Positions 1-62,869 of a stretch of DNA of 62,869 bases are shown here, one piece after another. The stretch's first letter is position 1. Every line of letters begins with the position of its first letter. The position numbers and the translations under genes were made by a program. The DNA is from Gemmatimonadota bacterium (GTDB taxonomy: Bacteria > Gemmatimonadota > Gemmatimonadetes > Longimicrobiales > Gaopeijiaceae), in assembly GCA_022822425.1 (NCBI GenBank), contig JAJEBS010000119.1, positions 1 through 62,869 of the forward strand, in the 5' to 3' direction. The notes under the pieces are model-generated. The model saw only the letters and a program-made list of their open reading frames with translations, did no database searches and was not told where the DNA came from.

Positions 1-54
1 GTCACCCTGAGGGACGGGCGCATCGCGTCGGACCGCCGGAACGGCGTCGGGTGA
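1..54 (+). CDS. ABC transporter ATP-binding protein, C-terminal tail (partial)
   Basis: The first 17 codons are open from the window edge and end in TGA at 52-54. The encoded tail, VTLRDGRIASD followed by a short polar end, matches the usual C-terminus of LolD/MacB-type ATPases, where a strand ending in LRDGRI follows the H-loop. Its stop overlaps the GTG start of the permease in a GTGA junction, as is normal for an ATPase-permease pair. The assignment rests on a very short piece and on the neighbour; the rest of the gene lies outside the window. Confidence 0.55.
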   Translation, partial: VTLRDGRIASDRRNGVG

Positions 55-2612
55 TCCCCTTCTCGCTCAGGCTCGCGTGGCGGGAGGGCCGCGCCGGCAT
101 ACGGCGCATCGGCGCCTACGCCGCCTCGGTGGCGCTCGGGGTCGCCGCGCTGGTGGCGGTGCACTCCTTCAGCGCCGACGTGATCCGCTCCATACGGGAG
201 GAGTCGCAGCTCCTCCTGGGCGCCGACCTGCGCCTCACTTCCAACACGGTCATCTCCGACAGCGTGGGCGCCATCGCCGACTCGGTCGTGGCCGAGGGAG
301 GGCGCCTCTCGCGGGTGACCGGGCTGGTGTCCATGGTGTACGCGCCCCGAAGCGGGACCACCCGGCTGAGCCAGGTAAGGGGGGTGGAAGGGGGCTTTCC
401 GCTCTACGGGCGGGTGGAGACGGCGCCCCCGGGGATCTGGTCGCGGCTGGGCGAGCCCGGTGTCGCGATCGTGGACGAGGCGATCCCCATACAGCTGGGC
501 GTGGGCGCGGGCGACACCCTGCAGGTGGGCACCTCCTCCTTCGTCATTCTGGGCACCGTGCGCGGCCTGCCGACCGACATCGGCTTCCAGAGCGCCATCG
601 GGCCGCGGGTGTTCGTCGCGCGGAGCGATCTCGCCGCCAGCGGGCTGCTCGAGTTCGGCAGCGTCGCCCGCCACCACATCTACCTGCGCATGCCCGCGGG
701 GGAGGACCCGGAGGACGTGGAGGACCGCCACTGGCGCTTCTTCCGCAACCAGGCCGTGACCTCGGTGACCGCCCAGGACCAGGCCCGGAGGCTCACCCGG
801 GGCACGCGCGTGCTCGCCTGGTTCCTGAGGGTCGTGGGGCTGACGGCGCTGCTGCTCGGGGGCATCGGCGCCGCCAGCGCGATCCACGTGTACGTGAAGG
901 AGAAGACGACGTCGGTCGCGGTGCTGCGGTGCATCGGCGCGCGCGAACGGAGCGTCTTCAACGCCTACCTCCTGCAGGCGCTGGCGCTCGGCCTGGTCGG
1001 CTCCGTCGCAGGGGTGGCGGGGGGGATCGGGCTGCAGCGCCTCCTGCCCCTGCTGATCACGGACGTGCTGCCCGTCACCGTGGAGGCGCGGGTGGACCGG
1101 ACGGCCGTGGTCGCGGGGCTGGTGACGGGGATGGCGGCGGCCGCGCTGTTCGCGCTACTCCCGCTCCTCCGCATCCGCGGCATCGCCCCCCTCCAGGCCC
1201 TGCGCGCCGACTTCGAGCCGGAAGCCACGGCGCAATCGCGGCTGGATCGCGTGTTCGCGATCGGCGCTCTGGTCGGCGGGATGCTGCTGCTCAGCCTCTG
1301 GCAGGCCCCCGAGCCCGAGCACGCCCTCGGCTTCGCCGGCGGACTCAGCGCCGCCCTGCTGCTGCTCTACGGAACCGCGGTCGCGCTCACCCGCCTCACC
1401 CGGCGCTACTTCCCGGCGCGCGCGTCGTACGCCATCCGCCAGGGGGTCGCCAACCTCTTCCGGCCCCAGAACCAGACCGCGGCCGTAATGCTCGCGCTCG
1501 GCCTGGGCTCCTTCCTCATCACCACCGTGCTCGTGGTGGAGGCCAACCTGGATCGCGCCCTCTCGACCGACGCCGGCGAGAACCGGCCCAACCTGCTCTT
1601 CTTCGACGTCCAGCCCGACCAGCGGGACGGCGTGACCGAGCTGGTGGCGGAGGCGGGCGGCGGCCCGGTCGACCTGACCGCCGTGGTGCCGGCGCGCATC
1701 TCCAGCCTGAACGGCCGTCCGGCCGCGGAGATCCTGCGCGACCGCTCCGACGGCGGCCCGGCCCGCTGGGCGGTGCGGCGCCTCTACCGTAACACCTCGC
1801 GCGCCGAACTCGCCGACACGGAGGAGCTTGTGGCCGGCCGCTGGTGGGATGAGGGGGCGGCCACCGGCGGCGACAACGGCGCCGACCCGCCCGACGGCCT
1901 CTCGCTCGACGCCGACCTGGCCGACGACCTGAGGGTCGGGATCGGCGACCGGATCACCTGGGACGTCCAGGGCGTCCCCGTGACCACCACGGTGGAGAAC
2001 CTCCGCCGCGTCGACTGGGAGCGCTTCGACATCAACTTCCTCGTGGTCGCCGAGCCGGGCGTCTTCGACCAGGCCCCGCGCAGCTACCTGGGCCTGGCAC
2101 GAATCGTCGACCCCGAGGCCCGCGCGCGCATGCAGCGCAACCTGGTGCTCGGCCTCCCGAACGTCTCGGTGCTCGACCTGGCGCTCGTCCAGGAAGCCCT
2201 CGACACCATCCTCGGCCGGGTGGGCGGGGCCATCCGTTTCCTGGCCCTCTTCATCGCTCTCGCCGGCGTGGTCGTGCTGGTGGGCTCCCTCACCACTTCC
2301 CGCTATCAGAGGATGCGCGAGAGCGCCCTCCTTAAGACCCTTGGCGCGCGCCGCTCCCTCGTGCGCCAGGTCCTGCTCGCGGAGTACACCAGCCTGGGGG
2401 CGCTCGCCGCGCTGGCGGGCGGGCTCCTCGGCGTGTGCTCCGCGTGGGCGCTGGTCGAGTTCTTCTTCGAGCTCGACTTCCACCTGCCGGTCGGGCGTGT
2501 GGCGGCCGTCTGGCTGGTGGTGGTCGCGTTGACCGTGGTTACCGGGTTCGCAAACAGCCGGGGCGTCCTCCGCCGCACGCCGCTGGAGACCCTGCGGGAG
2601 GTGGCGGGGTAG
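51..2612 (+). CDS. FtsX-like ABC transporter permease (YbbP type)
   Basis: This 853-residue inner-membrane permease has the double architecture of the YbbP group. A first membrane helix lies near residues 17-37, a periplasmic domain spans about 40-255, and a helix bundle occupies about 255-445. A further helix near 475-500 leads to a second periplasmic domain, and three C-terminal helices lie near 728-840. Both halves carry the FtsX signature with a conserved Gly-Ala-Arg after a helix (LRCIGARE near 295-302 and LLKTLGARR near 763-771). The GTG start overlaps the stop of the ATPase by 4 bases, so the two are translationally coupled. The family moves lipids, lipoproteins or peptides rather than small solutes; the substrate is not deducible here. 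Confidence 0.85.
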   Translation: MIPFSLRLAWREGRAGIRRIGAYAASVALGVAALVAVHSFSADVIRSIREESQLLLGADLRLTSNTVISDSVGAIADSVVAEGGRLSRVTGLVSMVYAPRSGTTRLSQVRGVEGGFPLYGRVETAPPGIWSRLGEPGVAIVDEAIPIQLGVGAGDTLQVGTSSFVILGTVRGLPTDIGFQSAIGPRVFVARSDLAASGLLEFGSVARHHIYLRMPAGEDPEDVEDRHWRFFRNQAVTSVTAQDQARRLTRGTRVLAWFLRVVGLTALLLGGIGAASAIHVYVKEKTTSVAVLRCIGARERSVFNAYLLQALALGLVGSVAGVAGGIGLQRLLPLLITDVLPVTVEARVDRTAVVAGLVTGMAAAALFALLPLLRIRGIAPLQALRADFEPEATAQSRLDRVFAIGALVGGMLLLSLWQAPEPEHALGFAGGLSAALLLLYGTAVALTRLTRRYFPARASYAIRQGVANLFRPQNQTAAVMLALGLGSFLITTVLVVEANLDRALSTDAGENRPNLLFFDVQPDQRDGVTELVAEAGGGPVDLTAVVPARISSLNGRPAAEILRDRSDGGPARWAVRRLYRNTSRAELADTEELVAGRWWDEGAATGGDNGADPPDGLSLDADLADDLRVGIGDRITWDVQGVPVTTTVENLRRVDWERFDINFLVVAEPGVFDQAPRSYLGLARIVDPEARARMQRNLVLGLPNVSVLDLALVQEALDTILGRVGGAIRFLALFIALAGVVVLVGSLTTSRYQRMRESALLKTLGARRSLVRQVLLAEYTSLGALAALAGGLLGVCSAWALVEFFFELDFHLPVGRVAAVWLVVVALTVVTGFANSRGVLRRTPLETLREVAG

Positions 2613-2658
2613 GCGCTATCGCCAAGCCCCCGCCCCGGTCAACACAAACGCCCGGGAG

Positions 2659-2678
2659 CGGGATCGCGGTCGATCCCG
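2659..2678. terminator. Hairpin between convergent genes, probable bidirectional terminator
   Basis: A perfect 8-bp stem (CGGGATCG paired with CGATCCCG) closes a CGGT loop and is followed by a short T-rich stretch. An outer GGGAGCG/CGCTCCC pair at 2654-2660 and 2688-2694 could extend it. It sits between the stop codons of the converging permease and aminotransferase genes. Confidence 0.5.
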
Positions 2679-2684
2679 GCTTTC

Positions 2685-3860
2685 CTACGCTCCCGCCCGC
2701 GCGTAAGCTCTCAGCCGTTCGCTCGCCGTCTCCAGGCTGGCGATGCGCTTGCAGAACACGAAGCGCACGTAGGTGCTGTCCCCGGCTTCCACGTTGAAAA
2801 AGCTCGATCCCGGCACCGGAATCACCCCCGCGTCGCGCGCCAGCGAGCGCGAGAAGGTGTCGTCGTCTTCGTCGGAGAGATCCGAGAAGTCGGCCATGAT
2901 GTAGTACGCGCCTTCGGGAGCCGAACAGCGGAAGCCACCTTCGAGCAGACCCTCGTACAGGATTTCGCGCTTCGCCAGATAGCTCTGCTTGAGCTCGTCG
3001 TAGAACTCGGGCCCCAGCGCGTTCATCGCTGCCGCGACCCCCTCCTGCAGCGGGGCGGGCGCGCCCACCGTGAGGAAGTCGTGCACCTTGCGGATCTCGT
3101 CGGTGAGGTCGGCGGGGGCCACGATGGTGCCCAGCCGCCAGCCGGTCACGCTGTAGGTCTTGGACGCGCCGGAGACGGTGACCGTGCGCTCGCGCATGTC
3201 CGGGAGGGTGGCCAGCGGGATGTGCTCGCCCTCGTAGTAGATGTGCTCGTAGATCTCGTCGGTGAACGCCAGGATATCATGGCGCCGGCAGATGTCGGCG
3301 ACCCCCTCCAGCTCCGCGCGGTCGAAGACGCGTCCGGTGGGATTGTTGGGCGTGTTGAGGATGATGGCGCGGGTGCGCGGGGTGACGACCGCCTCGAGCC
3401 GGGCCGGGTCCAGGCGGAACTCCGGCGGCTCCAGGCGATGGAACACGGGCGTGGCCTCGCACAGGATGGCATCCGGTCCGTAGTTCTCGTAGAACGGCTC
3501 CAGCACGATCACTTCGTCGCCCGGGTTGATGACCGCGAGCATGATGGACGCCATCGCCTCGGTGGCCCCGCAGGTGACGGTGATCTCGCGCTCGCCGTTC
3601 ACTTCCATCCCGTACCACTCGCGGTACTTGCGCACCAGCGCGTCGCGGTAGCGCGGCGATCCCCAGGTGATCGCGTACTGGTTGATGTCGGTCTGGATGG
3701 CCTGGCAGGCGGCGTCCTTGATCACCTGGGGCGCCGGAAAGTCCGGGAACCCCTGGGCCAGATTCAGCGCCCCGCACTCCTGCGCGACGCGCGTCATCTC
3801 GCGGATGACGGACTCGGTGAAGAGGCGCGTCCGGCGCGCCGTGCGTGGCTTCTGGGTCAT
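2685..3860 (-). CDS. Pyridoxal-phosphate aminotransferase, class I fold
   Basis: The 391-residue protein shows the class I/II aminotransferase core: an N-terminal GFPDFPAP segment, PNNPTG at 171-176, Asp201 and Tyr204 contacting the cofactor ring, and the Schiff-base lysine Lys234 in SGASKTYSVTGWR. The order and spacing match the I-gamma subgroup that includes kynurenine, glutamine and methionine aminotransferases (E. coli YbdL type). It is probably a soluble cytoplasmic enzyme; the amino donor cannot be read from sequence. The ATG at 3860 was chosen because the conserved fold begins there; the frame is open further upstream, but that extension is proline- and arginine-rich without conserved features. 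It is transcribed convergently with the permease gene. Confidence 0.9.
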   Translation of the reverse strand: MTQKPRTARRTRLFTESVIREMTRVAQECGALNLAQGFPDFPAPQVIKDAACQAIQTDINQYAITWGSPRYRDALVRKYREWYGMEVNGEREITVTCGATEAMASIMLAVINPGDEVIVLEPFYENYGPDAILCEATPVFHRLEPPEFRLDPARLEAVVTPRTRAIILNTPNNPTGRVFDRAELEGVADICRRHDILAFTDEIYEHIYYEGEHIPLATLPDMRERTVTVSGASKTYSVTGWRLGTIVAPADLTDEIRKVHDFLTVGAPAPLQEGVAAAMNALGPEFYDELKQSYLAKREILYEGLLEGGFRCSAPEGAYYIMADFSDLSDEDDDTFSRSLARDAGVIPVPGSSFFNVEAGDSTYVRFVFCKRIASLETASERLRAYARAGA

Positions 3861-4092
3861 GGTGCCTGAGTGCTCGCTGGAGTGTGCCGGATCCGGTTCC
3901 CGTGGGGCGTCCCGTCCCGGCTTGGCGGGCACCCCTCCGCGCACATCGGCAGGAGCCTTCACGCGGCGACGCTGCAAGCTCTGTGGCGAGGGGTGGATGG
4001 GCAAGGGAGGAGGAAGCGATGCAATCGGAGATTGGCCAGCCGCGCGCCTGCTGCGGGGACCGGGCAAGAGGTTCCTTCACCGACTGACAATC

Positions 4093-4121
4093 TTGCAACT
4101 CAGGAATACCATACCGATATT
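4093..4121 (+). promoter_or_regulatory. Possible promoter for the DUF4143 ATPase gene
   Basis: TTGCAA and GATATT are separated by 17 bases in an AT-richer stretch just before the start codon. The -10 box matches the sigma-70 consensus at 4 of 6 positions. The predicted transcript would begin within a few bases of the ATG, so it would be nearly leaderless. Confidence 0.3.
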
Positions 4122-4129
4122 GCAGACTT

Positions 4130-5335
4130 ATGAACGCCATGATGATTCCCCGCAGCCTGCGGCCGAGTGTCGAGGAGCACCTCCGGATCTTTCCGGCCGT
4201 CGCCCTTCTGGGTCCCCGACAGGTCGGCAAGACCACGATGGCGCGGGCGATCGCCGATGCGCGTCCCGAGCCTGTTCGGGGCGCGCGCAAGCCCGGTCTC
4301 TACCTTGATCTCGAGAACCCGGCTCACCGGGAGAGGCTTGTCGACGCGCGCGGTTACCTGGGTTCGGTGCGGGACCGATTAGTAGTGCTCGACGAGATTC
4401 ATCGCGTGCCCGAGCTGTTCCAGGAGCTTCGCGGGATCATCGACGAGCGCATCCGCGACGGCGAGCCGGCGGGCCACTTCCTCGTCCTCGGATCGGCCTC
4501 GATGGACCTCATGCGACAGTCGGGCGAAAGCCTGGCCGGACGCATCGGCTATCTGGCGCTCGACCCGCTGGATGTCCGCGAGGTCGGAGACGGCGAACTG
4601 ACGCGCCTGTGGATCCGGGGTGGATTCCCTCGCAGCTTCCTCGCGCCGACGGACGGGGCGAGCACTCTCTGGCGCGAGAACTTCATCCGCACCTACCTCG
4701 AACGCGATATCCCCATGTTGGGTCCGCGCATTCCCGCAGAAACCCTGCGTCGATTCTGGACCATGCTCGCGCACTCGCAGGGCGGACTCTGGAACGCTGC
4801 CGCGCTGGCTCGCAGCCTCTCGGTCGACGGCAAGACCGTCGTGCGATACCTGGACCTCCTGGCCGACCTCCTCCTAGTGCGTCGCCTGCCGCCGTTTCAC
4901 GCCAACGTCCGCAAGCGGCTTGTCAAGTCGCCCAAGGTCTATGTCCGCGACAGCGGGATCGTCCACACGCTCCTCGGACTCGATGACCGGCATGCCGTCG
5001 TGGGTCACCCGGTAGCGGGAGCGAGCTGGGAGGGCTTCGCGATCGAAACCCTCATTCGGGCGGCTCCGGGGCGCACCCGCGCCAGCTTCTACCGGACCGC
5101 AACCGGCACCGAAATCGATCTCGTCCTGGAGTTGCCCGGCGGCGGGGTCTGGGCGACCGAGGTCAAGCGCGGGCTCGTGGGCGTCCCCGGCCGGCGCCTT
5201 CGCATCGCCCTGGACGACGTCAGGCCGGACGAGGCGTTTCTCGTGTACGGCGGTGAGGAGCGCTACCCGGCGAAGGGCGGCGTCGAGGCCATCGGGCTGC
5301 GTGAACTGGCGGAGGAACTGGCTGCCTTGAGCTGA
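4130..5335 (+). CDS. AAA family ATPase with C-terminal DUF4143 domain
   Basis: This 401-residue protein has an AAA_14-type nucleotide-binding domain at the N-terminus, with Walker A GPRQVGKTT and Walker B VVLDEIHRVP. The second half matches DUF4143, with a winged-helix-like segment and a PD-(D/E)XK-like region reading EIDLVLE and WATEVKRG. Such solitary ATPases are common and scattered in bacteria and archaea, often behave as mobile accessory genes, and have no settled function. Three in-frame ATGs (4130, 4139, 4142) are possible starts; no strong ribosome-binding site separates them. It is flanked by unrelated genes, so the context gives no clue to its partner. Confidence 0.88.
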   Translation: MNAMMIPRSLRPSVEEHLRIFPAVALLGPRQVGKTTMARAIADARPEPVRGARKPGLYLDLENPAHRERLVDARGYLGSVRDRLVVLDEIHRVPELFQELRGIIDERIRDGEPAGHFLVLGSASMDLMRQSGESLAGRIGYLALDPLDVREVGDGELTRLWIRGGFPRSFLAPTDGASTLWRENFIRTYLERDIPMLGPRIPAETLRRFWTMLAHSQGGLWNAAALARSLSVDGKTVVRYLDLLADLLLVRRLPPFHANVRKRLVKSPKVYVRDSGIVHTLLGLDDRHAVVGHPVAGASWEGFAIETLIRAAPGRTRASFYRTATGTEIDLVLELPGGGVWATEVKRGLVGVPGRRLRIALDDVRPDEAFLVYGGEERYPAKGGVEAIGLRELAEELAALS

Positions 5336-5593
5336 GGACACGACAGTCGCCGTCGCAGGCTCGCAGGCAGCACGCTTGACCCTCCGGGCGGCGGTCGATC
5401 CCACAGCCGGGTTTCGGCTACCCCGCCGGCGCGCACATTGGGCGAAGCACGATTCGCCCGCCCGCTTGCAGCCCCGAACCCGCTCCGGGCATATTGCCAC
5501 CACCCCGCCGGGGCGTCGGGAGCGTCCCGTCCAACCGGCGCGGCAGCGGGTCCGCCAGCCGGATCCCGTCACTCCTGCGGCAGGTCGGGGAAC

Positions 5594-7687
5594 ATGTACG
5601 CACCACGTATCGCACGGACTCGGGAGGGGGCTCGCCAGGTCGCAGCTCTCGCGCTCTTTCTCATCGCTTTCTCTTTCGGCGGCACGGCGGCCGCGGCGCA
5701 GCAGACGCCGTTCGGCGTCGACGACGCCATCAACCTCACGCGGGTGTCCGACCCCCGGATGTCACCGGATGGGGAACGGGTGCTGTTCTCGCGCTCGGAA
5801 CTGGACTGGGACGAGAACGAACGCACCACCTCGCTCTGGATCGTGAACGCGGACGGCACGGATGCCCGCCGCTTCACCGGCGAGGACGGAGACTCCGGCG
5901 CGCGTTGGTCCCCGGACGGCCGCTGGGTGGCGTTCCTGCGTTCGAGCGGCGACGGGGAGGAGCGCAGGCGGCAGGTATTCCTCATCCGCACGGACGGCGG
6001 GGAGGCGCGGGCGCTGACCGGGCATCCCACTTCGGTGCGCTCGTTCGAGTGGGGCGATGCGGGCTCCATCTTCTTCCTCGCCAACGACTCGCTTCCGGAC
6101 GAGGAGGAGGAACGCCGCGAGGACGGCTACGACGCCATCTTCGTCGACGAGGCGCCCAACGGGCAGACGCGCGGCGAGTGGTCGAGCATCTGGATGATCG
6201 CCCTGGACTCGGAGGACTCCGAGGATGAGGGGGGCTCCGAGGCGCGCCGGCTCACCACCGGCAACCTGCGCATCGGCCAGTTCGCGGTCGCGCCCGGGGC
6301 GGAGCGCGTCGCCTACACCTACCGCCACGAGAACAAGCGCAACGACGGCTATCTCTCCGAGATCGCGCTGCTCGACGTGGCCACGGGCGAGGTCCGCGAC
6401 CTGACCGACAACGAGGCGCCCGAGAGTTCGCTGGCCTGGTCTCCCGACGGGACCCGGCTCGCCTTCGGTGCTCCCGACCTCGAGACCTGGGAGCTCGACC
6501 AGGGCAACCTGTACGTCATGGATGTCGAGAGCGGCGACGTGCGCCAGATGGCGCCGGACATGACGGTGGACATCCGGGGCACGCCCCAGTGGCATCCCTC
6601 CGGAGACGCCTTCTACTTCGCGGGGCTCGACCGGACGGTCGCCCACCTGTACCGGCTTGACGCCGAATCGGGAGCGCTGGAGGCGGTTTCCTCGGGGGAC
6701 GGCATCCTCTCCGCGCCCAGCTTCTCGACGGACTTCACCCGCTACGCCTTCACGCACAACACGCCCACCGCCCCGGGCGACATCTATTCCGCGGGGATGG
6801 ACGGCGGCGCCCCCACCCGCCTCACCGAGGCCAACCCATGGATGACGGAGCGCCAACTGGCCGAGCCCGAGGTCGTCCAGTGGACCAGCCGCGACGGGCT
6901 CCCGATCGAGGGCATCCTCTACCGCAGCCTCAACCCCGACGCCCAGTCGCTGGTGCTCGAGATCCACGGCGGGCCGGCGGGGGTCTTCACCCGCGGCTTC
7001 GACGCCGACGCGCAGATTCTCGCCGCAGCCGGCTACTCCATCATCCAGCCCAACGTGCGCGGCTCCTCCGGCTACGGCGACGAGCTCCTGCGCGGCAACA
7101 TGAACGACATCGGGGGCGGGGACTACGACGACGTCATGACCGGAGTCGACCACGTGCTGGGGACCGGAGTCGGCCATCCCGACTCGCTGTCCGTGAAGGG
7201 CTGGAGCTACGGCGGCATCCTGGGCGGCTGGACCATCACCCAGACCGATCGCTTCAAGGCCGCGAGCCTGGGGGCGATGGTGTCGGACTGGCAGAGCGAG
7301 TTCGGCACCGGCTTCCACTTCGACGTCCTGCGCTGGTACCTGGGCGGCGACCCGTGGTCGAATCGGAACCACTGGCTCGAGCGCTCCGCCTACTCCCACC
7401 TCGACCAGGTCACCACCCCGACCATCCTCTTCCACGGGGAGCGCGACCAGACGGACACCATGGCGCAGTCGATGAACTTCTTCGCGGGGCTGACGCATCT
7501 CGGCGTCGAGAGCCGCTTCATCCTCTTCCCGCGCGAGGGCCACGGCATCAGCGAGCCCCGGCACCACCGCACGCGCCTGGTCGAGGAGCTGCGCTGGCTC
7601 GAGCTGTACGTGCGCGGCAACTCGGACTGGGAGGCCCCGGAACGTCCCGACGAAGAAGGGAAGCCACGTCCCGTGACGGATGATTGA
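5594..7687 (+). CDS. Secreted S9 family prolyl oligopeptidase-like peptidase
   Basis: The 697-residue protein begins with a Sec signal peptide (an Arg-rich start, a hydrophobic core, then AAAAQQ). Next comes a WD40-like propeller with repeated SPDG motifs, up to about residue 430. The C-terminal alpha/beta-hydrolase domain carries a complete triad: Ser538 in GWSYGG, Asp618 in GERDQTD and His650 in REGHGISEP. Family members cleave short peptides after proline or other residues, typically in the periplasm. The ATG at 5594 directly precedes the signal peptide; the upstream open frame has no sensible N-terminus. The preceding gap 5336-5593 shows no gene or clear site. Confidence 0.9.
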   Translation: MYAPRIARTREGARQVAALALFLIAFSFGGTAAAAQQTPFGVDDAINLTRVSDPRMSPDGERVLFSRSELDWDENERTTSLWIVNADGTDARRFTGEDGDSGARWSPDGRWVAFLRSSGDGEERRRQVFLIRTDGGEARALTGHPTSVRSFEWGDAGSIFFLANDSLPDEEEERREDGYDAIFVDEAPNGQTRGEWSSIWMIALDSEDSEDEGGSEARRLTTGNLRIGQFAVAPGAERVAYTYRHENKRNDGYLSEIALLDVATGEVRDLTDNEAPESSLAWSPDGTRLAFGAPDLETWELDQGNLYVMDVESGDVRQMAPDMTVDIRGTPQWHPSGDAFYFAGLDRTVAHLYRLDAESGALEAVSSGDGILSAPSFSTDFTRYAFTHNTPTAPGDIYSAGMDGGAPTRLTEANPWMTERQLAEPEVVQWTSRDGLPIEGILYRSLNPDAQSLVLEIHGGPAGVFTRGFDADAQILAAAGYSIIQPNVRGSSGYGDELLRGNMNDIGGGDYDDVMTGVDHVLGTGVGHPDSLSVKGWSYGGILGGWTITQTDRFKAASLGAMVSDWQSEFGTGFHFDVLRWYLGGDPWSNRNHWLERSAYSHLDQVTTPTILFHGERDQTDTMAQSMNFFAGLTHLGVESRFILFPREGHGISEPRHHRTRLVEELRWLELYVRGNSDWEAPERPDEEGKPRPVTDD

Positions 7688-7695
7688 GCCAGTAT

Positions 7696-7735
7696 ACAGT
7701 AGATGACAGTAGAGTTATCAGCAGATGTCAGCAGT
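7696..7735 (+). repeat. Helically phased 10-bp direct repeats upstream of the BNR-repeat gene
   Basis: Two copies of ACAGTAGA start at 7696 and 7706. Two copies of TCAGCAG start at 7718 and 7728. All four share a CAGYAG core spaced 10, 12 and 10 bases apart, so they face one side of the helix. The stretch is AT-richer than its surroundings and lies 40-80 bases before the next start codon, consistent with an activator binding site. Confidence 0.45.
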
Positions 7736-7774
7736 ATTGTCTCCCGCTCTCCCGCGCCGAGTAGAGGTACCCCG

Positions 7775-10700
7775 ATGTTTCGCATGAGATGGATTAATCC
7801 GACGTTCCTTCTGGCAACGATTGTCAGCAGCCTGCCGGCGAGCGCCCAGAGCGTCGCGCCCGAGCACTTCTCCGTGATGCAGGCCCGTCCCATCGGGCCC
7901 GCGGGGATGAGCGGACGCGTATCCGACGTCGAGGTGGTGCTCTCGAACCGGAACGTCATCTACGTCGGTTCCGCGAGCGGAGGGGTGTGGAAGTCCGACG
8001 ACGGGGGCCACGTCTGGCGGCCCGTCTTCGACGACCAGCCCGTGGGCAGCATCGGTGCCGTGACCGTCTTCCAGCCCAATCCGGAGATCGTCTGGGCGGG
8101 CACCGGGGAAGGGAATCCGCGCAACAGCGCCGGGGTCGGCAACGGCATCTACAAGAGCACCGACGGGGGCGAGAGCTGGGCCCACATGGGACTCGAGGAC
8201 TCGGGGAAGATCCACCGCGTGCTCACGCATCCGTCCGATCCCGACATCGCGTATGTCGCGGCGCTCGGGCCGACCTGGCGAACGGGCGGCGAGCGCGGGG
8301 TCTACCGCACGCGCGACGGGGGCGAGAGCTGGGAGGCGGTCCTGCAGTCGAACGAGCGCAGCGGCGCGGGCGAGCTGATCATGGATCCGGCCAACCCGGA
8401 CAAGCTCTTCGCGGCGCTCTGGGAGCATCAGCGCTGGCCCTGGGCCTTCGAGTCGGGCGGGCCCGGAAGCGGGCTGCACGTCACCCGCGACGGCGGCGAC
8501 ACGTGGACACAGCTCACCGAGGAGGACGGGCTGCCGCCCGGCGAGCTCGGCCGCATCGGGCTCGCGATCCCGGCGGAGCATCCTTCGGTGGTATACGCCC
8601 TGGTGGAGGCCGAGCGGAGCGAGTTGCTGCGCTCCGATGACGGCGGCCGCAGCTGGAGGACCATCTCCGATGCGCCCGGGGTGGCGCCCCGGCCCTTCTA
8701 CTACGCGGATCTGCGCGCCCACCCGTCCAACGAGAACCGCATCTATTCGCTCCATGGAGCGGTGACGGTGTCCGAGGACGCGGGCCGCACCTTCACCACC
8801 GTCGTGCCCAGCGCCATCATCCACGGCGACATCCACGAGCTCTGGATCGATCCCGACGACCCGAGCCGGATGATCCTGGGCAACGACGGCGGCATCGCCT
8901 TCACGTACGACCGCGGGCGGTACTGGCGGTTCGTGGAGAACCTCCCGCTGGCCCAGTTCTACCACATCGAAGTCGACGACGAGATCCCGTTCAACGTCTA
9001 CGGAGGGCTACAGGACAACGGCTCATGGTGGGGGCCTTCGGATGTCTGGGGGGGACGCGGGGTCATGAACGCGCACTGGCACCGGGTGGTGAGCGGCGAC
9101 GGCTTCGTGGCGGCGCCGGATCCGAGCGATCCGCGCTACGGCTATTCGTCTTCACAGCGCGGCAACCTCCAGCGCTTCGACCGTGTCACGGGCCAGCGCA
9201 AAGCCATCCGCCCCGCGCATCCGGAGGGCGAAACGCTCCGCTTCCACTGGAACGCGGCCTTCGCCACCGACCCCTTCGACTCGACCACCATCTACATCGG
9301 CAGCCAGTTCGTGCACCGGAGTCGGGACCAGGGCTCGAGCTGGGAGATCATCTCGGGCGACCTGACCACCAACGACCGGTCCAAGCAGCAGGCCCACCTG
9401 AGCGGCGGGCTCACCATCGACGCCTCGGGCGCCGAGGAACACACGACGCTCCTGACCATCGCGCCCAGCGCGCTCGAGGAGGGGCTGATCTGGGTGGGGA
9501 GCGACGACGGACGGGTGCACGTAACCCGCGACGGGGGCGGTTCGTGGGCCAGCCTCGAGGCCAACGTGCCGGGTGTGCCCGAAGCCACCTGGATCCCGCA
9601 CATCGAGCCCGGCAAGCACGATCCCGCCACCGCCTACATGGTCTACGACGACCATCGGCGCGGGAACTGGACGCCCTACGTCTACCGCACCGGGAATTAC
9701 GGAGCGTCGTGGCAGTCCATCGCGACCGACGACATCTTCGGCTTCGTGCACGTGATCGAGGAGGACCCGGAGGAGCCCAACCTGCTCTTCGTGGGGACGG
9801 AGTTCGGGCTGTACGTGAGCCTCGACCGGGGGGCGAGCTGGTGGAAGCATCCCGGCGTGCCACCGACTCCGGTGCGCGACATCGTGGTGCACCCGCGCGA
9901 CGGCGATCTGGCGCTGGGGACGCACGGGCGCGCGGCGCTGGTGGTCGACGACGTGCGTCCGCTGCGGGCGCTGGCGGCCGATCCGACGGTGGCCGCGCGG
10001 CCGGTGGAGGTCATGCCGGTAGCGCCGGTGCGCCAGCACACCCAGTCGGAGGGGATGGGGCTCACGGGATACCGCTCGGTCGGCCACACCATGTTCATCG
10101 GGCCCCGGCGGCCGTACGGTGCCCTGGTTCACTACTGGCTGGCGCCCGGCGAGATGGTGGCGGGCGCCGAGGTGCAGATCGCCGACGGGGGTGGGGCGGT
10201 GGTGCGGACCCTCACGGGCACGACCGACCCGGGCCTCAACCGGGTGGTGTGGGACCTGCGCGACGAGACCGCAGGCGGCGGCATCGAGGTGATGCCCGGC
10301 ACCTACTCGGTGCGGGTGAACGCCGGTCCCGGCTCGGCGGCGCAGACGCTCGAGGTGCTCCCCGACCACCGCTTCCCGTACAATCCGGAGGCGCGCGCGG
10401 CCAAGATCGCGGCGCGCAGGGAGGCGGCCGGCTGGATGACCACGGCGAACGAGGCACAGGACCGCCTGGAGCGCGCCCTCGACGGGCTGGACGTGGTGCT
10501 CGCCACCCTGGCCGACGACGACGCCCTGAGCAGCGAGGGCCGCACCGTGTCCGAGGTCGTGCGCGGGCTGCTGGAGCTCCACTTCACCGGCCCCGAGTGC
10601 CAGGGCGGATGCGGCGGTCAGGCGACGGTGCGCCACGTGCAGGCCGCCGCCGGCCCGCTCGCCAGCTCCTGGGACGCCCCCACGCCCAACGAGCTTCAGG

Positions 10701-10849
10701 GGATGAACAACGGCCTGACGGCGCTCCAGACCATCCTGAACGACGTCAATGCCGTATTCCAGGGCGACGTGGCGCGCTTCCGCCAGCGGCTGGAGGCGGT
10801 CGGCTTCACGCTGTTCCCGCCGGAGGGGCCGCTGAGGCTGATGCGGTAG
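7775..10849 (+). CDS. Secreted BNR/VPS10-type beta-propeller protein (glycosidase-like)
   Basis: This 1024-residue protein starts with a signal peptide ending near ASAQS. About ten Asp-box motifs follow, such as SDDGGHVW, STDGGESW, TRDGGDTW, SDDGGRSW and SLDRGASW, spread through roughly residues 60-690. These define the tandem propellers of the BNR/sortilin (VPS10) superfamily, which database annotations often call exo-sialidase or glycosyl hydrolase. The C-terminal third has a FlgD-like Ig segment (PGTYSVRV) and a helical tail. The ATG at 7775 is preferred over the one at 7703 because it heads the signal peptide and follows GTAGAGGT. Enzymatic activity is not certain; many relatives are of unknown function. 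It follows the S9 peptidase gene with phased repeats between them. Confidence 0.85.
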   Translation: MFRMRWINPTFLLATIVSSLPASAQSVAPEHFSVMQARPIGPAGMSGRVSDVEVVLSNRNVIYVGSASGGVWKSDDGGHVWRPVFDDQPVGSIGAVTVFQPNPEIVWAGTGEGNPRNSAGVGNGIYKSTDGGESWAHMGLEDSGKIHRVLTHPSDPDIAYVAALGPTWRTGGERGVYRTRDGGESWEAVLQSNERSGAGELIMDPANPDKLFAALWEHQRWPWAFESGGPGSGLHVTRDGGDTWTQLTEEDGLPPGELGRIGLAIPAEHPSVVYALVEAERSELLRSDDGGRSWRTISDAPGVAPRPFYYADLRAHPSNENRIYSLHGAVTVSEDAGRTFTTVVPSAIIHGDIHELWIDPDDPSRMILGNDGGIAFTYDRGRYWRFVENLPLAQFYHIEVDDEIPFNVYGGLQDNGSWWGPSDVWGGRGVMNAHWHRVVSGDGFVAAPDPSDPRYGYSSSQRGNLQRFDRVTGQRKAIRPAHPEGETLRFHWNAAFATDPFDSTTIYIGSQFVHRSRDQGSSWEIISGDLTTNDRSKQQAHLSGGLTIDASGAEEHTTLLTIAPSALEEGLIWVGSDDGRVHVTRDGGGSWASLEANVPGVPEATWIPHIEPGKHDPATAYMVYDDHRRGNWTPYVYRTGNYGASWQSIATDDIFGFVHVIEEDPEEPNLLFVGTEFGLYVSLDRGASWWKHPGVPPTPVRDIVVHPRDGDLALGTHGRAALVVDDVRPLRALAADPTVAARPVEVMPVAPVRQHTQSEGMGLTGYRSVGHTMFIGPRRPYGALVHYWLAPGEMVAGAEVQIADGGGAVVRTLTGTTDPGLNRVVWDLRDETAGGGIEVMPGTYSVRVNAGPGSAAQTLEVLPDHRFPYNPEARAAKIAARREAAGWMTTANEAQDRLERALDGLDVVLATLADDDALSSEGRTVSEVVRGLLELHFTGPECQGGCGGQATVRHVQAAAGPLASSWDAPTPNELQGMNNGLTALQTILNDVNAVFQGDVARFRQRLEAVGFTLFPPEGPLRLMR

Positions 10850-10891
10850 GGGGGATGGGGTCCCGGGAAGTTCCGCCGGCCCGCGGCGCGT

Positions 10892-11509
10892 TTATCGCGG
10901 CACCATCCCCATCACCCGGCCTCGGCGGTCCATCTCGAACTCGCAGCAGGCGAGCAGCCGCCGCTTCAGCTCCGCGCGTGCCCGCTGGACACGCGATTTC
11001 ATGCCCGAGACGGTGAGCCCGAGGCGGTGGGCGGCCTCTGCCTGGCTGAGGCCCTGGAACGAGGTGAGGAGGAGGGCTTCCGCCTGTTTCGGCGACAGAT
11101 CGAGGATGAATGGCATCAGGCACGCTTCGATTCGTCGCCGCTCCGCTTGCTGCTCCTTCGCAGTCGCGGCGGGAGCCGGGGATGCGGCCTCGGCTTGAGC
11201 CTGCAACAGGGCCCGCGACTCGACGGCACGCCGCCGGTAGTGATCCGTGATGGTGTTGGCGGCGACCCGGTAGGCCCAGGCGAGAGGGTTGCGGGCCTGT
11301 TCCAGGCGCTCCCTGTTCCGAAGCAGCCGCAGCAGGATGTCGCCGGTCACGTCGTCGGTCCAGGCCGGGTCGACCCGGCCGGCCACGTAGCTGCGCAGCC
11401 GGCTCTGGAACTCGGACCAGCGCAGTCCCTCATCGTCATCGCCTGCCGCGCTCGACAGACGGTTCCTGCCGTGGGATCGGCCGCCCGGGCTCGTTCCGTC
11501 AGGAATCAC
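10892..11509 (-). CDS. sigZ: ECF-type RNA polymerase sigma factor, SigZ-like
   Basis: The 205-residue protein has the two-domain layout of an ECF sigma factor: region 2 near residues 30-100 (TDDVTGDILLRLLRN, PLAWAYRVAANTITDHYRR) and region 4 near 135-190 (LSPKQAEALLLTSFQGLSQAEAAHRLGL). Its tail, ACCEFEMDRRGRV, has the vicinal cysteines and DRRG seen in the SigZ group. Its GTG start overlaps the end of the arsI gene by 11 bases, so the two are one transcript. The paired cysteines could respond to thiol-reactive metals or metalloids, but this is inference. I see no anti-sigma factor in the window. Confidence 0.8.
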   Translation of the reverse strand: MIPDGTSPGGRSHGRNRLSSAAGDDDEGLRWSEFQSRLRSYVAGRVDPAWTDDVTGDILLRLLRNRERLEQARNPLAWAYRVAANTITDHYRRRAVESRALLQAQAEAASPAPAATAKEQQAERRRIEACLMPFILDLSPKQAEALLLTSFQGLSQAEAAHRLGLTVSGMKSRVQRARAELKRRLLACCEFEMDRRGRVMGMVPR

Positions 11510-11969
11510 AACAGACAGGCGCGGAGGTTACGGTTGAGCCGGCAGTGGCGACAATGGCCGCTTCCGCCGCTTGCCCATCGCAACAGGCCTCGGCCGGGAC
11601 GACTTCCGGAGCATCGTCCGTGATCACGTACCATTCCCAGCGCAGTCCCTGAGGTTCGTCGGACCAGACCTTGGTCTGCTCGGCGTGGCAGCAGACGGCC
11701 TGCTCCTCGCTTTCGGTGAGGATGTCGGCCGCTTCCAGACGCGCACCCGCCTCCCGCACAAGGGCGACGTCGAATACCTCTACGCCGAGGTGGTTGATGC
11801 GCTCCGGCGCGTCGGGATTCTCGAAGAGCACGAGCTTCAGCGGCGGCTCGTCGAGGGCGAAGTTGGCGTATCCGGGCCGGCGCTTGTGGGGCGCTGCGTT
11901 GAAGAGCCTGCCGTAGTAGTCGATGGCTTCGTCGATGTCGCGCACGTTGAGGGCGAGCTGGATTCGCAT
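11499..11969 (-). CDS. arsI: ArsI/CadI family dioxygenase (C-As bond lyase type)
   Basis: This 156-residue vicinal-oxygen-chelate protein begins MRIQLALNVRDIDEAIDYY, typical of ArsI/CadI. It carries the metal-site histidine in NHLGVEVFD, the paired cysteines of VCCHAEQTKVW that bind trivalent arsenicals, and the glutamate in RWEWY. ArsI enzymes use Fe(II) and O2 to cleave the carbon-arsenic bond of methylarsenite and related aromatics. The C-terminus ends in two further Cys-Cys pairs (EACCDG and VCCDS), which could be extra metalloid ligands. It is upstream of sigZ in the same operon and divergent from an MFS transporter, which may be an efflux partner. ArsI versus a CadI-like relative cannot be settled by sequence reading. 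Confidence 0.8.
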   Translation of the reverse strand: MRIQLALNVRDIDEAIDYYGRLFNAAPHKRRPGYANFALDEPPLKLVLFENPDAPERINHLGVEVFDVALVREAGARLEAADILTESEEQAVCCHAEQTKVWSDEPQGLRWEWYVITDDAPEVVPAEACCDGQAAEAAIVATAGSTVTSAPVCCDS

Positions 11970-12236
11970 GGTGTGTTCTCCCCGGGGTCGTGTCGGCGAT
12001 GGCGCGGTGCGGTGCCGCGCCCGCTCGCCGGTTGGCTTCTGACTGAATAGACGCACGAGCCGGCGAAAGGACGCAACCGGCCGGCGGAAGCCCCGGCGGC
12101 CGACACCCGGTGGACGACACTCCGTGGCGGAAGGCGGCGCGCCGCGGTAGGCTTGGGAGTCCCTCAGAGAACCTGGACGCGGGATCGGCGCACCAGATCC
12201 CCGGATCCTTCGCCACATCTCCGCAAGCGACTCCGC

Positions 12237-13454
12237 ATGGCCCGAATCTCCCGCCGCGCCTGGAGCACCCTCGCCCTGTTGGCGGTGGCCGAACTCATGG
12301 GGATGTCGCTCTGGTTCACCGCCAGCGCCCTGTCGCCCGAGCTGGCCGCGCAGTGGGGGCTGAGCGAGGCGCAGGCGGGGTGGCTGACCACGGTCGTGCA
12401 ACTTGGGTTCGTGGCGGGGACGGCGGTCGCGGCTTTCCTCAACCTCGCGGACATCTTTCCGGCGGCCCGTTACTTCTGCGTGTCGGCGCTGCTGGGGGCG
12501 GGCGTGAACGCGCTTGTGCTCGTCGCCCCGGGCTACGATTCGGCCCTGGTCCTGCGTTTCCTCACGGGTTTCTTCCTGGCCGGCGTCTATCCGCCGGCGA
12601 TGAAGATGATCGCGACCTGGTTCCGGGACGCGCGCGGCTTCGCCATCGGCACCATCGTGGGGGCGCTGACGGTGGGAAAGGCGGTTCCGTATCTGCTGAC
12701 GTCGGTCGAGGGCGGGGGCGCGGCGCTCGTGCTCGCGGGCGCGTCGCTGGCCTGCGCGGCGAGCGGACTCCTCGTGCTGGGGACGTATCGCGACGGGCCC
12801 TACGGCTTCGAGCGCCGTCCCTTCTCGTGGCAGCTGGCCGGGGTGGTGCTCCGCCACCGCGAGACCCGGCTCGCCATCGCGGGCTACCTGGGGCACATGT
12901 GGGAACTCTACCCGATGTGGGCGACGATCACGCTGTTCTTCGGGGACTACTTCGCGGGCGGCGGCCTCGCCGGCGGGAGTGGACTCTCCGCCGCCGCCCT
13001 GGCGGGGGTTGCCGGGTTCGGCGCGATCGCCATCGGTGGAGTGGGAGCGGTGTTGGCGGGCACCTGGGCCGACCGCCTCGGCCGCGAGCGGGTGACGATC
13101 TGGTCGATGGCGGTGAGCGGGGCCTGCGCGGCCGTGATGGGCTGGCTGCTCGCCGCCCCGCTCTGGCTGCTGGTGGTGGTCGCGGGGGTGTGGGGGTTCG
13201 CGGTGGTCGCCGACAGTGCACAATTCAGTGCGGTGGTCACCGAGGTCGCGCCCCGGCACGCCGTCGGCACTGCGCTCACCCTGCAGACATCGCTCGGCTT
13301 CCTGCTCACCGCCGCCACGATCTGGATGACCGTCGAACTTGAGATCCGGTTCGGCTGGCGCGTTGCCTTCGGAGCCTTGGCGTTGGGTCCGTGGGCGGGT
13401 ATCGTGGCGATGCGTCGACTGCAACGGCTGCGCACGGACGAGTCGCGGCGGTGA
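12237..13454 (+). CDS. MFS transporter
   Basis: The 405-residue protein has about 12 hydrophobic helices in two bundles and the usual MFS cues: an early MSLWFTASALSPEL helix-loop, a LRFLTGFFLAGVYPPAMKM segment, and a motif-A-like WADRLGRERV loop between helices in the second half. It resembles the CynX/NNP-like MFS branches, but no substrate is evident. The ATG at 12237 was chosen because MARISRRAW leads directly into helix 1; the ribosome-binding site is weak. It is divergent from arsI-sigZ across 267 bases, so co-regulation with arsenic resistance is possible but unproven. Confidence 0.82.
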   Translation: MARISRRAWSTLALLAVAELMGMSLWFTASALSPELAAQWGLSEAQAGWLTTVVQLGFVAGTAVAAFLNLADIFPAARYFCVSALLGAGVNALVLVAPGYDSALVLRFLTGFFLAGVYPPAMKMIATWFRDARGFAIGTIVGALTVGKAVPYLLTSVEGGGAALVLAGASLACAASGLLVLGTYRDGPYGFERRPFSWQLAGVVLRHRETRLAIAGYLGHMWELYPMWATITLFFGDYFAGGGLAGGSGLSAAALAGVAGFGAIAIGGVGAVLAGTWADRLGRERVTIWSMAVSGACAAVMGWLLAAPLWLLVVVAGVWGFAVVADSAQFSAVVTEVAPRHAVGTALTLQTSLGFLLTAATIWMTVELEIRFGWRVAFGALALGPWAGIVAMRRLQRLRTDESRR

Positions 13455-13519
13455 AGCCGCCCGTCGAGCGCCTCGACGAATCTGCACAGGCTCCTCATCA
13501 TTTGCACACGGAGAACGCA

Positions 13520-13948
13520 ATGAAGAATCCCCCCGAAGGCTGGCCCAGAATCACGCCCGCCGTGTTCTACGATGACGCCGCAGCCGCGATCGACTGGCTG
13601 ACCCGAGCCTTCGGATTCACGGTTCGCGTACGCGTGGAGAACGACGACGGACAGATCGTCCACTCGCAGCTTGCCATGAACGGCGGCCTCATCATGGTGG
13701 GGCAGGCGGGCCTGACGCCCGGCCGCACGTATCCCCGCTCTCCGCAGGCCGCCGGGGGAGCCAACACGCAGGCGCTGTGCGTCTTTGTGGACAATGTCGA
13801 CGCCCACTGTGAGCACGCTCGCGAGGCCGGCGCCAAAATCACGACCGAGCCGGCGACCCAGGACTACGGCGAAGGCTACTGGACGGAACGCACCTACGAA
13901 GCCCGCGACCCCGAGGGACATCACTGGTGGTTCCTGCAGCGCCTGTGA
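13520..13948 (+). CDS. VOC (glyoxalase/PhnB-like) family protein
   Basis: This 142-residue protein has two beta-alpha-beta-beta-beta halves typical of the vicinal oxygen chelate fold: VFYDDAAAAIDWLTRAFGF at the start and VDNVDAHCEHAREAGAKI in the second half, ending in ARDPEGHHWWFLQ. Such proteins include glyoxalases, dioxygenases and antibiotic-binding proteins; the reaction cannot be inferred. The ATG at 13520 follows a GGAGAACGCA ribosome-binding site. It lies 65 bases after the MFS gene on the same strand and may be cotranscribed with it. Confidence 0.82.
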   Translation: MKNPPEGWPRITPAVFYDDAAAAIDWLTRAFGFTVRVRVENDDGQIVHSQLAMNGGLIMVGQAGLTPGRTYPRSPQAAGGANTQALCVFVDNVDAHCEHAREAGAKITTEPATQDYGEGYWTERTYEARDPEGHHWWFLQRL

Positions 13949-14021
13949 GAGCGGCGGGCCTCTAAAGAGGTTTCCGCGTGTGTCTCCCCGCGGGCGGCTA
14001 TGCCGTCTCCCCCCGTGATCG

Positions 14022-15599
14022 CTACAACGTCTCCTCCACGGCTTCCCGCGCCCGCGCCTCGATCGCCCAGGGAACATCCGAGTCCCGATACAGGGCGGCC
14101 CCGTTGGAGAGAGACCTCGAGCAGACCGGTGAAGAAGTCGCCCGAGCGAGGGCAGGGGTCGCCTGAGCGCCGGCACGAATCACCGGTGCGGCTGCATCCG
14201 GGACATCCGCGAGCGCCCGCCCTTTGCGGGTGAAGAACAACGCCAGACCGGCGCGGTCCGTGCATACCCTGACCCGCCCCTCGTGCACGGCTCTGTGATG
14301 ACGCCGGCACAGGAGCAGCAGGTTACTCAGGCTGGTCTCGCCCCCGTCGGCCCAGTGCCTGACGTGATGGGCTTCGGTGAAGCGGCTGGCGCACCCCGGG
14401 AAGCGGCAGCCACGGTCACGCTCCTCCAGGGCGCGGCGGATGTGCGGCGGGATCGTGCGCGTCCTTCGGCCGACGCTCAGCACCGGTCGGCTGGCGATTG
14501 GCTTGAGGGATCCCATGTCACTCGCCGTCTGCGCCTTGCCGCGCATCGAGTCGACCGTGCCCGACATCTCGCCGGTCGTGTCATCCATCCTTTCAGCCTT
14601 GTCGTGCATCATCTCGGCCACGCCGTGCACCATTTCGACTGTCGCCGCGTCACAGGCCATGCGCCGCGAAGTTTCCGCGGAGACGCGAACGCCGTCGAGG
14701 TCCGATCGGCCGGGCTCGCCGTGTTCGGCCAGCGTCGCGGCTTCCGTATGGATGACGACCTGATACCGCTCCGCGCGCGTACCCGATTCGTCCGGACCGT
14801 CTTCGGAATTTTCGCCGAACCCCGCCGCCAGCGCCCGCTCGGCCACGAGCCCGATGGCATCCGCCCATCGCTGCGTGGGCTTGGGAATCCTCTCCCGAAT
14901 CCGGTCTTCCCCGGGGGCCACTCCTTCTCCGGGTTTATCCTGCTCCACATCTTTTCCGCCAGTCGCCTCTCGCCGATACAGTGCATCCGCCGCGGCCTCG
15001 ATGGCGCGCATCAGCATCGCCCCAACCTCCGGCTCGAGCCGACCCCTGACCGCGTACATCCCGTCCCCGTCCACGAAGACCGAAAGAGCCCGGTTGCGGT
15101 GCCGCACCTGCTCCGCCGTCAATTCTCCCTCACGGGACAGCTGCTTCCACATTCGCACCCTCTGCTCCAGCCGGGCCGCCGACGCCGCGCGCGCGAACTC
15201 CAGAAGCGTTTCTTCACTCTCCGCGGTGGCCACGCGCGTGATCGCGCGGACCTTCGCATAGGAGAGCTGGCCGCTCCTGAGGGCTTCAGAGGTTCGCGGC
15301 AGATTCTCCAGCGCCCGCGCTGCCCGAACCCGCTCGCGCGCCGGCCCGATCTTCATGCCGGTCCGCCAAGCGAGCCACTCGGCACAGGACGAGAACTCGT
15401 CCTTCCACCCGCCCCGGCGGTCGAAGTCCGCGAGTAGCGCCATCATCCTGCCCTCGGCTGCATTGATGCGGGCTGCAAGGTCCGCGATTCGCTCACCCAG
15501 TTGGCGGAGTTCGTCGTCTTTATCAGATGAACTCTCGGTTTCGGCGGCCCCTCTACGCTCGCGCCCGTCTTCCTCGCGGGCTGTTGCGGCAATAATCAT
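14022..15599 (-). CDS. DUF222/HNH endonuclease (13E12-repeat family type)
   Basis: The 525-residue protein has an N-terminal DUF222 helical region with the typical ARERVRAARALENLPRT and LSYAKVRAITRV segments. A C-terminal HNH domain reads RDRGCRFPGC, TEAHHVRHWADGG, then LLLCRRHHRAVHEG; the Cys and His pairs bind zinc and the HNH residues form the nuclease site. Between them is an unusual Met-rich heptad-like stretch (VEMVHGVAEMMHDKAERM and onwards). Proteins of this family are abundant as multicopy genes in actinobacteria and scattered elsewhere; their biological role is unclear. The ATG at 15599 was chosen because AGGAG lies 8 bases upstream; in-frame ATGs at 15605 and 15620 are alternatives. 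Confidence 0.85.
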   Translation of the reverse strand: MIIAATAREEDGRERRGAAETESSSDKDDELRQLGERIADLAARINAAEGRMMALLADFDRRGGWKDEFSSCAEWLAWRTGMKIGPARERVRAARALENLPRTSEALRSGQLSYAKVRAITRVATAESEETLLEFARAASAARLEQRVRMWKQLSREGELTAEQVRHRNRALSVFVDGDGMYAVRGRLEPEVGAMLMRAIEAAADALYRREATGGKDVEQDKPGEGVAPGEDRIRERIPKPTQRWADAIGLVAERALAAGFGENSEDGPDESGTRAERYQVVIHTEAATLAEHGEPGRSDLDGVRVSAETSRRMACDAATVEMVHGVAEMMHDKAERMDDTTGEMSGTVDSMRGKAQTASDMGSLKPIASRPVLSVGRRTRTIPPHIRRALEERDRGCRFPGCASRFTEAHHVRHWADGGETSLSNLLLLCRRHHRAVHEGRVRVCTDRAGLALFFTRKGRALADVPDAAAPVIRAGAQATPALARATSSPVCSRSLSNGAALYRDSDVPWAIEARAREAVEETL

Positions 15600-15643
15600 T
15601 ATCATTACTCCTGGGAACATGGGATGCCCGGTTCGCACGATTA

Positions 15644-15674
15644 AATATAAGGGCAGCATATTCGACTCTCTCAA
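15644..15674 (-). promoter_or_regulatory. Probable sigma-70-type promoter of the HNH gene
   Basis: On the minus strand TTGAGA (15674-15669, 5 of 6 consensus positions) and TATATT (15649-15644, 5 of 6) are 19 bases apart, in an AT-rich island 45 bases before the start codon. Confidence 0.45.
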
Positions 15675-15805
15675 ATGCTCCAGGAGGCGAAACGTCAGGG
15701 CTGCGGGTCATTCAGGGAGGAGAATGCTGACAAACGCTTTCGAAGGGCCACCCAGGCGCGCCTGAACACCTTTCCACTACAGATCTCGGGCTCTATCGAC
15801 GCCTG

Positions 15806-15857
15806 GTCCCGAAATCCGTCAATAGCAGAATGGGGCTATCAGATGTAAATTCGGGAC
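15806..15857. repeat. Nested inverted repeat
   Basis: GTCCCGAA at 15806-15813 is complementary to TTCGGGAC at 15850-15857. Inside it, ATAGC and GCTAT can form a second short stem. The structure could be a terminator remnant, a small MITE-like element or an operator; nothing flanking it indicates target duplication. Confidence 0.35.
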
Positions 15858-16086
15858 ATCCCCGCCTGTTCTCCCCTGACTGGGACCGGAGCGTTGTCAG
15901 GAAACTGCGGGCGCAGCGCCTTGATCGAGTGCCGGAACGTTTCCGCGGGAACTTTTTCCGCGTCGCGGCGGGCTGCGCCGAATCGCCATCCGCCGCAAAC
16001 CGCCGTCACCAACCGAGCGTCTGCCGGTCACTTCGACGCCCCGGATCAGGTCTCGGGCGTATGCCCGGCTCGGGGACCGGTTTCTT

Positions 16087-16205
16087 GTGGCGGAGATTCC
16101 GGCCAATGCGGCTCGTATTCGCGCACCGGGCCTGTGGCGGAGATTCCGGCCAAAGCGACTCGCATTCCCGGACCGGGCCCATAGCGGAGGTTCCGGCCAA
16201 TGCGA
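16087..16205. repeat. 47-bp imperfect tandem repeat
   Basis: Units beginning at 16087, 16134 and 16181 share TGGCGGAGATTCCGGCCAA or close variants. The first two are complete and similar throughout; the third keeps about 25 bases before diverging. A 47-base period is not a multiple of three, so it does not encode a repeated peptide. It lies just beyond the stop codon of the minus-strand ABC permease gene. Confidence 0.7.
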
Positions 16206-16241
16206 GGCGGGTCCGGTGGATGCACCCTCCCGCGCCCGCGC

Positions 16242-18068
16242 TCACTCTACCGCCACCCCTCCGGGCGCCACCCGCTTCTCCGCGATGCCGAGGGCCCCGT
16301 CGACCAGCAGCGCCAGCGCGGCGGCCGGGATTGCCCCCGACAGGATCATGCGTGTGTCCGAGAGAGCCAGCCCGGCGACGATCGGGTCGCCGAGTCCGCC
16401 GGCGCCGATGAACGCGGCGATGGTGGCGGTGCCGACGTTGATCACCGCCGCGGTGCGGAGGCCCGCCATGATCACCGGAGCCGCGAGCGGTAGCCGCACG
16501 TGCCTGAGCAGCTGCGCGGGGGTCATGCCCAGTGCGCGCGCGGCGTCCACGGCCGCGGGGTTGGCGTCGCGCACGCCGGTGTAGGTATTGCGCAGGATCG
16601 GGAAGAGGGAGTAGAGGAAGAGCGCGACCACCGCCGGCACGACCCCGATCCCGAGCGCCGGGATCATGAAGGCGAGCAAGGCGAGGCTGGGGATGGTCTG
16701 TACCACGCCGATGCCGCGGATCACGCCTTCCGCTCCTTGCGCGAACCGCACCAGCAGCAGCCCGGCGGGAATGGCGAGCAGCGCGGCGGCCCCCAGGGAG
16801 ACGATCACCAGGACGATGTGCCGGCGGGCGTGGCCGAGGAGATCGGTGCGGTTTCGCCACATGTAGGTCACGAAGCCGACGACCGGGGTCTGGACGGACT
16901 CGGCGGACGCAGTCGATCCCCGACCCGCCGCCCGAGCCGCGGCCGACTCCGCCGGATCCGGTTCCGCCGTTTCTCCGCCATCGGAGATCACGAGCCCCAG
17001 CTCCACCAGCGCATCGCGGGCGATGTCGGTCACGGGATCGCCATCCGATTCGGCCCGCCGGTTCCACTCCCGCACGCGCTCCACCTCGAGTAGCCCCGAG
17101 AGTTCGCTGAGCGCGGCGATGGCGTCGGGCCGCCGGCGCCAGAAATCCCCGTTGACGAGCCCGGCGGCCTCGTAGGGCGGGAAGAACCCTCGGTCGTCCT
17201 CGAGCACCACCAGGTCGTAGCGCGCGATCAGTCCATCGGTCGAGTACCCGTCGATGACGTCGACTCCGGACTCGACCAGCGCCTCGTACTTGACGGCCTG
17301 GAGCAGCGGCAGGACCTCGGCTGCGTCGAAACCATAGGCGGCACGCAGTCCCGGCAGCCCATCCGAGCGCCCGATGAAGTCCGGCGTGAAGCCCGCCCGG
17401 AGCCCGCCGGCCTCGCGCGCAAGATCGCTCAGCGTCGCGAGCCGCAACTCCGCCGCGGTCTCGCGGCGCACGGCGATGGCATAGGTGTTTTCGAACCCCA
17501 GAGGCGCCAGCCAGCGCGCGTCCCATCGCTCGCGGAAGGTCGCCGCCACATGGCGGTAGACACCGTCGGCGTCGGCCTGCATTTCCTCTCCGAGGATGGC
17601 CGCGAGTGCGGTGCCCGTGTACTCGGGGTAGATGTCGATGGCTCCTTCGCGCAGCGCTCCGAAGGCGATTTCGGTGGCCCCGAGGCCGAAGCGGCGGTCG
17701 ACCGCGATGCCGCGCGCCTCCAGGAGCTGCGCGAAGATCTCTGCCAGAACGTAGGACTCGGCGAAGGGCTTGGAGGCGATGATGACGGGAGCAGGATCGT
17801 CCCGGGTCGATTGGATCGCCCGGACGGCCGATGTCGACATGCCGGCGGATGACCCGCGCAGGCCCGTGAGTGACCCGGCCGGGCCGGCGGATGACCCGGG
17901 CGGGCTGGCGAGCGACGCGGGCTGACCCGTGATCGACACCAGAGGGGCCAGGTCGGGCGCTGGCGACGCCTCGCGGGCTAACGTCGCCGTCGGCTCTGAT
18001 GTCGGGCGCGCGGGCGCGGCCCATATGATCGCGACAACCAGGGAGACCAGCAGTGGTACCCGTCCCAT
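16242..18068 (-). CDS. ABC transporter substrate-binding/permease fusion, osmoprotectant family (EgtU-like candidate)
   Basis: The 608-residue protein begins with a signal-like helix and an unusual Ala/Gly/Ser/Pro linker (to about residue 90). A substrate-binding domain of the OpuC/ProX family follows (about 92-375: ASKPFAESYVLAEIF, GATEIAFGALREGAIDIYPEYTGT, VIDGYSTDGLI). From about residue 400 comes a permease domain (YMWRNRTDLLGHARRH, TIPSLALLAFMIPALGIG, EAA-like loop ARALGMTPAQLLRHVRLPLA). The family imports betaine or choline, and its EgtU branch imports ergothioneine. Divergence from egtB-egtD favours ergothioneine or a related betaine as ligand, by inference. The binding domain precedes the permease, opposite to the usual EgtU/OpuF order. 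The gene ends a two-gene operon with the ATPase. Confidence 0.82.
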   Translation of the reverse strand: MGRVPLLVSLVVAIIWAAPARPTSEPTATLAREASPAPDLAPLVSITGQPASLASPPGSSAGPAGSLTGLRGSSAGMSTSAVRAIQSTRDDPAPVIIASKPFAESYVLAEIFAQLLEARGIAVDRRFGLGATEIAFGALREGAIDIYPEYTGTALAAILGEEMQADADGVYRHVAATFRERWDARWLAPLGFENTYAIAVRRETAAELRLATLSDLAREAGGLRAGFTPDFIGRSDGLPGLRAAYGFDAAEVLPLLQAVKYEALVESGVDVIDGYSTDGLIARYDLVVLEDDRGFFPPYEAAGLVNGDFWRRRPDAIAALSELSGLLEVERVREWNRRAESDGDPVTDIARDALVELGLVISDGGETAEPDPAESAAARAAGRGSTASAESVQTPVVGFVTYMWRNRTDLLGHARRHIVLVIVSLGAAALLAIPAGLLLVRFAQGAEGVIRGIGVVQTIPSLALLAFMIPALGIGVVPAVVALFLYSLFPILRNTYTGVRDANPAAVDAARALGMTPAQLLRHVRLPLAAPVIMAGLRTAAVINVGTATIAAFIGAGGLGDPIVAGLALSDTRMILSGAIPAAALALLVDGALGIAEKRVAPGGVAVE

Positions 18069-18070
18069 TC

Positions 18071-18808
18071 TCAGCCCACCCCCGCCCGCTCGAGCAGCTC
18101 TGCTACGTACCCATGCGCGGGGGCGTCGAGCAACGCCTGCGGCCGACCCACCTGCATGAGCGCGCCGCCTTTCATGACCGCGATCCGATCCGCGAGCTCC
18201 ACGGCCTCGTGGAGGTCATGAGTCACGAGCAGCGCCGTAACCCCCATCTCCGTGCGCAGTTGGTGGAAGCCCCGTCGCAGTTCGCTGCGCGTGATGGCGT
18301 CCAGGGCGCCGAAGGGCTCGTCCAGCAGGATGATCTCCGGGCTTCCGGCGAGAGAGCGCGCGATCGCCACGCGCTGGCGCTGGCCGCCCGAAAGATCCCT
18401 GGGCCACCGATTCCCGAAGCGCGCCGGGGGCAATCCCACCCGATCCAGCGCTCCTCGGGCCCGCTCCTCGGCATCCGCTTCGTCCCGCAGCCAGGGAACC
18501 AGCGCGACGTTGCGGAGCACCGACCAGTGCGGCATCAGCCCGCCGTCCTGCTGCACATATCCGATGCCACGCCGCAGGACCACGGGGTCGAACGACTCAA
18601 TGGGACGGCCGCCGATTTCCACGGAGCCGGTGTCCGGCCTGACCATGGCGTTGAAGCAGCGGAGCAGCGTGGTCTTCCCGGAGCCGCTTTCGCCAACCAG
18701 CGCCACACACGAGCTTCGCGCCACCTCCAGCGAAACCCGGTCGAGCGCGATGGTCGGGCCGTATCGTTTGACGACGTCGTGGACGCGCAATGCCGGATCC
18801 GATTGCAT
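18071..18808 (-). CDS. ABC transporter ATP-binding protein, osmoprotectant family (EgtV-like candidate)
   Basis: The 245-residue ATPase has Walker A GESGSGKTT, a Q-loop near VQQDGGLMPHWSV, signature LSGGQRQRVAIARSL, Walker B IILLDEPFGALD and the H-loop in LLVTHDLHEA. It resembles OpuCA/ProV-type subunits but lacks their C-terminal CBS domains. The stop codon is 2 bases before the start of the permease-binding-protein gene, so the pair forms one transporter operon. The ATG at 18808 begins the conserved domain; the frame extends 12 codons upstream to 18844 without conserved features. It is divergent from egtB over 257 bases that contain the 18-bp repeats. Confidence 0.88.
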   Translation of the reverse strand: MQSDPALRVHDVVKRYGPTIALDRVSLEVARSSCVALVGESGSGKTTLLRCFNAMVRPDTGSVEIGGRPIESFDPVVLRRGIGYVQQDGGLMPHWSVLRNVALVPWLRDEADAEERARGALDRVGLPPARFGNRWPRDLSGGQRQRVAIARSLAGSPEIILLDEPFGALDAITRSELRRGFHQLRTEMGVTALLVTHDLHEAVELADRIAVMKGGALMQVGRPQALLDAPAHGYVAELLERAGVG

Positions 18809-18903
18809 GGTCAAGCGCCGGTTACCGCAGGTTGCGGGTCGCATCCGGCATCAACTTGCATTCGCGCCCGGCAACCGCACCTTATGGTGCGGCGCGGTCC
18901 CGG

Positions 18904-19002
18904 ATCAATCGAGCGATGTCCCAACCGCGGATCGAAGGGGTTGCATTCATCAAGAGGGCCGTATCCATCAAGCGGGCCATATCCATCAAAGGGGTTGCAT
19001 CC
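18904..19002. repeat. 18-bp tandem repeats between the transporter operon and egtB
   Basis: Four adjacent 18-base units run from 18931 to 19002, each starting ATCRA and ending in a variant of RYATYC. Two read GGGGTTGCAT at the centre and two read GGGCCRTATC. A fifth related unit lies at 18904-18921. The array sits 63 bases before the egtB start and about 120 bases upstream of the divergent ATPase start, placing it where it could control both operons. On the minus strand the period would read as hexapeptides, but no gene is supported there. Confidence 0.7.
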
Positions 19003-19065
19003 CATCGCGCGCATCCTCCCTGACACGGGGCGCTCCATGGTAGCCGGAAAACGAGGTCCGGGACA

Positions 19066-20481
19066 ATGACGGCGCCCGCCCTCCAACCTCGGGCGCTGTG
19101 CGCCCGGCTGCGCGAAGCCCGCGAGCGCACCCTCGAGCTGGTCGCGCCGCTGACCGACGCCGATGTGACGCGCCAGCACAGTCCGCTCATGTCGCCCATC
19201 GTATGGGATCTGGGCCACATCGCGCACTTCGAGGAGGTGTGGCTGCTCGAGAACATCGACGGCGAGGGCTCGGGGACGGAGGGGCTGCGCGGCATCTACG
19301 ACGCGTTCCGGCATCCGCGGGCCACGCGCGACCGGCTGCCGCTCCCGGATCGGGCGGCCTGTCTCGACTACCTGGCCGACGTGCGCCGCGCCGTGCTCCG
19401 CAAGCTGGAGAGGATCGACGCGCCCACGGAAACCCCGCTCCTCCGCGGTGGCTACGTCTTCAACATGGTGCTCCAGCACGAGTACCAGCACAACGAGACC
19501 ATCCTGCAGACGCTGCAGTTGATGGAGGGAGAGCGGTACCCAGGACCCCTGGGGAAGCGCTGTGGGGCGGCTGCGGGCGATGGGGTCGAGCGAGGCGAGG
19601 CGAGCGTTGGGCCAACGGCGGATCGGCGCGGGCCTCGGACAGGACGGCTGGCGCCGAAGGCGACGGGCCAGGCAGATGAGCCCCACGCCGGCGCCATGGC
19701 CCACTTCCCGGGCGGCGACGTCTTCATCGGCACCGACGACGGGACGCAGGCCTACGACAACGAGCGGCCGCGCACCCGTCTGCGGGTGGAGCCCTTCCGT
19801 ATCGACCGCCATCCCGTCGACAACGCCGCCTTCATGAGCTTCATCGCGGCGGGCGGCTACCGGACCGATGGGCACTGGAGCGGAGCCGGGCTCGCCTGGC
19901 GCGCCGCCGAGCGTGCCGAAGCCCCCCTCTTCTGGTTTCGGCGGGATGGGGCGTGGTGGACCCGAACGCTGGGGCGCGAAGCCCCGGTCGATCCCGCGCT
20001 TCCGGTGTGCCATGTCTCGTGGTACGAGGCCGACGCGTTCGCGCGCTGGGCCGGCAGGCGGCTGCCCACCGAGGCGGAGTGGGAGGTCGCCGCCGGCTGG
20101 GATCCGGCCCGGAAGCACGCGTTCCTGTACCCATGGGGCGATGAACCCGCCACGCCAACGCGCGCCAACCTGGATGCCGTCCACCCCGGACCGGCTCCCG
20201 CGGGGAGCCATCCCGGCAACCTCTCGCCGCTCGGCTGCTACGGCATGATCGGCGACGTCTGGGAATGGACGTCGTCCCACTTCCGCCCCTATCCCGGATT
20301 CGAGGCCTTCCCCTACCCGGAATATTCGGAGGTCTTCTTCGGGGACGAGTACCGCGTACTGCGCGGCGGATCCTGGGCGACGCGGCCGGGCGCCATCCGC
20401 AACACTTTCCGCAACTGGGATTATCCGCAGCGCAGACAGATCTTCTCGGGGTTCAGGTGCGCGAGCGACGCGAGGAACTGA
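19066..20481 (+). CDS. egtB: Ergothioneine biosynthesis protein EgtB (sulfoxide synthase)
   Basis: The 471-residue protein joins a DinB-like helical domain (about 10-160) to a formylglycine-generating-enzyme-like domain (about 215-471, FPGGDVFIGTDDG, RLPTEAEWEVAAG, GDVWEWTSS, RGGSWATRPGAIRNTFRN). The three iron-binding histidines are recognisable as His51 in WDLGHIAHFE and His138 and His142 in HEYQHNE. EgtB is a non-heme iron enzyme that joins hercynine to cysteine or gamma-glutamylcysteine with O2. A low-complexity insert of about 35 residues (near 180-212) separates the two domains. It overlaps egtD by 25 bases, so the two form an operon. Confidence 0.95.
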   Translation: MTAPALQPRALCARLREARERTLELVAPLTDADVTRQHSPLMSPIVWDLGHIAHFEEVWLLENIDGEGSGTEGLRGIYDAFRHPRATRDRLPLPDRAACLDYLADVRRAVLRKLERIDAPTETPLLRGGYVFNMVLQHEYQHNETILQTLQLMEGERYPGPLGKRCGAAAGDGVERGEASVGPTADRRGPRTGRLAPKATGQADEPHAGAMAHFPGGDVFIGTDDGTQAYDNERPRTRLRVEPFRIDRHPVDNAAFMSFIAAGGYRTDGHWSGAGLAWRAAERAEAPLFWFRRDGAWWTRTLGREAPVDPALPVCHVSWYEADAFARWAGRRLPTEAEWEVAAGWDPARKHAFLYPWGDEPATPTRANLDAVHPGPAPAGSHPGNLSPLGCYGMIGDVWEWTSSHFRPYPGFEAFPYPEYSEVFFGDEYRVLRGGSWATRPGAIRNTFRNWDYPQRRQIFSGFRCASDARN

Positions 20482-21422
20482 GCGACCTGGCGCGCGGTCT
20501 GGCGCGCACGCCGAAGACGGTCTCGTCGCGCTACTTCTACGACGAGCGCGGATCGGAGCTCTTCGAGGCCATCACCCGTCTCCCCGAGTACTACCTCACC
20601 CGCGCGGAGCGGGGTCTGCTGACGCGCATCGTGCCGACGCTCGTCGAGGAGGTGCGCCCGCGTGCGCTGGTCGAACTCGGGGCGGGGAGCGCGCGCAAGA
20701 CGCGGATCCTGCTGGGCGCGATGACCGAGGGCGGGCGGGCCGCCGTCTACGTTCCGGTCGATGTCAGCGAGGACTTCCTGCTCGAGACGGCGGGCAGGCT
20801 GCGCGAGGAGTATCCCGCGCTGGAGGTGCGGCCCGAAGTGGCGGACATGGAGCGCGGTCTCCAGCTTGCCGTCCGGCCGCCGACCCCGTGCATCTACGCG
20901 CTTCTGGGGAGCACCATCGGCAACTTCACCCATGAGGAGGCGGTGCGCATGATCGCCGGGCTCACCTCCGGCATGCGCGACGGGGACGTGTTCCTGTTGG
21001 GCGCGGATCTGCGGCCCGGTCCGGGCAAGTCGCTCGAGGCCCTCGAGGCGGCCTATAACGATGCCGTGGGAGTGACGGCGGAATTCAACCGCAATCTGCT
21101 GCGGGTGCTGAATGCCCGTTTCGGCACCGATTTCGATCCCTCGCGCTTTCGCCACCTCGCCTCGTATGATGCGGGCAAAACGCGCATCGAAATGCACTTG
21201 GAGGCTCGCACGGCGCATGCGGTGGCCTTGCCCGGCGGTCCCGTGATATCCTTTCAGGAAGGCGAGAGGCTGCGCACTGAAATAAGCTGCAAGTACGACC
21301 GGGCTGCGGTGCGCTCGCTGCTCGGGCAGGCGGGATTGAAGATGGTGCGCTGGTGGACCGACGAGAGGGAACGATTCGCGCTGGCGCTGGGTGCCATGAC
21401 CTCGGAAGGAGGCTCTCCGTGA
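20457..21422 (+). CDS. egtD: L-histidine N(alpha)-methyltransferase EgtD
   Basis: From the GTG at 20457 the protein is 321 residues, the same size as characterised EgtD proteins. It has the family opening SSRYFYDERGSELFEAITRLPEYYLTR, an AdoMet-binding ELGAGSARKTRILL, then YVPVDVSEDFL, LLGSTIGNF and the C-terminal ISFQEGERLRTEISCKY. EgtD trimethylates histidine to hercynine, the substrate of EgtB. The start lies inside the end of egtB and no better start exists before the conserved region. The stop overlaps the GTG of the following amidase gene (GTGA), so at least three genes are translationally linked. Confidence 0.95.
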   Translation: MRERREELSDLARGLARTPKTVSSRYFYDERGSELFEAITRLPEYYLTRAERGLLTRIVPTLVEEVRPRALVELGAGSARKTRILLGAMTEGGRAAVYVPVDVSEDFLLETAGRLREEYPALEVRPEVADMERGLQLAVRPPTPCIYALLGSTIGNFTHEEAVRMIAGLTSGMRDGDVFLLGADLRPGPGKSLEALEAAYNDAVGVTAEFNRNLLRVLNARFGTDFDPSRFRHLASYDAGKTRIEMHLEARTAHAVALPGGPVISFQEGERLRTEISCKYDRAAVRSLLGQAGLKMVRWWTDERERFALALGAMTSEGGSP

Positions 21423-22369
21423 AGAAGATCGGGTTGGTGGGTGTCGGGGTGTTGTCGCTGTTCGTGGTGACGAGAGTCTTCTTCGGGAGTGAGGCGTCGG
21501 CCGCGGGAGGGACCTCGGTGGACGGGATTGAGCCGACCCGCGAGGTCGCCGCGCCAATCCCGGCGGCGGTGGGCCCGGCCGCCGCGGCTCAGCAACCGCC
21601 GATGGAGAGCGGCACATCGCTCGTTGCCCGGCCGCAGCCCGCGCCCTCGGCCACCCCGGTCATGCAGGAGGCCCGGGTGGCCCCGCAGCAGGAGGCTCCC
21701 CGCCGCCGCCGCTGGCGGAACTACAACCGCTACCCCGGACCCATTCCCACCCCGGAGGAGTGGCGCGCCCCCGACGGCCCGGTCCGCATCGCCCTGCAGG
21801 TGGGCCACTGGAGAACCGAGGAAGCCCCCCGCGAGCTGTCGGGACTGCGGCGCAACGGCGCCAACTGGAACGGGCTCGCCGAATGGGAGGTGAACCTCGA
21901 AATCGCGCGCCACACCGGCGCCATGCTGGAGGAGCTGGGCTACCTGGTCGACATCCTGCCCGCCGTGGTACCCCCCGACTACCGCGCCCACCTCTTCATC
22001 GCCATCCATGCCGACGCGAGCAACGACCCCGGCGCGAGGGGCTACCGGGTGGCCTCGCCAGGCCGCGACGCCACCGGCCGTGCCCCCGATTTCGTCGACC
22101 TGCTCAACCGGAAATACGGCGAGGTGACCGGCATCAGGCGCCTCCCGACCGTGACCCGGCGCATGCGCAACTATTACGCCTTCAACTTCCGCCGCTACGA
22201 ACACGCTCTGCATCCCATGACCATTGCGGTGATCATCGAGACCGGCTTCCTGACCAACGCCGACGACCGCAAAGTCATCGTGTCACAGCCGGAGCGGGTA
22301 GCGCGCGGGATCGTCGGGGCCATTACCGAGTTCCCCATCACACCCCCGCCCGGGCGCGCCGCCGGGTAG
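21419..22369 (+). CDS. Secreted N-acetylmuramoyl-L-alanine amidase-like protein (Amidase_3 fold)
   Basis: The 316-residue protein has an N-terminal signal or anchor helix, a Pro/Ala-rich linker to about residue 100, and a catalytic domain with the zinc-site residues of the Amidase_3 family. These are His in LQVGHW, Glu in AEWEVN, His in AIHADAS and the catalytic Glu in IIETGFLTN. The family cleaves the bond between muramic acid and the stem peptide of peptidoglycan in the periplasm. The GTG start overlaps the egtD stop by 4 bases. Why a cell-wall hydrolase sits in the ergothioneine operon is not clear; it may simply be a compact neighbour. Confidence 0.8.
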   Translation: MKKIGLVGVGVLSLFVVTRVFFGSEASAAGGTSVDGIEPTREVAAPIPAAVGPAAAAQQPPMESGTSLVARPQPAPSATPVMQEARVAPQQEAPRRRRWRNYNRYPGPIPTPEEWRAPDGPVRIALQVGHWRTEEAPRELSGLRRNGANWNGLAEWEVNLEIARHTGAMLEELGYLVDILPAVVPPDYRAHLFIAIHADASNDPGARGYRVASPGRDATGRAPDFVDLLNRKYGEVTGIRRLPTVTRRMRNYYAFNFRRYEHALHPMTIAVIIETGFLTNADDRKVIVSQPERVARGIVGAITEFPITPPPGRAAG

Positions 22370-22407
22370 CCGTAATCCGCAACCCTCCAATCCAGCCCGG
22401 GACATCC

Positions 22408-23109
22408 ATGGAGCTCAACAATTCCGTCGCGCTCGTCACCGGCGGATCCGAGGGGATCGGCCGCGCCATCGCCGAAGCGCTGATCGCAGAGGGTGCGAGA
22501 GTCACCATAACGGGGCGCCGGAAGGACTTCCTTTCCGTGATCGCCGACGAGATCGGAGCGGACTGGATCGCGGGCGACGTGGGCGTCGAGGAGGACGCGG
22601 TGCGCACCGTGCGGGAGGTGATCGCCAGGAACGGCCACCTCGACATCCTGGTCAACAACGCGGGCTTCGGCCTCTTCAAGCCGCTGGTGGACATGACGCT
22701 CGACGAGCTCGAGAGGGTCTACAGCACCAACGTCTTCGGAGCGTTCCTGATGGCGCGCGAGGCCGCCCGTCACTTCATCGACCGGGGCAGCGGCGAGCTG
22801 ATCAACATCGCTTCGACTTCGGGGCTCCGGGGGAGCGGCGGACGCACCGCCTACGCCTCCTCCAAGTTCGCGCTGCGCGGCATGACCGAGTGCTGGCGCG
22901 ACGAGCTTCGCCGCCACGACATCCGGGTCACGCTCGTGAACCCGAGCGAGGTCATGACCAGCTTCGCCGCCAAGGCGGGGGTCGAGCGCGAGCGCTCCGA
23001 CAAGAAGCTCACCCCCAGGGAAATCGCTACCGCGGTGGTGGGCGCGCTCAAGGTGGATGCGCGCGGCTTCGTGCCCGAGTTCTCGGTGTTCGCGACGAAT
23101 CCGTTCTAG
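22408..23109 (+). CDS. Short-chain dehydrogenase/reductase
   Basis: The 233-residue protein is a classical SDR: NAD(P)-binding TGGSEGIG at 11-18, NNAG at 83-86, catalytic Ser136 in NIASTSG, and Tyr149-x3-Lys153 in YASSK. Arg37-Arg38 after the second strand (ITGRRKD) suggest a preference for NADP. The resemblance is to 3-ketoacyl-ACP reductase-like and YwfD-like SDRs; the substrate is unknown. It starts 38 bases after the amidase stop with no clear ribosome-binding site. Confidence 0.9.
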   Translation: MELNNSVALVTGGSEGIGRAIAEALIAEGARVTITGRRKDFLSVIADEIGADWIAGDVGVEEDAVRTVREVIARNGHLDILVNNAGFGLFKPLVDMTLDELERVYSTNVFGAFLMAREAARHFIDRGSGELINIASTSGLRGSGGRTAYASSKFALRGMTECWRDELRRHDIRVTLVNPSEVMTSFAAKAGVERERSDKKLTPREIATAVVGALKVDARGFVPEFSVFATNPF

Positions 23110-23201
23110 GTGTCCGGCGCGGCGCGCGGGCCACTTCCCATGCATTCCGGCAGCGCCGATTCCGGTTTGCGACCCAATGAGAACGTTCCAGGTCTGCCTT
23201 G

Positions 23202-24401
23202 ATGGAAACCTGCCCGAATTGCGGGTCGGGCCGCCCCGACCGATTCTGTAGCCACTGCGGCCAGAACGACCGCGACTACATGCGCGGGCTCTGGTCGGTG
23301 GTGTACGAGTTCTTCCGCGAGATGTTCGAGCTGGACTCGAGGCTTTTCCGCACGCTGAAATCCCTGCTCTTCCGGCCGGGACACCTGTCGAGCGAATTCT
23401 CCCGCAACCGCCGCGCCGCCTACATGTCGCCGGTCCGGATCTACCTCTTCACCAGCTTCGTGTTCTTCCTGGTGCTGTCGATTTCGGCAGGGGGATGGCT
23501 GCGGAACCTGGACCCGTCGGATGTGAATCTGGAGATGGACGCCGGGGATGATCCCGCAGCCGCCGACAGCGCCCTTGCGGTGGCGGACAGCGTGCTGGCG
23601 GCGGTGGACAGCGCGCTCGCCGAGCGGGGGCTTCCGGCCGGACTCGGAGTCGGCGCCCTTGTGGGTGGCGTGCTGGCGGACAGTACGCCGGCGGCGGGCA
23701 TCCCGGCGGACAGTACCCTCCCCGATGGCGCATCCGCGAGCCCGGCGAGCGAACCGCCGGACGTGGCGGAAGCGCAGATGGACGCTGGGGATGAGCAGGG
23801 GGGCGGAGCGGTGGATTCCGTCCAGCTCGCAGTCCTCAAGGCCCGGCTGCTGCCCGAACACGCCCGCAAGGTCGATGACATCATGGGCCGACCGGGCGGG
23901 GGGGGCGCGAAGCAGGTGGTCCGCGGCCTCGCCGGATCGGCGGATCCGGACGAGCGCGCCAGTGGCGTGCCCGGATGGCTCACCCGCTACGGGCGCGGCC
24001 TCCTGATCGATGCCTTCCACAGCCCCGAGGCCTTTCTGCAGCGGGCCATCGGCAACCTGCCGATCGCGATGTTCTTCCTGCTTCCGGTCTTCGCCATGAT
24101 CCTCGCGGTCTGCTACTTCCGGAGGAAGAGGTTCTTCGTCGAGCACCTGGTGTTCGGCATGCACATCCACACCTTCGTGTTCCTGATGCTGGCGGCGGCG
24201 CTCCTCGTGCCGGGCGAAACAACCGGCAACTGGGTGAAGCTGTGCTTGATCCTGGTGTCCCCGCTCTATGTCCTCATCGCAATGCGCAGGTTCTACGGGG
24301 AGGGATGGGGCCGGACGCTGGTCAAGGGATTCGTAGTGTGGAATCTCTACTCGTTCGCTCTCTTCCCCGGCCTCGTGCTCGCGTTCCTCATCAGAACCTG
24401 A
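23202..24401 (+). CDS. DUF3667 zinc-ribbon membrane protein
   Basis: The 399-residue protein opens with a zinc ribbon (CPNCGS and CSHCGQ within the first 21 residues). DUF3667-like segments follow (LLFRPGHLSSEFSRNRRAAYMSPVRIYLFTS), then a membrane helix, a long Ala/Asp-rich hydrophilic loop (about 105-270), and three or four hydrophobic helices to the end. The function of the family is unknown. The ATG at 23202 is used; a TTG immediately before it is also in frame. It converges on the serine hydrolase gene with only 33 bases between. Confidence 0.8.
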   Translation: METCPNCGSGRPDRFCSHCGQNDRDYMRGLWSVVYEFFREMFELDSRLFRTLKSLLFRPGHLSSEFSRNRRAAYMSPVRIYLFTSFVFFLVLSISAGGWLRNLDPSDVNLEMDAGDDPAAADSALAVADSVLAAVDSALAERGLPAGLGVGALVGGVLADSTPAAGIPADSTLPDGASASPASEPPDVAEAQMDAGDEQGGGAVDSVQLAVLKARLLPEHARKVDDIMGRPGGGGAKQVVRGLAGSADPDERASGVPGWLTRYGRGLLIDAFHSPEAFLQRAIGNLPIAMFFLLPVFAMILAVCYFRRKRFFVEHLVFGMHIHTFVFLMLAAALLVPGETTGNWVKLCLILVSPLYVLIAMRRFYGEGWGRTLVKGFVVWNLYSFALFPGLVLAFLIRT

Positions 24402-24434
24402 GCGGGCCGGCCGCATGCCGCTGCCGCTCCCGCC

Positions 24435-26471
24435 CTACCGCATCCGCCCGAAGCGCACGTCGCGGGTTCTCCCGTTCGAGAGGTAGAAGCCGATCACCTG
24501 ACCGTTGCGGTCGCGCTCGAAGCGGAAGGTGAACCCGCCTCCCGAGAAGGTGTCCGGCTGGCCCGCCTCGAGCGTCGCGTCGTCGAGCCGGCGCTGCTTC
24601 ATCACCAGCTCCACTTCCTCGACCACGATGTCATAGAAGGTCTCGACTTCATCGCTGAAGTAGCGGCCGGCGTACTCGGCCAGGTCGGTGGGCTCCTCCG
24701 CCGACTCGTCCGCCAGGCGCGTGGCCGGATGATCGCCGTTCTGGTGCAGCGTGAGGCCGCTGACCGCGCCGTCCCCGTCGCGGTGGAACGTGACGGACGC
24801 CACGACCGCGGTCAGGCTGAAGGTCGAGTCCGAGGTGGGCACGATCCCGACCCGGGGCTGCCCGGTCGCTTCGACGTGGAGGTCGTCGTCCTCGCGCGTG
24901 AACGTGAGGATGAAGTTGGGAGCCTCGTCGAGGGCATAGCGGCCGATGAACTCGTCGAAGTCCCCGGGATCGTAGTCGTCGGCATCGAAGTCGCCGCCGG
25001 CTGTTTCCTCGGCCACCGCCTCCTCGGAGTCCATCGCATCGGCGAAGAACGCCGCGGCAAGCTCGTACGCGACCGCGCTGCCGAACTCGGCGTTGTTGCT
25101 CTGCGTGGTGATGCCGGCGTTGATCTCCGGGTAGTAGACCAGCATCGAACGGTGCGCGACGTCCGCGCCGCCGTGATGCACCCGTCTGAGCCCCCGTTGC
25201 TCGTCTACGGACAGACCGTACCCGTAGCCCGACTCCTCCCCGTCGGTGAGCACGTACGACGTCATCATCTCCTCGAAGATCCCGGCGCTGCCGAGCCGGG
25301 GGCTGGCGTAGTTCTCGACCCAGGTCTGCAGGTCTCCCACCGTCGAGTACATGCCGCCCGCGCCCGCCGCGCCGCCCAGGTCGCCGACCTGGAGGAAGCC
25401 GTCGGGGCCGGGCGTGTAACCCTCGGACATCTCCGGGACGATGTGGAGGGGCGACGGACGCACCATGGTGCGGGTCATCCCCAGGGGCTTGAAGACGTCC
25501 TCGCGCATGAAGGTGGGGAAGTCCTGGCCGGAGGTGCGTTCGACGATGACGGCGGCCAGCCCGAAGGCGGTGTTGTTGTAGTTCCACTCGGCGCCGGGCT
25601 CGTTCTGGAGCGCGGGCTGGCGCTGCACGATGTCGATGAGCTCAGAGCGATCGATCCAGTCGCCGCGGTCGAGCCGGCGTCCGGTCATGCGGATCAGGTT
25701 CAGAAACTCGCGCAGGCCGGAGGTATGGGTGATGAGATGGCGCACGTTGATGGTCTGATCGAACTCCGGAAGCTCGGGGATGTGCTTGCGGATGTCGTCG
25801 TCGAGCGAGAGCAGCCCCCGCTCGGCCTGGAGCATGATGGCGAAGGCCGTGAACTGCTTCGAAGTCGAGCCGATGTTGGTGCGCGTATCGGTGGCGAAGG
25901 GGATGCCGTAGCCCAGGTTGGCCATGCCGTAGGCCTGCGAGTACAGCGTCTCGCCGTCGCGCCAGACCTGCACGGCCGCGCCCGGGGTGTCGTCGCCGTC
26001 GAACCGGGCCATGAGCTGGTCGGTGAGCTTCTTCGGGTCGGTCTCGAGCGGCTCCAGGCGGAGAAGGGTGATGGCGTACTCGCCGGAATCGTCGTCGACC
26101 AGGGTCAGCTCGACGGTGTGCGTCCCGGCTTCGGAGGAGCGTGCGTCGAAGCGCTCGATGCCTCGCCCGGGGCCGCTCGAGTCGCCCAGGCGTTCCCCGT
26201 TCGGGGCGCGCACGTGTACCCGCAGATTCGCCGAGAGCTGGTCGACCTCGCCAAGCACGTAGTATTCCTCGCCGGCCTCGAAGGTGTAGTGCACGGTGTC
26301 GCCCTCGGAGAGAGAGCCGGACAGCGTGCGGCCGAGCGAGAGGGGCGTCGCGTCCTGGGCGGCGAGATGGCGGGACAGGGGCGCCGCGCTGGCGATGGCC
26401 GCGAGCAGGGTGAGCGCGGCGAGCCGGACGACGCGGGAGGGGATCAGGGTCGCTTCGGGTTGTGCGCGCAT
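24435..26471 (-). CDS. Secreted serine hydrolase (class C beta-lactamase/PBP4* fold) with PPC domain
   Basis: The 678-residue protein has a signal peptide ending near HLAAQD and a bacterial pre-peptidase C-terminal-like (PPC) domain at about 45-138. The beta-lactamase-related domain follows (about 145-500), with Ser202-x-x-Lys205 in GSTSKQ, Tyr298-x-Asn300 in WNYNN and HHGG in place of the usual KTG. A C-terminal lipocalin-like or DUF3471-type beta domain runs from about 540. Relatives are esterases or D-aminopeptidases rather than true beta-lactamases. The ATG at 26471 has GAGAGGA at a good distance upstream. The neighbouring antitoxin gene is divergent, 58 bases away. Confidence 0.87.
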   Translation of the reverse strand: MRAQPEATLIPSRVVRLAALTLLAAIASAAPLSRHLAAQDATPLSLGRTLSGSLSEGDTVHYTFEAGEEYYVLGEVDQLSANLRVHVRAPNGERLGDSSGPGRGIERFDARSSEAGTHTVELTLVDDDSGEYAITLLRLEPLETDPKKLTDQLMARFDGDDTPGAAVQVWRDGETLYSQAYGMANLGYGIPFATDTRTNIGSTSKQFTAFAIMLQAERGLLSLDDDIRKHIPELPEFDQTINVRHLITHTSGLREFLNLIRMTGRRLDRGDWIDRSELIDIVQRQPALQNEPGAEWNYNNTAFGLAAVIVERTSGQDFPTFMREDVFKPLGMTRTMVRPSPLHIVPEMSEGYTPGPDGFLQVGDLGGAAGAGGMYSTVGDLQTWVENYASPRLGSAGIFEEMMTSYVLTDGEESGYGYGLSVDEQRGLRRVHHGGADVAHRSMLVYYPEINAGITTQSNNAEFGSAVAYELAAAFFADAMDSEEAVAEETAGGDFDADDYDPGDFDEFIGRYALDEAPNFILTFTREDDDLHVEATGQPRVGIVPTSDSTFSLTAVVASVTFHRDGDGAVSGLTLHQNGDHPATRLADESAEEPTDLAEYAGRYFSDEVETFYDIVVEEVELVMKQRRLDDATLEAGQPDTFSGGGFTFRFERDRNGQVIGFYLSNGRTRDVRFGRMR

Positions 26472-26529
26472 GGATTCCTCTCGGAAGGGGGTCTGGATCT
26501 GTGGCATCAGGAATACCATTATTCTTACC

Positions 26530-26796
26530 ATGGAAACTACCATCGACAAGGCGGGCCGACTGGTTGTGCCCAAGGCGGTTCGCGAGGCGAGCCGGTTATA
26601 CCCCGGGACCCGCGTGCGATTCCGGGTCCAGGACGGCCGGGTGGAGATCGAGGCGGTACCGCTGGACGTATCGCTTGAACCACATGGCCCCGTCATGGTC
26701 GCGGTGCCGCGAGCGGGACGCCCCGAATTGACGGCAGCGGAGGTCGACGAGACGACCGCCAACCTCCGCTCCGGCTCCGCGTCGATGAGCGAGTGA
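26530..26796 (+). CDS. AbrB/MazE-type antitoxin
   Basis: The 88-residue protein begins with the swapped-hairpin AbrB fold (METTIDKAGRLVVPKAVRE, then YPGTRVRFRVQDGRVEIEA). A C-terminal arm ending in ELTAAEVDETTANLR would wrap the toxin. It is directly upstream of a PIN-domain toxin gene on the same strand, with 10 bases between. Antitoxins of this type usually bind the operon promoter as a complex with the toxin. The start lies in a short AT-rich stretch. Confidence 0.85.
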   Translation: METTIDKAGRLVVPKAVREASRLYPGTRVRFRVQDGRVEIEAVPLDVSLEPHGPVMVAVPRAGRPELTAAEVDETTANLRSGSASMSE

Positions 26797-26806
26797 CAGC
26801 TTCCGC

Positions 26807-27238
26807 GTGACCCGATATCTGTGCGATACCAGCATCCTCGTCGCGACGGTTTGTTCCTGGCACGAACACCATGCGCGGACCCTCGCCGAACTCGAGCGGC
26901 GCGAGCGCGCCGGTGAAGAGCTTGTGCTTGCCGCTCATTCCCTGGCCGAGGCCTACGCCGTCCTCACCCGGCTTCCCGGGCCGAATCGCCTGCGATCCGA
27001 CGACGCGCTCGCGCTACTGGAGGCGAACTGGCGTGAGACGCGAGTCGTACATCTGACGGCAGCCGAAACATGGCGTGAGCTACGCCGGGCACGGCGGCGG
27101 GGGGTGATCGGCGGACAGACATACGACTTGCTCATTGCGGCATGCGCGGTGAAGGCCGGCGCCGCGACCATTGTCACCTGGAACGTGCGCCACTTCGTCG
27201 CGGCGGTACCCGGGATCGGCGTGGAAATGCCGGCGTGA
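26807..27238 (+). CDS. vapC: PIN-domain toxin, VapC-like
   Basis: The 143-residue protein has the PIN nuclease acidic residues: Asp7 in LCDTSIL, Glu48 in LAEAYAV and Asp107 in TYDLLIAA, followed by TWNVRHF. VapC toxins cleave specific RNAs, often initiator tRNA or the 23S sarcin-ricin loop. The GTG start follows the antitoxin stop by 10 bases. The fourth site reads Asn126 where Asp is common, a frequent variation. Confidence 0.88.
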   Translation: MTRYLCDTSILVATVCSWHEHHARTLAELERRERAGEELVLAAHSLAEAYAVLTRLPGPNRLRSDDALALLEANWRETRVVHLTAAETWRELRRARRRGVIGGQTYDLLIAACAVKAGAATIVTWNVRHFVAAVPGIGVEMPA

Positions 27239-27293
27239 CCCGGGGACATCGTCCCTGATGACCGGGTCCATGTGCCTGCTTGCCCGGACACGT

Positions 27294-27518
27294 TCACGCC
27301 TCCGCGATCGCCGACACGACCTCCTCGTGGGTTGGGTGGCGGCCGCTGGCGGCCTTGGAAAAGACGAGTCGACCGTCCGCGACGACCTCGAATCGGCCGC
27401 CCCCGGACGGAATCATCTCGATGTCGACGCCGTGGAATCGCTGCCTGAGCGTGGCCGCCAAACTGACGGCTCTGGGCCCGTAGTTTCAAGCGGTGCAGTA
27501 TTCTATGGATACGCGCAT
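27294..27518 (-). CDS. SelW/Rdx-family protein with in-frame UGA, probable selenoprotein
   Basis: Reading through one TGA at 27488-27486 gives a 74-residue protein, MRVSIEYCTA-Sec-NYGPRA and onwards. It has the Cys8-x-x-Sec11 redox motif exactly where SelW-type proteins have CxxU or CxxC. The rest follows the family pattern: VSLAATLRQRF helix, IEMIPSGGGRFEV, ADGRLVFSKAASGRHP and a C-terminal helix. The frame is open on both sides of the TGA and ends at a normal TGA. A hairpin suited to a bacterial SECIS follows the codon. Family members are small thioredoxin-fold redox proteins. The ATG at 27518 has AGGAGAG upstream; an in-frame ATG at 27626, overlapping the preceding gene's stop, would add 36 residues. 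A Cys-to-stop mutation is the alternative. Confidence 0.75.
27454..27470 (-). promoter_or_regulatory. Candidate bacterial SECIS hairpin
   Basis: On the minus strand GCCGTC and GGCGGC can pair (six pairs including one G-U) around an AGTTT loop, beginning 15 bases after the UGA. The loop G is the second loop base and lies 23 bases after the UGA, within the spacing expected for bacterial SECIS elements that bind SelB. Confidence 0.5.
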
Positions 27519-27622
27519 GGGGCGCCTCTCTCCTGTTTGGTGAGCTATCGGGTTGCGATCGGCAGTAGTCTCACGACGAGCGTCCGAGTCGTGCGCCGCC
27601 GGGTCTCCGCTTGTCGAGTTCG

Positions 27623-27966
27623 TCATGATGGGACCTCTCCCCCGGATTTCCGCCAGATCACATGGGAGTAGGCGAACGGAGTCATGACCATCGCGAGGAA
27701 TACGAACGCGGAGGTCCACAGGCGCGCGGGATGGGGAAGGAAGCCGGCGGCAACGATCGCGAGGCCCGCGAACGCGCACGCATGACCGCCGAGTCGGTGG
27801 GTTCGGCGCCAGACGGTGTCGTTCGAAAGAGTCCAGGGCGTCCGAATGCCGGTCCACCGGCCGGATTCCAGTGAATCGGGATCTCGGCGGGGAGCGCGGG
27901 GAGGACCAGCAGGGAACAGGCGGCCATTCCGGCGACGATCAGGAGTCCGAACCACTTGCGCGTCAT
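27623..27966 (-). pseudogene. SdpI/DUF1648 family membrane protein, deleted and frameshifted
   Basis: One frame gives the start MTRKWFGLLIVAGMAACSLLV and then PAEIPIHWN, the opening of a DUF1648 domain. A different frame then gives RWTGIRTPWTLSNDTVW, RRTHRLGG and a final membrane helix pair, the end of the SdpI domain. The change of frame falls near 27865. The middle of the protein, normally a further membrane region, is missing, so an internal deletion that also shifted frame is likely. The ATG overlaps the stop of the propeller gene (ATGA), so the gene was once coupled to it. SdpI proteins give immunity to a toxin or act in membrane stress. Confidence 0.7.
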
Positions 27967-29306
27967 CTCGCACCTCCTGCGGGGGCTTGACCCGATTCCG
28001 TCACTACGATCCGGAACACCTGAACTGTTTCCGTATCGAGCGAGTCCCTGGCGACGCCGAGCAGCCGGTCCCCATCGATGTCATGAAGCTCGAACCGGTC
28101 GGGCAGGGTCAGATCGCCCAGCCAGGTACCGGTCGAGTCGAACACCGTCCACGTTTCCGTGAAGACGATGGGCCCGGGGAGACGCGAGTCGAAGAGGCCG
28201 AAGGACTCCTCGGGGAAGACGCGTACCCGGATTCCGCCCCGGTCGTCCAGCAATAGCCGGTCGAAGAGCGGCTTGTGCGTCGGATCCTCGGGATACTCGT
28301 CGAGCGCGGGGAACAGCAGCCTGGTCTCCGGCTCATTGACCGGCGCCCAGGAGAGAAACTCCATCCGTCGCTCGGAATAGCGTTGCCGATCCCTCGCCGA
28401 CACCGGCCGAGCTCGGCCCGCCCATCGTACAATCGCTTTGAGTTCGCCGGACGAATCGTAGCGCAGGAGTTGGGGGATGCGTCCATTTCCCACGACAAAC
28501 TGGTCATTGCTTGTCGCGTGCGTGCGGCCGGATGTCCCCCAGGGGATGACCCATGGACGTGCGCCTCCGTCGAATGTTCGGGTCCATACCTCGAGCAGCC
28601 CGGCGGTCGTGACGGTATCGACCGTTTCGGAGAACGCATCGACCCAGGCAAAGACATCCTCGGTGAAGCCCTGACGGTTGACGGGGGGCATCCGGCTGCG
28701 CTGCTGCACCAGGGCTCGCCGGCAGTCGGTGGAGACACCCTGCACCGGCGCTGCGCGTTCGCCGAGGCGAAACTGTTCCCGGCGCCCGAATGTCCCGTCC
28801 CTGTCGAACAACTGGACCGTCCGACCTCTGTCGACTACGGCGATGGAGTCTCCCGCGCATATGCGAAGGTCGTCGATGCGCCGAAGCTCTCCAGGTCCAT
28901 CCCCTCGTCCCCCGAAACGCGTGACCAGCATGCCCGCGTTGTCGAAGACCATCACTTCGGAAGTGCCCGCGTTGGCTACCACGATTCCACCATCCCGGAG
29001 GAATCGGGCGCCCTGTACCCGGTAGAGTGGAATCTCCTCCCGACCTTCGTCGGGGCTCGACGATGCCCCGATCACCACTTCCGGCAGGGACGCGACCCGC
29101 CAACCCTGATCCTCGCCCCACGCGGGCGCCGCGCTCTCGATGATCCGTATACCCGCGCTGTCCCGCTCGACCGTCGAACGAAGGTCGGAAGCCGTCCCAT
29201 CCCCGGAGCCGCATCCCGCGAGCGCCGCCGCCGTGACGGCGAGAGATGCCGTCCGGATCCGGAATCCCCGATCCGGAAGCCGGCTACATCCCCTTCTCGC
29301 TCCCAT
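27963..29306 (-). CDS. 6-bladed beta-propeller lipoprotein
   Basis: The 447-residue protein has an Arg-rich start, a hydrophobic helix and a lipobox (AALAGC near residue 32). NHL-like propeller repeats follow, such as VQGARFLRDGGIVVANAGTSEVMVFD, RFGGRGDGPGELRRIDDLRI and VVDRGRTVQLFDRDG. Proteins of this kind, common in Gemmatimonadota and Bacteroidota, lack a known reaction and may bind ligands at the cell envelope. Its start overlaps the end of the S9-like gene by 23 bases and its stop overlaps the start of the SdpI remnant, so it is the second gene of an operon. An internal start nearer the signal helix cannot be excluded. Confidence 0.8.
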   Translation of the reverse strand: MGARRGCSRLPDRGFRIRTASLAVTAAALAGCGSGDGTASDLRSTVERDSAGIRIIESAAPAWGEDQGWRVASLPEVVIGASSSPDEGREEIPLYRVQGARFLRDGGIVVANAGTSEVMVFDNAGMLVTRFGGRGDGPGELRRIDDLRICAGDSIAVVDRGRTVQLFDRDGTFGRREQFRLGERAAPVQGVSTDCRRALVQQRSRMPPVNRQGFTEDVFAWVDAFSETVDTVTTAGLLEVWTRTFDGGARPWVIPWGTSGRTHATSNDQFVVGNGRIPQLLRYDSSGELKAIVRWAGRARPVSARDRQRYSERRMEFLSWAPVNEPETRLLFPALDEYPEDPTHKPLFDRLLLDDRGGIRVRVFPEESFGLFDSRLPGPIVFTETWTVFDSTGTWLGDLTLPDRFELHDIDGDRLLGVARDSLDTETVQVFRIVVTESGQAPAGGAR

Positions 29307-31284
29307 ATTCGATCTCCGTCACCAGAAACTCCTCGAAGAAGTCCAGCATGTCATGGAGTTTCTCGATCGTATTGTCGCGCCCATATACATAATATCCTTC
29401 GCCGGGATATGCCTTGTATCGAACTATCTTGTAGTGCTGGTCCAGCTTGCGCGCGAAGTCGAGTGCCGCCGGGGCTCCTCCCTCCTCCAGGCGCCAGTCG
29501 GCCGCGATGCCCTCGCCCTGAATCACGAACGTGGGCGTCGTCACCTGATGTGCCTTGAATATCGCGGAACTGTTGAGATAGACGTCGCGATTCTCCGGAT
29601 ACGGACCCAGCTCGTACTCGACCAGCTTGATGTGCTGCAGTTCGTGGACCTCGGTGTGGAAGTCGGTCATGTCGCCGTAGCCCGAGAGCGAGATGGCGGC
29701 CTGGAAGACATCCGGCGCGAACGCCACCGCGGCCATGGTCATGATGCCGCCGTAGCTGGTGCCGGTGACCGCGATCTTGTCGGGGTCGACGTAGGGAAGG
29801 GTCTTCAGGTAGTCGACGCCGGCCAGCACGTCCTCCAGGTCGCAGTGGCCCCAGCATTCGTTGTTCAGGTCCTCGAACTCGAGGCCGTAGCCGGAGCTGC
29901 CGCGGATGTTGGGCATGAGCACGACGTAGCCGCGCTGGGCGAAGAAGTGGACCTGCTGGTGGCGGCGGAACTGGTCGTCGAACTGGGACGTGGGGCCGCC
30001 GTGGATCCACATCACGCCGGGGAGGCGCTCGCCCGGGGCCGCGCCCGGGGGCCGGTGCAGGTAGGCCTCGATGGTGAGACCGTCGGTGCTCGGGTAGCGC
30101 ACCTTTTCGGGCATGTGGAGCCCGTCCCCTGCGCCCGCCGGAATCTCGCTGTGCAGGAGTTGCTTCTCGCCCGACGCCACGTCGATGACGAAGAGCTGCG
30201 CGGGCCGCACCGGCGTCTCGAAGGTGTAGCTGATGCGCGTTCCATCGGGGGACCACTCGGGCCGGAGCGCCGCGCCCGCCTCGGGATCCACCAGGACCCG
30301 GGGCGCGCCGCCGTCGGCCGGCACCACGCGCAGGGAGTGGACGCCGTCCCGGTTCTCGGTGTAGCTGATCCAGCGGCCGTCGGGGGACCAGCGCGCGTCG
30401 CTCTGGTCGTGGTCGGACGCCGCGATAGGGCGCGCATCGCCCCCGGAGCGGGGCACGAGCCAGAAGTTCAGCCAGCCGCTCCGCTGGGAGCGGAAGAGGA
30501 TGGTCTCGCCGTCGGGGGAAACCTGCGCGGCGCCGAACGCCCGTCCGGCGCGGTAGTCGAAGAAGCCGGTGTCGCTCACGACGGTGCGCGGGTTGCTTCC
30601 GTCGGGATCGATCTCGATCACGTCGTGGTCGACCCAGCGGTCGTCCATGCGCACGTAGAGCAGCCGGTCGCCGTCGGGGGTCCAACCGGGGTAGCCCTCG
30701 TAGAGCGGATCGTCGGTGAGGCGGCGCACCTTTCCGTCCGGCACCGACACCGTCCAGATGTCCATGTTGCCGAAGCGGTCGCCGGAGAAGGCGATCCACC
30801 GGCTGTCCGGCGACCATGCCAGGCCGTTGGCGCGCGCGGCCAGCCCCGTGAGCCGCACGTCGGGGGTGACCCGCGTGCCACTCCCTTCCTCGGCGGACCA
30901 GAGCCAGATCTCCGGCGCACCGCTCTTGTCGGAGGTGTAGGCGATCCAGCGGCCATCGGGCGACCACACCGGCTGTGGTGCGCCCAGCGAGCCCACACCG
31001 CTCAGGCTGAGGTCGTCGGTGAGCGTCCGGAAGGCTCCGTCCTCCGTGGCCACCGCCCCCAGCCCGCTCCCCGATACGAAGGTGATCATCGACCCGTCGG
31101 GGGCCCACCGGGGCGAGCGGCTGCCGCCGACCGCCGCGCGCAGGTCGACCAGCGCTTCCGCGCTGATGGGGCCCTCGTCCATCGAGCCCGCCGCGCCACC
31201 CTCGGCCGCAGGCGCCTCAGGGGCGCAGCCCCACCCGGTCCACACCGTCAGGAGCGCCGCGGCAACCACCGTCAACCGTCTCAT
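29284..31284 (-). CDS. S9 family peptidase homologue lacking the catalytic histidine
   Basis: The 666-residue protein has a signal or lipoprotein leader (Cys20), a WD40/TolB-like propeller with WSPDG repeats to about residue 370, and an alpha/beta-hydrolase domain. The nucleophile elbow GTSYGG holds Ser510. The loop that should hold Asp reads QGEGIAADW (Asp596 is the only candidate, after an apparent 3-residue insertion). The catalytic His site, normally GEGH, reads YPGEGYYVYGRDN, with Tyr631 in place of His. It may therefore be inactive or use an altered site. It heads a minus-strand operon with the propeller lipoprotein. Confidence 0.85.
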   Translation of the reverse strand: MRRLTVVAAALLTVWTGWGCAPEAPAAEGGAAGSMDEGPISAEALVDLRAAVGGSRSPRWAPDGSMITFVSGSGLGAVATEDGAFRTLTDDLSLSGVGSLGAPQPVWSPDGRWIAYTSDKSGAPEIWLWSAEEGSGTRVTPDVRLTGLAARANGLAWSPDSRWIAFSGDRFGNMDIWTVSVPDGKVRRLTDDPLYEGYPGWTPDGDRLLYVRMDDRWVDHDVIEIDPDGSNPRTVVSDTGFFDYRAGRAFGAAQVSPDGETILFRSQRSGWLNFWLVPRSGGDARPIAASDHDQSDARWSPDGRWISYTENRDGVHSLRVVPADGGAPRVLVDPEAGAALRPEWSPDGTRISYTFETPVRPAQLFVIDVASGEKQLLHSEIPAGAGDGLHMPEKVRYPSTDGLTIEAYLHRPPGAAPGERLPGVMWIHGGPTSQFDDQFRRHQQVHFFAQRGYVVLMPNIRGSSGYGLEFEDLNNECWGHCDLEDVLAGVDYLKTLPYVDPDKIAVTGTSYGGIMTMAAVAFAPDVFQAAISLSGYGDMTDFHTEVHELQHIKLVEYELGPYPENRDVYLNSSAIFKAHQVTTPTFVIQGEGIAADWRLEEGGAPAALDFARKLDQHYKIVRYKAYPGEGYYVYGRDNTIEKLHDMLDFFEEFLVTEIEYGSEKGM

Positions 31285-31395
31285 CTCTGCATCCTCGTGT
31301 CCAAATGGCGCCTGTCACGGTCGTGTTCCGCGATCAGGCCCTGCGTTCGGTGTCGGCCCGGCTCGGAGTCGAGTGAGTGGAGCGGCTTGCCGGGC

Positions 31396-32214
31396 CTACC
31401 CGCCCGATCCTCCCGCGACCGCGCGCAGCACCGGTTCGCCCAGCCGCACCTGGATCTCCTCGATCAGCGGCGGGGCCGCACCCGACACCTCGACCACCGA
31501 GTGGGGCGGCACCGACCGCCAGTCGGTGCTTTCATAGAGCCGCTCCGAGGCGATCAGCGTGCCCCCGGGAGCCAGCGACCCCCGGTAGGCGACGTAGAGC
31601 GAATTCGTCTCGTCCACGTTCGAGGTGCGGCTCACGGCCAGGTCCTCTCCGTCGGTCAGGATCATGTTGAGCTTGCTGTTGGGCCCGAGCGAACACGCGC
31701 GCTCTCCGACCCGGGCCAGCGCCATCCCCAGCGACGCGCCCTTCCAGACCTCGGCGACCGCCAGCAGGAAGAGGGTCTCGGTGTCCGAGGTTCCCCGGAT
31801 CTGCGCGTAGAGTTCGTCGGGGAGCGTTGAACGCAGCCTCCGCATCGCACGACTGTGGAAATTGCGCACGTAGCCGTTGAGGGCGAAGGACCAGCGGTCG
31901 AACGAGAGGGGGGCGACCTCTCCCCGGTCCAGGGGGATGCCCGGGCTCGCGCTCCGCACCAGGGCCAGCGCGCACGTCGAGCGCACGCACGAGAGCACAT
32001 TCTCCAACTCCGGGTCGTGCCAGATGGGACGAGCCTCCCGCATCCGGACCGGGCGCCCTTCGTGGTACCAGGCGACGCCGTATCCGTCCGCGTTGTGGAC
32101 CCCGTGGCCCATCTCCTTCGAGTCGTAGCTCTGCCGCACGAGCGTGTGACTTCCCCCGAAGACGATCGGGCGGACGGGCATTTCATCGCCGGAGTAGCAT
32201 ACGAATCGGCACAA
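31396..32214 (-). CDS. Class II glutamine amidotransferase (EgtC-like candidate)
   Basis: From the TTG at 32214 the 272-residue product begins Met-Cys-Arg-Phe, exposing Cys2 as the N-terminal nucleophile after Met removal, as in all Ntn-type glutamine amidotransferases. Other family residues are visible: NADGYGVAWY at 41-50, Arg87 in LVRSAS, Asn113-Gly114 in LNGYV and GTSDTETLF. An AAAAGGACC ribosome-binding site precedes the TTG, while the first ATG lies inside the domain and would lose the Cys. The family includes EgtC, which removes glutamate from gamma-glutamyl-hercynylcysteine sulfoxide, and YafJ-type proteins. The ergothioneine genes 11-12 kb away make EgtC plausible but not proven. Confidence 0.8.
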   Translation of the reverse strand: MCRFVCYSGDEMPVRPIVFGGSHTLVRQSYDSKEMGHGVHNADGYGVAWYHEGRPVRMREARPIWHDPELENVLSCVRSTCALALVRSASPGIPLDRGEVAPLSFDRWSFALNGYVRNFHSRAMRRLRSTLPDELYAQIRGTSDTETLFLLAVAEVWKGASLGMALARVGERACSLGPNSKLNMILTDGEDLAVSRTSNVDETNSLYVAYRGSLAPGGTLIASERLYESTDWRSVPPHSVVEVSGAAPPLIEEIQVRLGEPVLRAVAGGSGG

Positions 32215-32293
32215 GGTCCTTTTCTCGCGTTGGGAGGATGATGGCTGTTGCCTGCAGGGATGGAATCTCCCCCGGGGATGTGGCGCGTGCAAC

Positions 32294-33310
32294 TCAGGCG
32301 GGGGACGCGGCACCTCCGGCGCGCTCCGGGTCGAGGATCTCCGCCAACAGATTCGAGTCAACGTTGCCGCCCGAGACGATGACCCCGGCGGGGCCTCCGC
32401 CCACGTCGGGGATACGCCCGAACAGAAGCGCGGCCACCCCGGCCGCCCCCGCAGGTTCCACGACCATTTTGGCGGTCTCGGCGAGCGCGCGCACGGCCGC
32501 GGTGATTTCGGCGTCGCTCACCCGCACGACGCCGTCCACCAGGGCGCGCACATGAGCGTACGTGATTTCGCCCGCCATGGGCGGGGCGAGTCCATCCGCA
32601 ACCGAGCCGACGCGCTCCAGACGGGCCGCCCGCCCGATGCGCAGGCTTTCCGACATGGCCGCGGCGCCGCGCGGCTCCACGCCGAAGAGGCGGAGTTCCG
32701 GGCGCAGGCGCTTCATCGCCGCGGCCACTCCTGCGATCAGACCGCCGCCCCCCACCGGCACCACCACTACCTCCGTCTCCGCGGCCTGCTCGGCCAGTTC
32801 GAGCCCGGTGGTGCCGTGGCCGGCGATGACGGCGGGGTCGTCGAACGGGTGGGTGAAGAGCATCCCCCGGTCGCGCGCCAGCGACTCCGCCAGCGCGAAG
32901 GCCTGGTGCACGTCGTCGGCGATTACGACCTCGGCCCCGTAGCCGGCGCTCGCCCGCGCCTTGGTCTCGGAGGCGCCCGCAGGCATGACCACCGCGCACG
33001 GCACATCCACGCATCCCGCCGCCCACGCCAGCGCCTGCGCATGGTTCCCGGCCGACACCGTGACGACCCCGCGGCGGGCCGCCCCACCGGCAACCAGCAC
33101 CTTGTTGAGCGCCCCGCGCACCTTGAAGGACCCGGTCTTCTGCAGGCTCTCCATCTTGAGGCGAAGCGGGACGCCCGCGCGGCGGCTCAACCGCCGCGAC
33201 GACAGCACCGGAGTCCGGTGCAGCCGGGCGCCGATGCGGGCCCGGGCTTCCTGGACGGCGTCCAGCGTTACGAGCGGTTCGATTCCGGTACTCCGGGAAG
33301 CGGGGGACAC
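32294..33310 (-). CDS. Threonine/serine dehydratase (PLP fold type II)
   Basis: The 338-residue protein matches catabolic or biosynthetic threonine ammonia-lyases without a C-terminal ACT domain. PLP lysine Lys63 lies in KTGSFKVRGA, the substrate loop is VSAGNHAQ, the phosphate-binding loop is PVGGGGLIAG and the C-terminal cofactor motif is VIVSGGN. The reaction converts threonine to 2-oxobutanoate and ammonia, or acts on serine; serine racemase activity is also found in this group. The GTG start at 33310 has no evident ribosome-binding site. An imperfect palindrome lies 15 bases upstream and may be an operator. Confidence 0.88.
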   Translation of the reverse strand: MSPASRSTGIEPLVTLDAVQEARARIGARLHRTPVLSSRRLSRRAGVPLRLKMESLQKTGSFKVRGALNKVLVAGGAARRGVVTVSAGNHAQALAWAAGCVDVPCAVVMPAGASETKARASAGYGAEVVIADDVHQAFALAESLARDRGMLFTHPFDDPAVIAGHGTTGLELAEQAAETEVVVVPVGGGGLIAGVAAAMKRLRPELRLFGVEPRGAAAMSESLRIGRAARLERVGSVADGLAPPMAGEITYAHVRALVDGVVRVSDAEITAAVRALAETAKMVVEPAGAAGVAALLFGRIPDVGGGPAGVIVSGGNVDSNLLAEILDPERAGGAASPA

Positions 33311-33324
33311 GGACGGAAAGCGAC

Positions 33325-33340
33325 TGACAACATGGTGTCA
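33325..33340. promoter_or_regulatory. Imperfect palindrome, candidate operator
   Basis: TGACAACATGGTGTCA is a 16-base dyad matching at 14 positions. It sits between the divergent threonine dehydratase and outer-membrane barrel genes, close to the dehydratase start, where a dimeric repressor could bind. Confidence 0.35.
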
Positions 33341-33489
33341 TTGCTTCAATGGGAACAACCTCCGTCTGGCGGGATACTTCCGGCGCTACCCGGTTATGCG
33401 GGCGGTGCTGCGTCGCAGCGCGCGTCGTGATGTCGCGCACCCTCAGGACTGGCTCCTCCGGAGCGAGATCCGCACCAGGAGCCCCGGTC

Positions 33490-35772
33490 ATGCCGACCTT
33501 CCCGCAGGACCCGCCGACCCCGCGACGCCCGGCGCCTCCACGACGCCGGCTGCCGCGACCACTTCCGCTCGTCCTTGCGCTGACGTGGCTCGCCTTTGAC
33601 CCGACACCGCGGGCGGCCGAGGCCCAGGGCCTGTATTTCGAACCCGGACCGCCGCTCGAGGCCGGGCTGGTGCAGCGCCTGTTCGTCGGGCCCCACTTCA
33701 CGGATGCATTCGCAGGCAGCCTGCTGCCGGCGAGTTGGCACCACGAGCAGTGGACCGGGTTCTCGTTTCCATATGGCCTCGAGCCTCTCTCCCGAGGCGA
33801 CTCCGCGGGTACCGAGGGAACGTTCTTCGGGGGCGGGCGGGCGCTCACGGGAGGCAGATTCCGCCACGCCGACCGGGTTGGGGGCGGGGCTCTTTTCGAG
33901 GCGGCCGGCCACTACCTGCGCGGCACCGACTGGCCCTTCGCGGATCCGGTCGAGGAGCGGCTGCGCGAGAGCAGTGCGCTCCTCCCCGCGCGCGACGACC
34001 AACTGGAGCGATGGGGCGCCGGGATCCGCTACGACCTGCGCCCGGACGATCCCGGCGGGTGGGTCTTCGAGGGCGGCCTGGACCGCCTGCGCGGCAACCA
34101 GCTCACCGAGCTCGGCGCCGCCTACGCCCGCAGCTGGACCCGCTGGCACGGGCAGGCACGCTACCGTCGGGGCCGCCTGTCGGCCGACGCCCTGGCGCGC
34201 GGGCACGGGGCGCGAGAGGCCGTGTTCTACCGCACCGCCCGGGCGATCAGGGACCAGTCGCTCTTCCTCGCGGGCCGAATCGATCACTCGACCCGCCTGG
34301 GTGGCCGGCAGAACCTCATGTACGGCCTCGATCTCCGCAGCACGCGCCCGGTCACGGACGGGACGGTGACCGGCGTCTACGAGGACGCCGACGCAATCCT
34401 GGTCGCCGGGGGCTACCTCAACTCCGTCACCCGGATCTCAAGCCGGCTGGAACTGGCCGCGGCCGTGCAATTCGAACGCCATTCCCGTGTGGACGGCCTC
34501 GGCGTCTCGCCCAGCGTAAACCTGAGCTTCCGCCCCGAGGACGGGCACCAGCTCCTGGCCCGCGCCGCGCGCGTTGCGTTCATGCCTTCCGCCGATCACC
34601 TCCTTCTTGATGTCGCCGCGGGGAGAATGACGGCCGGCGTGCTCATCTACGATGTCCTCGCGCGCGGTGTCCCCGAAGGTGGCTTCACCTTCAACGACCG
34701 CTGCCCGGGAGGCTTCGGGGGCATGTGCATGCGCTCGCCGCTCGCGCCCGGCGAGAGACTGCCCGCGGATCCGGCGGTGCTCTGGAATACGCTGGTCGAG
34801 ATCGCGGCGGCCAGCGATCCCCTGGCGCTCGGACCCCTGCGGCCGTTCTTCAGAGACCCGGAGCCGGGAGAACTCCTTCCGCGGCTCCTCCTCTTCAATC
34901 AGAAGGAGTGGGCCGCCGGCCGGGCTCCCTTCCTGGGCGAGGAGGTGCTGGGTCGTCCCATCGGGGTGGACCCCGTCGATCCGCTCGAGCCCGGCATCGT
35001 CAACTCGCTGTCGCTGCAATACCGGATCGAGGTCGAAGGCCGGGGGCGCGTCTCGGCGGCGCTCGGGTGGTTCTCCAGCGACAACTTCATCGGCCCCCTC
35101 CGGGTCGAGACCCCGACCGTCTTCTTCGAGCCCGCATCCACGCGCGCGTTCATCGAGAAGCGCGTGGAGCCGATGGTCAGGCTGGGCATCGTATATCCCG
35201 AACTGCGGGACCTTCTGGTTCACGACCTCACCAACCTTGTCCTGGAACTCCCCGTCGGAACGATCATGCCCGACCAGGTGACGACCCCGGGCCTGCTGCT
35301 CACCTATCGCAACTACGGCAGGGTCGACTTCTGGACCGCCGGCCTTGCGGCGGAGGTCTCGCTGACCTCCGGGCTCTCTCTCGAAGGCACGCACGCGCAC
35401 GTCAGCGAGCAGTGCTTCGACCTGGTGGAGAAGGCCGCGACCGACTGCTCGGACCTGGAGGACATCTCTCTCAACCTGCCGAAGACGAAGAGCAGCTTTT
35501 CGATTCGCCATGATGGCGCGGACTCGGGGATTTCCGCCGAGGCGCGCATGCGACGCCAGCGTGGCTTCTACGCCAACGCCGGCGTCTATGCCGGGGAGGT
35601 GGAGGGGTACACGGTGCTCGATGCCCAGGTACGCTTCCCGGTTCCGGGCCTGCCGCGCGCCAGCGCCTCGATCATCGGCACCAACCTCCTCGACGACCGC
35701 CACCAGGAGTTCATCGGGGCGCCCGAGATCGGCCGCCTGGTGGTGGCCAGCCTGACCTATGCCTTCCGTTGA
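33490..35772 (+). CDS. Outer-membrane beta-barrel protein, TonB-receptor-like without a plug domain
   Basis: The 760-residue protein has an Arg-rich start, a hydrophobic core and a cleavage site near AEAQG. Alternating-hydrophobicity strands then run to a C-terminus typical of TonB-dependent receptors (ASIIGTNLLDDRHQEFIG, ending LVVASLTYAFR). No carboxypeptidase-like domain, TonB box or plug domain precedes the barrel, so it looks like a barrel-only paralogue or a receptor that has lost its plug. A cysteine-bearing extracellular loop lies near 395-420 (FNDRCPGGFGGMCM). The ATG at 33490 has AGGAG 7 bases upstream. Substrate unknown. Confidence 0.72.
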   Translation: MPTFPQDPPTPRRPAPPRRRLPRPLPLVLALTWLAFDPTPRAAEAQGLYFEPGPPLEAGLVQRLFVGPHFTDAFAGSLLPASWHHEQWTGFSFPYGLEPLSRGDSAGTEGTFFGGGRALTGGRFRHADRVGGGALFEAAGHYLRGTDWPFADPVEERLRESSALLPARDDQLERWGAGIRYDLRPDDPGGWVFEGGLDRLRGNQLTELGAAYARSWTRWHGQARYRRGRLSADALARGHGAREAVFYRTARAIRDQSLFLAGRIDHSTRLGGRQNLMYGLDLRSTRPVTDGTVTGVYEDADAILVAGGYLNSVTRISSRLELAAAVQFERHSRVDGLGVSPSVNLSFRPEDGHQLLARAARVAFMPSADHLLLDVAAGRMTAGVLIYDVLARGVPEGGFTFNDRCPGGFGGMCMRSPLAPGERLPADPAVLWNTLVEIAAASDPLALGPLRPFFRDPEPGELLPRLLLFNQKEWAAGRAPFLGEEVLGRPIGVDPVDPLEPGIVNSLSLQYRIEVEGRGRVSAALGWFSSDNFIGPLRVETPTVFFEPASTRAFIEKRVEPMVRLGIVYPELRDLLVHDLTNLVLELPVGTIMPDQVTTPGLLLTYRNYGRVDFWTAGLAAEVSLTSGLSLEGTHAHVSEQCFDLVEKAATDCSDLEDISLNLPKTKSSFSIRHDGADSGISAEARMRRQRGFYANAGVYAGEVEGYTVLDAQVRFPVPGLPRASASIIGTNLLDDRHQEFIGAPEIGRLVVASLTYAFR

Positions 35773-35853
35773 GTGTGCCCCCGTGGTAACGTTTGCGCGC
35801 AGGCGGAGGCGGGATCCGGCCTGTCGCGAGCCACATCCCGTGGAGATCCGGCC

Positions 35854-36303
35854 TTGAGCGATTTCACCACGTTGAGATGCGCGTTCTGCCGCTCTCTGAA
35901 CCGCATCGATCTGGCCGAGGCGCGTATCGGGCCCCGGTGCGGGAGCTGCTCGCGGCCGATTCTCATCGATCGGCCGATCAAGGTCGAGGCCGAGGACTTC
36001 GAGGCCACCGTGCTCGGGGCGGGCGTGCCGGTGCTCGCGGACTTCTACGCGGACTGGTGCGGTCCCTGCAAGCTGGTCCTGCCCCTTCTGGACGAGATCG
36101 CGGCGGCGGAGCGGGGGAGGCTCCTGGTAGTGAAGATCGACAGTGACCGCTCCGTCGAGCAGTGCCAGCGCTATGCCATCCGCAGCGTGCCCACGATCCT
36201 GCTGTTTCGGGACGGGGAGGAGATCGGCCGCAGCCTCGGCTTCGAGCCGGACGTCATTCGCGGTTTCGTCAGCGATGCCGTGGAAGCCGAAGCCAGCGCC
36301 TGA
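35854..36303 (+). CDS. trxC: Thioredoxin 2 (TrxC)
   Basis: The 149-residue protein has the N-terminal zinc module of thioredoxin 2 (Cys9, Cys12, Cys29, Cys32), then a thioredoxin fold with active site WCGPC at 68-72 and the cis-proline loop SVPTILLF. TrxC reduces disulfides in the cytoplasm, often under oxidative stress. The TTG at 35854 follows a GGAG box and gives the usual length; an upstream GTG at 35773 would add 27 unconserved residues. It is 19 bases before argG. Confidence 0.9.
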   Translation: MSDFTTLRCAFCRSLNRIDLAEARIGPRCGSCSRPILIDRPIKVEAEDFEATVLGAGVPVLADFYADWCGPCKLVLPLLDEIAAAERGRLLVVKIDSDRSVEQCQRYAIRSVPTILLFRDGEEIGRSLGFEPDVIRGFVSDAVEAEASA

Positions 36304-36322
36304 TCATGAAGAGAGAAGCGCC

Positions 36323-37537
36323 ATGGCACTGAAGGTCGCCCTCGCCTATTCCGGCGGGCTCGATACGTCGGTCATCGCCCGGTGGCTCATCGAGAATTAC
36401 GACGCGGAAGTCGTGTGTGTTGCGGTCGACGTGGGCCAGCCGGGAGGGCTGGAGGGACTGCGCGAGAAGGCGCTCGCCACGGGCGCGGTGGCCTTCCACG
36501 GGGTGGATGCGCGCGCAGACTTCGTGTCTTCGTATGTCTGGCCGACGCTGCGCGCGGGGGCGGTCTACGGGCGCAAGTATCTGCTGGGGACCTCGATGGC
36601 CCGGCCGCTGATCGCGCGCCGCCAGGTGGAAGTGGCGCGGGCCGCGGGCGCCAACGCCGTGTCGCACGGATGCACCGGCAAGGGCAACGACCAGGTACGC
36701 TTCGAGCTCACCTACCGCGCGCTCGCCCCGGAACTCCAGGTCATCGCCCCCTGGCGCGAGTGGGACATCGCCTCGCGCGAGGACGCCCTCGCCTATGCGC
36801 TCTCGCGGGGCATCGAGTTGACGGGCGTCGACGAGGAGAAGCTCTATTCCTGCGACGAGAATCTCTGGCACATCTCCTACGAGGGCGGCCCGCTCGAGGA
36901 CCCCACCTTCGAGCCCGAGAAAGAGATGTTCCTGTGGTCGGTGTCGCCGATGGATGCGCCGGACGAGCCGGAGCACGTGGAGATCGGGTTCGAGCAAGGC
37001 TACCCGGTTTCGGTCAATGGAGAGCGGCTGGATGCGGTGGAGCTTCTCATGGCCCTCAACGCCGCCGGCAGCCGGCACGGAGTCGGACGCGCCGACATCG
37101 TCGAGGACCGGCTCGTCGGCATCAAGTCCCGGGGCGTGTACGAAACCCCCGGCGGAACCATCCTGTACGCCGCCCTGAAGGAGCTTGAGGAACTGACGCT
37201 GCACCGGCGCTCCATCGCCCTGAAGGACCTCGTGGCGGACCGGTACGCGGACCTGGTCTACGAGGGCCGCTGGTGGACTCCGGAGCGCGAGGCCATCGAC
37301 GCGCTGGTGGATGTGCTCATGCGGCGCGTGACCGGCAGCGTGACAATGGAGTTGTACAAGGGATCGGCGCGCAGCGTGTCCCGCACCAGCCCGAAGAGCC
37401 TCTACGACGGCGACCTGGCTTCGTTCGGCGAATCCGGCTCGGGCGACTACGATCACGGCGACGCCGCCGGCTTCATCAAGCTTCTCAGCCTGTCGCTCGA
37501 GTACCCGGAGGCGGGGGAGGAGCCGGACGACCGGTGA
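36323..37537 (+). CDS. argG: Argininosuccinate synthase
   Basis: The 404-residue protein carries the ATP-pyrophosphatase P-loop AYSGGLDTS near the start, then GCTGKGNDQVRFE, LWHISYEGG and the C-terminal SARSVSRTSPKSLYD. It condenses citrulline and aspartate with ATP to form argininosuccinate in the cytoplasm. The ATG at 36323 follows a GAGAGAAG box. Its TGA stop overlaps the GTG of argH, so the two last steps of arginine synthesis are translationally coupled. Confidence 0.96.
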   Translation: MALKVALAYSGGLDTSVIARWLIENYDAEVVCVAVDVGQPGGLEGLREKALATGAVAFHGVDARADFVSSYVWPTLRAGAVYGRKYLLGTSMARPLIARRQVEVARAAGANAVSHGCTGKGNDQVRFELTYRALAPELQVIAPWREWDIASREDALAYALSRGIELTGVDEEKLYSCDENLWHISYEGGPLEDPTFEPEKEMFLWSVSPMDAPDEPEHVEIGFEQGYPVSVNGERLDAVELLMALNAAGSRHGVGRADIVEDRLVGIKSRGVYETPGGTILYAALKELEELTLHRRSIALKDLVADRYADLVYEGRWWTPEREAIDALVDVLMRRVTGSVTMELYKGSARSVSRTSPKSLYDGDLASFGESGSGDYDHGDAAGFIKLLSLSLEYPEAGEEPDDR

Positions 37538-38949
37538 CCGACGCCGGAGAAGCGGGAACCGGCACTCCGGGTCACGGGCTCTGGGGGGGGCGGTTCTCCG
37601 ATGAGATGGCGCCCGAGATGGCGCCGCTCAACCGCTCGCTGGACATGGATTTCCGTTTCTGGCGCCAGGACGTGCGCGCCAGCCGCACCTGGGCGCGGGC
37701 GCTGCTGCGGGCCGGAGTCCTTACCCACGCGGAATGGCAGGACATCGATGACGGTCTGGAGTCGGTGGCCTCCCGCCTCGAGGGGACGGATCCCGCCACG
37801 GTGGAGGACGAGGACATCCACTCCCTGGTGGAGCGGCTGCTCGTCGAGGAGGTGGGGGAGGTGGGCGCCAGGCTGCATACCGGCCGTTCGCGCAACGATC
37901 AGGCGGCCACCGACGTGCGCCTGTGGGGCATGGACGCGGTGGCTTCCCTCGACGGTCATGTGGTCCGGCTGGGCCGCGCCCTGGTTCGTCTGGCCGCAGG
38001 GTCGCAGGAGCTGGTGATGCCCGGCTACACCCACCTCCAGCGGGCGCAGCCGGTGCGCGCCGCCCACTGGGCGCTCTCGCACGTCTGGCCGCTGGTGCGC
38101 GACCGGGCCCGCCTGCGCGCCGCCCTCGAGGAGGCCGCCGTGCTGCCGCTGGGCGCGGGGGCGATCGGCGGATGTCCCTTCACGGTCGACCGCGCCGCGA
38201 TGGCCCGCGAACTGGGCTTCCATTCCGTGGCCCCCAACAGCATGGACGCGGTGGGCGACCGCGACTGGATCGTCTCCGTCCTCTTCGCGGGAGCGATGAT
38301 CGGGGTGCACCTCTCGCGCCTGTGCGAGGATCTGGTGCTCTTCGCTTCCGAGGAGTTCGGGTTCCTGAAGCTCTCCGACGGCTACTGCACCGGCTCGAGC
38401 CTGATGCCGCAGAAGAGGAACCCGGACGTGGCCGAACTCGCCCGCGGCAAGACCGGGCGCCTGGTGGGCAACCTCGTCTCCATGATGATTCAGCTGAAGG
38501 GCCTGCCGACGGGCTACAACCGCGACCTCCAGGACGACAAGGCGGCCCTCTACGACACCGTCGACACCCTGGAGCTCACCCTGCCGGCGGTGGCGGGAGC
38601 GATCGGCGGCGCGGCGTTCCAGCCGGCGCGCATGGAGGCCGCCCTGGACCCCGCCCTCCTGGCCACGGACCTGGCCGACTACCTGGTCAGGAAGGGCGTG
38701 CCCTTCCGCACCAGCCACAACGTCGTGGGACGGGTGGTGCGCCGCGCCGAGGCTCTGGGCTGCTCGATCGCGGAGCTGTCCACCGACGCGCTGGCGCAGG
38801 AGCACGAGGCCTTCGGTCCCGGGGTGACGGAGGTTTTCGACCCGGTCCGGTCCGCGGATGCGCGCGTGGTGAGCGGAAGCACGGGCCGCGAGGCCGTGGC
38901 CGCGCAGCTCGAGCAGGCGCGCGAGGCACTCCGGGCGGCGCTCCGGTAG
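37534..38949 (+). CDS. argH: Argininosuccinate lyase
   Basis: The 471-residue protein has the fumarase/aspartase superfamily signature GSSLMPQKRNPD with the flexible serine loop, and conserved LHTGRSRNDQ and PGYTHLQRAQP regions. It splits argininosuccinate into arginine and fumarate. The GTG start is shared with the argG stop (GTGA). One base separates its stop from the stop of the convergent aroF gene, and no terminator hairpin is visible there. Confidence 0.96.
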   Translation: MTDAGEAGTGTPGHGLWGGRFSDEMAPEMAPLNRSLDMDFRFWRQDVRASRTWARALLRAGVLTHAEWQDIDDGLESVASRLEGTDPATVEDEDIHSLVERLLVEEVGEVGARLHTGRSRNDQAATDVRLWGMDAVASLDGHVVRLGRALVRLAAGSQELVMPGYTHLQRAQPVRAAHWALSHVWPLVRDRARLRAALEEAAVLPLGAGAIGGCPFTVDRAAMARELGFHSVAPNSMDAVGDRDWIVSVLFAGAMIGVHLSRLCEDLVLFASEEFGFLKLSDGYCTGSSLMPQKRNPDVAELARGKTGRLVGNLVSMMIQLKGLPTGYNRDLQDDKAALYDTVDTLELTLPAVAGAIGGAAFQPARMEAALDPALLATDLADYLVRKGVPFRTSHNVVGRVVRRAEALGCSIAELSTDALAQEHEAFGPGVTEVFDPVRSADARVVSGSTGREAVAAQLEQAREALRAALR

Positions 38950-38950
38950 G

Positions 38951-39973
38951 CTACACCGGAGCCAGCTTCCTTCCCGCAGCCTCCGCAAACGGAACCAGTT
39001 GCCCCATCATCCGCTCGAACTCCGCGAAGTCGAGCGACTGATCTCCGTCCGACCACGCGGACTCCGGATCGGGGTGCACCTCCACCAAGAGACCATCGGC
39101 TCCCGCCGCGATGGCCGCGAACGCCAGCGGTGCCACCAGGTCGCGCCGTCCGCCGGCGTGGCTGGGGTCGGCGATCACCGGGAGGTGGGTCTCCTTCTTC
39201 AGGACGGGTATGGCGGCCAGATCGAAGGTATTGCGGGTCGCCGTCTCGAAGGTGCGGATGCCGCGCTCGCACAGGATCACCTGGCTGTTGCCCTGTTGCA
39301 TGATGTATTCCGCCGACATCAGCAGATCCTTGATCGTCGCCGACATGCCTCGCTTCAGAAGGACCGGCCTCTGCACCCTTCCAACCTCCGTCAGCAGGTT
39401 GAAGTTCTGCATGTTGCGGGTGCCGATCTGCAGCACGTCGGCGTACCCCGCCACCAGTTCCACCTGCCGGGTGTCCATGACCTCGGTCACGACCGGGAGT
39501 CCATGCGTCTCGCGCACGTCCACCAGCAATTCGAGCCCCGGCTGGCCCATCCCCTGGAAGGAGTAGGGAGAGGAGCGGGGCTTGAAGGCGCCGCCGCGAA
39601 TGCCGTGTGCTCCGGCGGCCCGCACCCGCGCGGCCGTCTCGCTCAACATGTCGCCGCCCTCCACCGAGCAGGGCCCGGCGACGACCACCAGGCCGCGTCC
39701 TCCCACCTCCACGCTGCCCAGCGGAATCCTCGTCCGATCCGCCGCGAATTCCCGGGAGGCCAGCTTGTAGGGCTTCATGACCGGGTGCGCGGCAACCACC
39801 CCCGGGATGGAGAGCAGGGGTACGTGCTGGAGCCGCTCTTCGTCGCCGATGCATCCCACCACCGTCAGCGTCTCGCCCCGGGACACGTGCGTGCGCAGCC
39901 CGAGTGACTCCACGCGTTCGCGGATGTGGTCGAGTTCCTCCTCGGTGATGCCCTTGCGGGTGACGAGAATCAT
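38951..39973 (-). CDS. aroF: 3-deoxy-7-phosphoheptulonate (DAHP) synthase, type I-beta
   Basis: The 340-residue protein has an N-terminal ferredoxin-like regulatory domain (about 1-70), then a TIM-barrel catalytic domain with [40 protein letters not shown] and [11 protein letters not shown]. This is the layout of Thermotoga-type DAHP synthases, in which the small domain mediates feedback inhibition by aromatic amino acids. The enzyme condenses phosphoenolpyruvate and erythrose 4-phosphate, the first step of the shikimate pathway. It is divergent from the aldolase gene. Confidence 0.95.
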
Positions 39974-40080
39974 CTGTTTCTCCGCTTCGAGGCCTGTGCG
40001 CGTCTCCGGGAGCCGGAGTGCCCGCGTGCCGGGTCCCCGGCTGCCGGGACGCCTTTCCGCTCCTGTGGCGCCCGAATAGA

Positions 40081-40110
40081 TTCCGGGCGCGTTCGGCGCC
40101 CCAATATAGT
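40081..40110 (+). promoter_or_regulatory. Possible promoter of the class I aldolase gene
   Basis: TATAGT at 40105-40110 matches the -10 consensus at 5 of 6 positions in an otherwise GC-rich stretch; the -35 region around 40081 (TTCCGG) is poor. The transcript would have a leader of about 33 bases. Confidence 0.35.
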
Positions 40111-40149
40111 CAACCCGCCGGTCACGACAGCCCCCTCCACAACGATTCC

Positions 40150-41049
40150 ATGACAACGACCCGCCCCTCGCTCCACGATCTGGACATCGACCTGGGCAAG
40201 CGCGCCCGCCTCCACAGAATTCTCTACCGGAACGGTCTGCGGAACGGCACCATGCTCGCCCTCCCCATCGACCAGGGACTCGAGCACGGACCGATCGACT
40301 TCTTCCCCAACCCTCCGTCGCAGGATCCCGAATTCCAATGGCGCCTGGCAGTGGAGGGGGGCTTCAACGCCATCGCCTGCCACTACGGGCTCGCGCGCAA
40401 GTACATGCCGAAGTACGCGGGCCGGGTGCCGCTCATCCTGAAGCTGAACGGCAAGACCAACATCCCCCCCGCCGACAAGGCGCTCTCGCCGCTCACTTCC
40501 ACCGTCGAGGACGCGGTGCGCATCGGGGCGGACGCGGTCGGCTACACGCTGTACGTGGGCACACCCCGGCAGGACGACGACTTCGCCCAGTTGCGCCGGG
40601 TGCGCCAGGACTGCGAGCGCTTCGGCATGCCGCTGGTGGTATGGTCGTATCCGCGCGGCGAGGCCATCGACGCGAAAGGGGGCGCTACCTCGCTCTACGC
40701 GGTCGACTATGCGGCGCGCACGGCCCTCGAGCTCGGCGCCGACATCGCCAAGCTGGTGATCCCGCCCGCGGTCGGCCCCAACCCTGCGCAGCCGGGCAGG
40801 TATGCCGAGATCGTTCACACCTACGCGGAGGGCGCGCGGCGGGTCTTCCGCTCCGCGGGCCGCACCATGGTGCTGGTGAGCGGCGGCAGCAAGCTCTCCG
40901 ACGAGGACATGCTTGACAAGGTGAGGATCTCAATGGAGTCCGGCGCTACCGGGCTCATCTTCGGCCGCAACATGTGGCAGCGTCCCTTCGAGGAGGCGCT
41001 CGAGATCGTGCGCCAGGTGAAGGACATCCTGAGCCGGTTCCCGTCCTGA
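40150..41049 (+). CDS. fbaB: Class I fructose-bisphosphate aldolase, DhnA/FbaB type
   Basis: The 299-residue protein matches archaeal-type class I aldolases: [12 protein letters not shown] at the start, WSYPRG near 165-170 and the Schiff-base lysine Lys201 in DIAKLVIPP, then a phosphate-binding VSGGSK and [12 protein letters not shown] at the end. It interconverts fructose 1,6-bisphosphate and triose phosphates; the wider DhnA family also includes DERA-like and 2-amino-3,7-dideoxy-heptulosonate synthase enzymes. It is followed by rpiA and rpe, so the three make a sugar-phosphate cluster. Confidence 0.88.
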
Positions 41050-41089
41050 CGATCTCCCACCGGGAACGCGCGGTACGGGAATCCGGGAC

Positions 41090-41797
41090 ATGACCTCCGG
41101 CACCGACGCCCTGAAGCGGGCCGCAGCCGCCCGGGCGCTCGACAGCGTCCGCGACGGGATGGTGCTGGGGCTCGGCACGGGCAGCACCATCCGTTTTTTC
41201 CTCGACCTTCTGGGGGAGCGCGTGCGCGCCGGCGACCTGAGCACCGTCGTGGGGGTGCCGACCTCCCGGCGCACGGCCGGGATCGCGCGAGGGCACGGGA
41301 TCCGCATCTCGCGCCTGCGCGCGCAGCCACGCCTGGATCTGACGGTCGACGGCGCCGACGAGGTGGATCCGCGGGGCAACCTGATCAAGGGGCTGGGGGG
41401 GGCGCTGCTGCGCGAGAAGATCGTGGCGCAGGCGTCCGACCGGTTCATCGTGATCGTGGACGAAAGCAAGGTGGTCGAGCGGCTGGGCACGCGCAGCTCG
41501 CTGCCGGTGGAGGTGACCCGCTTCGGCTCCTCCAGGCATCAGGCCTTCGTGGCGGAGTTCGGGGCGGAGGTCGTGCTGCGCCGCGCCGCCGACGGGATCC
41601 GTTACGTGACGTCCAACGGCAACTACATTCTGGACGCGCGCTTCCCGGAGGGCATCGATGATCCGGTGGCGCTGAACGAGGTTCTGCGCGCGCGGGCGGG
41701 CATTGTCGAGAACGGGCTTTTTCTGGGGATGACCACCAGGGCCCTGATTGCCGCACCCGGCGGCGTGCGCACGATCGAGCCGGGTAGGATGCGCTGA
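41090..41797 (+). CDS. rpiA: Ribose-5-phosphate isomerase A
   Basis: The 235-residue protein shows the RpiA motifs GLGTGST near residue 27, the DGADEVD catalytic loop and KGLGGALLREK. It isomerises ribose 5-phosphate and ribulose 5-phosphate in the pentose phosphate pathway. It lies 40 bases after the aldolase gene and 37 bases before rpe, so cotranscription is likely. Confidence 0.95.
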   Translation: MTSGTDALKRAAAARALDSVRDGMVLGLGTGSTIRFFLDLLGERVRAGDLSTVVGVPTSRRTAGIARGHGIRISRLRAQPRLDLTVDGADEVDPRGNLIKGLGGALLREKIVAQASDRFIVIVDESKVVERLGTRSSLPVEVTRFGSSRHQAFVAEFGAEVVLRRAADGIRYVTSNGNYILDARFPEGIDDPVALNEVLRARAGIVENGLFLGMTTRALIAAPGGVRTIEPGRMR

Positions 41798-41834
41798 TGG
41801 GCTCTTCCCGGACCACGCTGAGGAGGCAGCCGGC

Positions 41835-42509
41835 ATGAAGGTTCGCATCGCTCCGTCCATTCTGGCCTCCGACTTCGGGCGGCTGGCCGAGCAGGTGGTG
41901 GAGGCGGAGGAGGCCGGCGTCGACTGGATCCACGTCGACGTGATGGACGGGCACTTCGTCCCCAACATCACCATCGGTCCGGCGATCACGGAGGCGGTGC
42001 GGCGGGCGACCCGGCTGCCCGTGGACGTGCACCTCATGATCGAGGAGCCCGACCGTTACATCCAGGCGTTCGCCGATGCCGGGGCGGACTATCTCACGGT
42101 GCACCAGGAGACCTGTCCGCATCTGCACCGGACGATCCAGCGCATCCGTGCGGCGGGAGTCCGCCCCGGGGTGGCGCTGAATCCGGCGACCCCGGTGGAC
42201 GCGGCAGCGCCCATCCTGCCGGACATCGACCTGCTGCTGGTGATGTCCGTGAACCCCGGATTCGGGGGACAGGCCTTCATCCCCTCCGCGCTCGGCAGGC
42301 TGGCGCGGGCGCGTGAGCTGCTGGACGCCCGCGGAGGTGAGGACATGGCGCTCGAAGTGGACGGTGGGATCGACGCCACGACGGCCCCCCGGGTCGCGGG
42401 CGCGGGCGCGGACGTGCTGGTCGCCGGATCGGCCATCTACGGGCATCCGCAGGGGGTGGCTGCCGGGGTCTCCGCGATACGCAACGCCGTGGAAACCCCG
42501 GGCGGCTGA
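41835..42509 (+). CDS. rpe: Ribulose-phosphate 3-epimerase
   Basis: The 224-residue TIM-barrel protein has APSILASDF, the metal-site HVDVMDGHFVPN, DVHLMI, VMSVNPGFGGQ and EVDGGI, all typical of Rpe. It interconverts ribulose 5-phosphate and xylulose 5-phosphate. AGGAGGCAGCCGGC before the ATG is a strong ribosome-binding site. It follows rpiA and precedes the epimerase gene by 16 bases. Confidence 0.96.
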   Translation: MKVRIAPSILASDFGRLAEQVVEAEEAGVDWIHVDVMDGHFVPNITIGPAITEAVRRATRLPVDVHLMIEEPDRYIQAFADAGADYLTVHQETCPHLHRTIQRIRAAGVRPGVALNPATPVDAAAPILPDIDLLLVMSVNPGFGGQAFIPSALGRLARARELLDARGGEDMALEVDGGIDATTAPRVAGAGADVLVAGSAIYGHPQGVAAGVSAIRNAVETPGG

Positions 42510-42525
42510 CGCCGTAGCCACGGTC

Positions 42526-43899
42526 ATGGCCATCTTCCGCCGCACGCACCGGCTGCCGCATTCACCGGCGGAAGTGTTCGCGTGGCACATGCGCCCGGGC
42601 GCACTGGAGCGCCTGCTTCCTCCGTGGGAAAACGTGCAGGTGGTGACGCGCGAGGGCGGCATCGCCGATGGCGGAACGGTCACGGTGCGGGTGGGACCCG
42701 GGCCGCTGAAGTTCGCCTGGACGGTCCGCCATACGGCCTTCGAGGAGGGGGTCCTCTTCCGGGACGAGCAGGTGCGGGGCCCCTTCGGCCACTGGGTGCA
42801 CACGCATCGCTTCTCACCGGACGGAGCCGGCGGGTGCGTGCTGGAGGACGAGATCAACTGGGGCCCGCCCCTCAACGTGGACGCGGCGCCCTTCGTGCGG
42901 CGGATCGAGCGCATGCTCGAACGGGGCTTCGCGTTTCGGCATCAGCGGTTGGCCAACGATCTCGCCCTCCACGAGCGTTATCGGCAGCGGCGGCCGCTCA
43001 CGGTGGCCATCAGCGGAAGCTCGGGCTTTCTGGGACGCAACCTGAGCCACGTTCTCACCACCGGGGGGCACCGCGTGCTGCGCCTGGTGCGCTCGCGGAA
43101 GATGGCCCGAGAGGGGTCCGTGTACTGGAATCCCGCGCAGGGGCAGGTGGATCACGACGGGCTCCGGGGCGTGGACGCGATCGTGCATCTGGCGGGCGAG
43201 CCCCTGGTCGGCGTGCGCTGGACCGCCGGGAAGAAGCAGGAGATCCTGCAGTCGCGCAGGAACGGCACGGAGTGGATCGCCCATACCGCGGCTCGTCTGT
43301 CGCCGCCTCCGCGGGTGCTCGTTTGCGCATCCGCGGTTGGATTCTACGGCAATCGCGGCGACGAGAAGCTGACCGAGGAGAGTCGGCCGGGACGGGGCTT
43401 TCTGGCCGAAGTGTGCAGGGAATGGGAGCTCGCCGCGGCATCCGCGCGCCGGGCGGGGATCCGCGTCGTGCATCTGCGTCAGGGGGTGGTGCTGTCGCCG
43501 GACGGCGGCGCGCTCCAACTGATGCTGCCCGCCTTCCGGGCCGGGGCGGGAGGTCGGCTGGGCAGTGGGCGCCAGTACATGCCCTGGATCGGCCTGGACG
43601 ACACGCTCGGGCTCATTCTGCACGCGATCGCCACCCCGCAGGTCAGCGGACCGATCAACGTTACGGCTCCATTGCCCGTGACCAACGCGACCTTCGCCAG
43701 CGTGCTGGGCCGGGTGTTGCGGCGGCCGACCCTCTTGCCGGTGCCGTCGCTGGCGGTCTACGCGCTGATGGGCGAGATGGGGCGGACCGTGCTCCTGGGC
43801 GGGCAGCGCGCACTGCCGGTGGAGGCGGAGCGCACGGGATACGAGTTCCTGCATCCGTCCATCGACGAGGCGCTGCGGTTCGGGCTGGGGGTGGCGTAA
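42526..43899 (+). CDS. TIGR01777-type epimerase with N-terminal SRPBCC domain (YfcH-like)
   Basis: The 457-residue protein joins an SRPBCC (START-like) domain (about 1-150, THRLPHSPAEVFAWHMRPGALERLLPPWE) to an extended SDR of the TIGR01777/YfcH family (about 155-457). The SDR part has the nucleotide-binding ISGSSGFLGRNL, HLAGEPLVG, ASAVGFYG and WIGLDDTLGLILHAI. The catalytic Tyr-x3-Lys is not preserved, as is usual in this family. The fused form is common; its substrate is unknown. It lies 16 bases after rpe and may share its transcript. Confidence 0.88.
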   Translation: MAIFRRTHRLPHSPAEVFAWHMRPGALERLLPPWENVQVVTREGGIADGGTVTVRVGPGPLKFAWTVRHTAFEEGVLFRDEQVRGPFGHWVHTHRFSPDGAGGCVLEDEINWGPPLNVDAAPFVRRIERMLERGFAFRHQRLANDLALHERYRQRRPLTVAISGSSGFLGRNLSHVLTTGGHRVLRLVRSRKMAREGSVYWNPAQGQVDHDGLRGVDAIVHLAGEPLVGVRWTAGKKQEILQSRRNGTEWIAHTAARLSPPPRVLVCASAVGFYGNRGDEKLTEESRPGRGFLAEVCREWELAAASARRAGIRVVHLRQGVVLSPDGGALQLMLPAFRAGAGGRLGSGRQYMPWIGLDDTLGLILHAIATPQVSGPINVTAPLPVTNATFASVLGRVLRRPTLLPVPSLAVYALMGEMGRTVLLGGQRALPVEAERTGYEFLHPSIDEALRFGLGVA

Positions 43900-44066
43900 A
43901 GACAGGTCGCGTTCGCCGAGGCGCAGCCCAGCCGTCCGGCCTCCTTGGTCGGTCCGCCAGGTGGTGGCCGGGTCGAGTCGCGACGTGCCAGGCGGCTCCG
44001 GTTCTGGCGGCCGCGGCGATTCGTTGGTTATCGTCCTCGTGCGGATTCCTCGAGCTGGAGCGTGCC

Positions 44067-46121
44067 ATGCAGCGGCTGACCGTCCTCGCGTCTCTGACCC
44101 TCCTGTCGACCTCTGTGCTCGCGCCCGACCGGGCGCATGCGCAAGCCGGCGCCGAGAGCGTCGTGCGGCTTGAGGCGGTACCCTCGTCCGTAGTGGTGAT
44201 GATGGGCGAGGAAGTCCCGTTCGAGGTGCGCGCGCTCGACGCCCAGGGGCGCGTGGTGGCGGACGCCCAGGTGCGTACGGTGGCGCCCCGGGCTGCGGCG
44301 ACCGTGCGGGGCGGCACGGTCCGCGGGGGGACGGCGGGCGAGTACGAGATCGTGGTGACGCTGCTGACGCCGCCCGGATACGAAGGAACGCCGCCCGGCC
44401 TGCGCGTGCCGCTCACGGTGCTGGCTCCCGAGGTCGCGACGGTGGAGGTCACGGCTGAGCCCGGTCGCCTCTATCAGGGGACCACCCTCCGCCACACCGC
44501 CGCCGCGCGCCACGGGGACGGATCGGTGCGTCCGGATCCGGTCGTGTCGTGGTCGAGCTCCGATCCGTCGGTCGCCACAGTCGATCGCTTCGGCTACGTG
44601 ACCGCGACCGGCACGGGCGCGGTCACCATCCGGGCCGACGTGGAGGGGGTGGTCGGGGCGGCAGCCTACGACGTGGCCGCGTTCCCGGCGGCCTCGCTGG
44701 AGATCACCGGGCTGGCCGACGAGGTGCGCACCGGTGACGTGCAGCACCTCACCGCGGTGGCGCGCGACGCGTCCGGCGAGGTGGTGGGCGACGTGCCCGT
44801 CACATGGACCCACACGGCCGTGCCCGACGCGGACATGATCGCGCCCAGCGCACCCGGGCAGATCGCGCGCGGGCGCTTCGTCGCGGACGTGCCCGGCGTG
44901 TACACGATCGTCGCCAACGCAGGCCCGCTGGCGGCGCGCGCGACCCTCCAGGCCGTTTCCCGCGACGTCGTGCGCGAGATGACCATGGTGGGGAAAGGGA
45001 GCACGGCCACGGTGCGCACCACCGACTTCTGGGTGTTCGAGGGGCTGGACGGCCGCGACTACGCCCTCACGGGCGCCAAGATGTCGGACGGGTACGCCTA
45101 CGCCTGGGACGTCACCAATCCGGCCGCCATCTTCAAGACCGACTCGCTGCAGGTGGACGCGCGCGCGGTCAATGACGTGAAGGTCTCTCCCGACGCCCGC
45201 TACGCCACCCTCACCCGCGAGGGCGCCTCCAACCGCCGCAACGGGGTCGTCATCCTCGACCTGGCGGACCCGGCCCACCCGGTGATCGCATCCGAGGTGG
45301 TCGAGGGGCTCACCGGCGGCGTCCACAACGCCTTCCCGGACGAGGACTACGCCTATGTGCTCTCCGCCGGCGACAAGTACGTCATCATCGACATGGCCGA
45401 CATCTACAACCCGCGCGTGGTGGGCGAGTACAATCATCCCGACAGCCGCCTGCACGATGTCTGGGTCCACGACGGCATCGCCTATTCGGCCGAATGGGAG
45501 AAGGGCATGGTGGCCGTGGACGTCGGCAACGGGCGCTGGGGCGGCACCCCGGAGAATCCCGTGCTGATCGCCGAGCTCGCGGTGCCGACCGGCACCACGC
45601 ACGCCATCTTCCCCTATCGCTCGCAGTCCACGGACCGGTTCTACGTCTTCCTCGGCGACGAGAACATGCAGAGGAGGGGGCTGGCCAACGAGGGGCCGCG
45701 CGCGGGCGGCACGTATCAGCTTCCGTACGACCCGGAGACGGGGATGAACGGCGTGCCGCTCGCGACCCAGGGCTACATCCAGGTGGTCGATTTCACCGAT
45801 CCCGACAACCCCGAGATGGTCGCCCGCTACGAGGTCACCGAATACGGCACCCACAACATCTGGGTCGAGGACGACATCCTCTACCAGGCGTATTATGAGG
45901 GTGGGCTGCGCATCGTCGACGTTTCCGGCGAGCTGATGGGCAACCTGTATACGCAGGGCCGCGAGATCTCCGTCCACAAGTCCACCGACGTGAACGGATG
46001 GGTGCCCAACTCGACCATGGTCTGGAGTGCGATGCCCTTCAAGGGACACGTCTTCTTCTCCGACACCAACTCCGGGCTCTGGTCGGTGAAGGTGGAGCCG
46101 CCCCAGCGGCCGGTGTCATAG
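44067..46121 (+). CDS. Secreted Ig-like (Big_2) and LVIVD-repeat protein
   Basis: The 684-residue protein has a signal peptide cleaved near AHAQA. Two or three bacterial Ig-like domains follow (about 35-300, for example VVSWSSSDPSVATVDRFGYV, the Big_2 pattern). The second half consists of LVIVD-type repeats (GVVILDLADPAHPVIASEV, KYVIIDMADIYNPRVVGEY, IQVVDFTDPDNPEMVARY, GGLRIVDVSGE) that probably form a propeller. Such proteins act outside the cytoplasm with unknown roles. The stop lies inside or just before the start of qhpG, so the two are probably cotranscribed, which suggests a part in amine oxidation. The 167 bases upstream show no clear promoter. Confidence 0.82.
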   Translation: MQRLTVLASLTLLSTSVLAPDRAHAQAGAESVVRLEAVPSSVVVMMGEEVPFEVRALDAQGRVVADAQVRTVAPRAAATVRGGTVRGGTAGEYEIVVTLLTPPGYEGTPPGLRVPLTVLAPEVATVEVTAEPGRLYQGTTLRHTAAARHGDGSVRPDPVVSWSSSDPSVATVDRFGYVTATGTGAVTIRADVEGVVGAAAYDVAAFPAASLEITGLADEVRTGDVQHLTAVARDASGEVVGDVPVTWTHTAVPDADMIAPSAPGQIARGRFVADVPGVYTIVANAGPLAARATLQAVSRDVVREMTMVGKGSTATVRTTDFWVFEGLDGRDYALTGAKMSDGYAYAWDVTNPAAIFKTDSLQVDARAVNDVKVSPDARYATLTREGASNRRNGVVILDLADPAHPVIASEVVEGLTGGVHNAFPDEDYAYVLSAGDKYVIIDMADIYNPRVVGEYNHPDSRLHDVWVHDGIAYSAEWEKGMVAVDVGNGRWGGTPENPVLIAELAVPTGTTHAIFPYRSQSTDRFYVFLGDENMQRRGLANEGPRAGGTYQLPYDPETGMNGVPLATQGYIQVVDFTDPDNPEMVARYEVTEYGTHNIWVEDDILYQAYYEGGLRIVDVSGELMGNLYTQGREISVHKSTDVNGWVPNSTMVWSAMPFKGHVFFSDTNSGLWSVKVEPPQRPVS

Positions 46122-47770
46122 GCGCAACCGGACGGATCCTCGACGCCGTCATCATCGGCGGCGGTCCCGCCGGCTCGGCGGCAGCCCGCCTGCTCGCGCT
46201 CTGGGGGCATTCGGTTGTTCTTCTGACGCGGCCCCCGACCGGCCGTCCCGCGCTCGCCGAGTCCGTCCCTCCCAGCACGCGCAAGCTCTTCACCCTGCTG
46301 GGGGTCGCGCACAGAATCGACGACGCGGGCTTCTTCCCGGCGCGGGGCAATCTCGTTCGGTGGGGCGATGACCCGCTCCGGCGCGCCGACTTCGCGCCCG
46401 GCGCCGCCGGTCATCACGTGGTTCGCGACGTCTTCGACGCGCTGTTGCTGGACCTCGCGGAAGAAGCGGGAGCCGAGGTGCGGCGGAATGCGAAGGTGCT
46501 GCGACCGGTGCGGCCCAGCGCTGCCGGCGACGGAGAAGGAGAGCCGTCACAACGTGTCGAATACGAGAGCGCGCGTGGTGGCAGGGCGACCCTCCGAGCC
46601 CGCTTCATGCTGGACTGCTCCGGCCGCTCCGGAGTGATCGCCAACCCCGATCTGCGCGTCCACGACCAGGCCAACGCCACCGTCGCGCTGGCCGGGGTGT
46701 GGCGAGCGAACGCCGCCGACTCCCCCGCCGAGCCCTGCACGCTGGTTGAGAGCTACCGCGACGGCTGGGCCTGGTCGATGCCGGTATCGGACACCCGCCG
46801 CTACCTGACCATGATGATCGACCCCCGCCGGACCGCGCTGCTGAAGGGCCGGGGCCGGCGCAGCCTCTACCTGGCCGAGGTGGAGAAGACCCGGGAAGCG
46901 CGCCGCCTGGTGGCCGCGGCCCGCCTGGTGAGCGACATCAGCGGACACTCCGCTTCCCAGTACACCGCCGCCCGGTTCACCGGCGAGGGGTTCCTGCTGG
47001 TCGGAGACGCGGCCAGCTTCGTCGACCCGCTCGCCTCCGTGGGGGTCAAGAAGGCGCTCGCCTCCGCCTGGCTTGCCTCGGTGGTGGTCCACACCTGCAT
47101 CTCGACGCCCGGCATGCGGGATGTGGCGCTCGAGTTCTTCGAGGGCCGCGAGCGGGCAACCTGGCTCGCCCATCGGCGTCACACCGCCCGGTACTACCGC
47201 GAGGCGGCTGCGGCCCACGGCCACGGCTTCTGGAGCGCCCGCGCGGCGGCAATCGGCGACGTCCCCGGGGCCATGGCGTCAGCGGGGCCAACCCCGGTGG
47301 ACGGTGCGCCTTCCCCCGACGACCAGACTTCCGGCGGATCCCCGTCAGGGGCCCCCGCGACCTCTCCCGCCCTCGATCCGGCCGCCGAAGTACACATACC
47401 GGTCCCGAACGAACCGGATATCACCGCCCTGCGCACCGACCCCGACGTCCTGCGCGCCTTCAACGATCTTCGAGCGGCCCCCTCCATTCGCCTGCGCCCC
47501 GCGCCCGGCCTGCGCCGCCTCCGGCTACCCGCCGTGCGCGGCCGCCGCATCGTCCTGGACGAACACCTCGCTTCTCCTGCGCTCCCGGATGGGGTGCGCC
47601 ATCTAAGGGACGTGGATCTGCCTCCCCTGGTCGACATGGCTGGCGCCCACGATCAGGTCCCGGACCTCTACCAGGCCTACCTGGAGCGCGTCGCCACCGT
47701 CGCGCTGCCGGACTTCCTCGGTGCACTCTCGGTCCTCCTCGGCAAGGGGATGCTGAAGAACGAGCCGTAG
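45998..47770 (+). CDS. qhpG: FAD-dependent monooxygenase of cysteine-tryptophylquinone formation (QhpG-like)
   Basis: The conserved part begins near 46139 with a Rossmann FAD motif DAVIIGGGPAGSAAA. It continues with HHVVRDVFDALLLDLAEEAG, MLDCSGRSG and GFLLVGDAASFVDPLASVGVKKAL, as in tryptophan-halogenase-like flavoproteins. QhpG hydroxylates the target tryptophan of the cross-linked gamma subunit before it becomes a quinone. The presence of all other qhp genes nearby supports the name. The listed ATG overlaps the LVIVD gene by 124 bases and may not be the true start; no better ATG, GTG or TTG follows before the domain. About 180 C-terminal residues after the FAD domain include a low-complexity linker and look like an extension. 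Confidence 0.75.
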   Translation: MGAQLDHGLECDALQGTRLLLRHQLRALVGEGGAAPAAGVIGATGRILDAVIIGGGPAGSAAARLLALWGHSVVLLTRPPTGRPALAESVPPSTRKLFTLLGVAHRIDDAGFFPARGNLVRWGDDPLRRADFAPGAAGHHVVRDVFDALLLDLAEEAGAEVRRNAKVLRPVRPSAAGDGEGEPSQRVEYESARGGRATLRARFMLDCSGRSGVIANPDLRVHDQANATVALAGVWRANAADSPAEPCTLVESYRDGWAWSMPVSDTRRYLTMMIDPRRTALLKGRGRRSLYLAEVEKTREARRLVAAARLVSDISGHSASQYTAARFTGEGFLLVGDAASFVDPLASVGVKKALASAWLASVVVHTCISTPGMRDVALEFFEGRERATWLAHRRHTARYYREAAAAHGHGFWSARAAAIGDVPGAMASAGPTPVDGAPSPDDQTSGGSPSGAPATSPALDPAAEVHIPVPNEPDITALRTDPDVLRAFNDLRAAPSIRLRPAPGLRRLRLPAVRGRRIVLDEHLASPALPDGVRHLRDVDLPPLVDMAGAHDQVPDLYQAYLERVATVALPDFLGALSVLLGKGMLKNEP

Positions 47771-47811
47771 GCGGATCTGCCCCCCCCGCCGACCGTCAGG
47801 CGGGATCCGCC
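47770..47811. terminator. Two-part hairpin between convergent genes
   Basis: GGCGGATC (47770-47777) pairs with GATCCGCC (47804-47811), and inside it CCGCC (47786-47790) pairs with GGCGG (47799-47803) around an 8-base loop, with a C-rich bulge on one side. It spans the stop codons of qhpG and the convergent SRPBCC gene and has no U tract, so it would be an imperfect intrinsic terminator. Confidence 0.45.
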
Positions 47812-48437
47812 GACTCCCCCGTGTAGAACGCGATGGTGCGCCTCGCCGCGGCCTGCGCCGCCGCGGGATTCGCTTCGGCCTCTATTGCCGCCCGTGCCCA
47901 TCCTTCGCCGCTGGCCCGGATGAACGCCCTGCCGTCCCGGGAGGTCGCAAAGGCCACCTCATCCGGCTTCGGTGCGTCCGGGTGCGCGAGGTGGAACGCG
48001 AGCCCCAGAAGAGCCATCTCCCAGCCGACGCCGGTCGCCCCCGGTCCGTATCGGCTCCAGTGTTCCGACAAGCGCTGCGTGTGCGTCAGCCTGAGCCGCG
48101 CGCGGCCCGCTCCGCCCTGCGAGAAGCCTGCCTCCACCCAGCTCACGTCCCCGCCGAACTCCCATGTGAGCGCGAAGTGCCACGGCCGCCCGCAGGCCGT
48201 GATCACCCCACCCGCATTGCCTTCGAGTTGATATCGGCCCTTGGGCTTTAGTTCTCCGCTGACCGGCAGAAACCACCGCGGGAGGCGATCATCACTTGTT
48301 ACGGCGTCCCACAGATCGTCCAGGGATGTCGCGTAGCCGCGAGACAGGGTGACCGCGCGAGCGGGCTCTCCATCACGATCCAGCACCGACACCGAGCGCT
48401 CCGTGGCGCCCAGGTGTTCCGGGACGTCGAAGTTCAT
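47796..48437 (-). CDS. SRPBCC (AHSA1-like) domain protein
   Basis: The 213-residue protein has the START-like opening of the activator-of-Hsp90 (AHSA1) family (VTLSRGYATSLDDLWDAVTSDDRLPRWFLPVSGEL, later GGVITACGRPWHFALTWEF). A C-terminal helical segment ends in RRTIAFYTG. These proteins bind small hydrophobic ligands or act as stress-related proteins; the role is unknown. It lies between qhpG and the PIN toxin gene, antisense to the qhp genes, and is 12 bases from the toxin gene stop. Confidence 0.78.
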   Translation of the reverse strand: MNFDVPEHLGATERSVSVLDRDGEPARAVTLSRGYATSLDDLWDAVTSDDRLPRWFLPVSGELKPKGRYQLEGNAGGVITACGRPWHFALTWEFGGDVSWVEAGFSQGGAGRARLRLTHTQRLSEHWSRYGPGATGVGWEMALLGLAFHLAHPDAPKPDEVAFATSRDGRAFIRASGEGWARAAIEAEANPAAAQAAARRTIAFYTGESADPA

Positions 48438-48449
48438 GAGTACTCCCGG

Positions 48450-48872
48450 TTATGGGGCACCATCCGAGACATCGCGAGGTGTGATGACCGAGCCAGGTCG
48501 CGGAGGGCTCTCCAACAGCAGCCGGTCCCCGGTGATGAGCCGGCAGCCGGACTGGCTTGCGAGCAACGCCCAGAGATGGTTGTCACCCGACTCGGGAGCG
48601 GCATCGCCGTCGTCTGGCTCACGCCACACCGCATTCGCCGCCAGGTCGGTCAGAAGTCCGTCAATCTCGTCGTCGGTTCGCTGGTGAAACCGCACTACCC
48701 CGGGGCGTCGCAGCACCGCCGAATACTCCGAAAGCAAGGCCCCTGACATCAGGTAGAGCAGGCGACCATCGAGCATGGCGTCGAGAGTCTGCGACGTCGG
48801 GCTGCGCGGATCGGCACTGATCACTCCGGACACGACGACATTGGTATCCACGACGAAGACCTTTCGGGTCAA
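48450..48872 (-). CDS. PIN-domain toxin of a putative toxin-antitoxin system
   Basis: The 140-residue protein has the PIN core: Asp9 in FVVDTNVVVSG, LSEYSAVL with its Glu, and ESGDNHLWALL followed by CRLITGDRLLL. It belongs to the branch annotated as putative toxin component, PIN family. It is likely an RNase inhibited by the upstream RHH protein, whose stop overlaps its ATG (ATGA, 4 bases). Confidence 0.83.
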   Translation of the reverse strand: MTRKVFVVDTNVVVSGVISADPRSPTSQTLDAMLDGRLLYLMSGALLSEYSAVLRRPGVVRFHQRTDDEIDGLLTDLAANAVWREPDDGDAAPESGDNHLWALLASQSGCRLITGDRLLLESPPRPGSVITPRDVSDGAP

Positions 48873-49114
48873 TCGTCCTTCCCCGCTCGATACCGCCTGG
48901 TTTCGCGCACCGCGATGGCCATCGCCTCTTCATCGCCCAAACCGGCGCTGGAGCGTGCGCGGGCGACGATTTCGCGTGCCGTTTCGGAGGGAAGGATTCC
49001 CCTGAATTCGAGACTCTCTTCGATGATCGCGCCCATCGAGCGCCCCTGCCGCGCTGCGGCCTCTCTCAATGCGCGGTGTGTACGGTCCGTCAAGCTGATT
49101 GTGAGGCGTGGCAT
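48869..49114 (-). CDS. Ribbon-helix-helix antitoxin
   Basis: The 81-residue protein opens with PRLTISLTDRTHRALREAAARQGRSMGAIIEESLEF, a ribbon-helix-helix DNA-binding domain, followed by an acidic tail suited to binding the toxin. The ATG at 49114 was chosen because the RHH strand starts there; the frame is open upstream but without domain sequence. It precedes the PIN toxin in the same operon and probably represses its own promoter, where an inverted repeat lies. Confidence 0.83.
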   Translation of the reverse strand: MPRLTISLTDRTHRALREAAARQGRSMGAIIEESLEFRGILPSETAREIVARARSSAGLGDEEAMAIAVRETRRYRAGKDD

Positions 49115-49154
49115 GACACGAACTTCCGGGTTGCGGCGACGGTGCCCAGACATG

Positions 49155-49178
49155 GATGCACCATAGCACCAGTGCATC
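49155..49178. promoter_or_regulatory. Inverted repeat, candidate operator of the RHH/PIN operon
   Basis: GATGCAC and GTGCATC are separated by 10 bases, 41-64 bases upstream of the antitoxin start. On the minus strand the spacer contains TGCTATGGT, an extended -10-like element, so the dyad would cover the promoter. It is also about 65 bases from the divergent qhpA promoter. Confidence 0.45.
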
Positions 49179-49241
49179 ACCGACGCCAACCGGAGCATCC
49201 AACAAGCTGATTCGCGGTTGTCCCCGGCGGGATCGCCTCGT

Positions 49242-49270
49242 TTGTCTCCGACCCCCACAGGCGATATCAT
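49242..49270 (+). promoter_or_regulatory. Probable promoter of the qhpADCBF operon
   Basis: TTGTCT (4 of 6 consensus positions) and TATCAT (5 of 6) are separated by 17 bases. The predicted start of transcription is about 50 bases before the qhpA ATG. It lies in the 211-base space between the antitoxin and qhpA genes. Confidence 0.5.
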
Positions 49271-49325
49271 CCCGTATGCCGCATACCCCGATAAACAATA
49301 GTTTCTCCAACCCACGGGTCCCCGC

Positions 49326-51122
49326 ATGGTTCAGCGCCCTCGCTTGACCCGCACGCGCCTGTTCGCGGGGATGTTCCTCGCCGCGGGCGCATTCGTCGCT
49401 GCCGGGGCCGCTGCCCAGAGCGACGAAGAAGGCTTCCCCATCGAGCACGAGACCATCCGCGCCCGCTGCGCGGCGTGCCACCTCCCGGATTCGGAGGGGC
49501 GCATGTCGCGCATCTCCTTCGAGCGCAAGACCCCGGAGGGATGGCAGGGCTCGCTGCAGCGCATGATCTCGCTCAACGGCGTGACCCTCGCGCCCGAGGA
49601 GGCGCGCGACATCGTCAAGTACCTCTCGGACCGGCAGGGGTTGGCGCCCGAGGAGCTGCGTCCCGGTCTCTTCGAGGTCGAGAAGAGGATGATCGACCAC
49701 CGCTATCTGGCGGACACCGACGTCGAGTTCACCTGCATCCAGTGCCATTCGATGGGGCGGGTGATCACGCAGCGGCGGACGCGTGAGGAGTGGGAGCTCC
49801 TGATGTCGACGCACCGCGGCTACTATCCGCTCGCCGACTTCCAGGCCTTCCTGCGCATGGGGCCCACGCCCGACCAGCCCGGCCCGGACGGGGAGCCGCC
49901 GGACACGCGCCAGCCCATGGAGCGCGCAGTCGACCACCTTTCCGAGGTCTTCCCCCTCCACACCCCCGAGTGGGCGGCATGGTCGGCGACCATGCGCCCG
50001 CCGCGCCTGGAGGGCACATGGGTCCTCTCCGGTCACCAGCCCGGACGCGGCGCGCTCTACGGCACGGTGACCATGGGGGGCGGCGGCGAACGGGACGCGT
50101 TCGTCACCCGGGTCAGCTACACGTTTCCGGCCACCGGGGAGACCGTCACCCGGCGGGGCCGCGGGCTGGTGTACACGGGGTACCAGTGGCGGGGCCGCTC
50201 CTTCGAGTCCGATGAAGCCGATGGGGCGATGCGCGAGGTGATGGTCGTCGAGCGGGACATGAACGAGATCAGCGGGCGCTGGTTCCGGGGCGACTACGAC
50301 GAGATCGGCATGGATGTGAGCCTGACCCGGGTAGCCGGTTCTCCCGTCGTCGCGGGGGTCCATCCCCGCGCCCTTCAGTTGGGCGGCGGCGAGCGCGAGG
50401 TGCGCGTCTTCGGGGCCGGATTCGCGGACGGCGTCGGGCCCGGAGATGTGGATCTGGGCCCCGGGCTGACCGTCAACAGAGTGATCAGCGCCTCCTCCGA
50501 AGAGATCGCCCTCAACGTGACCCTGGCGCCCGACGCGGTCCCCGGTGGGCGCGACGTTTTCGTCGGCGGCGCGAGCCTGCCGCAGGCCGTGGTCGTGCAC
50601 GACGGCATCGACCGCATCCAGGTGCTGCCGCGCACGGGCATGGCCCGCCTGGGCGGCATCGTATTCCCGAAGGGCTACCAGCAGTTCGAGGCGGTCGCCT
50701 TCGACGACGGACCCGACGGGCGTCCAAGCTCCGACGACGACCTGGAGCTGGGGACGGTCGAGGTCGACTGGAGCCTCGAGGAATACGCGGCGACCTTCGA
50801 CGACAACGACATCGAGTTCGTCGGCTCGATCGACCAGACCGGACTTTTCGTGCCCGCCGCCGACGGCCCCAACCCGGACCGCGACCGAAACCGCAACAAC
50901 GTCGGCGACGTGTGGGTGGTCGCCACGCTGGCGCAGGACGACAACGGGGACCGTCCCCTGCGGGCCCGCGCCCACCTGGTCGTCACCGTCCCGCTCTACC
51001 TGCTTTTCGACCCGGGAGCCAACGTGAGTACGGGTGCGAGCCCGGATCCGGCGGCAAGCTCGAACGGTCGCGGAAGCCGAACCCCGGGACCGAGTCCCGG
51101 AATGGGAGGGAGCCCGAAATGA
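49326..51122 (+). CDS. qhpA: Quinohemoprotein amine dehydrogenase alpha subunit (di-heme)
   Basis: The 598-residue precursor has a signal peptide ending near GAAAQS and two heme-binding motifs, CAACH at 48-52 and CIQCH at 137-141, in a cytochrome domain. A middle region (about 175-350, GTWVLSGHQPGRGALYG) and Ig-like beta domains to about 560 follow. This is the domain order of the QHNDH alpha subunit, which passes electrons from the quinone cofactor through two c-type hemes to an external acceptor in the periplasm. The last 40 residues are a Ser/Gly/Pro-rich tail. The stop overlaps the qhpD start (ATGA). Weak ribosome-binding site. Confidence 0.93.
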   Translation: MVQRPRLTRTRLFAGMFLAAGAFVAAGAAAQSDEEGFPIEHETIRARCAACHLPDSEGRMSRISFERKTPEGWQGSLQRMISLNGVTLAPEEARDIVKYLSDRQGLAPEELRPGLFEVEKRMIDHRYLADTDVEFTCIQCHSMGRVITQRRTREEWELLMSTHRGYYPLADFQAFLRMGPTPDQPGPDGEPPDTRQPMERAVDHLSEVFPLHTPEWAAWSATMRPPRLEGTWVLSGHQPGRGALYGTVTMGGGGERDAFVTRVSYTFPATGETVTRRGRGLVYTGYQWRGRSFESDEADGAMREVMVVERDMNEISGRWFRGDYDEIGMDVSLTRVAGSPVVAGVHPRALQLGGGEREVRVFGAGFADGVGPGDVDLGPGLTVNRVISASSEEIALNVTLAPDAVPGGRDVFVGGASLPQAVVVHDGIDRIQVLPRTGMARLGGIVFPKGYQQFEAVAFDDGPDGRPSSDDDLELGTVEVDWSLEEYAATFDDNDIEFVGSIDQTGLFVPAADGPNPDRDRNRNNVGDVWVVATLAQDDNGDRPLRARAHLVVTVPLYLLFDPGANVSTGASPDPAASSNGRGSRTPGPSPGMGGSPK

Positions 51123-52705
51123 GCACAGCCGACATCACTTCGCCGGGCGGTCTGTCGGTGAGCGCCGCGACCGCGACACCGGTTACTGGCGCAGCCACCG
51201 AGGCTGCCAACGGGGCCGCTGCGCGCGCCAACGGGGCCCCGGCGCCCGCGCCGCCCCTCTCGTCCGGCGCCTCGCCGGCAGCCCCGGGTCTCCTCACTCC
51301 GGGGGAGTTCCACGCCTTCCAGGCGGACGGCGGGACGTTCCTCTACCTGGTGCCGAGCGCGGCGATCTTCCGCATGGACGATGCGTCGCTCGCGGTGCTC
51401 CGGGCGCTCGAGACGGCCAACCGCACGCCCGCCGAACTGGTGGGACTACTGGAGAGCCGATTCCCCGCCGAGGAGGTCCGGGACCGCGTCGACGAGCTGC
51501 TGGGGGTGCGTGCCATCGGCCACCTCGGCAAGCCCGCCCCGCCCCCTCCCGACGTGCTGCCGCCCAAGGGCTTCCCGCTCACCACAATGGTCCTGAACGT
51601 CACCAGCAAGTGCAATCTGGCCTGCACGTACTGCTACGAATACGGCGACGACCGCATCGTCGAGGCCGACTCCAAGCCCCGCTACATGGACCTCGAGACC
51701 GCCCGCGAGAGCGTCGACTTCATGTTCGAGCAGGGCGGGTCGAACCGCCTGGTGCACCTGACCTTCTTCGGCGGTGAGACCCTACTCAACTTCAAGCTGC
51801 TCAAGGAAACCGCCACCTACGCGCGCCAGCGCGCCCGCGAGGTCGGGAAGGAGGTCGATTTCAGCCTCACCACCAACGCCACCCTGCTCAAGCCCGAGAT
51901 CGTCGACTGGCTGGCGGAGAACCGGGTGGGCGTGACGGTCTCCATCGACGGCCCGCGCGAGGTGCAGGACGGCCTGCGCGTCTTCTCCAACGGCATGGGC
52001 AGCTACGACATCATCCTGCCCAGGATCAAGGATCTGCTGGCGCGCCACCGCACCCGCCCCATCGGCGCGCGCGTTACCCTGACCAGCCAGAATCTTGACG
52101 TCAAACACATCTTCAGGCACCTGACCGAGGAGATCGGGTTCTGGGAGGTCGGCTTCGCGCCGGTGACCAGTTCGTCGTGCCGCGACTTCTCCATCTCGGA
52201 CGCCGGCTACGACAAGATGCTCGGCCAGTTCGAGGAGCTCGCCCACGACTTCCTCGAGCACGCCTGCGCCGACCGCCATCACGGCTTCTCCAACGTGAAG
52301 GACACCCTGGAGGAGATCCACAAGGGCGTGAGCAAGGCGTACCCCTGCGGCGCCGGGCTCGGGCTGATGGGGGTGGCGACCGACGGCGACGTCGCGCTCT
52401 GCCATCGTTTCGCCGGCTCGGACGAGCACAAGATCGGGTCGGTGTCGGAGGGCGTCGACGTCGACGTGCAGTACGACTACCTGAAGAAGCACCACATCAA
52501 CAGCAAGACCGACTGCCGCACCTGCTGGGCCCGTCCCATCTGCGCCGGCGGATGCTATCACGAGGCCCATACCCGGTACGGCACCACCGCAACCCCGAAC
52601 CTCCACTTCTGCGAGTGGGTTCGGAGTTGGACCGACACATGTCTTCGAGTTTACGGAGCCATCTCGGAGCGCAACCCGGCATTCCTGGCGCGTTTCGACG
52701 CCTGA
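51119..52705 (+). CDS. qhpD: Radical SAM/SPASM peptide-modifying enzyme (QhpD)
   Basis: The 528-residue protein has a low-complexity start (about 1-55) and an RRE-like segment (about 60-140). The radical SAM cluster motif is Cys165-x3-Cys169-x2-Cys172 in KCNLACTYCYEYG. A SPASM domain binds auxiliary Fe-S clusters (CGAGLGLMGVATDGDVALC, then CRTCWARPICAGGCYHEA and FCEW). QhpD forms the Cys-Asp/Glu thioether links in the gamma subunit, acting on the leader-bearing peptide in the cytoplasm. The ATG at 51119 overlaps the qhpA stop by 4 bases. It lies 40 bases upstream of its substrate gene. Confidence 0.94.
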   Translation: MSTADITSPGGLSVSAATATPVTGAATEAANGAAARANGAPAPAPPLSSGASPAAPGLLTPGEFHAFQADGGTFLYLVPSAAIFRMDDASLAVLRALETANRTPAELVGLLESRFPAEEVRDRVDELLGVRAIGHLGKPAPPPPDVLPPKGFPLTTMVLNVTSKCNLACTYCYEYGDDRIVEADSKPRYMDLETARESVDFMFEQGGSNRLVHLTFFGGETLLNFKLLKETATYARQRAREVGKEVDFSLTTNATLLKPEIVDWLAENRVGVTVSIDGPREVQDGLRVFSNGMGSYDIILPRIKDLLARHRTRPIGARVTLTSQNLDVKHIFRHLTEEIGFWEVGFAPVTSSSCRDFSISDAGYDKMLGQFEELAHDFLEHACADRHHGFSNVKDTLEEIHKGVSKAYPCGAGLGLMGVATDGDVALCHRFAGSDEHKIGSVSEGVDVDVQYDYLKKHHINSKTDCRTCWARPICAGGCYHEAHTRYGTTATPNLHFCEWVRSWTDTCLRVYGAISERNPAFLARFDA

Positions 52706-52745
52706 GCCGGATCCACCGCGACCGAGTCAACCAGGAGAGAGACCC

Positions 52746-53168
52746 TTGGCACTGAAACCGATCAACCGCAAAGCGGACCGGATGGTGACCTACCTGGCGA
52801 ACCAGGGCGACGTGCCCCCGGCCGAGCAGATGGCGGGTCCCGTGGGGCCGGCCGCGGGCGAGGTCGAGGGCGGCGCCGACGCGAACGCCGAGGATGTCGT
52901 CGCGCTCGGGGGACGGCTTCCCGAGGTGCCGGAGATCCCGCACATCCCGCTGGGATGCTCGCTGGTCTTCGCGCCGGGCTGGGAGGTAGACGAGGCGGGC
53001 GGCACCGCCGGGCTCTGCCAGCCGGTCGAGCGCGACCTCTTCGACTGCCATCTGGCCTGCTTCTGGCCGGCCCACGTCCCGGACCAGCTCAACCACAGCC
53101 CGGACTGGACCGGCAAGTGCGCGGCGGCGCAGAACGACTGGCGCAAGCTGGAGATGATCTTCCCGTAG
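52746..53168 (+). CDS. qhpC: Quinohemoprotein amine dehydrogenase gamma subunit precursor (CTQ peptide)
   Basis: The 140-residue precursor starts at a TTG with AGGAGAG upstream. Its leader begins MALKPINRKADRM, as in other QhpC leaders. The mature part has every cross-linking position: Cys71-Glu80, Cys91-Asp97 and Cys105-Asp113 for the thioether bridges, and Cys101-Trp107 for the cysteine-tryptophylquinone. The spacing (9, 6, 8 and 6) equals that of the Paracoccus protein. Placing the first bridged Cys at mature residue 7 implies a leader of about 64 residues, longer than the 28 known for Paracoccus, with an acidic Gly/Ala-rich middle. An extra Cys125 is present. It is the redox centre that oxidises primary amines. 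Confidence 0.95.
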   Translation: MALKPINRKADRMVTYLANQGDVPPAEQMAGPVGPAAGEVEGGADANAEDVVALGGRLPEVPEIPHIPLGCSLVFAPGWEVDEAGGTAGLCQPVERDLFDCHLACFWPAHVPDQLNHSPDWTGKCAAAQNDWRKLEMIFP

Positions 53169-53205
53169 GCGGGTAAGCCTCCCTTCCTCCACGAAACCTG
53201 ACAAA

Positions 53206-54324
53206 ATGGCAGACATGTCTGACAAAATGTCATACCTGGCGGTGCTGATCGCCCTCCTCCCCTCGGCGCTGGCCGCACAGGAGGTCCGCTCGGGCGGCAA
53301 CGGCACCATCTACATGGGGGCCTACAACGAGGCCGTCTACGTCATCGACGAGGCGACGCTCGAGGTCACCGAGCGCATCCCGGTCACGACCGGCATCCCC
53401 AACCTGATGCAGCTCTCCCCGGACAACCGCACCATGTACGTGCGCGACGCCGCCATGGAGCACATCGAGGTGGTCGATCTGGTCGAGGGGCGCTCGATCG
53501 ACTCCTTCACCCTGAGCGAGGGCAACACGAAGGTACGCATCCGCTCGATGGCGGTGGATCCGGGCGGCGAATACGTGCTGCTCGGCGCGCGGAGCTACAC
53601 CAAGCTGCTCGACCGCTTCGAGATCGGCGAATTCTCGATCCTTCGCGTCGACCTCGATTCGCGCGAGGTGACCGACACCGTGCCGAGTTCGGTGGGCGAG
53701 CAGCGCCAGGGCGCCAACCTCATGTTCTCGCCGGACGGCGACCTGCTCTACTTCTTCGGCCGCGACATCATCGCCGTCGAGACCGAGAACTTCACCGAGG
53801 TCGACCGCTGGGAGCTGTCGCAGCCGCTGGAGGAGGGGCTCGGACGCATGAACCTGAGCTTCCAGCGCAGTCCCTATGACGAAGAGGGCATCTTCACGAA
53901 CCTCTTCCGGATGACGGATCCCGTGCAGGGCCGGCAGATGATGGGCATCGCGCGCGTGAACCTCGCCGAGCAGGATGTCGACTTCTACACCCTGGGGCCC
54001 AGCGAGCGGGTGAGCTTCGCGCTGGCGCCGGGTGGACGCAAGGCGTACGGCCTGCGCTCGGAGATCGGCTTCTACCAGTTCTGGACCTTTGATCTGGAGG
54101 GGCGCCGGGTCGAGAGCCGGGTCGAGTTCCCGGGGCGGCCGCGCATGTCGCTGGTGCCGAGCTCCAATGGCGAACTGCTCTACATCTACAACGCCGGCAA
54201 CACCATCGACGTCTACGACGCCGACACCCACGAGCTGCTGCGCACGGTGTGGCTGGACGCCGACATGACGCGCTTCCTGCTGGTGCCGGGGACTGGCGCC
54301 GCGGACGACTCCGGCGGTTCGTAG
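53206..54324 (+). CDS. qhpB: Quinohemoprotein amine dehydrogenase beta subunit (propeller)
   Basis: The 372-residue protein has a short signal peptide (hydrophobic core SYLAVLIALLPSALAAQ) and seven YVTN-like blade repeats (YMGAYNEAVYVIDEATLEVTERI, LLGARSYTKLL, LYIYNAGNTIDVYDADTHELL), as in the QHNDH beta subunit that contacts gamma and shapes the active site. Two ATGs are possible starts, at 53206 and 53227; both follow the same CTGACAAAATG context. The end overlaps the qhpF frame by 76 bases. Confidence 0.92.
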   Translation: MADMSDKMSYLAVLIALLPSALAAQEVRSGGNGTIYMGAYNEAVYVIDEATLEVTERIPVTTGIPNLMQLSPDNRTMYVRDAAMEHIEVVDLVEGRSIDSFTLSEGNTKVRIRSMAVDPGGEYVLLGARSYTKLLDRFEIGEFSILRVDLDSREVTDTVPSSVGEQRQGANLMFSPDGDLLYFFGRDIIAVETENFTEVDRWELSQPLEEGLGRMNLSFQRSPYDEEGIFTNLFRMTDPVQGRQMMGIARVNLAEQDVDFYTLGPSERVSFALAPGGRKAYGLRSEIGFYQFWTFDLEGRRVESRVEFPGRPRMSLVPSSNGELLYIYNAGNTIDVYDADTHELLRTVWLDADMTRFLLVPGTGAADDSGGS

Positions 54325-56111
54325 CAGACGTCCGCCGGCGTCTTCAAAAGCCACTGTCCGCGTCTCCCGAGCCTCGGTCCGGACGCTTCCTCGACCGCGA
54401 AATCCGCTGGGCGCTGGGGTTCGTCCGCCCCTACGCGAAATGGCTGGTCCTGGTGCTCGCCCTGAGCCTGGCCGGCACCGCCCTCTCGCTCTACATCCCC
54501 TACCTCTCCAAGGACCTGGTGGACACGGCCCTCCTGGGGCAGGACGGCGCCGCGCTCACCCGCATCGTGGCGCTCTTCGCGGGGATCACGGTGGTGTCGT
54601 TCGGGCTGAACGTGGTTGCGGGGCTCCGCTACACGCGCACGTCGGCGGACATCCTCTTCGACATGCGCCTCGCCCTGTACGGGCACCTGCAGCGGCTTTC
54701 GCCCCGGTTTTACGCGCGCACGCCCGTGGGCGACATCATGTCGCGCATCAACAACGACATCGGCGAGATCCAGCGCATCGTCTCCGAGAGCCTGCTCGCG
54801 TGGCTGGGCAACATCGCGTATCTGCTGGGGACGGTGGGGATCCTGCTCTGGCTGGATGCCCGGCTTTTCCTGGTGAGCCTCGCGATCCTGCCGCCGTGTC
54901 TGTGGGCGCTGGTGCGCTACAGGAGGCGGCTTGAGAGCATCACCTCCGAGCTGCGCGAGCGGAGCGCCGGGATCGGCAGCTTCCTGATCGAGACCATCCT
55001 GGGGCTCAAGCTGACCGTGGCGTCGAACGCGCAGCGGCGGGAGCAGAGGCGGTTCCGGCGGAAGAACGACGCTTTCATCCGGACGCTGATGTCGATGCGG
55101 CTGCTGACGTACCTCGCGGGCGGGCTGCCCGGGCTGATCCTGGCGGGCGGGGTGGCGGTGATCTTCCTGTACGGGGGCCAGCGGGTGATCGCGGAGGCGA
55201 TCACGATGGGGACGTTCGTCGCCTTCATGGCCTACCAGATGCGGCTGCTGGGACCGATCCAGGGGCTGATGGGGCTGTACGCGAGCCTCGCGACGGCGCG
55301 GGTCTCGCTCGGGCGCGTGCATGTGATTCTGGACACCCCGGTCGAGGTGCGCGACCCGGCGCGGCCGGAGAGCGCGGAGGGGCTGCGCGGGGAGTTGCGG
55401 CTGGAGGGGGTGAGCTTTTCGTTCGGGCGCGGGGAGCCCGTGCTGGACGGGGTCGACCTTGTCGTGGGGGAGGGGGAGGTGGTGGCGGTTGTGGGCGCGA
55501 GCGGGAGCGGCAAGTCCACCATCGTGGACCTGCTGTCGCGGCAGCTCGACCCGGATGCCGGCCGGATCCTCCTGGGCGGCCGCGACCTGCGTGCGCTCCG
55601 GCTGGAGGCCGTGCGCGCGCGGGTGGTGGCGGTGGAGCAGGAGCCGTTCCTGTTCAACACCACCATCGCGGAGAACATCCGCTACGGCCGGCCGGGGGCC
55701 TCGGACGGGGAGGTGGAGGCAGCCGCGCGCGCGGTGGGGCTGGACGCTTTCCTGGCGACCCTGCCGGACGGACTGGACACGCAGGTGGGCGAGCAGGGGC
55801 GGGAGCTGTCGGTGGGGCAGCGCCAGCGGGTCGCGGTCGCGCGCGCCTTCCTGGCCGACCCGGCGGTGCTGGTGCTCGACGAACCCACCTCGTCGCTCGA
55901 CCCCGCCTCCGAGCGCGCGCTGATGGAGGGCTACCAGGTCGTGATGCGCGGGCGCACGACCATCCTGGTCTCCCACCGTCTCGCGCTCGCCCGGCGGGCC
56001 GACCGGGTCGTGGTGCTGGAGCGCGGCCGCATCGTCGAGGAGGGCACCGCCGCGGAGCTGCTGGCGCGGCACGGGACGTTCGCCCGGCTGTTCGGGAGGG
56101 AGGGGGGGTAG
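54249..56111 (+). CDS. qhpF: ABC transporter, exporter type (QhpF-like)
   Basis: The 620-residue half-transporter has a six-helix exporter membrane domain (about 50-340) and an ATPase domain with Walker A GASGSGKST, signature LSVGQRQRVAVARAF and Walker B VLVLDEPTSSLD. QhpF exports the modified gamma subunit, which has no Sec signal. The GTG at 54249, within qhpB, is the only start in frame before the membrane domain; a start closer to residue 40 would need a non-standard codon. The gene ends directly at the antisense PIN gene. Confidence 0.88.
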   Translation: MAGRRHDALPAGAGDWRRGRLRRFVADVRRRLQKPLSASPEPRSGRFLDREIRWALGFVRPYAKWLVLVLALSLAGTALSLYIPYLSKDLVDTALLGQDGAALTRIVALFAGITVVSFGLNVVAGLRYTRTSADILFDMRLALYGHLQRLSPRFYARTPVGDIMSRINNDIGEIQRIVSESLLAWLGNIAYLLGTVGILLWLDARLFLVSLAILPPCLWALVRYRRRLESITSELRERSAGIGSFLIETILGLKLTVASNAQRREQRRFRRKNDAFIRTLMSMRLLTYLAGGLPGLILAGGVAVIFLYGGQRVIAEAITMGTFVAFMAYQMRLLGPIQGLMGLYASLATARVSLGRVHVILDTPVEVRDPARPESAEGLRGELRLEGVSFSFGRGEPVLDGVDLVVGEGEVVAVVGASGSGKSTIVDLLSRQLDPDAGRILLGGRDLRALRLEAVRARVVAVEQEPFLFNTTIAENIRYGRPGASDGEVEAAARAVGLDAFLATLPDGLDTQVGEQGRELSVGQRQRVAVARAFLADPAVLVLDEPTSSLDPASERALMEGYQVVMRGRTTILVSHRLALARRADRVVVLERGRIVEEGTAAELLARHGTFARLFGREGG

Positions 56112-56537
56112 TCAGGCCCCCGGCAAAGGTCGCCGGCGGGAAGCGAACACTTCCACGGAAACCGGCAGCCCGGGAGTTCCGGCCAGACGGGCGTCCGTCG
56201 TAAGCAACGGGGCATCGAGGACTTCGGCCAGCGTGACGTATGCTGCGTCGTAGGAGGTCAGGTTGTATCGCCAGGACCAGATTCTCGGCAGTAACGGTCC
56301 GTGCGGGTGCCGGTGCAGATCGAGATCCCTCAGATTGTCGATGCCGCAGGCGATGCGGTCGGGCGGGATGATGTCGGTCAGTTCGTAACGCCGGAGGACA
56401 CTGAGGACCTCGATATCCACGAGCTCGGGACTGTGCAGCGAGAGCCGGGGATCGGCGATCCTCGTGAGAATCTCCATCCCCGACCGGGTTCCGAGCACCA
56501 GCTCTACGACCGCGGAGGCGTCCAGGACCGCGATCAC
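56112..56537 (-). CDS. vapC: PIN-domain toxin, VapC-like
   Basis: The 141-residue protein has the PIN core with Asp6 in VLDASAVVELVLGT, Glu43 in ELVDIEVLSVLRR and Asp97 in SYDAAYVTLAE, followed by LLTTDARLA. This matches VapC toxins of the FitB-like branch. It starts 6 bases after the antitoxin stop and lies antisense between qhpF and qhpE. Its coding sequence abuts the end of qhpF exactly. Confidence 0.88.
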   Translation of the reverse strand: MIAVLDASAVVELVLGTRSGMEILTRIADPRLSLHSPELVDIEVLSVLRRYELTDIIPPDRIACGIDNLRDLDLHRHPHGPLLPRIWSWRYNLTSYDAAYVTLAEVLDAPLLTTDARLAGTPGLPVSVEVFASRRRPLPGA

Positions 56538-56543
56538 GTCGGG

Positions 56544-56774
56544 CTAACGCTTCTCCCGCTCCTCTCGCAGGATCTTGCGCGGAGGGGGGTCGAGTTCGAT
56601 GGGTGGCAACCGGGAGATTCTTGCCAACAACTCGTCGCGCGTCGGTTTCTCGAGCAGCCGTTCGATCTCGCGGAGTACGTAGTCGGACATGGAAAGGCCG
56701 AGATGCGCAGCGCGGGCCTTGAGCCGACGATGGACGGCATCGGGGACGTTGCGAATCTGAACCATCTTGTACAT
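56544..56774 (-). CDS. vapB: FitA/CopG-type antitoxin
   Basis: The 76-residue protein has the FitA-like opening VQIRNVPDAVHRRLKARAAHLGLSMSDYVLREIERL, a ribbon-helix-helix DNA-binding domain, and a short C-terminal arm ending in PPRKILREER. The ATG at 56774 or one at 56765 may start it. It is upstream of the PIN toxin in one operon. Confidence 0.87.
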   Translation of the reverse strand: MYKMVQIRNVPDAVHRRLKARAAHLGLSMSDYVLREIERLLEKPTRDELLARISRLPPIELDPPPRKILREEREKR

Positions 56775-56869
56775 GTGTATAGCATGGTTTCATGTGGTTC
56801 GCATGTCAACGATGTCGCCCTCCCCGCCGCGCTTGGTGGCGGGAGCCTCTACGCTATATCATCAATCTC

Positions 56870-57634
56870 ATGACCCCAATGGAAGGATGGGAACAGCGCG
56901 AGCTGCGGCTGGACGATGGTGCTGTCGTGGAGCATGACGGCAAGGACATCCGCATCGCGGTGGTGGACAGCGGCGTTCATGCGGCGCACCCCCACGTGGG
57001 TGGGGTAGCCGGTGGCGTGGCCATCGGGTCGGACGGATCGGAAGCCGACGACTACGTCGACTGGCTCGGCCACGGGACGGCCGTTGCCGCCGCAATCAGG
57101 GAGAAGGCGCCCGGAGCCGAGTTGTTTGCCGTGAAGGTGTTCGGCGACCGGCTGGCCACCAACTGCGATGCCCTGGTGCGAGCCATCGAATGGGCGGCCG
57201 AGCATGAGGCACGGCTCGTCAACCTCAGCCTCGGCACGTCGAACCCGGCGCACGAAGCCAGGCTGGCCGCGGCGGTGAAGGAGGCAGCGGAGCGCGGCGC
57301 TCTCGTCGTGTCGGCCCGGCAGAGCGATGGCGTGCGCTGGCTCCCGGGGTCAATCCCCGGCGCCATCGGCGTGCTGCTCGACTGGAGCTGTCCCCGCCAC
57401 GCGGTGCGGGTGGGAACCGACCACCAGGGAGCCCGGACCTTCCTCGCCTCGGGTTTTCCGCGACCGATTCCCGGCGTCTCTCCCGCGCGCAACCTGGGTG
57501 GGATCAGCTTCGCGGTGGCCAACGTAACGGGCGTACTTGCCCGGCTGATCGAGGCGGAGCCGAAGGCGGGCAGCCCGGGTCAGGTCTTCGAGTTGGCCCG
57601 CCGTCACGCCGTCCTGCGTCCGGCCAGCCAATAG
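56870..57634 (+). CDS. qhpE: Subtilisin-like serine protease (QhpE-like leader peptidase)
   Basis: The 254-residue S8-family protein has Asp33 in IAVVDSGV, His68 in GHGTAVAAAI and Ser213 in GGISFAVANVTG as its triad. It lacks a signal peptide and a pro-domain, as expected of a cytoplasmic enzyme that removes the QhpC leader. The oxyanion-hole Asn of subtilisins is not seen; the matching strand reads VVSARQSDG. The ATG at 56870 begins a compact protein; the frame is open 26 codons further upstream with unlikely sequence. It is separated from qhpF by the antisense VapBC pair, so it probably needs its own promoter. The final 31 bases overlap the convergent permease gene. Confidence 0.85.
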   Translation: MTPMEGWEQRELRLDDGAVVEHDGKDIRIAVVDSGVHAAHPHVGGVAGGVAIGSDGSEADDYVDWLGHGTAVAAAIREKAPGAELFAVKVFGDRLATNCDALVRAIEWAAEHEARLVNLSLGTSNPAHEARLAAAVKEAAERGALVVSARQSDGVRWLPGSIPGAIGVLLDWSCPRHAVRVGTDHQGARTFLASGFPRPIPGVSPARNLGGISFAVANVTGVLARLIEAEPKAGSPGQVFELARRHAVLRPASQ

Positions 57635-59055
57635 AAGACCAGCCCGGCCGCGATCAGTCCAAGGCCGATGAGGCCCTGCGCCGGGCGGTCGAGCAGGATG
57701 TACAGCAACGTCCACGATGTCAGCGCGAGGTAGACGAGGGGCGTGACCGGATAGCCCCAGGCGCGGTAGGGGCGTTCGAGCTCCGGCTCGCGCCTCCGCA
57801 GCACGAAGATTCCCGCCACAGCGAGCAGGCTGTTCAGCCCCAGCGTGAATCCCGAGAACACCAGGATGGCCTCGAAGGACGCGCTGAAGATGAAGAGGAG
57901 GGACAGCGCGGCCTGCGTCAGAATCGCGACCCTGGGGATGCCGGCCGGGGTCCTCTTCGCCAGGAATCGAAAGGCGGGATGGTCCTCGCCGATGACGTGC
58001 AGGACCCTTGGCCCCGCCAGCACCATGGCGCTCACCGTGGAGACCAGCAGCACGGCCAGGGTGACGCCCATGATGTCGGCTCCGAGGGGGCCGAAGGTGT
58101 GCATGGCGGCAATGTGGCCCACCTCGAGCCTTCCCTCCAGCTCGGACATCGGCGCCGCCCTCAGGAAGGTGTAGTTGAGGGCCAGGTAGAGAACCATGAC
58201 CAGCAGGGTGCCGCCCGCGAGCACGCCCGGCAGCGTGCGGCCCGGGTCCTTGAGTTCGCCGGTCAGGTAGGTGGCGGCGTTCCACCCCGTGTACGCGTAC
58301 GAGACGTAGATGAGCGACACGGCGAAGGCGCCGCCGAAAACGAGCTGCGCGTCCCCGGCGGCAGGGAGGAGCGCCACCGGCTCGGGCGCCTCGATCAGGG
58401 CGAAGGCGGCGGCGCAGAAGGCGGCGATCAGGATCACCTTGGCCGTGGTGAAGCTGCGCTGGAAGAAGGACGAGGCGCCGTAGGTGGCCGAGTGCACCCA
58501 CGCCGCCGCGGCGACCAGGCCCGCCGCCAGCCAGGTGGGCGACAGGGCGGGGAAGACCGAGGCCAGATAGGCGCCGAAGGTGATGGCGGCCAGCGCGGTG
58601 GGGGCGGCAAACCCGACCGTGGCCGAGATCCATCCCGACACGAAGCCCGCCGCAGGGTGGTAGATGCGACCCAGAAAGGTGTACTCCCCGCCCGAGCGCC
58701 GCAGCGCCGCGCCCAGTTCCGCGTAGGTGATCGCGCCGCAGAAAGCCGCCACGCCGCCGACCACCCAGAGCAGCAGGAGCGGGAAGGTGGACCGGATGGT
58801 CTCCAGCTGGAAGCCCAGGCTGGTGAACACCCCGGTGCCGATCATGTTGGCGACCACGACCGCGGCGGCCGCATGGAAGCCGTATCCGCGCACGGATGTC
58901 GCCCGGCTGTCCGCGGGTTCCCGAGGCGCAGCGCCGCGACCGCCCGATACCCTGTCGTCGCGCCCCGCACCCCCGGACCCGGGTCCCGTCTCGCCTGCGG
59001 ATGTGGAGTGCATGGAGCGCCTGGGCGTGGATTCCGTCTCGATCCGACCATCCAT
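57604..59055 (-). CDS. APC-family amino acid permease
   Basis: The 483-residue protein has a hydrophilic N-terminus of about 55 residues and about 12 membrane helices. The first unwound helix, VVVANMIGTGVFTS, is the hallmark of the APC superfamily, and AITYAELGAALRRSGGEYTFL and AYTGWNAATYLTGELKDP are family segments. It should import or exchange amino acids, or possibly amines, across the inner membrane. Position next to the amine dehydrogenase genes makes an amine or amino acid substrate attractive, but this is inference. The ATG at 59055 leaves a long charged leader; a later start is possible. Confidence 0.87.
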   Translation of the reverse strand: MDGRIETESTPRRSMHSTSAGETGPGSGGAGRDDRVSGGRGAAPREPADSRATSVRGYGFHAAAAVVVANMIGTGVFTSLGFQLETIRSTFPLLLLWVVGGVAAFCGAITYAELGAALRRSGGEYTFLGRIYHPAAGFVSGWISATVGFAAPTALAAITFGAYLASVFPALSPTWLAAGLVAAAAWVHSATYGASSFFQRSFTTAKVILIAAFCAAAFALIEAPEPVALLPAAGDAQLVFGGAFAVSLIYVSYAYTGWNAATYLTGELKDPGRTLPGVLAGGTLLVMVLYLALNYTFLRAAPMSELEGRLEVGHIAAMHTFGPLGADIMGVTLAVLLVSTVSAMVLAGPRVLHVIGEDHPAFRFLAKRTPAGIPRVAILTQAALSLLFIFSASFEAILVFSGFTLGLNSLLAVAGIFVLRRREPELERPYRAWGYPVTPLVYLALTSWTLLYILLDRPAQGLIGLGLIAAGLVFYWLAGRRTA

Positions 59056-59145
59056 AATACGCCTTTGGGTTGGACCGGCGACCCGCTCGGCAGTAGAATC
59101 GGCCTGTCGCAGATCGGCGTGGCCGAAGACAGCAGGGAGGAACCC

Positions 59146-59970
59146 ATGAAGAATCATCACTCATTCCCTAAGAAACTCGCCGCCGGCATCGCAACGGCCT
59201 GCCTTCTGGGCGCCCTGTACGCCTGCCAGGCGGACGCACCGGGCCAGGCGGATGCGGAGGAGCAAATGGAGGCAGAACACGCGCAGGAGGCGGAGGGCGG
59301 CGAGGTTCACTGGAGCTATGAGGGCGACACCGGTCCCGACCGCTGGGGCGGGCTGGACCCGTCCTTCGCGGTCTGCGACGCCGGTGTTCAGCAATCCCCG
59401 ATCGACCTGGCGGGCGCGATCCCGGCGGGCGGCGGAGGGCTCGAGATCCAGTGGCAGCCCACGGACGGGGAGGTGGTCGACAACGGGCACACCATCCAGG
59501 TCAACATGGCCGAAGGGAATACGATAACCCTGGAGGGCCGGCGGTTCTCCATGCTGCAGTTCCACTTCCATCTGCCGAGTGAGCACACCGTCGAGGGAGG
59601 GGTCTACCCGATGGAAGTGCACTTCGTGCATCAGGCCGAGGAGGGGGACCTCGCGGTGGTCGGAGTCTTCATGGATGCGGGCGAGGCCCATGCAGCCATA
59701 CAGGCCATATGGGATGCCATACCCGGCGTCGACGAGGCCCCCGCTCCGCTCGCCGGGATCGACCCGAACGCCTTCCTGCCCGAAGGGCGCGCCTACTTCC
59801 GCTACGCCGGCTCTCTGACCACGCCGCCCTGCTCCGAGGTGGTGAGCTGGGTGGTGATGACCGAGTCGATAGCCGTCTCGCAGGCGCAGGTTGACGCCTT
59901 CGCGGCCCTGTATCCGATGAACGCGCGTCCGGTCCAGCCGCTCCATCGGCGGTTCATCCTCCTCAAATAG
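59146..59970 (+). CDS. Alpha-carbonic anhydrase lipoprotein
   Basis: The 274-residue protein has a lipobox (LYAC, Cys27), an acidic linker and an alpha-type carbonic anhydrase domain. Zinc ligands are His140 and His142 in LQFHFHLPSEH and His159 in MEVHFVH. His115 in DNGHTIQV is the usual proton shuttle, and Cys77 with the Cys of TTPPCSE could form the conserved disulfide. It hydrates CO2 in the periplasm. GGGAGGAACCC precedes the ATG. It is divergent from the permease gene by 90 bases. Confidence 0.93.
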   Translation: MKNHHSFPKKLAAGIATACLLGALYACQADAPGQADAEEQMEAEHAQEAEGGEVHWSYEGDTGPDRWGGLDPSFAVCDAGVQQSPIDLAGAIPAGGGGLEIQWQPTDGEVVDNGHTIQVNMAEGNTITLEGRRFSMLQFHFHLPSEHTVEGGVYPMEVHFVHQAEEGDLAVVGVFMDAGEAHAAIQAIWDAIPGVDEAPAPLAGIDPNAFLPEGRAYFRYAGSLTTPPCSEVVSWVVMTESIAVSQAQVDAFAALYPMNARPVQPLHRRFILLK

Positions 59971-60014
59971 CGCGTGCACCCGGGAGCCGTGTAGCGCGCC
60001 TGAGAGTCGCCCCG

Positions 60015-60581
60015 GTGTCGAACCGCGTGCCCGGCCGCATCCCCGTGGTCGGCGTCATGGGCTCCGGCTCCGCCCGGCACGCCGATCTCGCAGGGCCCCT
60101 GGGCCGCGCACTTGCCCGGATGGGCGTGCACCTGCTGACGGGGGGCGGGGCCGGGGTCATGGAGTCCGTCTCGAGGGGCTTCATCGCGGTGCCGGATCGG
60201 GAGGGACTGGTCATCGGGATCCTCCCGGCGGGGGACGCGCGCCCCGATCGAACGGACGCGGATCCCGGCACTCCCCCCGGCTATCCCAATCCGTGGGTTG
60301 AACTTGCCATCCGCACTCACCTCGACGCCCGTGGCGACGACGGTTCCGGCATCCGTTCACGCAACCACATCAACATCCTGTCGTCCGATGTCGTCATCGC
60401 GTTGCCGGGATCGTCGGGGACGGCTTCGGAGGTGGAGCTTGCGATCCGTTACGGGCGACCCGTCATCCTGCTGGGAGACACCGCTCGGGCGGAGCACCTG
60501 TCAGTCCCCGTGCCGTCGACGGAGAGTGTGGACGAAGCCGTGGAGTTCGTGCGCCACACCCTGCAGATGGTCTCTGGATGA
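60015..60581 (+). CDS. LOG-like/TIGR00725 family protein (SLOG fold)
   Basis: The 188-residue protein has the Rossmann-like SLOG motifs [25 protein letters not shown] and the nucleotide-binding [24 protein letters not shown]. Relatives are described as molybdenum cofactor carrier-like or LOG-type (cytokinin-activating) proteins; the PGGxGTxxE motif reads PGSSGTASE here. Function not assigned. The GTG at 60015 leads the fold directly. It is 44 bases after the carbonic anhydrase gene. Confidence 0.82.
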
Positions 60582-60675
60582 GACGAAATCGACGCGGATC
60601 CGGCCCGTCGGAGCGCGAGGGGGCCGCCGGGCGGTTACCTTCCTGAAGACCCTTCCAACATCCAAGGAGCAGGAG

Positions 60676-61089
60676 ATGCGTAATCCATTTCGCGGGGTGC
60701 TCGCGCTGCTGGCGCTGGCCGGCGTCGCATGCGCGGGCGATGAAGCCGGAGTGATCACCACCGCCAGCGGCCTTCAATATGAAGTGCTGCGACAGGGTGA
60801 CGGCCCGATGCCGACCATGAACGACGAGGTCGTCGTCCACTACCGCGGGACGCTCACCGACGGAACCCAGTTCGACGCCTCCTATGACAGGGGCGAGCCC
60901 AACACCTTCCCGGTGAACGGCCTTATCGAGGGATTCAGCGAGGCGCTCCAGCTGATGTCGGTCGGCAGCCACGTCCGCGTCACGATCCCGTCGGAGCTGG
61001 CCTACGGCGAGGCCGGCGCGGGTGCGCTGATCGGCCCCAACGAGACCCTGATCTTCGAGATCGAACTGCTGGAGGTCGTTGGGAGATAG
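60676..61089 (+). CDS. FKBP-type peptidyl-prolyl isomerase, secreted
   Basis: The 137-residue protein has a signal or lipoprotein leader (Cys19 in GVACAG) and one FKBP domain: [45 protein letters not shown] and [13 protein letters not shown], then [10 protein letters not shown]. It should catalyse proline isomerisation during folding of envelope proteins. GGAGCAGGAG precedes the ATG. It converges on the small membrane protein gene with 7 bases between stops. Confidence 0.92.
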
Positions 61090-61096
61090 CTCGGCC

Positions 61097-61534
61097 CTAC
61101 AGATTCCCCGTCACCAGCCTCACCACGAACGCGACCATGAGCATGATCGTGGGGATGACGAAGGCGACGCCTACCCCGAGGGTCAGCCCCGCGCGGAAGA
61201 GCGCCGGCCCGACCGGGCGCAGGCTGCGTCCCCAGATCTTGTGCAGCGCACTCTCGACCATCCACCCGAGCGTGTAGCAGAGGTTCGCCATGACCGCGAA
61301 GGGCAGGATCGCCGGGAGCGCCTGCACCACCTCCGACAGCGGGTTCAGGGTGAGGAGCGCCATGAAGATGGTGCCGATCCCGGACCCCGCGAGCACCGCG
61401 TTGTAGGCGAGGCGCCGCTTTTCCCACCACTTGACGATCCCGCCGACCGTGCGTTCGGCCGGGGCGGGATAGAGGAAGCGGACGAGCGCCGACTCCGCGG
61501 GGCCGTCGCCCGCCGAATACTGCTCCATGCTCAT
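61097..61534 (-). CDS. Small membrane protein of unknown function
   Basis: From the ATG at 61534 the product is 145 residues. A charged N-terminus leads to three hydrophobic helices, near ALLTLNPLSEVVQALPAILPF, ANLCYTLGWMV and LGVGVAFVIPTIMLMVAFVVR. I do not recognise the family. The frame extends 18 codons upstream to 61588 with less plausible sequence. Nothing in the context suggests a role. Confidence 0.6.
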   Translation of the reverse strand: MSMEQYSAGDGPAESALVRFLYPAPAERTVGGIVKWWEKRRLAYNAVLAGSGIGTIFMALLTLNPLSEVVQALPAILPFAVMANLCYTLGWMVESALHKIWGRSLRPVGPALFRAGLTLGVGVAFVIPTIMLMVAFVVRLVTGNL

Positions 61535-61621
61535 TCGATCGGATGGGGTCACGGGCCTCCTCGCTGGACGGTGGTATCCGTTGGACACCCGCGCGGATCC
61601 TGAAGTTGCCCCGGGCCGGCC

Positions 61622-62869
61622 TCAGAAGCGGGAGGTCACGGTGACGCGGAAGCTCCGGGTGGCTCCCGGATTGCGCTCCTGAACGTCTACGTATTCCGCC
61701 TGCAGAAGGTTCTCCACCTTCGCCCGCACATCCATGTCCATGACTTCGAGTGCGAGCCGCAGATCCAGTAGCGTGATCGCTCCCCGCTCGTCCAGGGGAT
61801 AGGCGAGAACGGTCTCCGCCTCGCTCCGGTGACGCACGTCCAGAGCCACCAGATCGGCCCAGCCGGAGAGGGTCGTCGTGATGTTGTGGCGTGACCGGTA
61901 CGCCAGCGGCCGGCCGGTGTCGAGATCCTGCGAGTCGATGAAGAGGTAGTTTGCGTGCAGGTTGAGCTTCCGGGGGACGACGCCGACGCGCATGCCGGCG
62001 TCAAGTCCGCGCACCCGTGCCTCGGCCACGTTGCGGAACTGGAACGTGAGCGGCAGGTTCGGGGCGCCCGTCACCTCGATCAGGCCGGAGTACTCGCTCC
62101 AGAAGAGTCCCGCGTCGAACCAGAGCCGTTCGTTCGGGATGACGGTGGTGCCCACTTCCCCGGCCCACGCCGATTCGCCCCGCAACTCGAGATTGGGCAC
62201 GACGCGAAAGCCGAAGGTGGTGGTCCTGGTGAACTGCTCGGAGACGCTGGGCGACCGGTATCCCCGGCTCAGGGATGTCCTCAGGCTCATGTCCGGAGTG
62301 GCTTCGAAGACGAGCCCGATCTTGGGATTCAGCGTCAGATCGCCTTCCACCACCGAGGCCTTGTGCGAGTCAAGCCGGATGCCTGCCGAACCGCGCAGCC
62401 GATCCGAGAAATCGATTTCGTCCTGAACGAACAGCGCCAGATCGGTGACGTCCGGCGTCGGACTGAGGAAGTTGGAGGTCACATCGGTGCGCGAGGCCTC
62501 TCCTCCCGCCGTGAGCGCGTGCCGCCCGCCGGAAAAGAACGAGACCTGCAGGTCGCTGCCGTAGCGGGTGGAACGGTGGAAGTCCTCGTTGTCGTGGAAG
62601 TAGTTCTGGTTGCGGACGTGCTGCACCTGGGGTCTCAGCTGCAGCTTGAGCGTCGAGGTCACGACCGGCGTGGCCGTCATCCCGAAGACGAGATCGGAAT
62701 TGCGCTTCCAGTCGCCCAGATCCGCGGGATCCACTTCGAGACGGCGCTCGGGCGAGAGCCAGGTGAAGAACTCCTCCAGATCCTCGCGCTTCCCGCTGGC
62801 GAACACCTCAAGGGGTTTCGACGACTCGGCCCCGAAGACGGTCTTGGCCCGCCACTGCCAGCGCTCCTG
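61622..62869 (-). CDS. TonB-dependent receptor, C-terminal part (runs off the window)
   Basis: The frame is open to the window edge, giving 415 residues of C-terminal barrel. TonB-receptor features are clear: DLALFVQDEIDFSDRLRGSAGIRLDSH, TPDMSLRTSLSRGYRSPSVSEQF, GLDAGMRVGVVPRKLNLHANYLFIDSQD, and a C-terminus ending FRVTVTSRF with the terminal aromatic needed for outer-membrane assembly. RGYRSPSVSEQF is typical of vitamin B12, siderophore or metal receptors. The plug domain and start lie outside the window. Confidence 0.9.
   Translation of the reverse strand, partial: QERWQWRAKTVFGAESSKPLEVFASGKREDLEEFFTWLSPERRLEVDPADLGDWKRNSDLVFGMTATPVVTSTLKLQLRPQVQHVRNQNYFHDNEDFHRSTRYGSDLQVSFFSGGRHALTAGGEASRTDVTSNFLSPTPDVTDLALFVQDEIDFSDRLRGSAGIRLDSHKASVVEGDLTLNPKIGLVFEATPDMSLRTSLSRGYRSPSVSEQFTRTTTFGFRVVPNLELRGESAWAGEVGTTVIPNERLWFDAGLFWSEYSGLIEVTGAPNLPLTFQFRNVAEARVRGLDAGMRVGVVPRKLNLHANYLFIDSQDLDTGRPLAYRSRHNITTTLSGWADLVALDVRHRSEAETVLAYPLDERGAITLLDLRLALEVMDMDVRAKVENLLQAEYVDVQERNPGATRSFRVTVTSRF

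Follow-up and report, generated by a model that had tools for sequence, protein, structure and literature searches.

A complete qhp gene set in a Gemmatimonadota genome

The locus described here raises the question of whether a member of the Gemmatimonadota carries a complete set of qhp genes for quinohemoprotein amine dehydrogenase (QHNDH) and its cofactor cysteine tryptophylquinone (CTQ), a quinone formed from residues of the enzyme itself, and whether this set is a rearranged Paracoccus operon or a form of its own. The window, i.e. the whole 62,869 nt stretch that was analysed (contig JAJEBS010000119.1 of GCA_022822425.1), comes from a Gemmatimonadota host, in agreement with the suggestion of the initial annotation that the host might lie outside the Proteobacteria. 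All seven qhp genes, G, A, D, C, B, F and E, are present at 45998-57634, with open frames and intact signatures:

45998..47770, + strand: qhpG, FAD monooxygenase of the peptidyl-Trp dihydroxylase type, start uncertain (NF049967, alignment, start scan)
49326..51122, + strand: qhpA, alpha subunit with two c-type haem motifs (TIGR03908, four Pfam domains; signal peptide by eye)
51119..52705, + strand: qhpD, radical SAM/SPASM maturase for Cys-Asp/Glu thioethers (TIGR03906)
52746..52904, + strand: qhpC leader, of 53 residues with cleavage after DVVA or 64 with cleavage at the first residue of the known gamma subunit; TTG start preceded by AGGAGAG
52905..52937, + strand: 11-residue segment that separates the DVVA/L motif from the first residue of the known gamma subunit (putative place of cleavage)
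52938..53168, + strand: qhpC core, residues 1-76 (PF08992, 112.4 bits, cut-off 25; alignment to 1jju_C and 1jmx_G)
53206..54324, + strand: qhpB, beta-propeller subunit with zero cysteines (best NCBIfam match TIGR03907, below cut-off; position; relatives)
54249..56111, + strand: qhpF, ABC exporter (PF00664 and PF00005; the sole conventional start found, GTG 54249, lies within qhpB)
56792..57634, + strand: qhpE, subtilisin-like processing protease without signal peptide (NF049966; Asp/His/Ser kept; start perhaps 56870)

Each of these genes lies where the initial annotation had placed it, in a cluster that it had called complete. QhpA scored 483.5 bits against TIGR03908 (cut-off 274.35) and all four QhpA domains were found by Pfam; its two CxxCH motifs, as expected of the di-haem protein that had been claimed, account for all four of its cysteines, leaving none outside the haem motifs. 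QhpB, with a signal peptide by eye, has TIGR03907 as its top family match and lies in the right place, yet at 60.0 bits it falls below the cut-off of 223.2.

For comparison, we used PDB entries 1jju/1pby and 1jmx/1jmz (enzyme) and 7ctq (QhpG), which represent the Paracoccus/Pseudomonas qhp system. Like that system, the window has seven genes with an A-D-C-B core, the residues of CTQ and of three Cys-Asp/Glu bridges in register, two haem motifs, a subtilisin-like QhpE and an ABC exporter QhpF. Unlike it, the window has Cys61 together with Asp/Glu72, a leader of 53-64 rather than 28 residues, a QhpB that gives 60 bits on the family profile, and a QhpG with an insert that, as a single sequence, is nearer to halogenases. 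We consider it very probable, from sequence and by analogy, that the locus is a complete, intact-looking qhp set of class II (defined below), whose expected products would be a periplasmic QHNDH and the enzymes that build its CTQ, by steps as in Pseudomonas and Paracoccus. The genes, their signature residues, their order and distribution and the two-class split come from the present analysis; each reaction step comes from published Pseudomonas and Paracoccus work, and we infer the same course here, together with the cut site and the substrates.

Gene order, distribution and surroundings

The initial annotation described the cluster as rearranged, with the A-D-C-B core and F kept but qhpG upstream and qhpE downstream, each separated by antisense genes. 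The positions were correct, the order in the window being G-A-D-C-B-F-E with antisense genes at 47796-49114 and 56112-56774; the rearrangement did not hold up. The same order is found in 42 of the 43 rows with all seven genes (the window counted), and also in the Leisingera plasmids L086 (by profile), L120 and L121 (both by annotation and alignment). Nor do three Paracoccus plasmids (L084, L119 and L122) follow the reference order that had been assumed, with G after the core along with E and F; their QhpG-like gene lies 5′ of A and is read from the opposite strand. According to PMC7876137, the arrangement, order and strand of qhp genes are already known to vary, and the system occurs in more than 1300 bacterial species. 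The cofactor system is likewise not as rare as had been supposed. Among the Gemmatimonadota genomes searched, qhpC occurs in all eight from the genus of the host, in 40 of 96 at family level and in 63 of 298 at phylum level. The gene order is the usual one of the group and, as a bare genome-scan result, this is a well-known system in its normal order.

Particular to the window are the antisense genes between the qhp genes, including two toxin-antitoxin-like pairs:

47796..48437, - strand: AHSA1/SRPBCC gene between qhpG and qhpA (PF08327, 30.9 bits, cut-off 22.1; 8 rows, the window and seven relatives)
48450..48872, - strand: PIN-type toxin-like gene (TIGR00305, 28.2 bits, just below the cut-off of 29.15; 5 rows)
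48869..49114, - strand: likely cognate antitoxin, 81 residues, 4-base overlap with the PIN gene (near-same frame in L003; named by eye; the longer frame has no NCBIfam match)
56112..56537, - strand: PIN-domain gene between qhpF and qhpE (PF01850, 34.5 bits, cut-off 23.6)
56544..56774, - strand: antitoxin-like frame directly upstream of the preceding PIN gene (same pair in L006; named by eye)

Since three antisense genes separate G from A and a PIN/antitoxin pair separates F from E, the locus might be read as a Paracoccus-type operon that was broken up and rearranged by insertions and is now partly degenerate. This we regard as extremely improbable: for order it is refuted by the arrangement being the usual one of the group, the seven frames are open and keep their signature residues, and the PIN genes are found in some congeners and absent from others. 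Within gaps of at least 600 bases between qhp genes (195 frames, many of them antisense shadows) there was no accessory gene common to the group; the clusters recognised were PIN/antitoxin pairs, AHSA1, repeat-rich frames and lineage-local proteins.

An AraC-type regulator is annotated beside the qhp genes in Paracoccus pantotrophus, P. seriniphilus and Leisingera, whereas the window contig holds none, as had been noted for a qhpR-type gene, and the two HTH_18 matches of the genome both lie on other contigs. A Pfam search of 30 flanking frames of the window showed neither a regulator nor an aldehyde dehydrogenase nor a cytochrome acceptor; these frames belong to metabolism, transport, peptidases and similar, and none but a permease is visibly connected with amine oxidation. 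This amino-acid permease adjoins qhpE on the opposite strand.

Maturation and export proteins

The SPASM radical SAM protein QhpD was confirmed by a score of 556.5 bits against TIGR03906 (cut-off 453) and by its CxxxCxxC motif. Its second-best NCBIfam match is PapB (NF047865), at 288.5 bits and below the cut-off of 340. In the PapA-PapB systems of freyrasin and ranthipeptides a radical SAM/SPASM maturase likewise makes S-Cbeta Cys-Asp thioethers, six of them in freyrasin (PMC8172795); the product of PapA-PapB is a peptide, whereas that of QhpD is an enzyme subunit. QhpE passed NF049966 by less than 1 bit (165.7 against 165), with its Asp, His and Ser positions kept in the alignment and, by eye, without a signal peptide, much as the leaderless subtilisin had been described. 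QhpF is an MsbA-type ABC exporter in the expected place of the gene order; no QhpF-specific model was among the best 25 of its 191 matching NCBIfam families.

The flavoprotein required closer weighing. It barely passed the QhpG profile NF049967 (240.1 bits, cut-off 240), and passing is not proof of QhpG because a flavoprotein from a cluster without QhpC passes as well. ATG 45998 is the only conventional in-frame start in 45998-46199, and since it sits within the end of an upstream LVIVD-repeat gene the start is uncertain. When 11 class II sequences are aligned with 8 of class I, the window protein differs from that of Pseudomonas by an insert ahead of the C-terminal part, and the active-site GWxW is retained; by our own mapping of positions, class I Arg70 is Asn in all 11 class II rows, and Glu42 is replaced in four of these 11, the window not among them. 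The gene could instead encode a halogenase-like enzyme unrelated to CTQ formation, leaving the cluster without a true QhpG, and a single-sequence search of PDB chains does favour halogenases (3e1t, 8zop and 3i3l with 130, 114 and 108 bits) over the QhpG structure 7ctq (67 bits). The NCBIfam profiles favour QhpG, with the rivals CmlS (NF033113) at 124.4 bits (cut-off 900) and LodB/GoxB (NF038171/NF038174) at 106 and 99.9 bits (cut-offs 400). In addition, a relative precedes qhpA in 42 of the 43 rows with all seven genes. As the profile scores outweigh the single-sequence scores, we rejected the halogenase assignment, which we hold to be very unlikely, and retain QhpG; the halogenase-like character given in the initial annotation survives in the PDB comparison but not in the profiles. 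The outcome is mixed for the condition under which the initial annotation would have been refuted, namely a flavoprotein placed closer to unrelated families. In the LodA/LodB and GoxA/GoxB CTQ oxidases, CTQ is also formed with the help of a flavoprotein.

The gamma subunit and its leader

QhpC matched NF037958 with 118.1 bits (cut-off 50) as well as Pfam QH-AmDH_gamma. C7, E16, C27, D33, C37, C41, W43 and D49 are in exact register (as residues read, not bonds), giving by register the pairs C7-E16, C27-D33 and C41-D49 and the CTQ pair C37-W43. The claim of a gamma precursor with all bridging residues is upheld by this, although it had left a further cysteine, Cys61, unreported. All 79 QhpC rows of the first set, where L001 duplicates the window gene, keep the bridge and CTQ residues intact; in the full set, in which some genomes occur twice, 118 of 119 rows do so, the exception being the decayed L112. 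Whereas the published QhpC leader has 28 residues (PMC7876137), class II leaders vary in length, that of the window having 53 or 64, and their N-terminal end and cut motif are separated by 9 to 53 residues. AlphaFold2 modelled the gamma core (47 rows) with a mean pLDDT of 42.5 and a pTM of 0.28, a low confidence that is perhaps due to the chain being held by cross-links.

If maturation proceeds as in Pseudomonas and Paracoccus (PMC7876137), QhpC would be made with its leader and docked by QhpD, which would tie Cys7-Glu16, Cys27-Asp33 and Cys41-Asp49, and QhpG would dihydroxylate Trp43 within a QhpC-QhpD-QhpG complex. For class I, a mass loss of about 6 Da has been published for QhpC with its three thioethers, and iodoacetamide labelled one cysteine. 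QhpE would remove the leader, probably by a cut directly behind the conserved [DE]V.[AG] motif, and QhpF would export the gamma chain. The exported chain would assemble with di-haem QhpA and propeller QhpB into a periplasmic amine dehydrogenase that oxidizes primary amines, its presumed substrates, and hands electrons on via the haems.

Two classes of QhpC and the fifth cysteine

The QhpC cores form two classes. Four cysteines, Ala61 and Gly/Gln72 mark class I (9 distinct cores; Paracoccus, Pseudomonas, Cupriavidus and Leisingera); class II (67 distinct cores; Gemmatimonadota, Acidobacteriota and one Novosphingobium plasmid) has Cys61, Asp67 and Asp/Glu72 throughout. The class I cores come from plasmid records and PDB chains only, namely eight cores from plasmids and 1jmx_G, with 1jju_C equal to the P. 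pantotrophus core; QhpC matched 26 plasmid records, 9 of which were taken in. The window QhpC, with its fifth cysteine and a leader that is not of 28 residues, belongs to class II:

53118..53120, + strand: codon for the cysteine typical of class II, Cys61 (with Asp67 at 53136-53138 and Glu72 at 53151-53153 as candidate acceptors)

At 14 of 70 QhpC columns the two classes have no residue in common, and in the QhpD tree the classes stand on opposite sides (class I 100/99, class II 92/82), i.e. one change. As the split is one event, the joint presence of Cys61 and an acid at 72 is not repeated covariation. Four class I QhpB proteins give 39-60 bits against a class II QhpB profile, so that the classes differ as a whole.

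We tentatively propose, at somewhat less than an even chance and from sequence patterns, that class II is a second QHNDH architecture. QhpD would make a fourth Cys-Asp/Glu thioether from Cys61, giving a gamma subunit with five intrachain thioethers, and the leader would be a modular tag of fixed N-terminal end, free-length linker and fixed protease site, whose cutting would leave an N-terminal arm of 4-16 residues. The acceptor may be Asp67, whose distance from Cys61 repeats the C-x5-D spacing of Cys27-Asp33, or else Asp/Glu72, which is class-specific; Asp36, also class-specific, may be a third and less likely candidate. We found no description of a fifth QhpC cysteine in the mostly open-access QHNDH/CTQ literature covered, including the accessible parts of PMC6662431, PMC8172795, PMC12124388 and PMC7876137, which is not proof of novelty.

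An intersubunit disulfide from Cys61 was rejected, as QhpA and QhpB have no conserved cysteine partner: 69 of 75 QhpA rows hold haem cysteines only (four more have an extra CX5C pair and two are fragments without cysteine), and 73 of 78 QhpB rows are free of cysteine. There is a slightly better than even chance that Cys61 is not cross-linked at all, being a buried or reactive free cysteine or having a disulfide partner in a dimer or with another protein, and that class II gamma subunits have just the four known thioethers. Ala to Cys is a small change that can be pure packing, Asp67 occurs in class I without Cys61, the 14 columns and the Cys61/acid 72 pair reflect the single event above, extra cysteines do occur in the remaining five QhpB rows and in four QhpA rows, and the gamma core was modelled poorly. 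Conversely, Cys61 is kept in 67 of 67 distinct class II cores, beside a QhpA with mostly haem cysteines only and a mostly cysteine-free QhpB, and an invariant free cysteine is unusual in a periplasmic subunit.

Significance

In the literature covered, QHNDH enzymology rests on Pseudomonas and Paracoccus. The present data add a second clade, with a fifth cysteine in every core seen, which is common in Gemmatimonadota and also occurs in Acidobacteriota, and the leader data bear on how such maturases hold their substrates. The small subunit of the class with the extra cysteine may have one internal cross-link more than the enzyme is known to have, and class II offers a natural test of the way in which a multi-site radical SAM maturase chooses its Cys-acid pairs.

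Gene content and order of the qhp cluster

The initial annotation had named this region a complete but rearranged quinohemoprotein amine dehydrogenase (QHNDH) cluster. Its identity was confirmed by NCBIfam/Pfam matches, all seven qhp genes being present on the + strand in the order G-A-D-C-B-F-E.

Genes of the window cluster
45998-47770, +, qhpG, flavoprotein; over NCBIfam cut-off by <1 bit
49326-51122, +, qhpA, alpha subunit; over NCBIfam cut-off
51119-52705, +, qhpD, radical SAM maturase; over NCBIfam cut-off
52746-53168, +, qhpC, gamma subunit; over NCBIfam cut-off
53206-54324, +, qhpB, beta-propeller; best NCBIfam match QHNDH beta subunit, 60 of 223 bits required
54249-56111, +, qhpF, ABC exporter
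56792-57634, +, qhpE, protease; over NCBIfam cut-off by <1 bit

The seven frames have a third-position GC of 0.80 to 0.93, and qhpC starts at TTG with AGGAGAG ahead of it. QhpA carries two CxxCH motifs and otherwise no cysteines, QhpB has none, QhpD contains CxxxCxxC, and alignment shows the Asp, His and Ser positions of QhpE retained. The gene at 44052-46121 encodes an LVIVD-repeat/Ig-like protein, with relatives in eight rows including the window, and its 3′ end overlaps the sole conventional qhpG start.

Profiles were built from the window proteins together with related sequences and applied to 81 comparison loci plus the window (82 rows, L001 being a piece of the window). At the thresholds used, 43 rows held all seven genes, 42 of them, window included, in the order G-A-D-C-B-F-E (one with C-B doubled); in the exception, L035, G lies downstream in the opposite orientation. 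Among the remaining 39 rows each lacks at least one qhp gene, in many cases because the stretch ends; qhpE was not found in L015, L019, L021, L031 and L080, though each extends at least 5.8 kb beyond qhpF. Leisingera plasmids share the order (L086 by profile; annotation plus alignment for L120 and L121). In three Paracoccus plasmids (L084, L119, L122) a QhpG-like gene lies upstream on the opposite strand, and in L084 and L122 E precedes F. The window order is therefore no rearrangement of note, and that part of the annotation falls.

Individual loci depart in other ways. L064 (Acidobacteria UBA823) has a tandem qhpC-qhpB-qhpC-qhpB at 11469-14356 with one qhpD in the stretch and all residues kept in both QhpC copies; a single Acidobacteria contig carries two clusters, L044 and L048, separated by ~15 kb; L051 has a second qhpA; and in L093 qhpC is followed directly by qhpA. 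L112 (genome G013) retains only about residues 38-76 of a decayed qhpC (3862-4182) adjoining qhpB, and qhpA, D and E were not found in its 8.2 kb stretch. In L086, L120 and L121, where the profile envelope alone was aligned, the QhpE-like frame lacks the catalytic-Asp part, and the His and Ser regions remain.

The antisense genes between the window's qhp genes are best read as lineage-local insertions separating G and E from the core, with all qhp frames unbroken. The AHSA1 gene occurs in eight rows (the window and seven relatives) and the first PIN gene in five; the second PIN gene has ten matching rows, with strong matches only in the window and L006. PIN/antitoxin-like pairs also occur in different gaps of further qhp loci. 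Small toxin-antitoxin-like pairs, named outside the window from clustering and by eye, lie in the G-A gap of L012, L017, L019, L021, L028, L031 and L080, the B-F gap of L026, L028, L031 and L053, and the F-E gap of L006.

Host and distribution

The host does lie outside Proteobacteria, which the initial annotation had set as a condition; the suggested rarity of the system did not hold, qhpC being found in 63 of 298 genomes of the phylum, 40 of 96 of the family and 8 of 8 searched in the genus, each count including the window's own genome. Of 199 genomes sampled from the phylum to which L045 (titled Acidobacteria) belongs, 11 carry qhpC, and two of these (G331, G332) were pre-chosen for having it. 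The nearest relatives by QhpD are titled Gemmatimonadetes, BD2-11 clade and Gammaproteobacteria; the last label, on L005, is doubtful because its genome's qhpC has exactly the coordinates of the one in a genome counted among the window's congeners.

Two classes of gamma subunit

In the first set, the eight known residues of the bridges and of cysteine tryptophylquinone (CTQ) are present in all 79 QhpC rows (L001 duplicates the window gene), each with exactly five core cysteines, at 7, 27, 37, 41 and 61. Adding Acidobacteriota, more Gemmatimonadota and plasmid loci gave 119 rows, some genomes being repeated; with L112 dropped for its lost N-terminal half, 118 rows yielded 75 distinct cores. Sixty-seven (class II: Gemmatimonadota, Acidobacteriota and one Novosphingobium plasmid) have Cys61, Asp67 and Asp72 (66) or Glu72 (one, the window type), and eight (class I: Paracoccus, Pseudomonas, Cupriavidus, Leisingera) have Ala61, Asp67 and Gly/Gln72. 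Among gamma subunits of known structure, 1jmx_G is a ninth Ala61-type core and 1jju_C is identical to one of the eight. The classes do not overlap in 14 of 70 columns (20, 23, 25, 30, 32, 36, 38, 39, 40, 42, 61, 65, 72, 73).

A tree built from 83 rows (80 of 115 QhpD, near-copies removed, plus three outgroups) sets class I (100/99) apart from class II (92/82) by a single change, the bootstrap being incompletely settled; within class II the Novosphingobium plasmid copy and L087 (Acidobacteriota sample) pair as a deep branch. The root is unsure because the outgroups are very long and fall on differing sides.

QhpG and related plasmid pairs

Across 11 class II QhpG rows, numbered after PMC7876137 via Pseudomonas nitroreducens, GWxW is kept, the class I Arg70 position is Asn throughout, and Glu42, present in the window protein, is replaced in four. 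Extra residues precede the C-terminal part in class II, most in the window and L007, and in a single-sequence comparison halogenases with solved structures lie closer to window QhpG than 7ctq, the QhpG structure, does. At L082 12351-12806 (Novosphingobium; W01:779880-780335), a divergent QhpG-like stretch lies between qhpB and the qhpF domain (50.6 bits, below cut-off), without a match to the class II QhpG profile.

Two plasmid pairs resemble qhp maturases.

Maturase-like pairs
L133 (Rhizobium sp. CB3171 plasmid) 3256-9751, QhpD-like and QhpG-like genes
L134 (Novosphingobium sp. RL4 plasmid) 4577-8395, Radical_SAM and QhpG-like genes

The L133 radical SAM protein scores 328.6 bits to TIGR03906 (below the cut-off of 453), and the adjoining flavoproteins, at 296.7 (L133) and 280.2 bits (Novosphingobium), exceed the QhpG cut-off of 240. 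The gene directly ahead of each pair encodes a protein that matches LodA_C weakly (22.4 and 25.2 bits against a cut-off of 25); annotated QhpC is absent beside the L133 pair, and the single QhpC match of the Novosphingobium record lies ~0.7 Mb from the L134 pair. These are possibly hybrid peptidyl-quinone systems with qhp-type maturases and a LodA-like substrate.

The fifth cysteine and the leader of class II QhpC

The four gamma cysteines of the studied enzyme are all described in thioethers, three in QhpD-made Cys-Asp/Glu bonds and one in CTQ (PMC7876137, PMC8172795). Cys61 is invariant among the class II cores seen, yet the cysteines of QhpA are haem-only in 69 of 75 rows (four have an extra pair and two are fragments), and QhpB is cysteine-free in 73 of 78. 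In the three known bonds the cysteine comes first and the acceptor after. The invariance of Cys61, its six-residue spacing to Asp67 (that of Cys27-Asp33), the acid at residue 72, which like that at 36 is confined to class II, and the six Cys-Asp bonds formed within one peptide by the QhpD homologue PapB (PMC8172795) support Cys61 as a candidate for a fourth QhpD bond. Against such a bond, an Ala to Cys change can be a matter of packing, and class I has Asp67 without Cys61. The class split is one event in which 14 columns changed together, so the joint presence of Cys61 and acid 72 does not count as repeated covariation. The gamma core could not be modelled and the class I sample is small, which also weigh against the candidate bond.

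In class I, N.KA stands close to the beginning of the leader and EV.AM at the cut site, with an N-to-E distance of 17 residues (8/8 rows); the published leader is 28 residues (PMC7876137), and by our count its end falls within EV.AM. Both ends recur in class II, with [DE]V.[AGR][LM] in 108 of 110 rows; the misses are L065 (Gly replaces Asp) and L111 (leader cut by the contig end). Between these ends lie 9 to 53 residues in class II, and the cut motif stands 4 to 16 residues from residue 1, whereas in class I this distance is 0 or 1; the window leader has 43 and 11 respectively. We infer that QhpE cleaves the class II leader at the cut motif. What is new here is the class II gamma subunit with a fifth cysteine and a modular leader.
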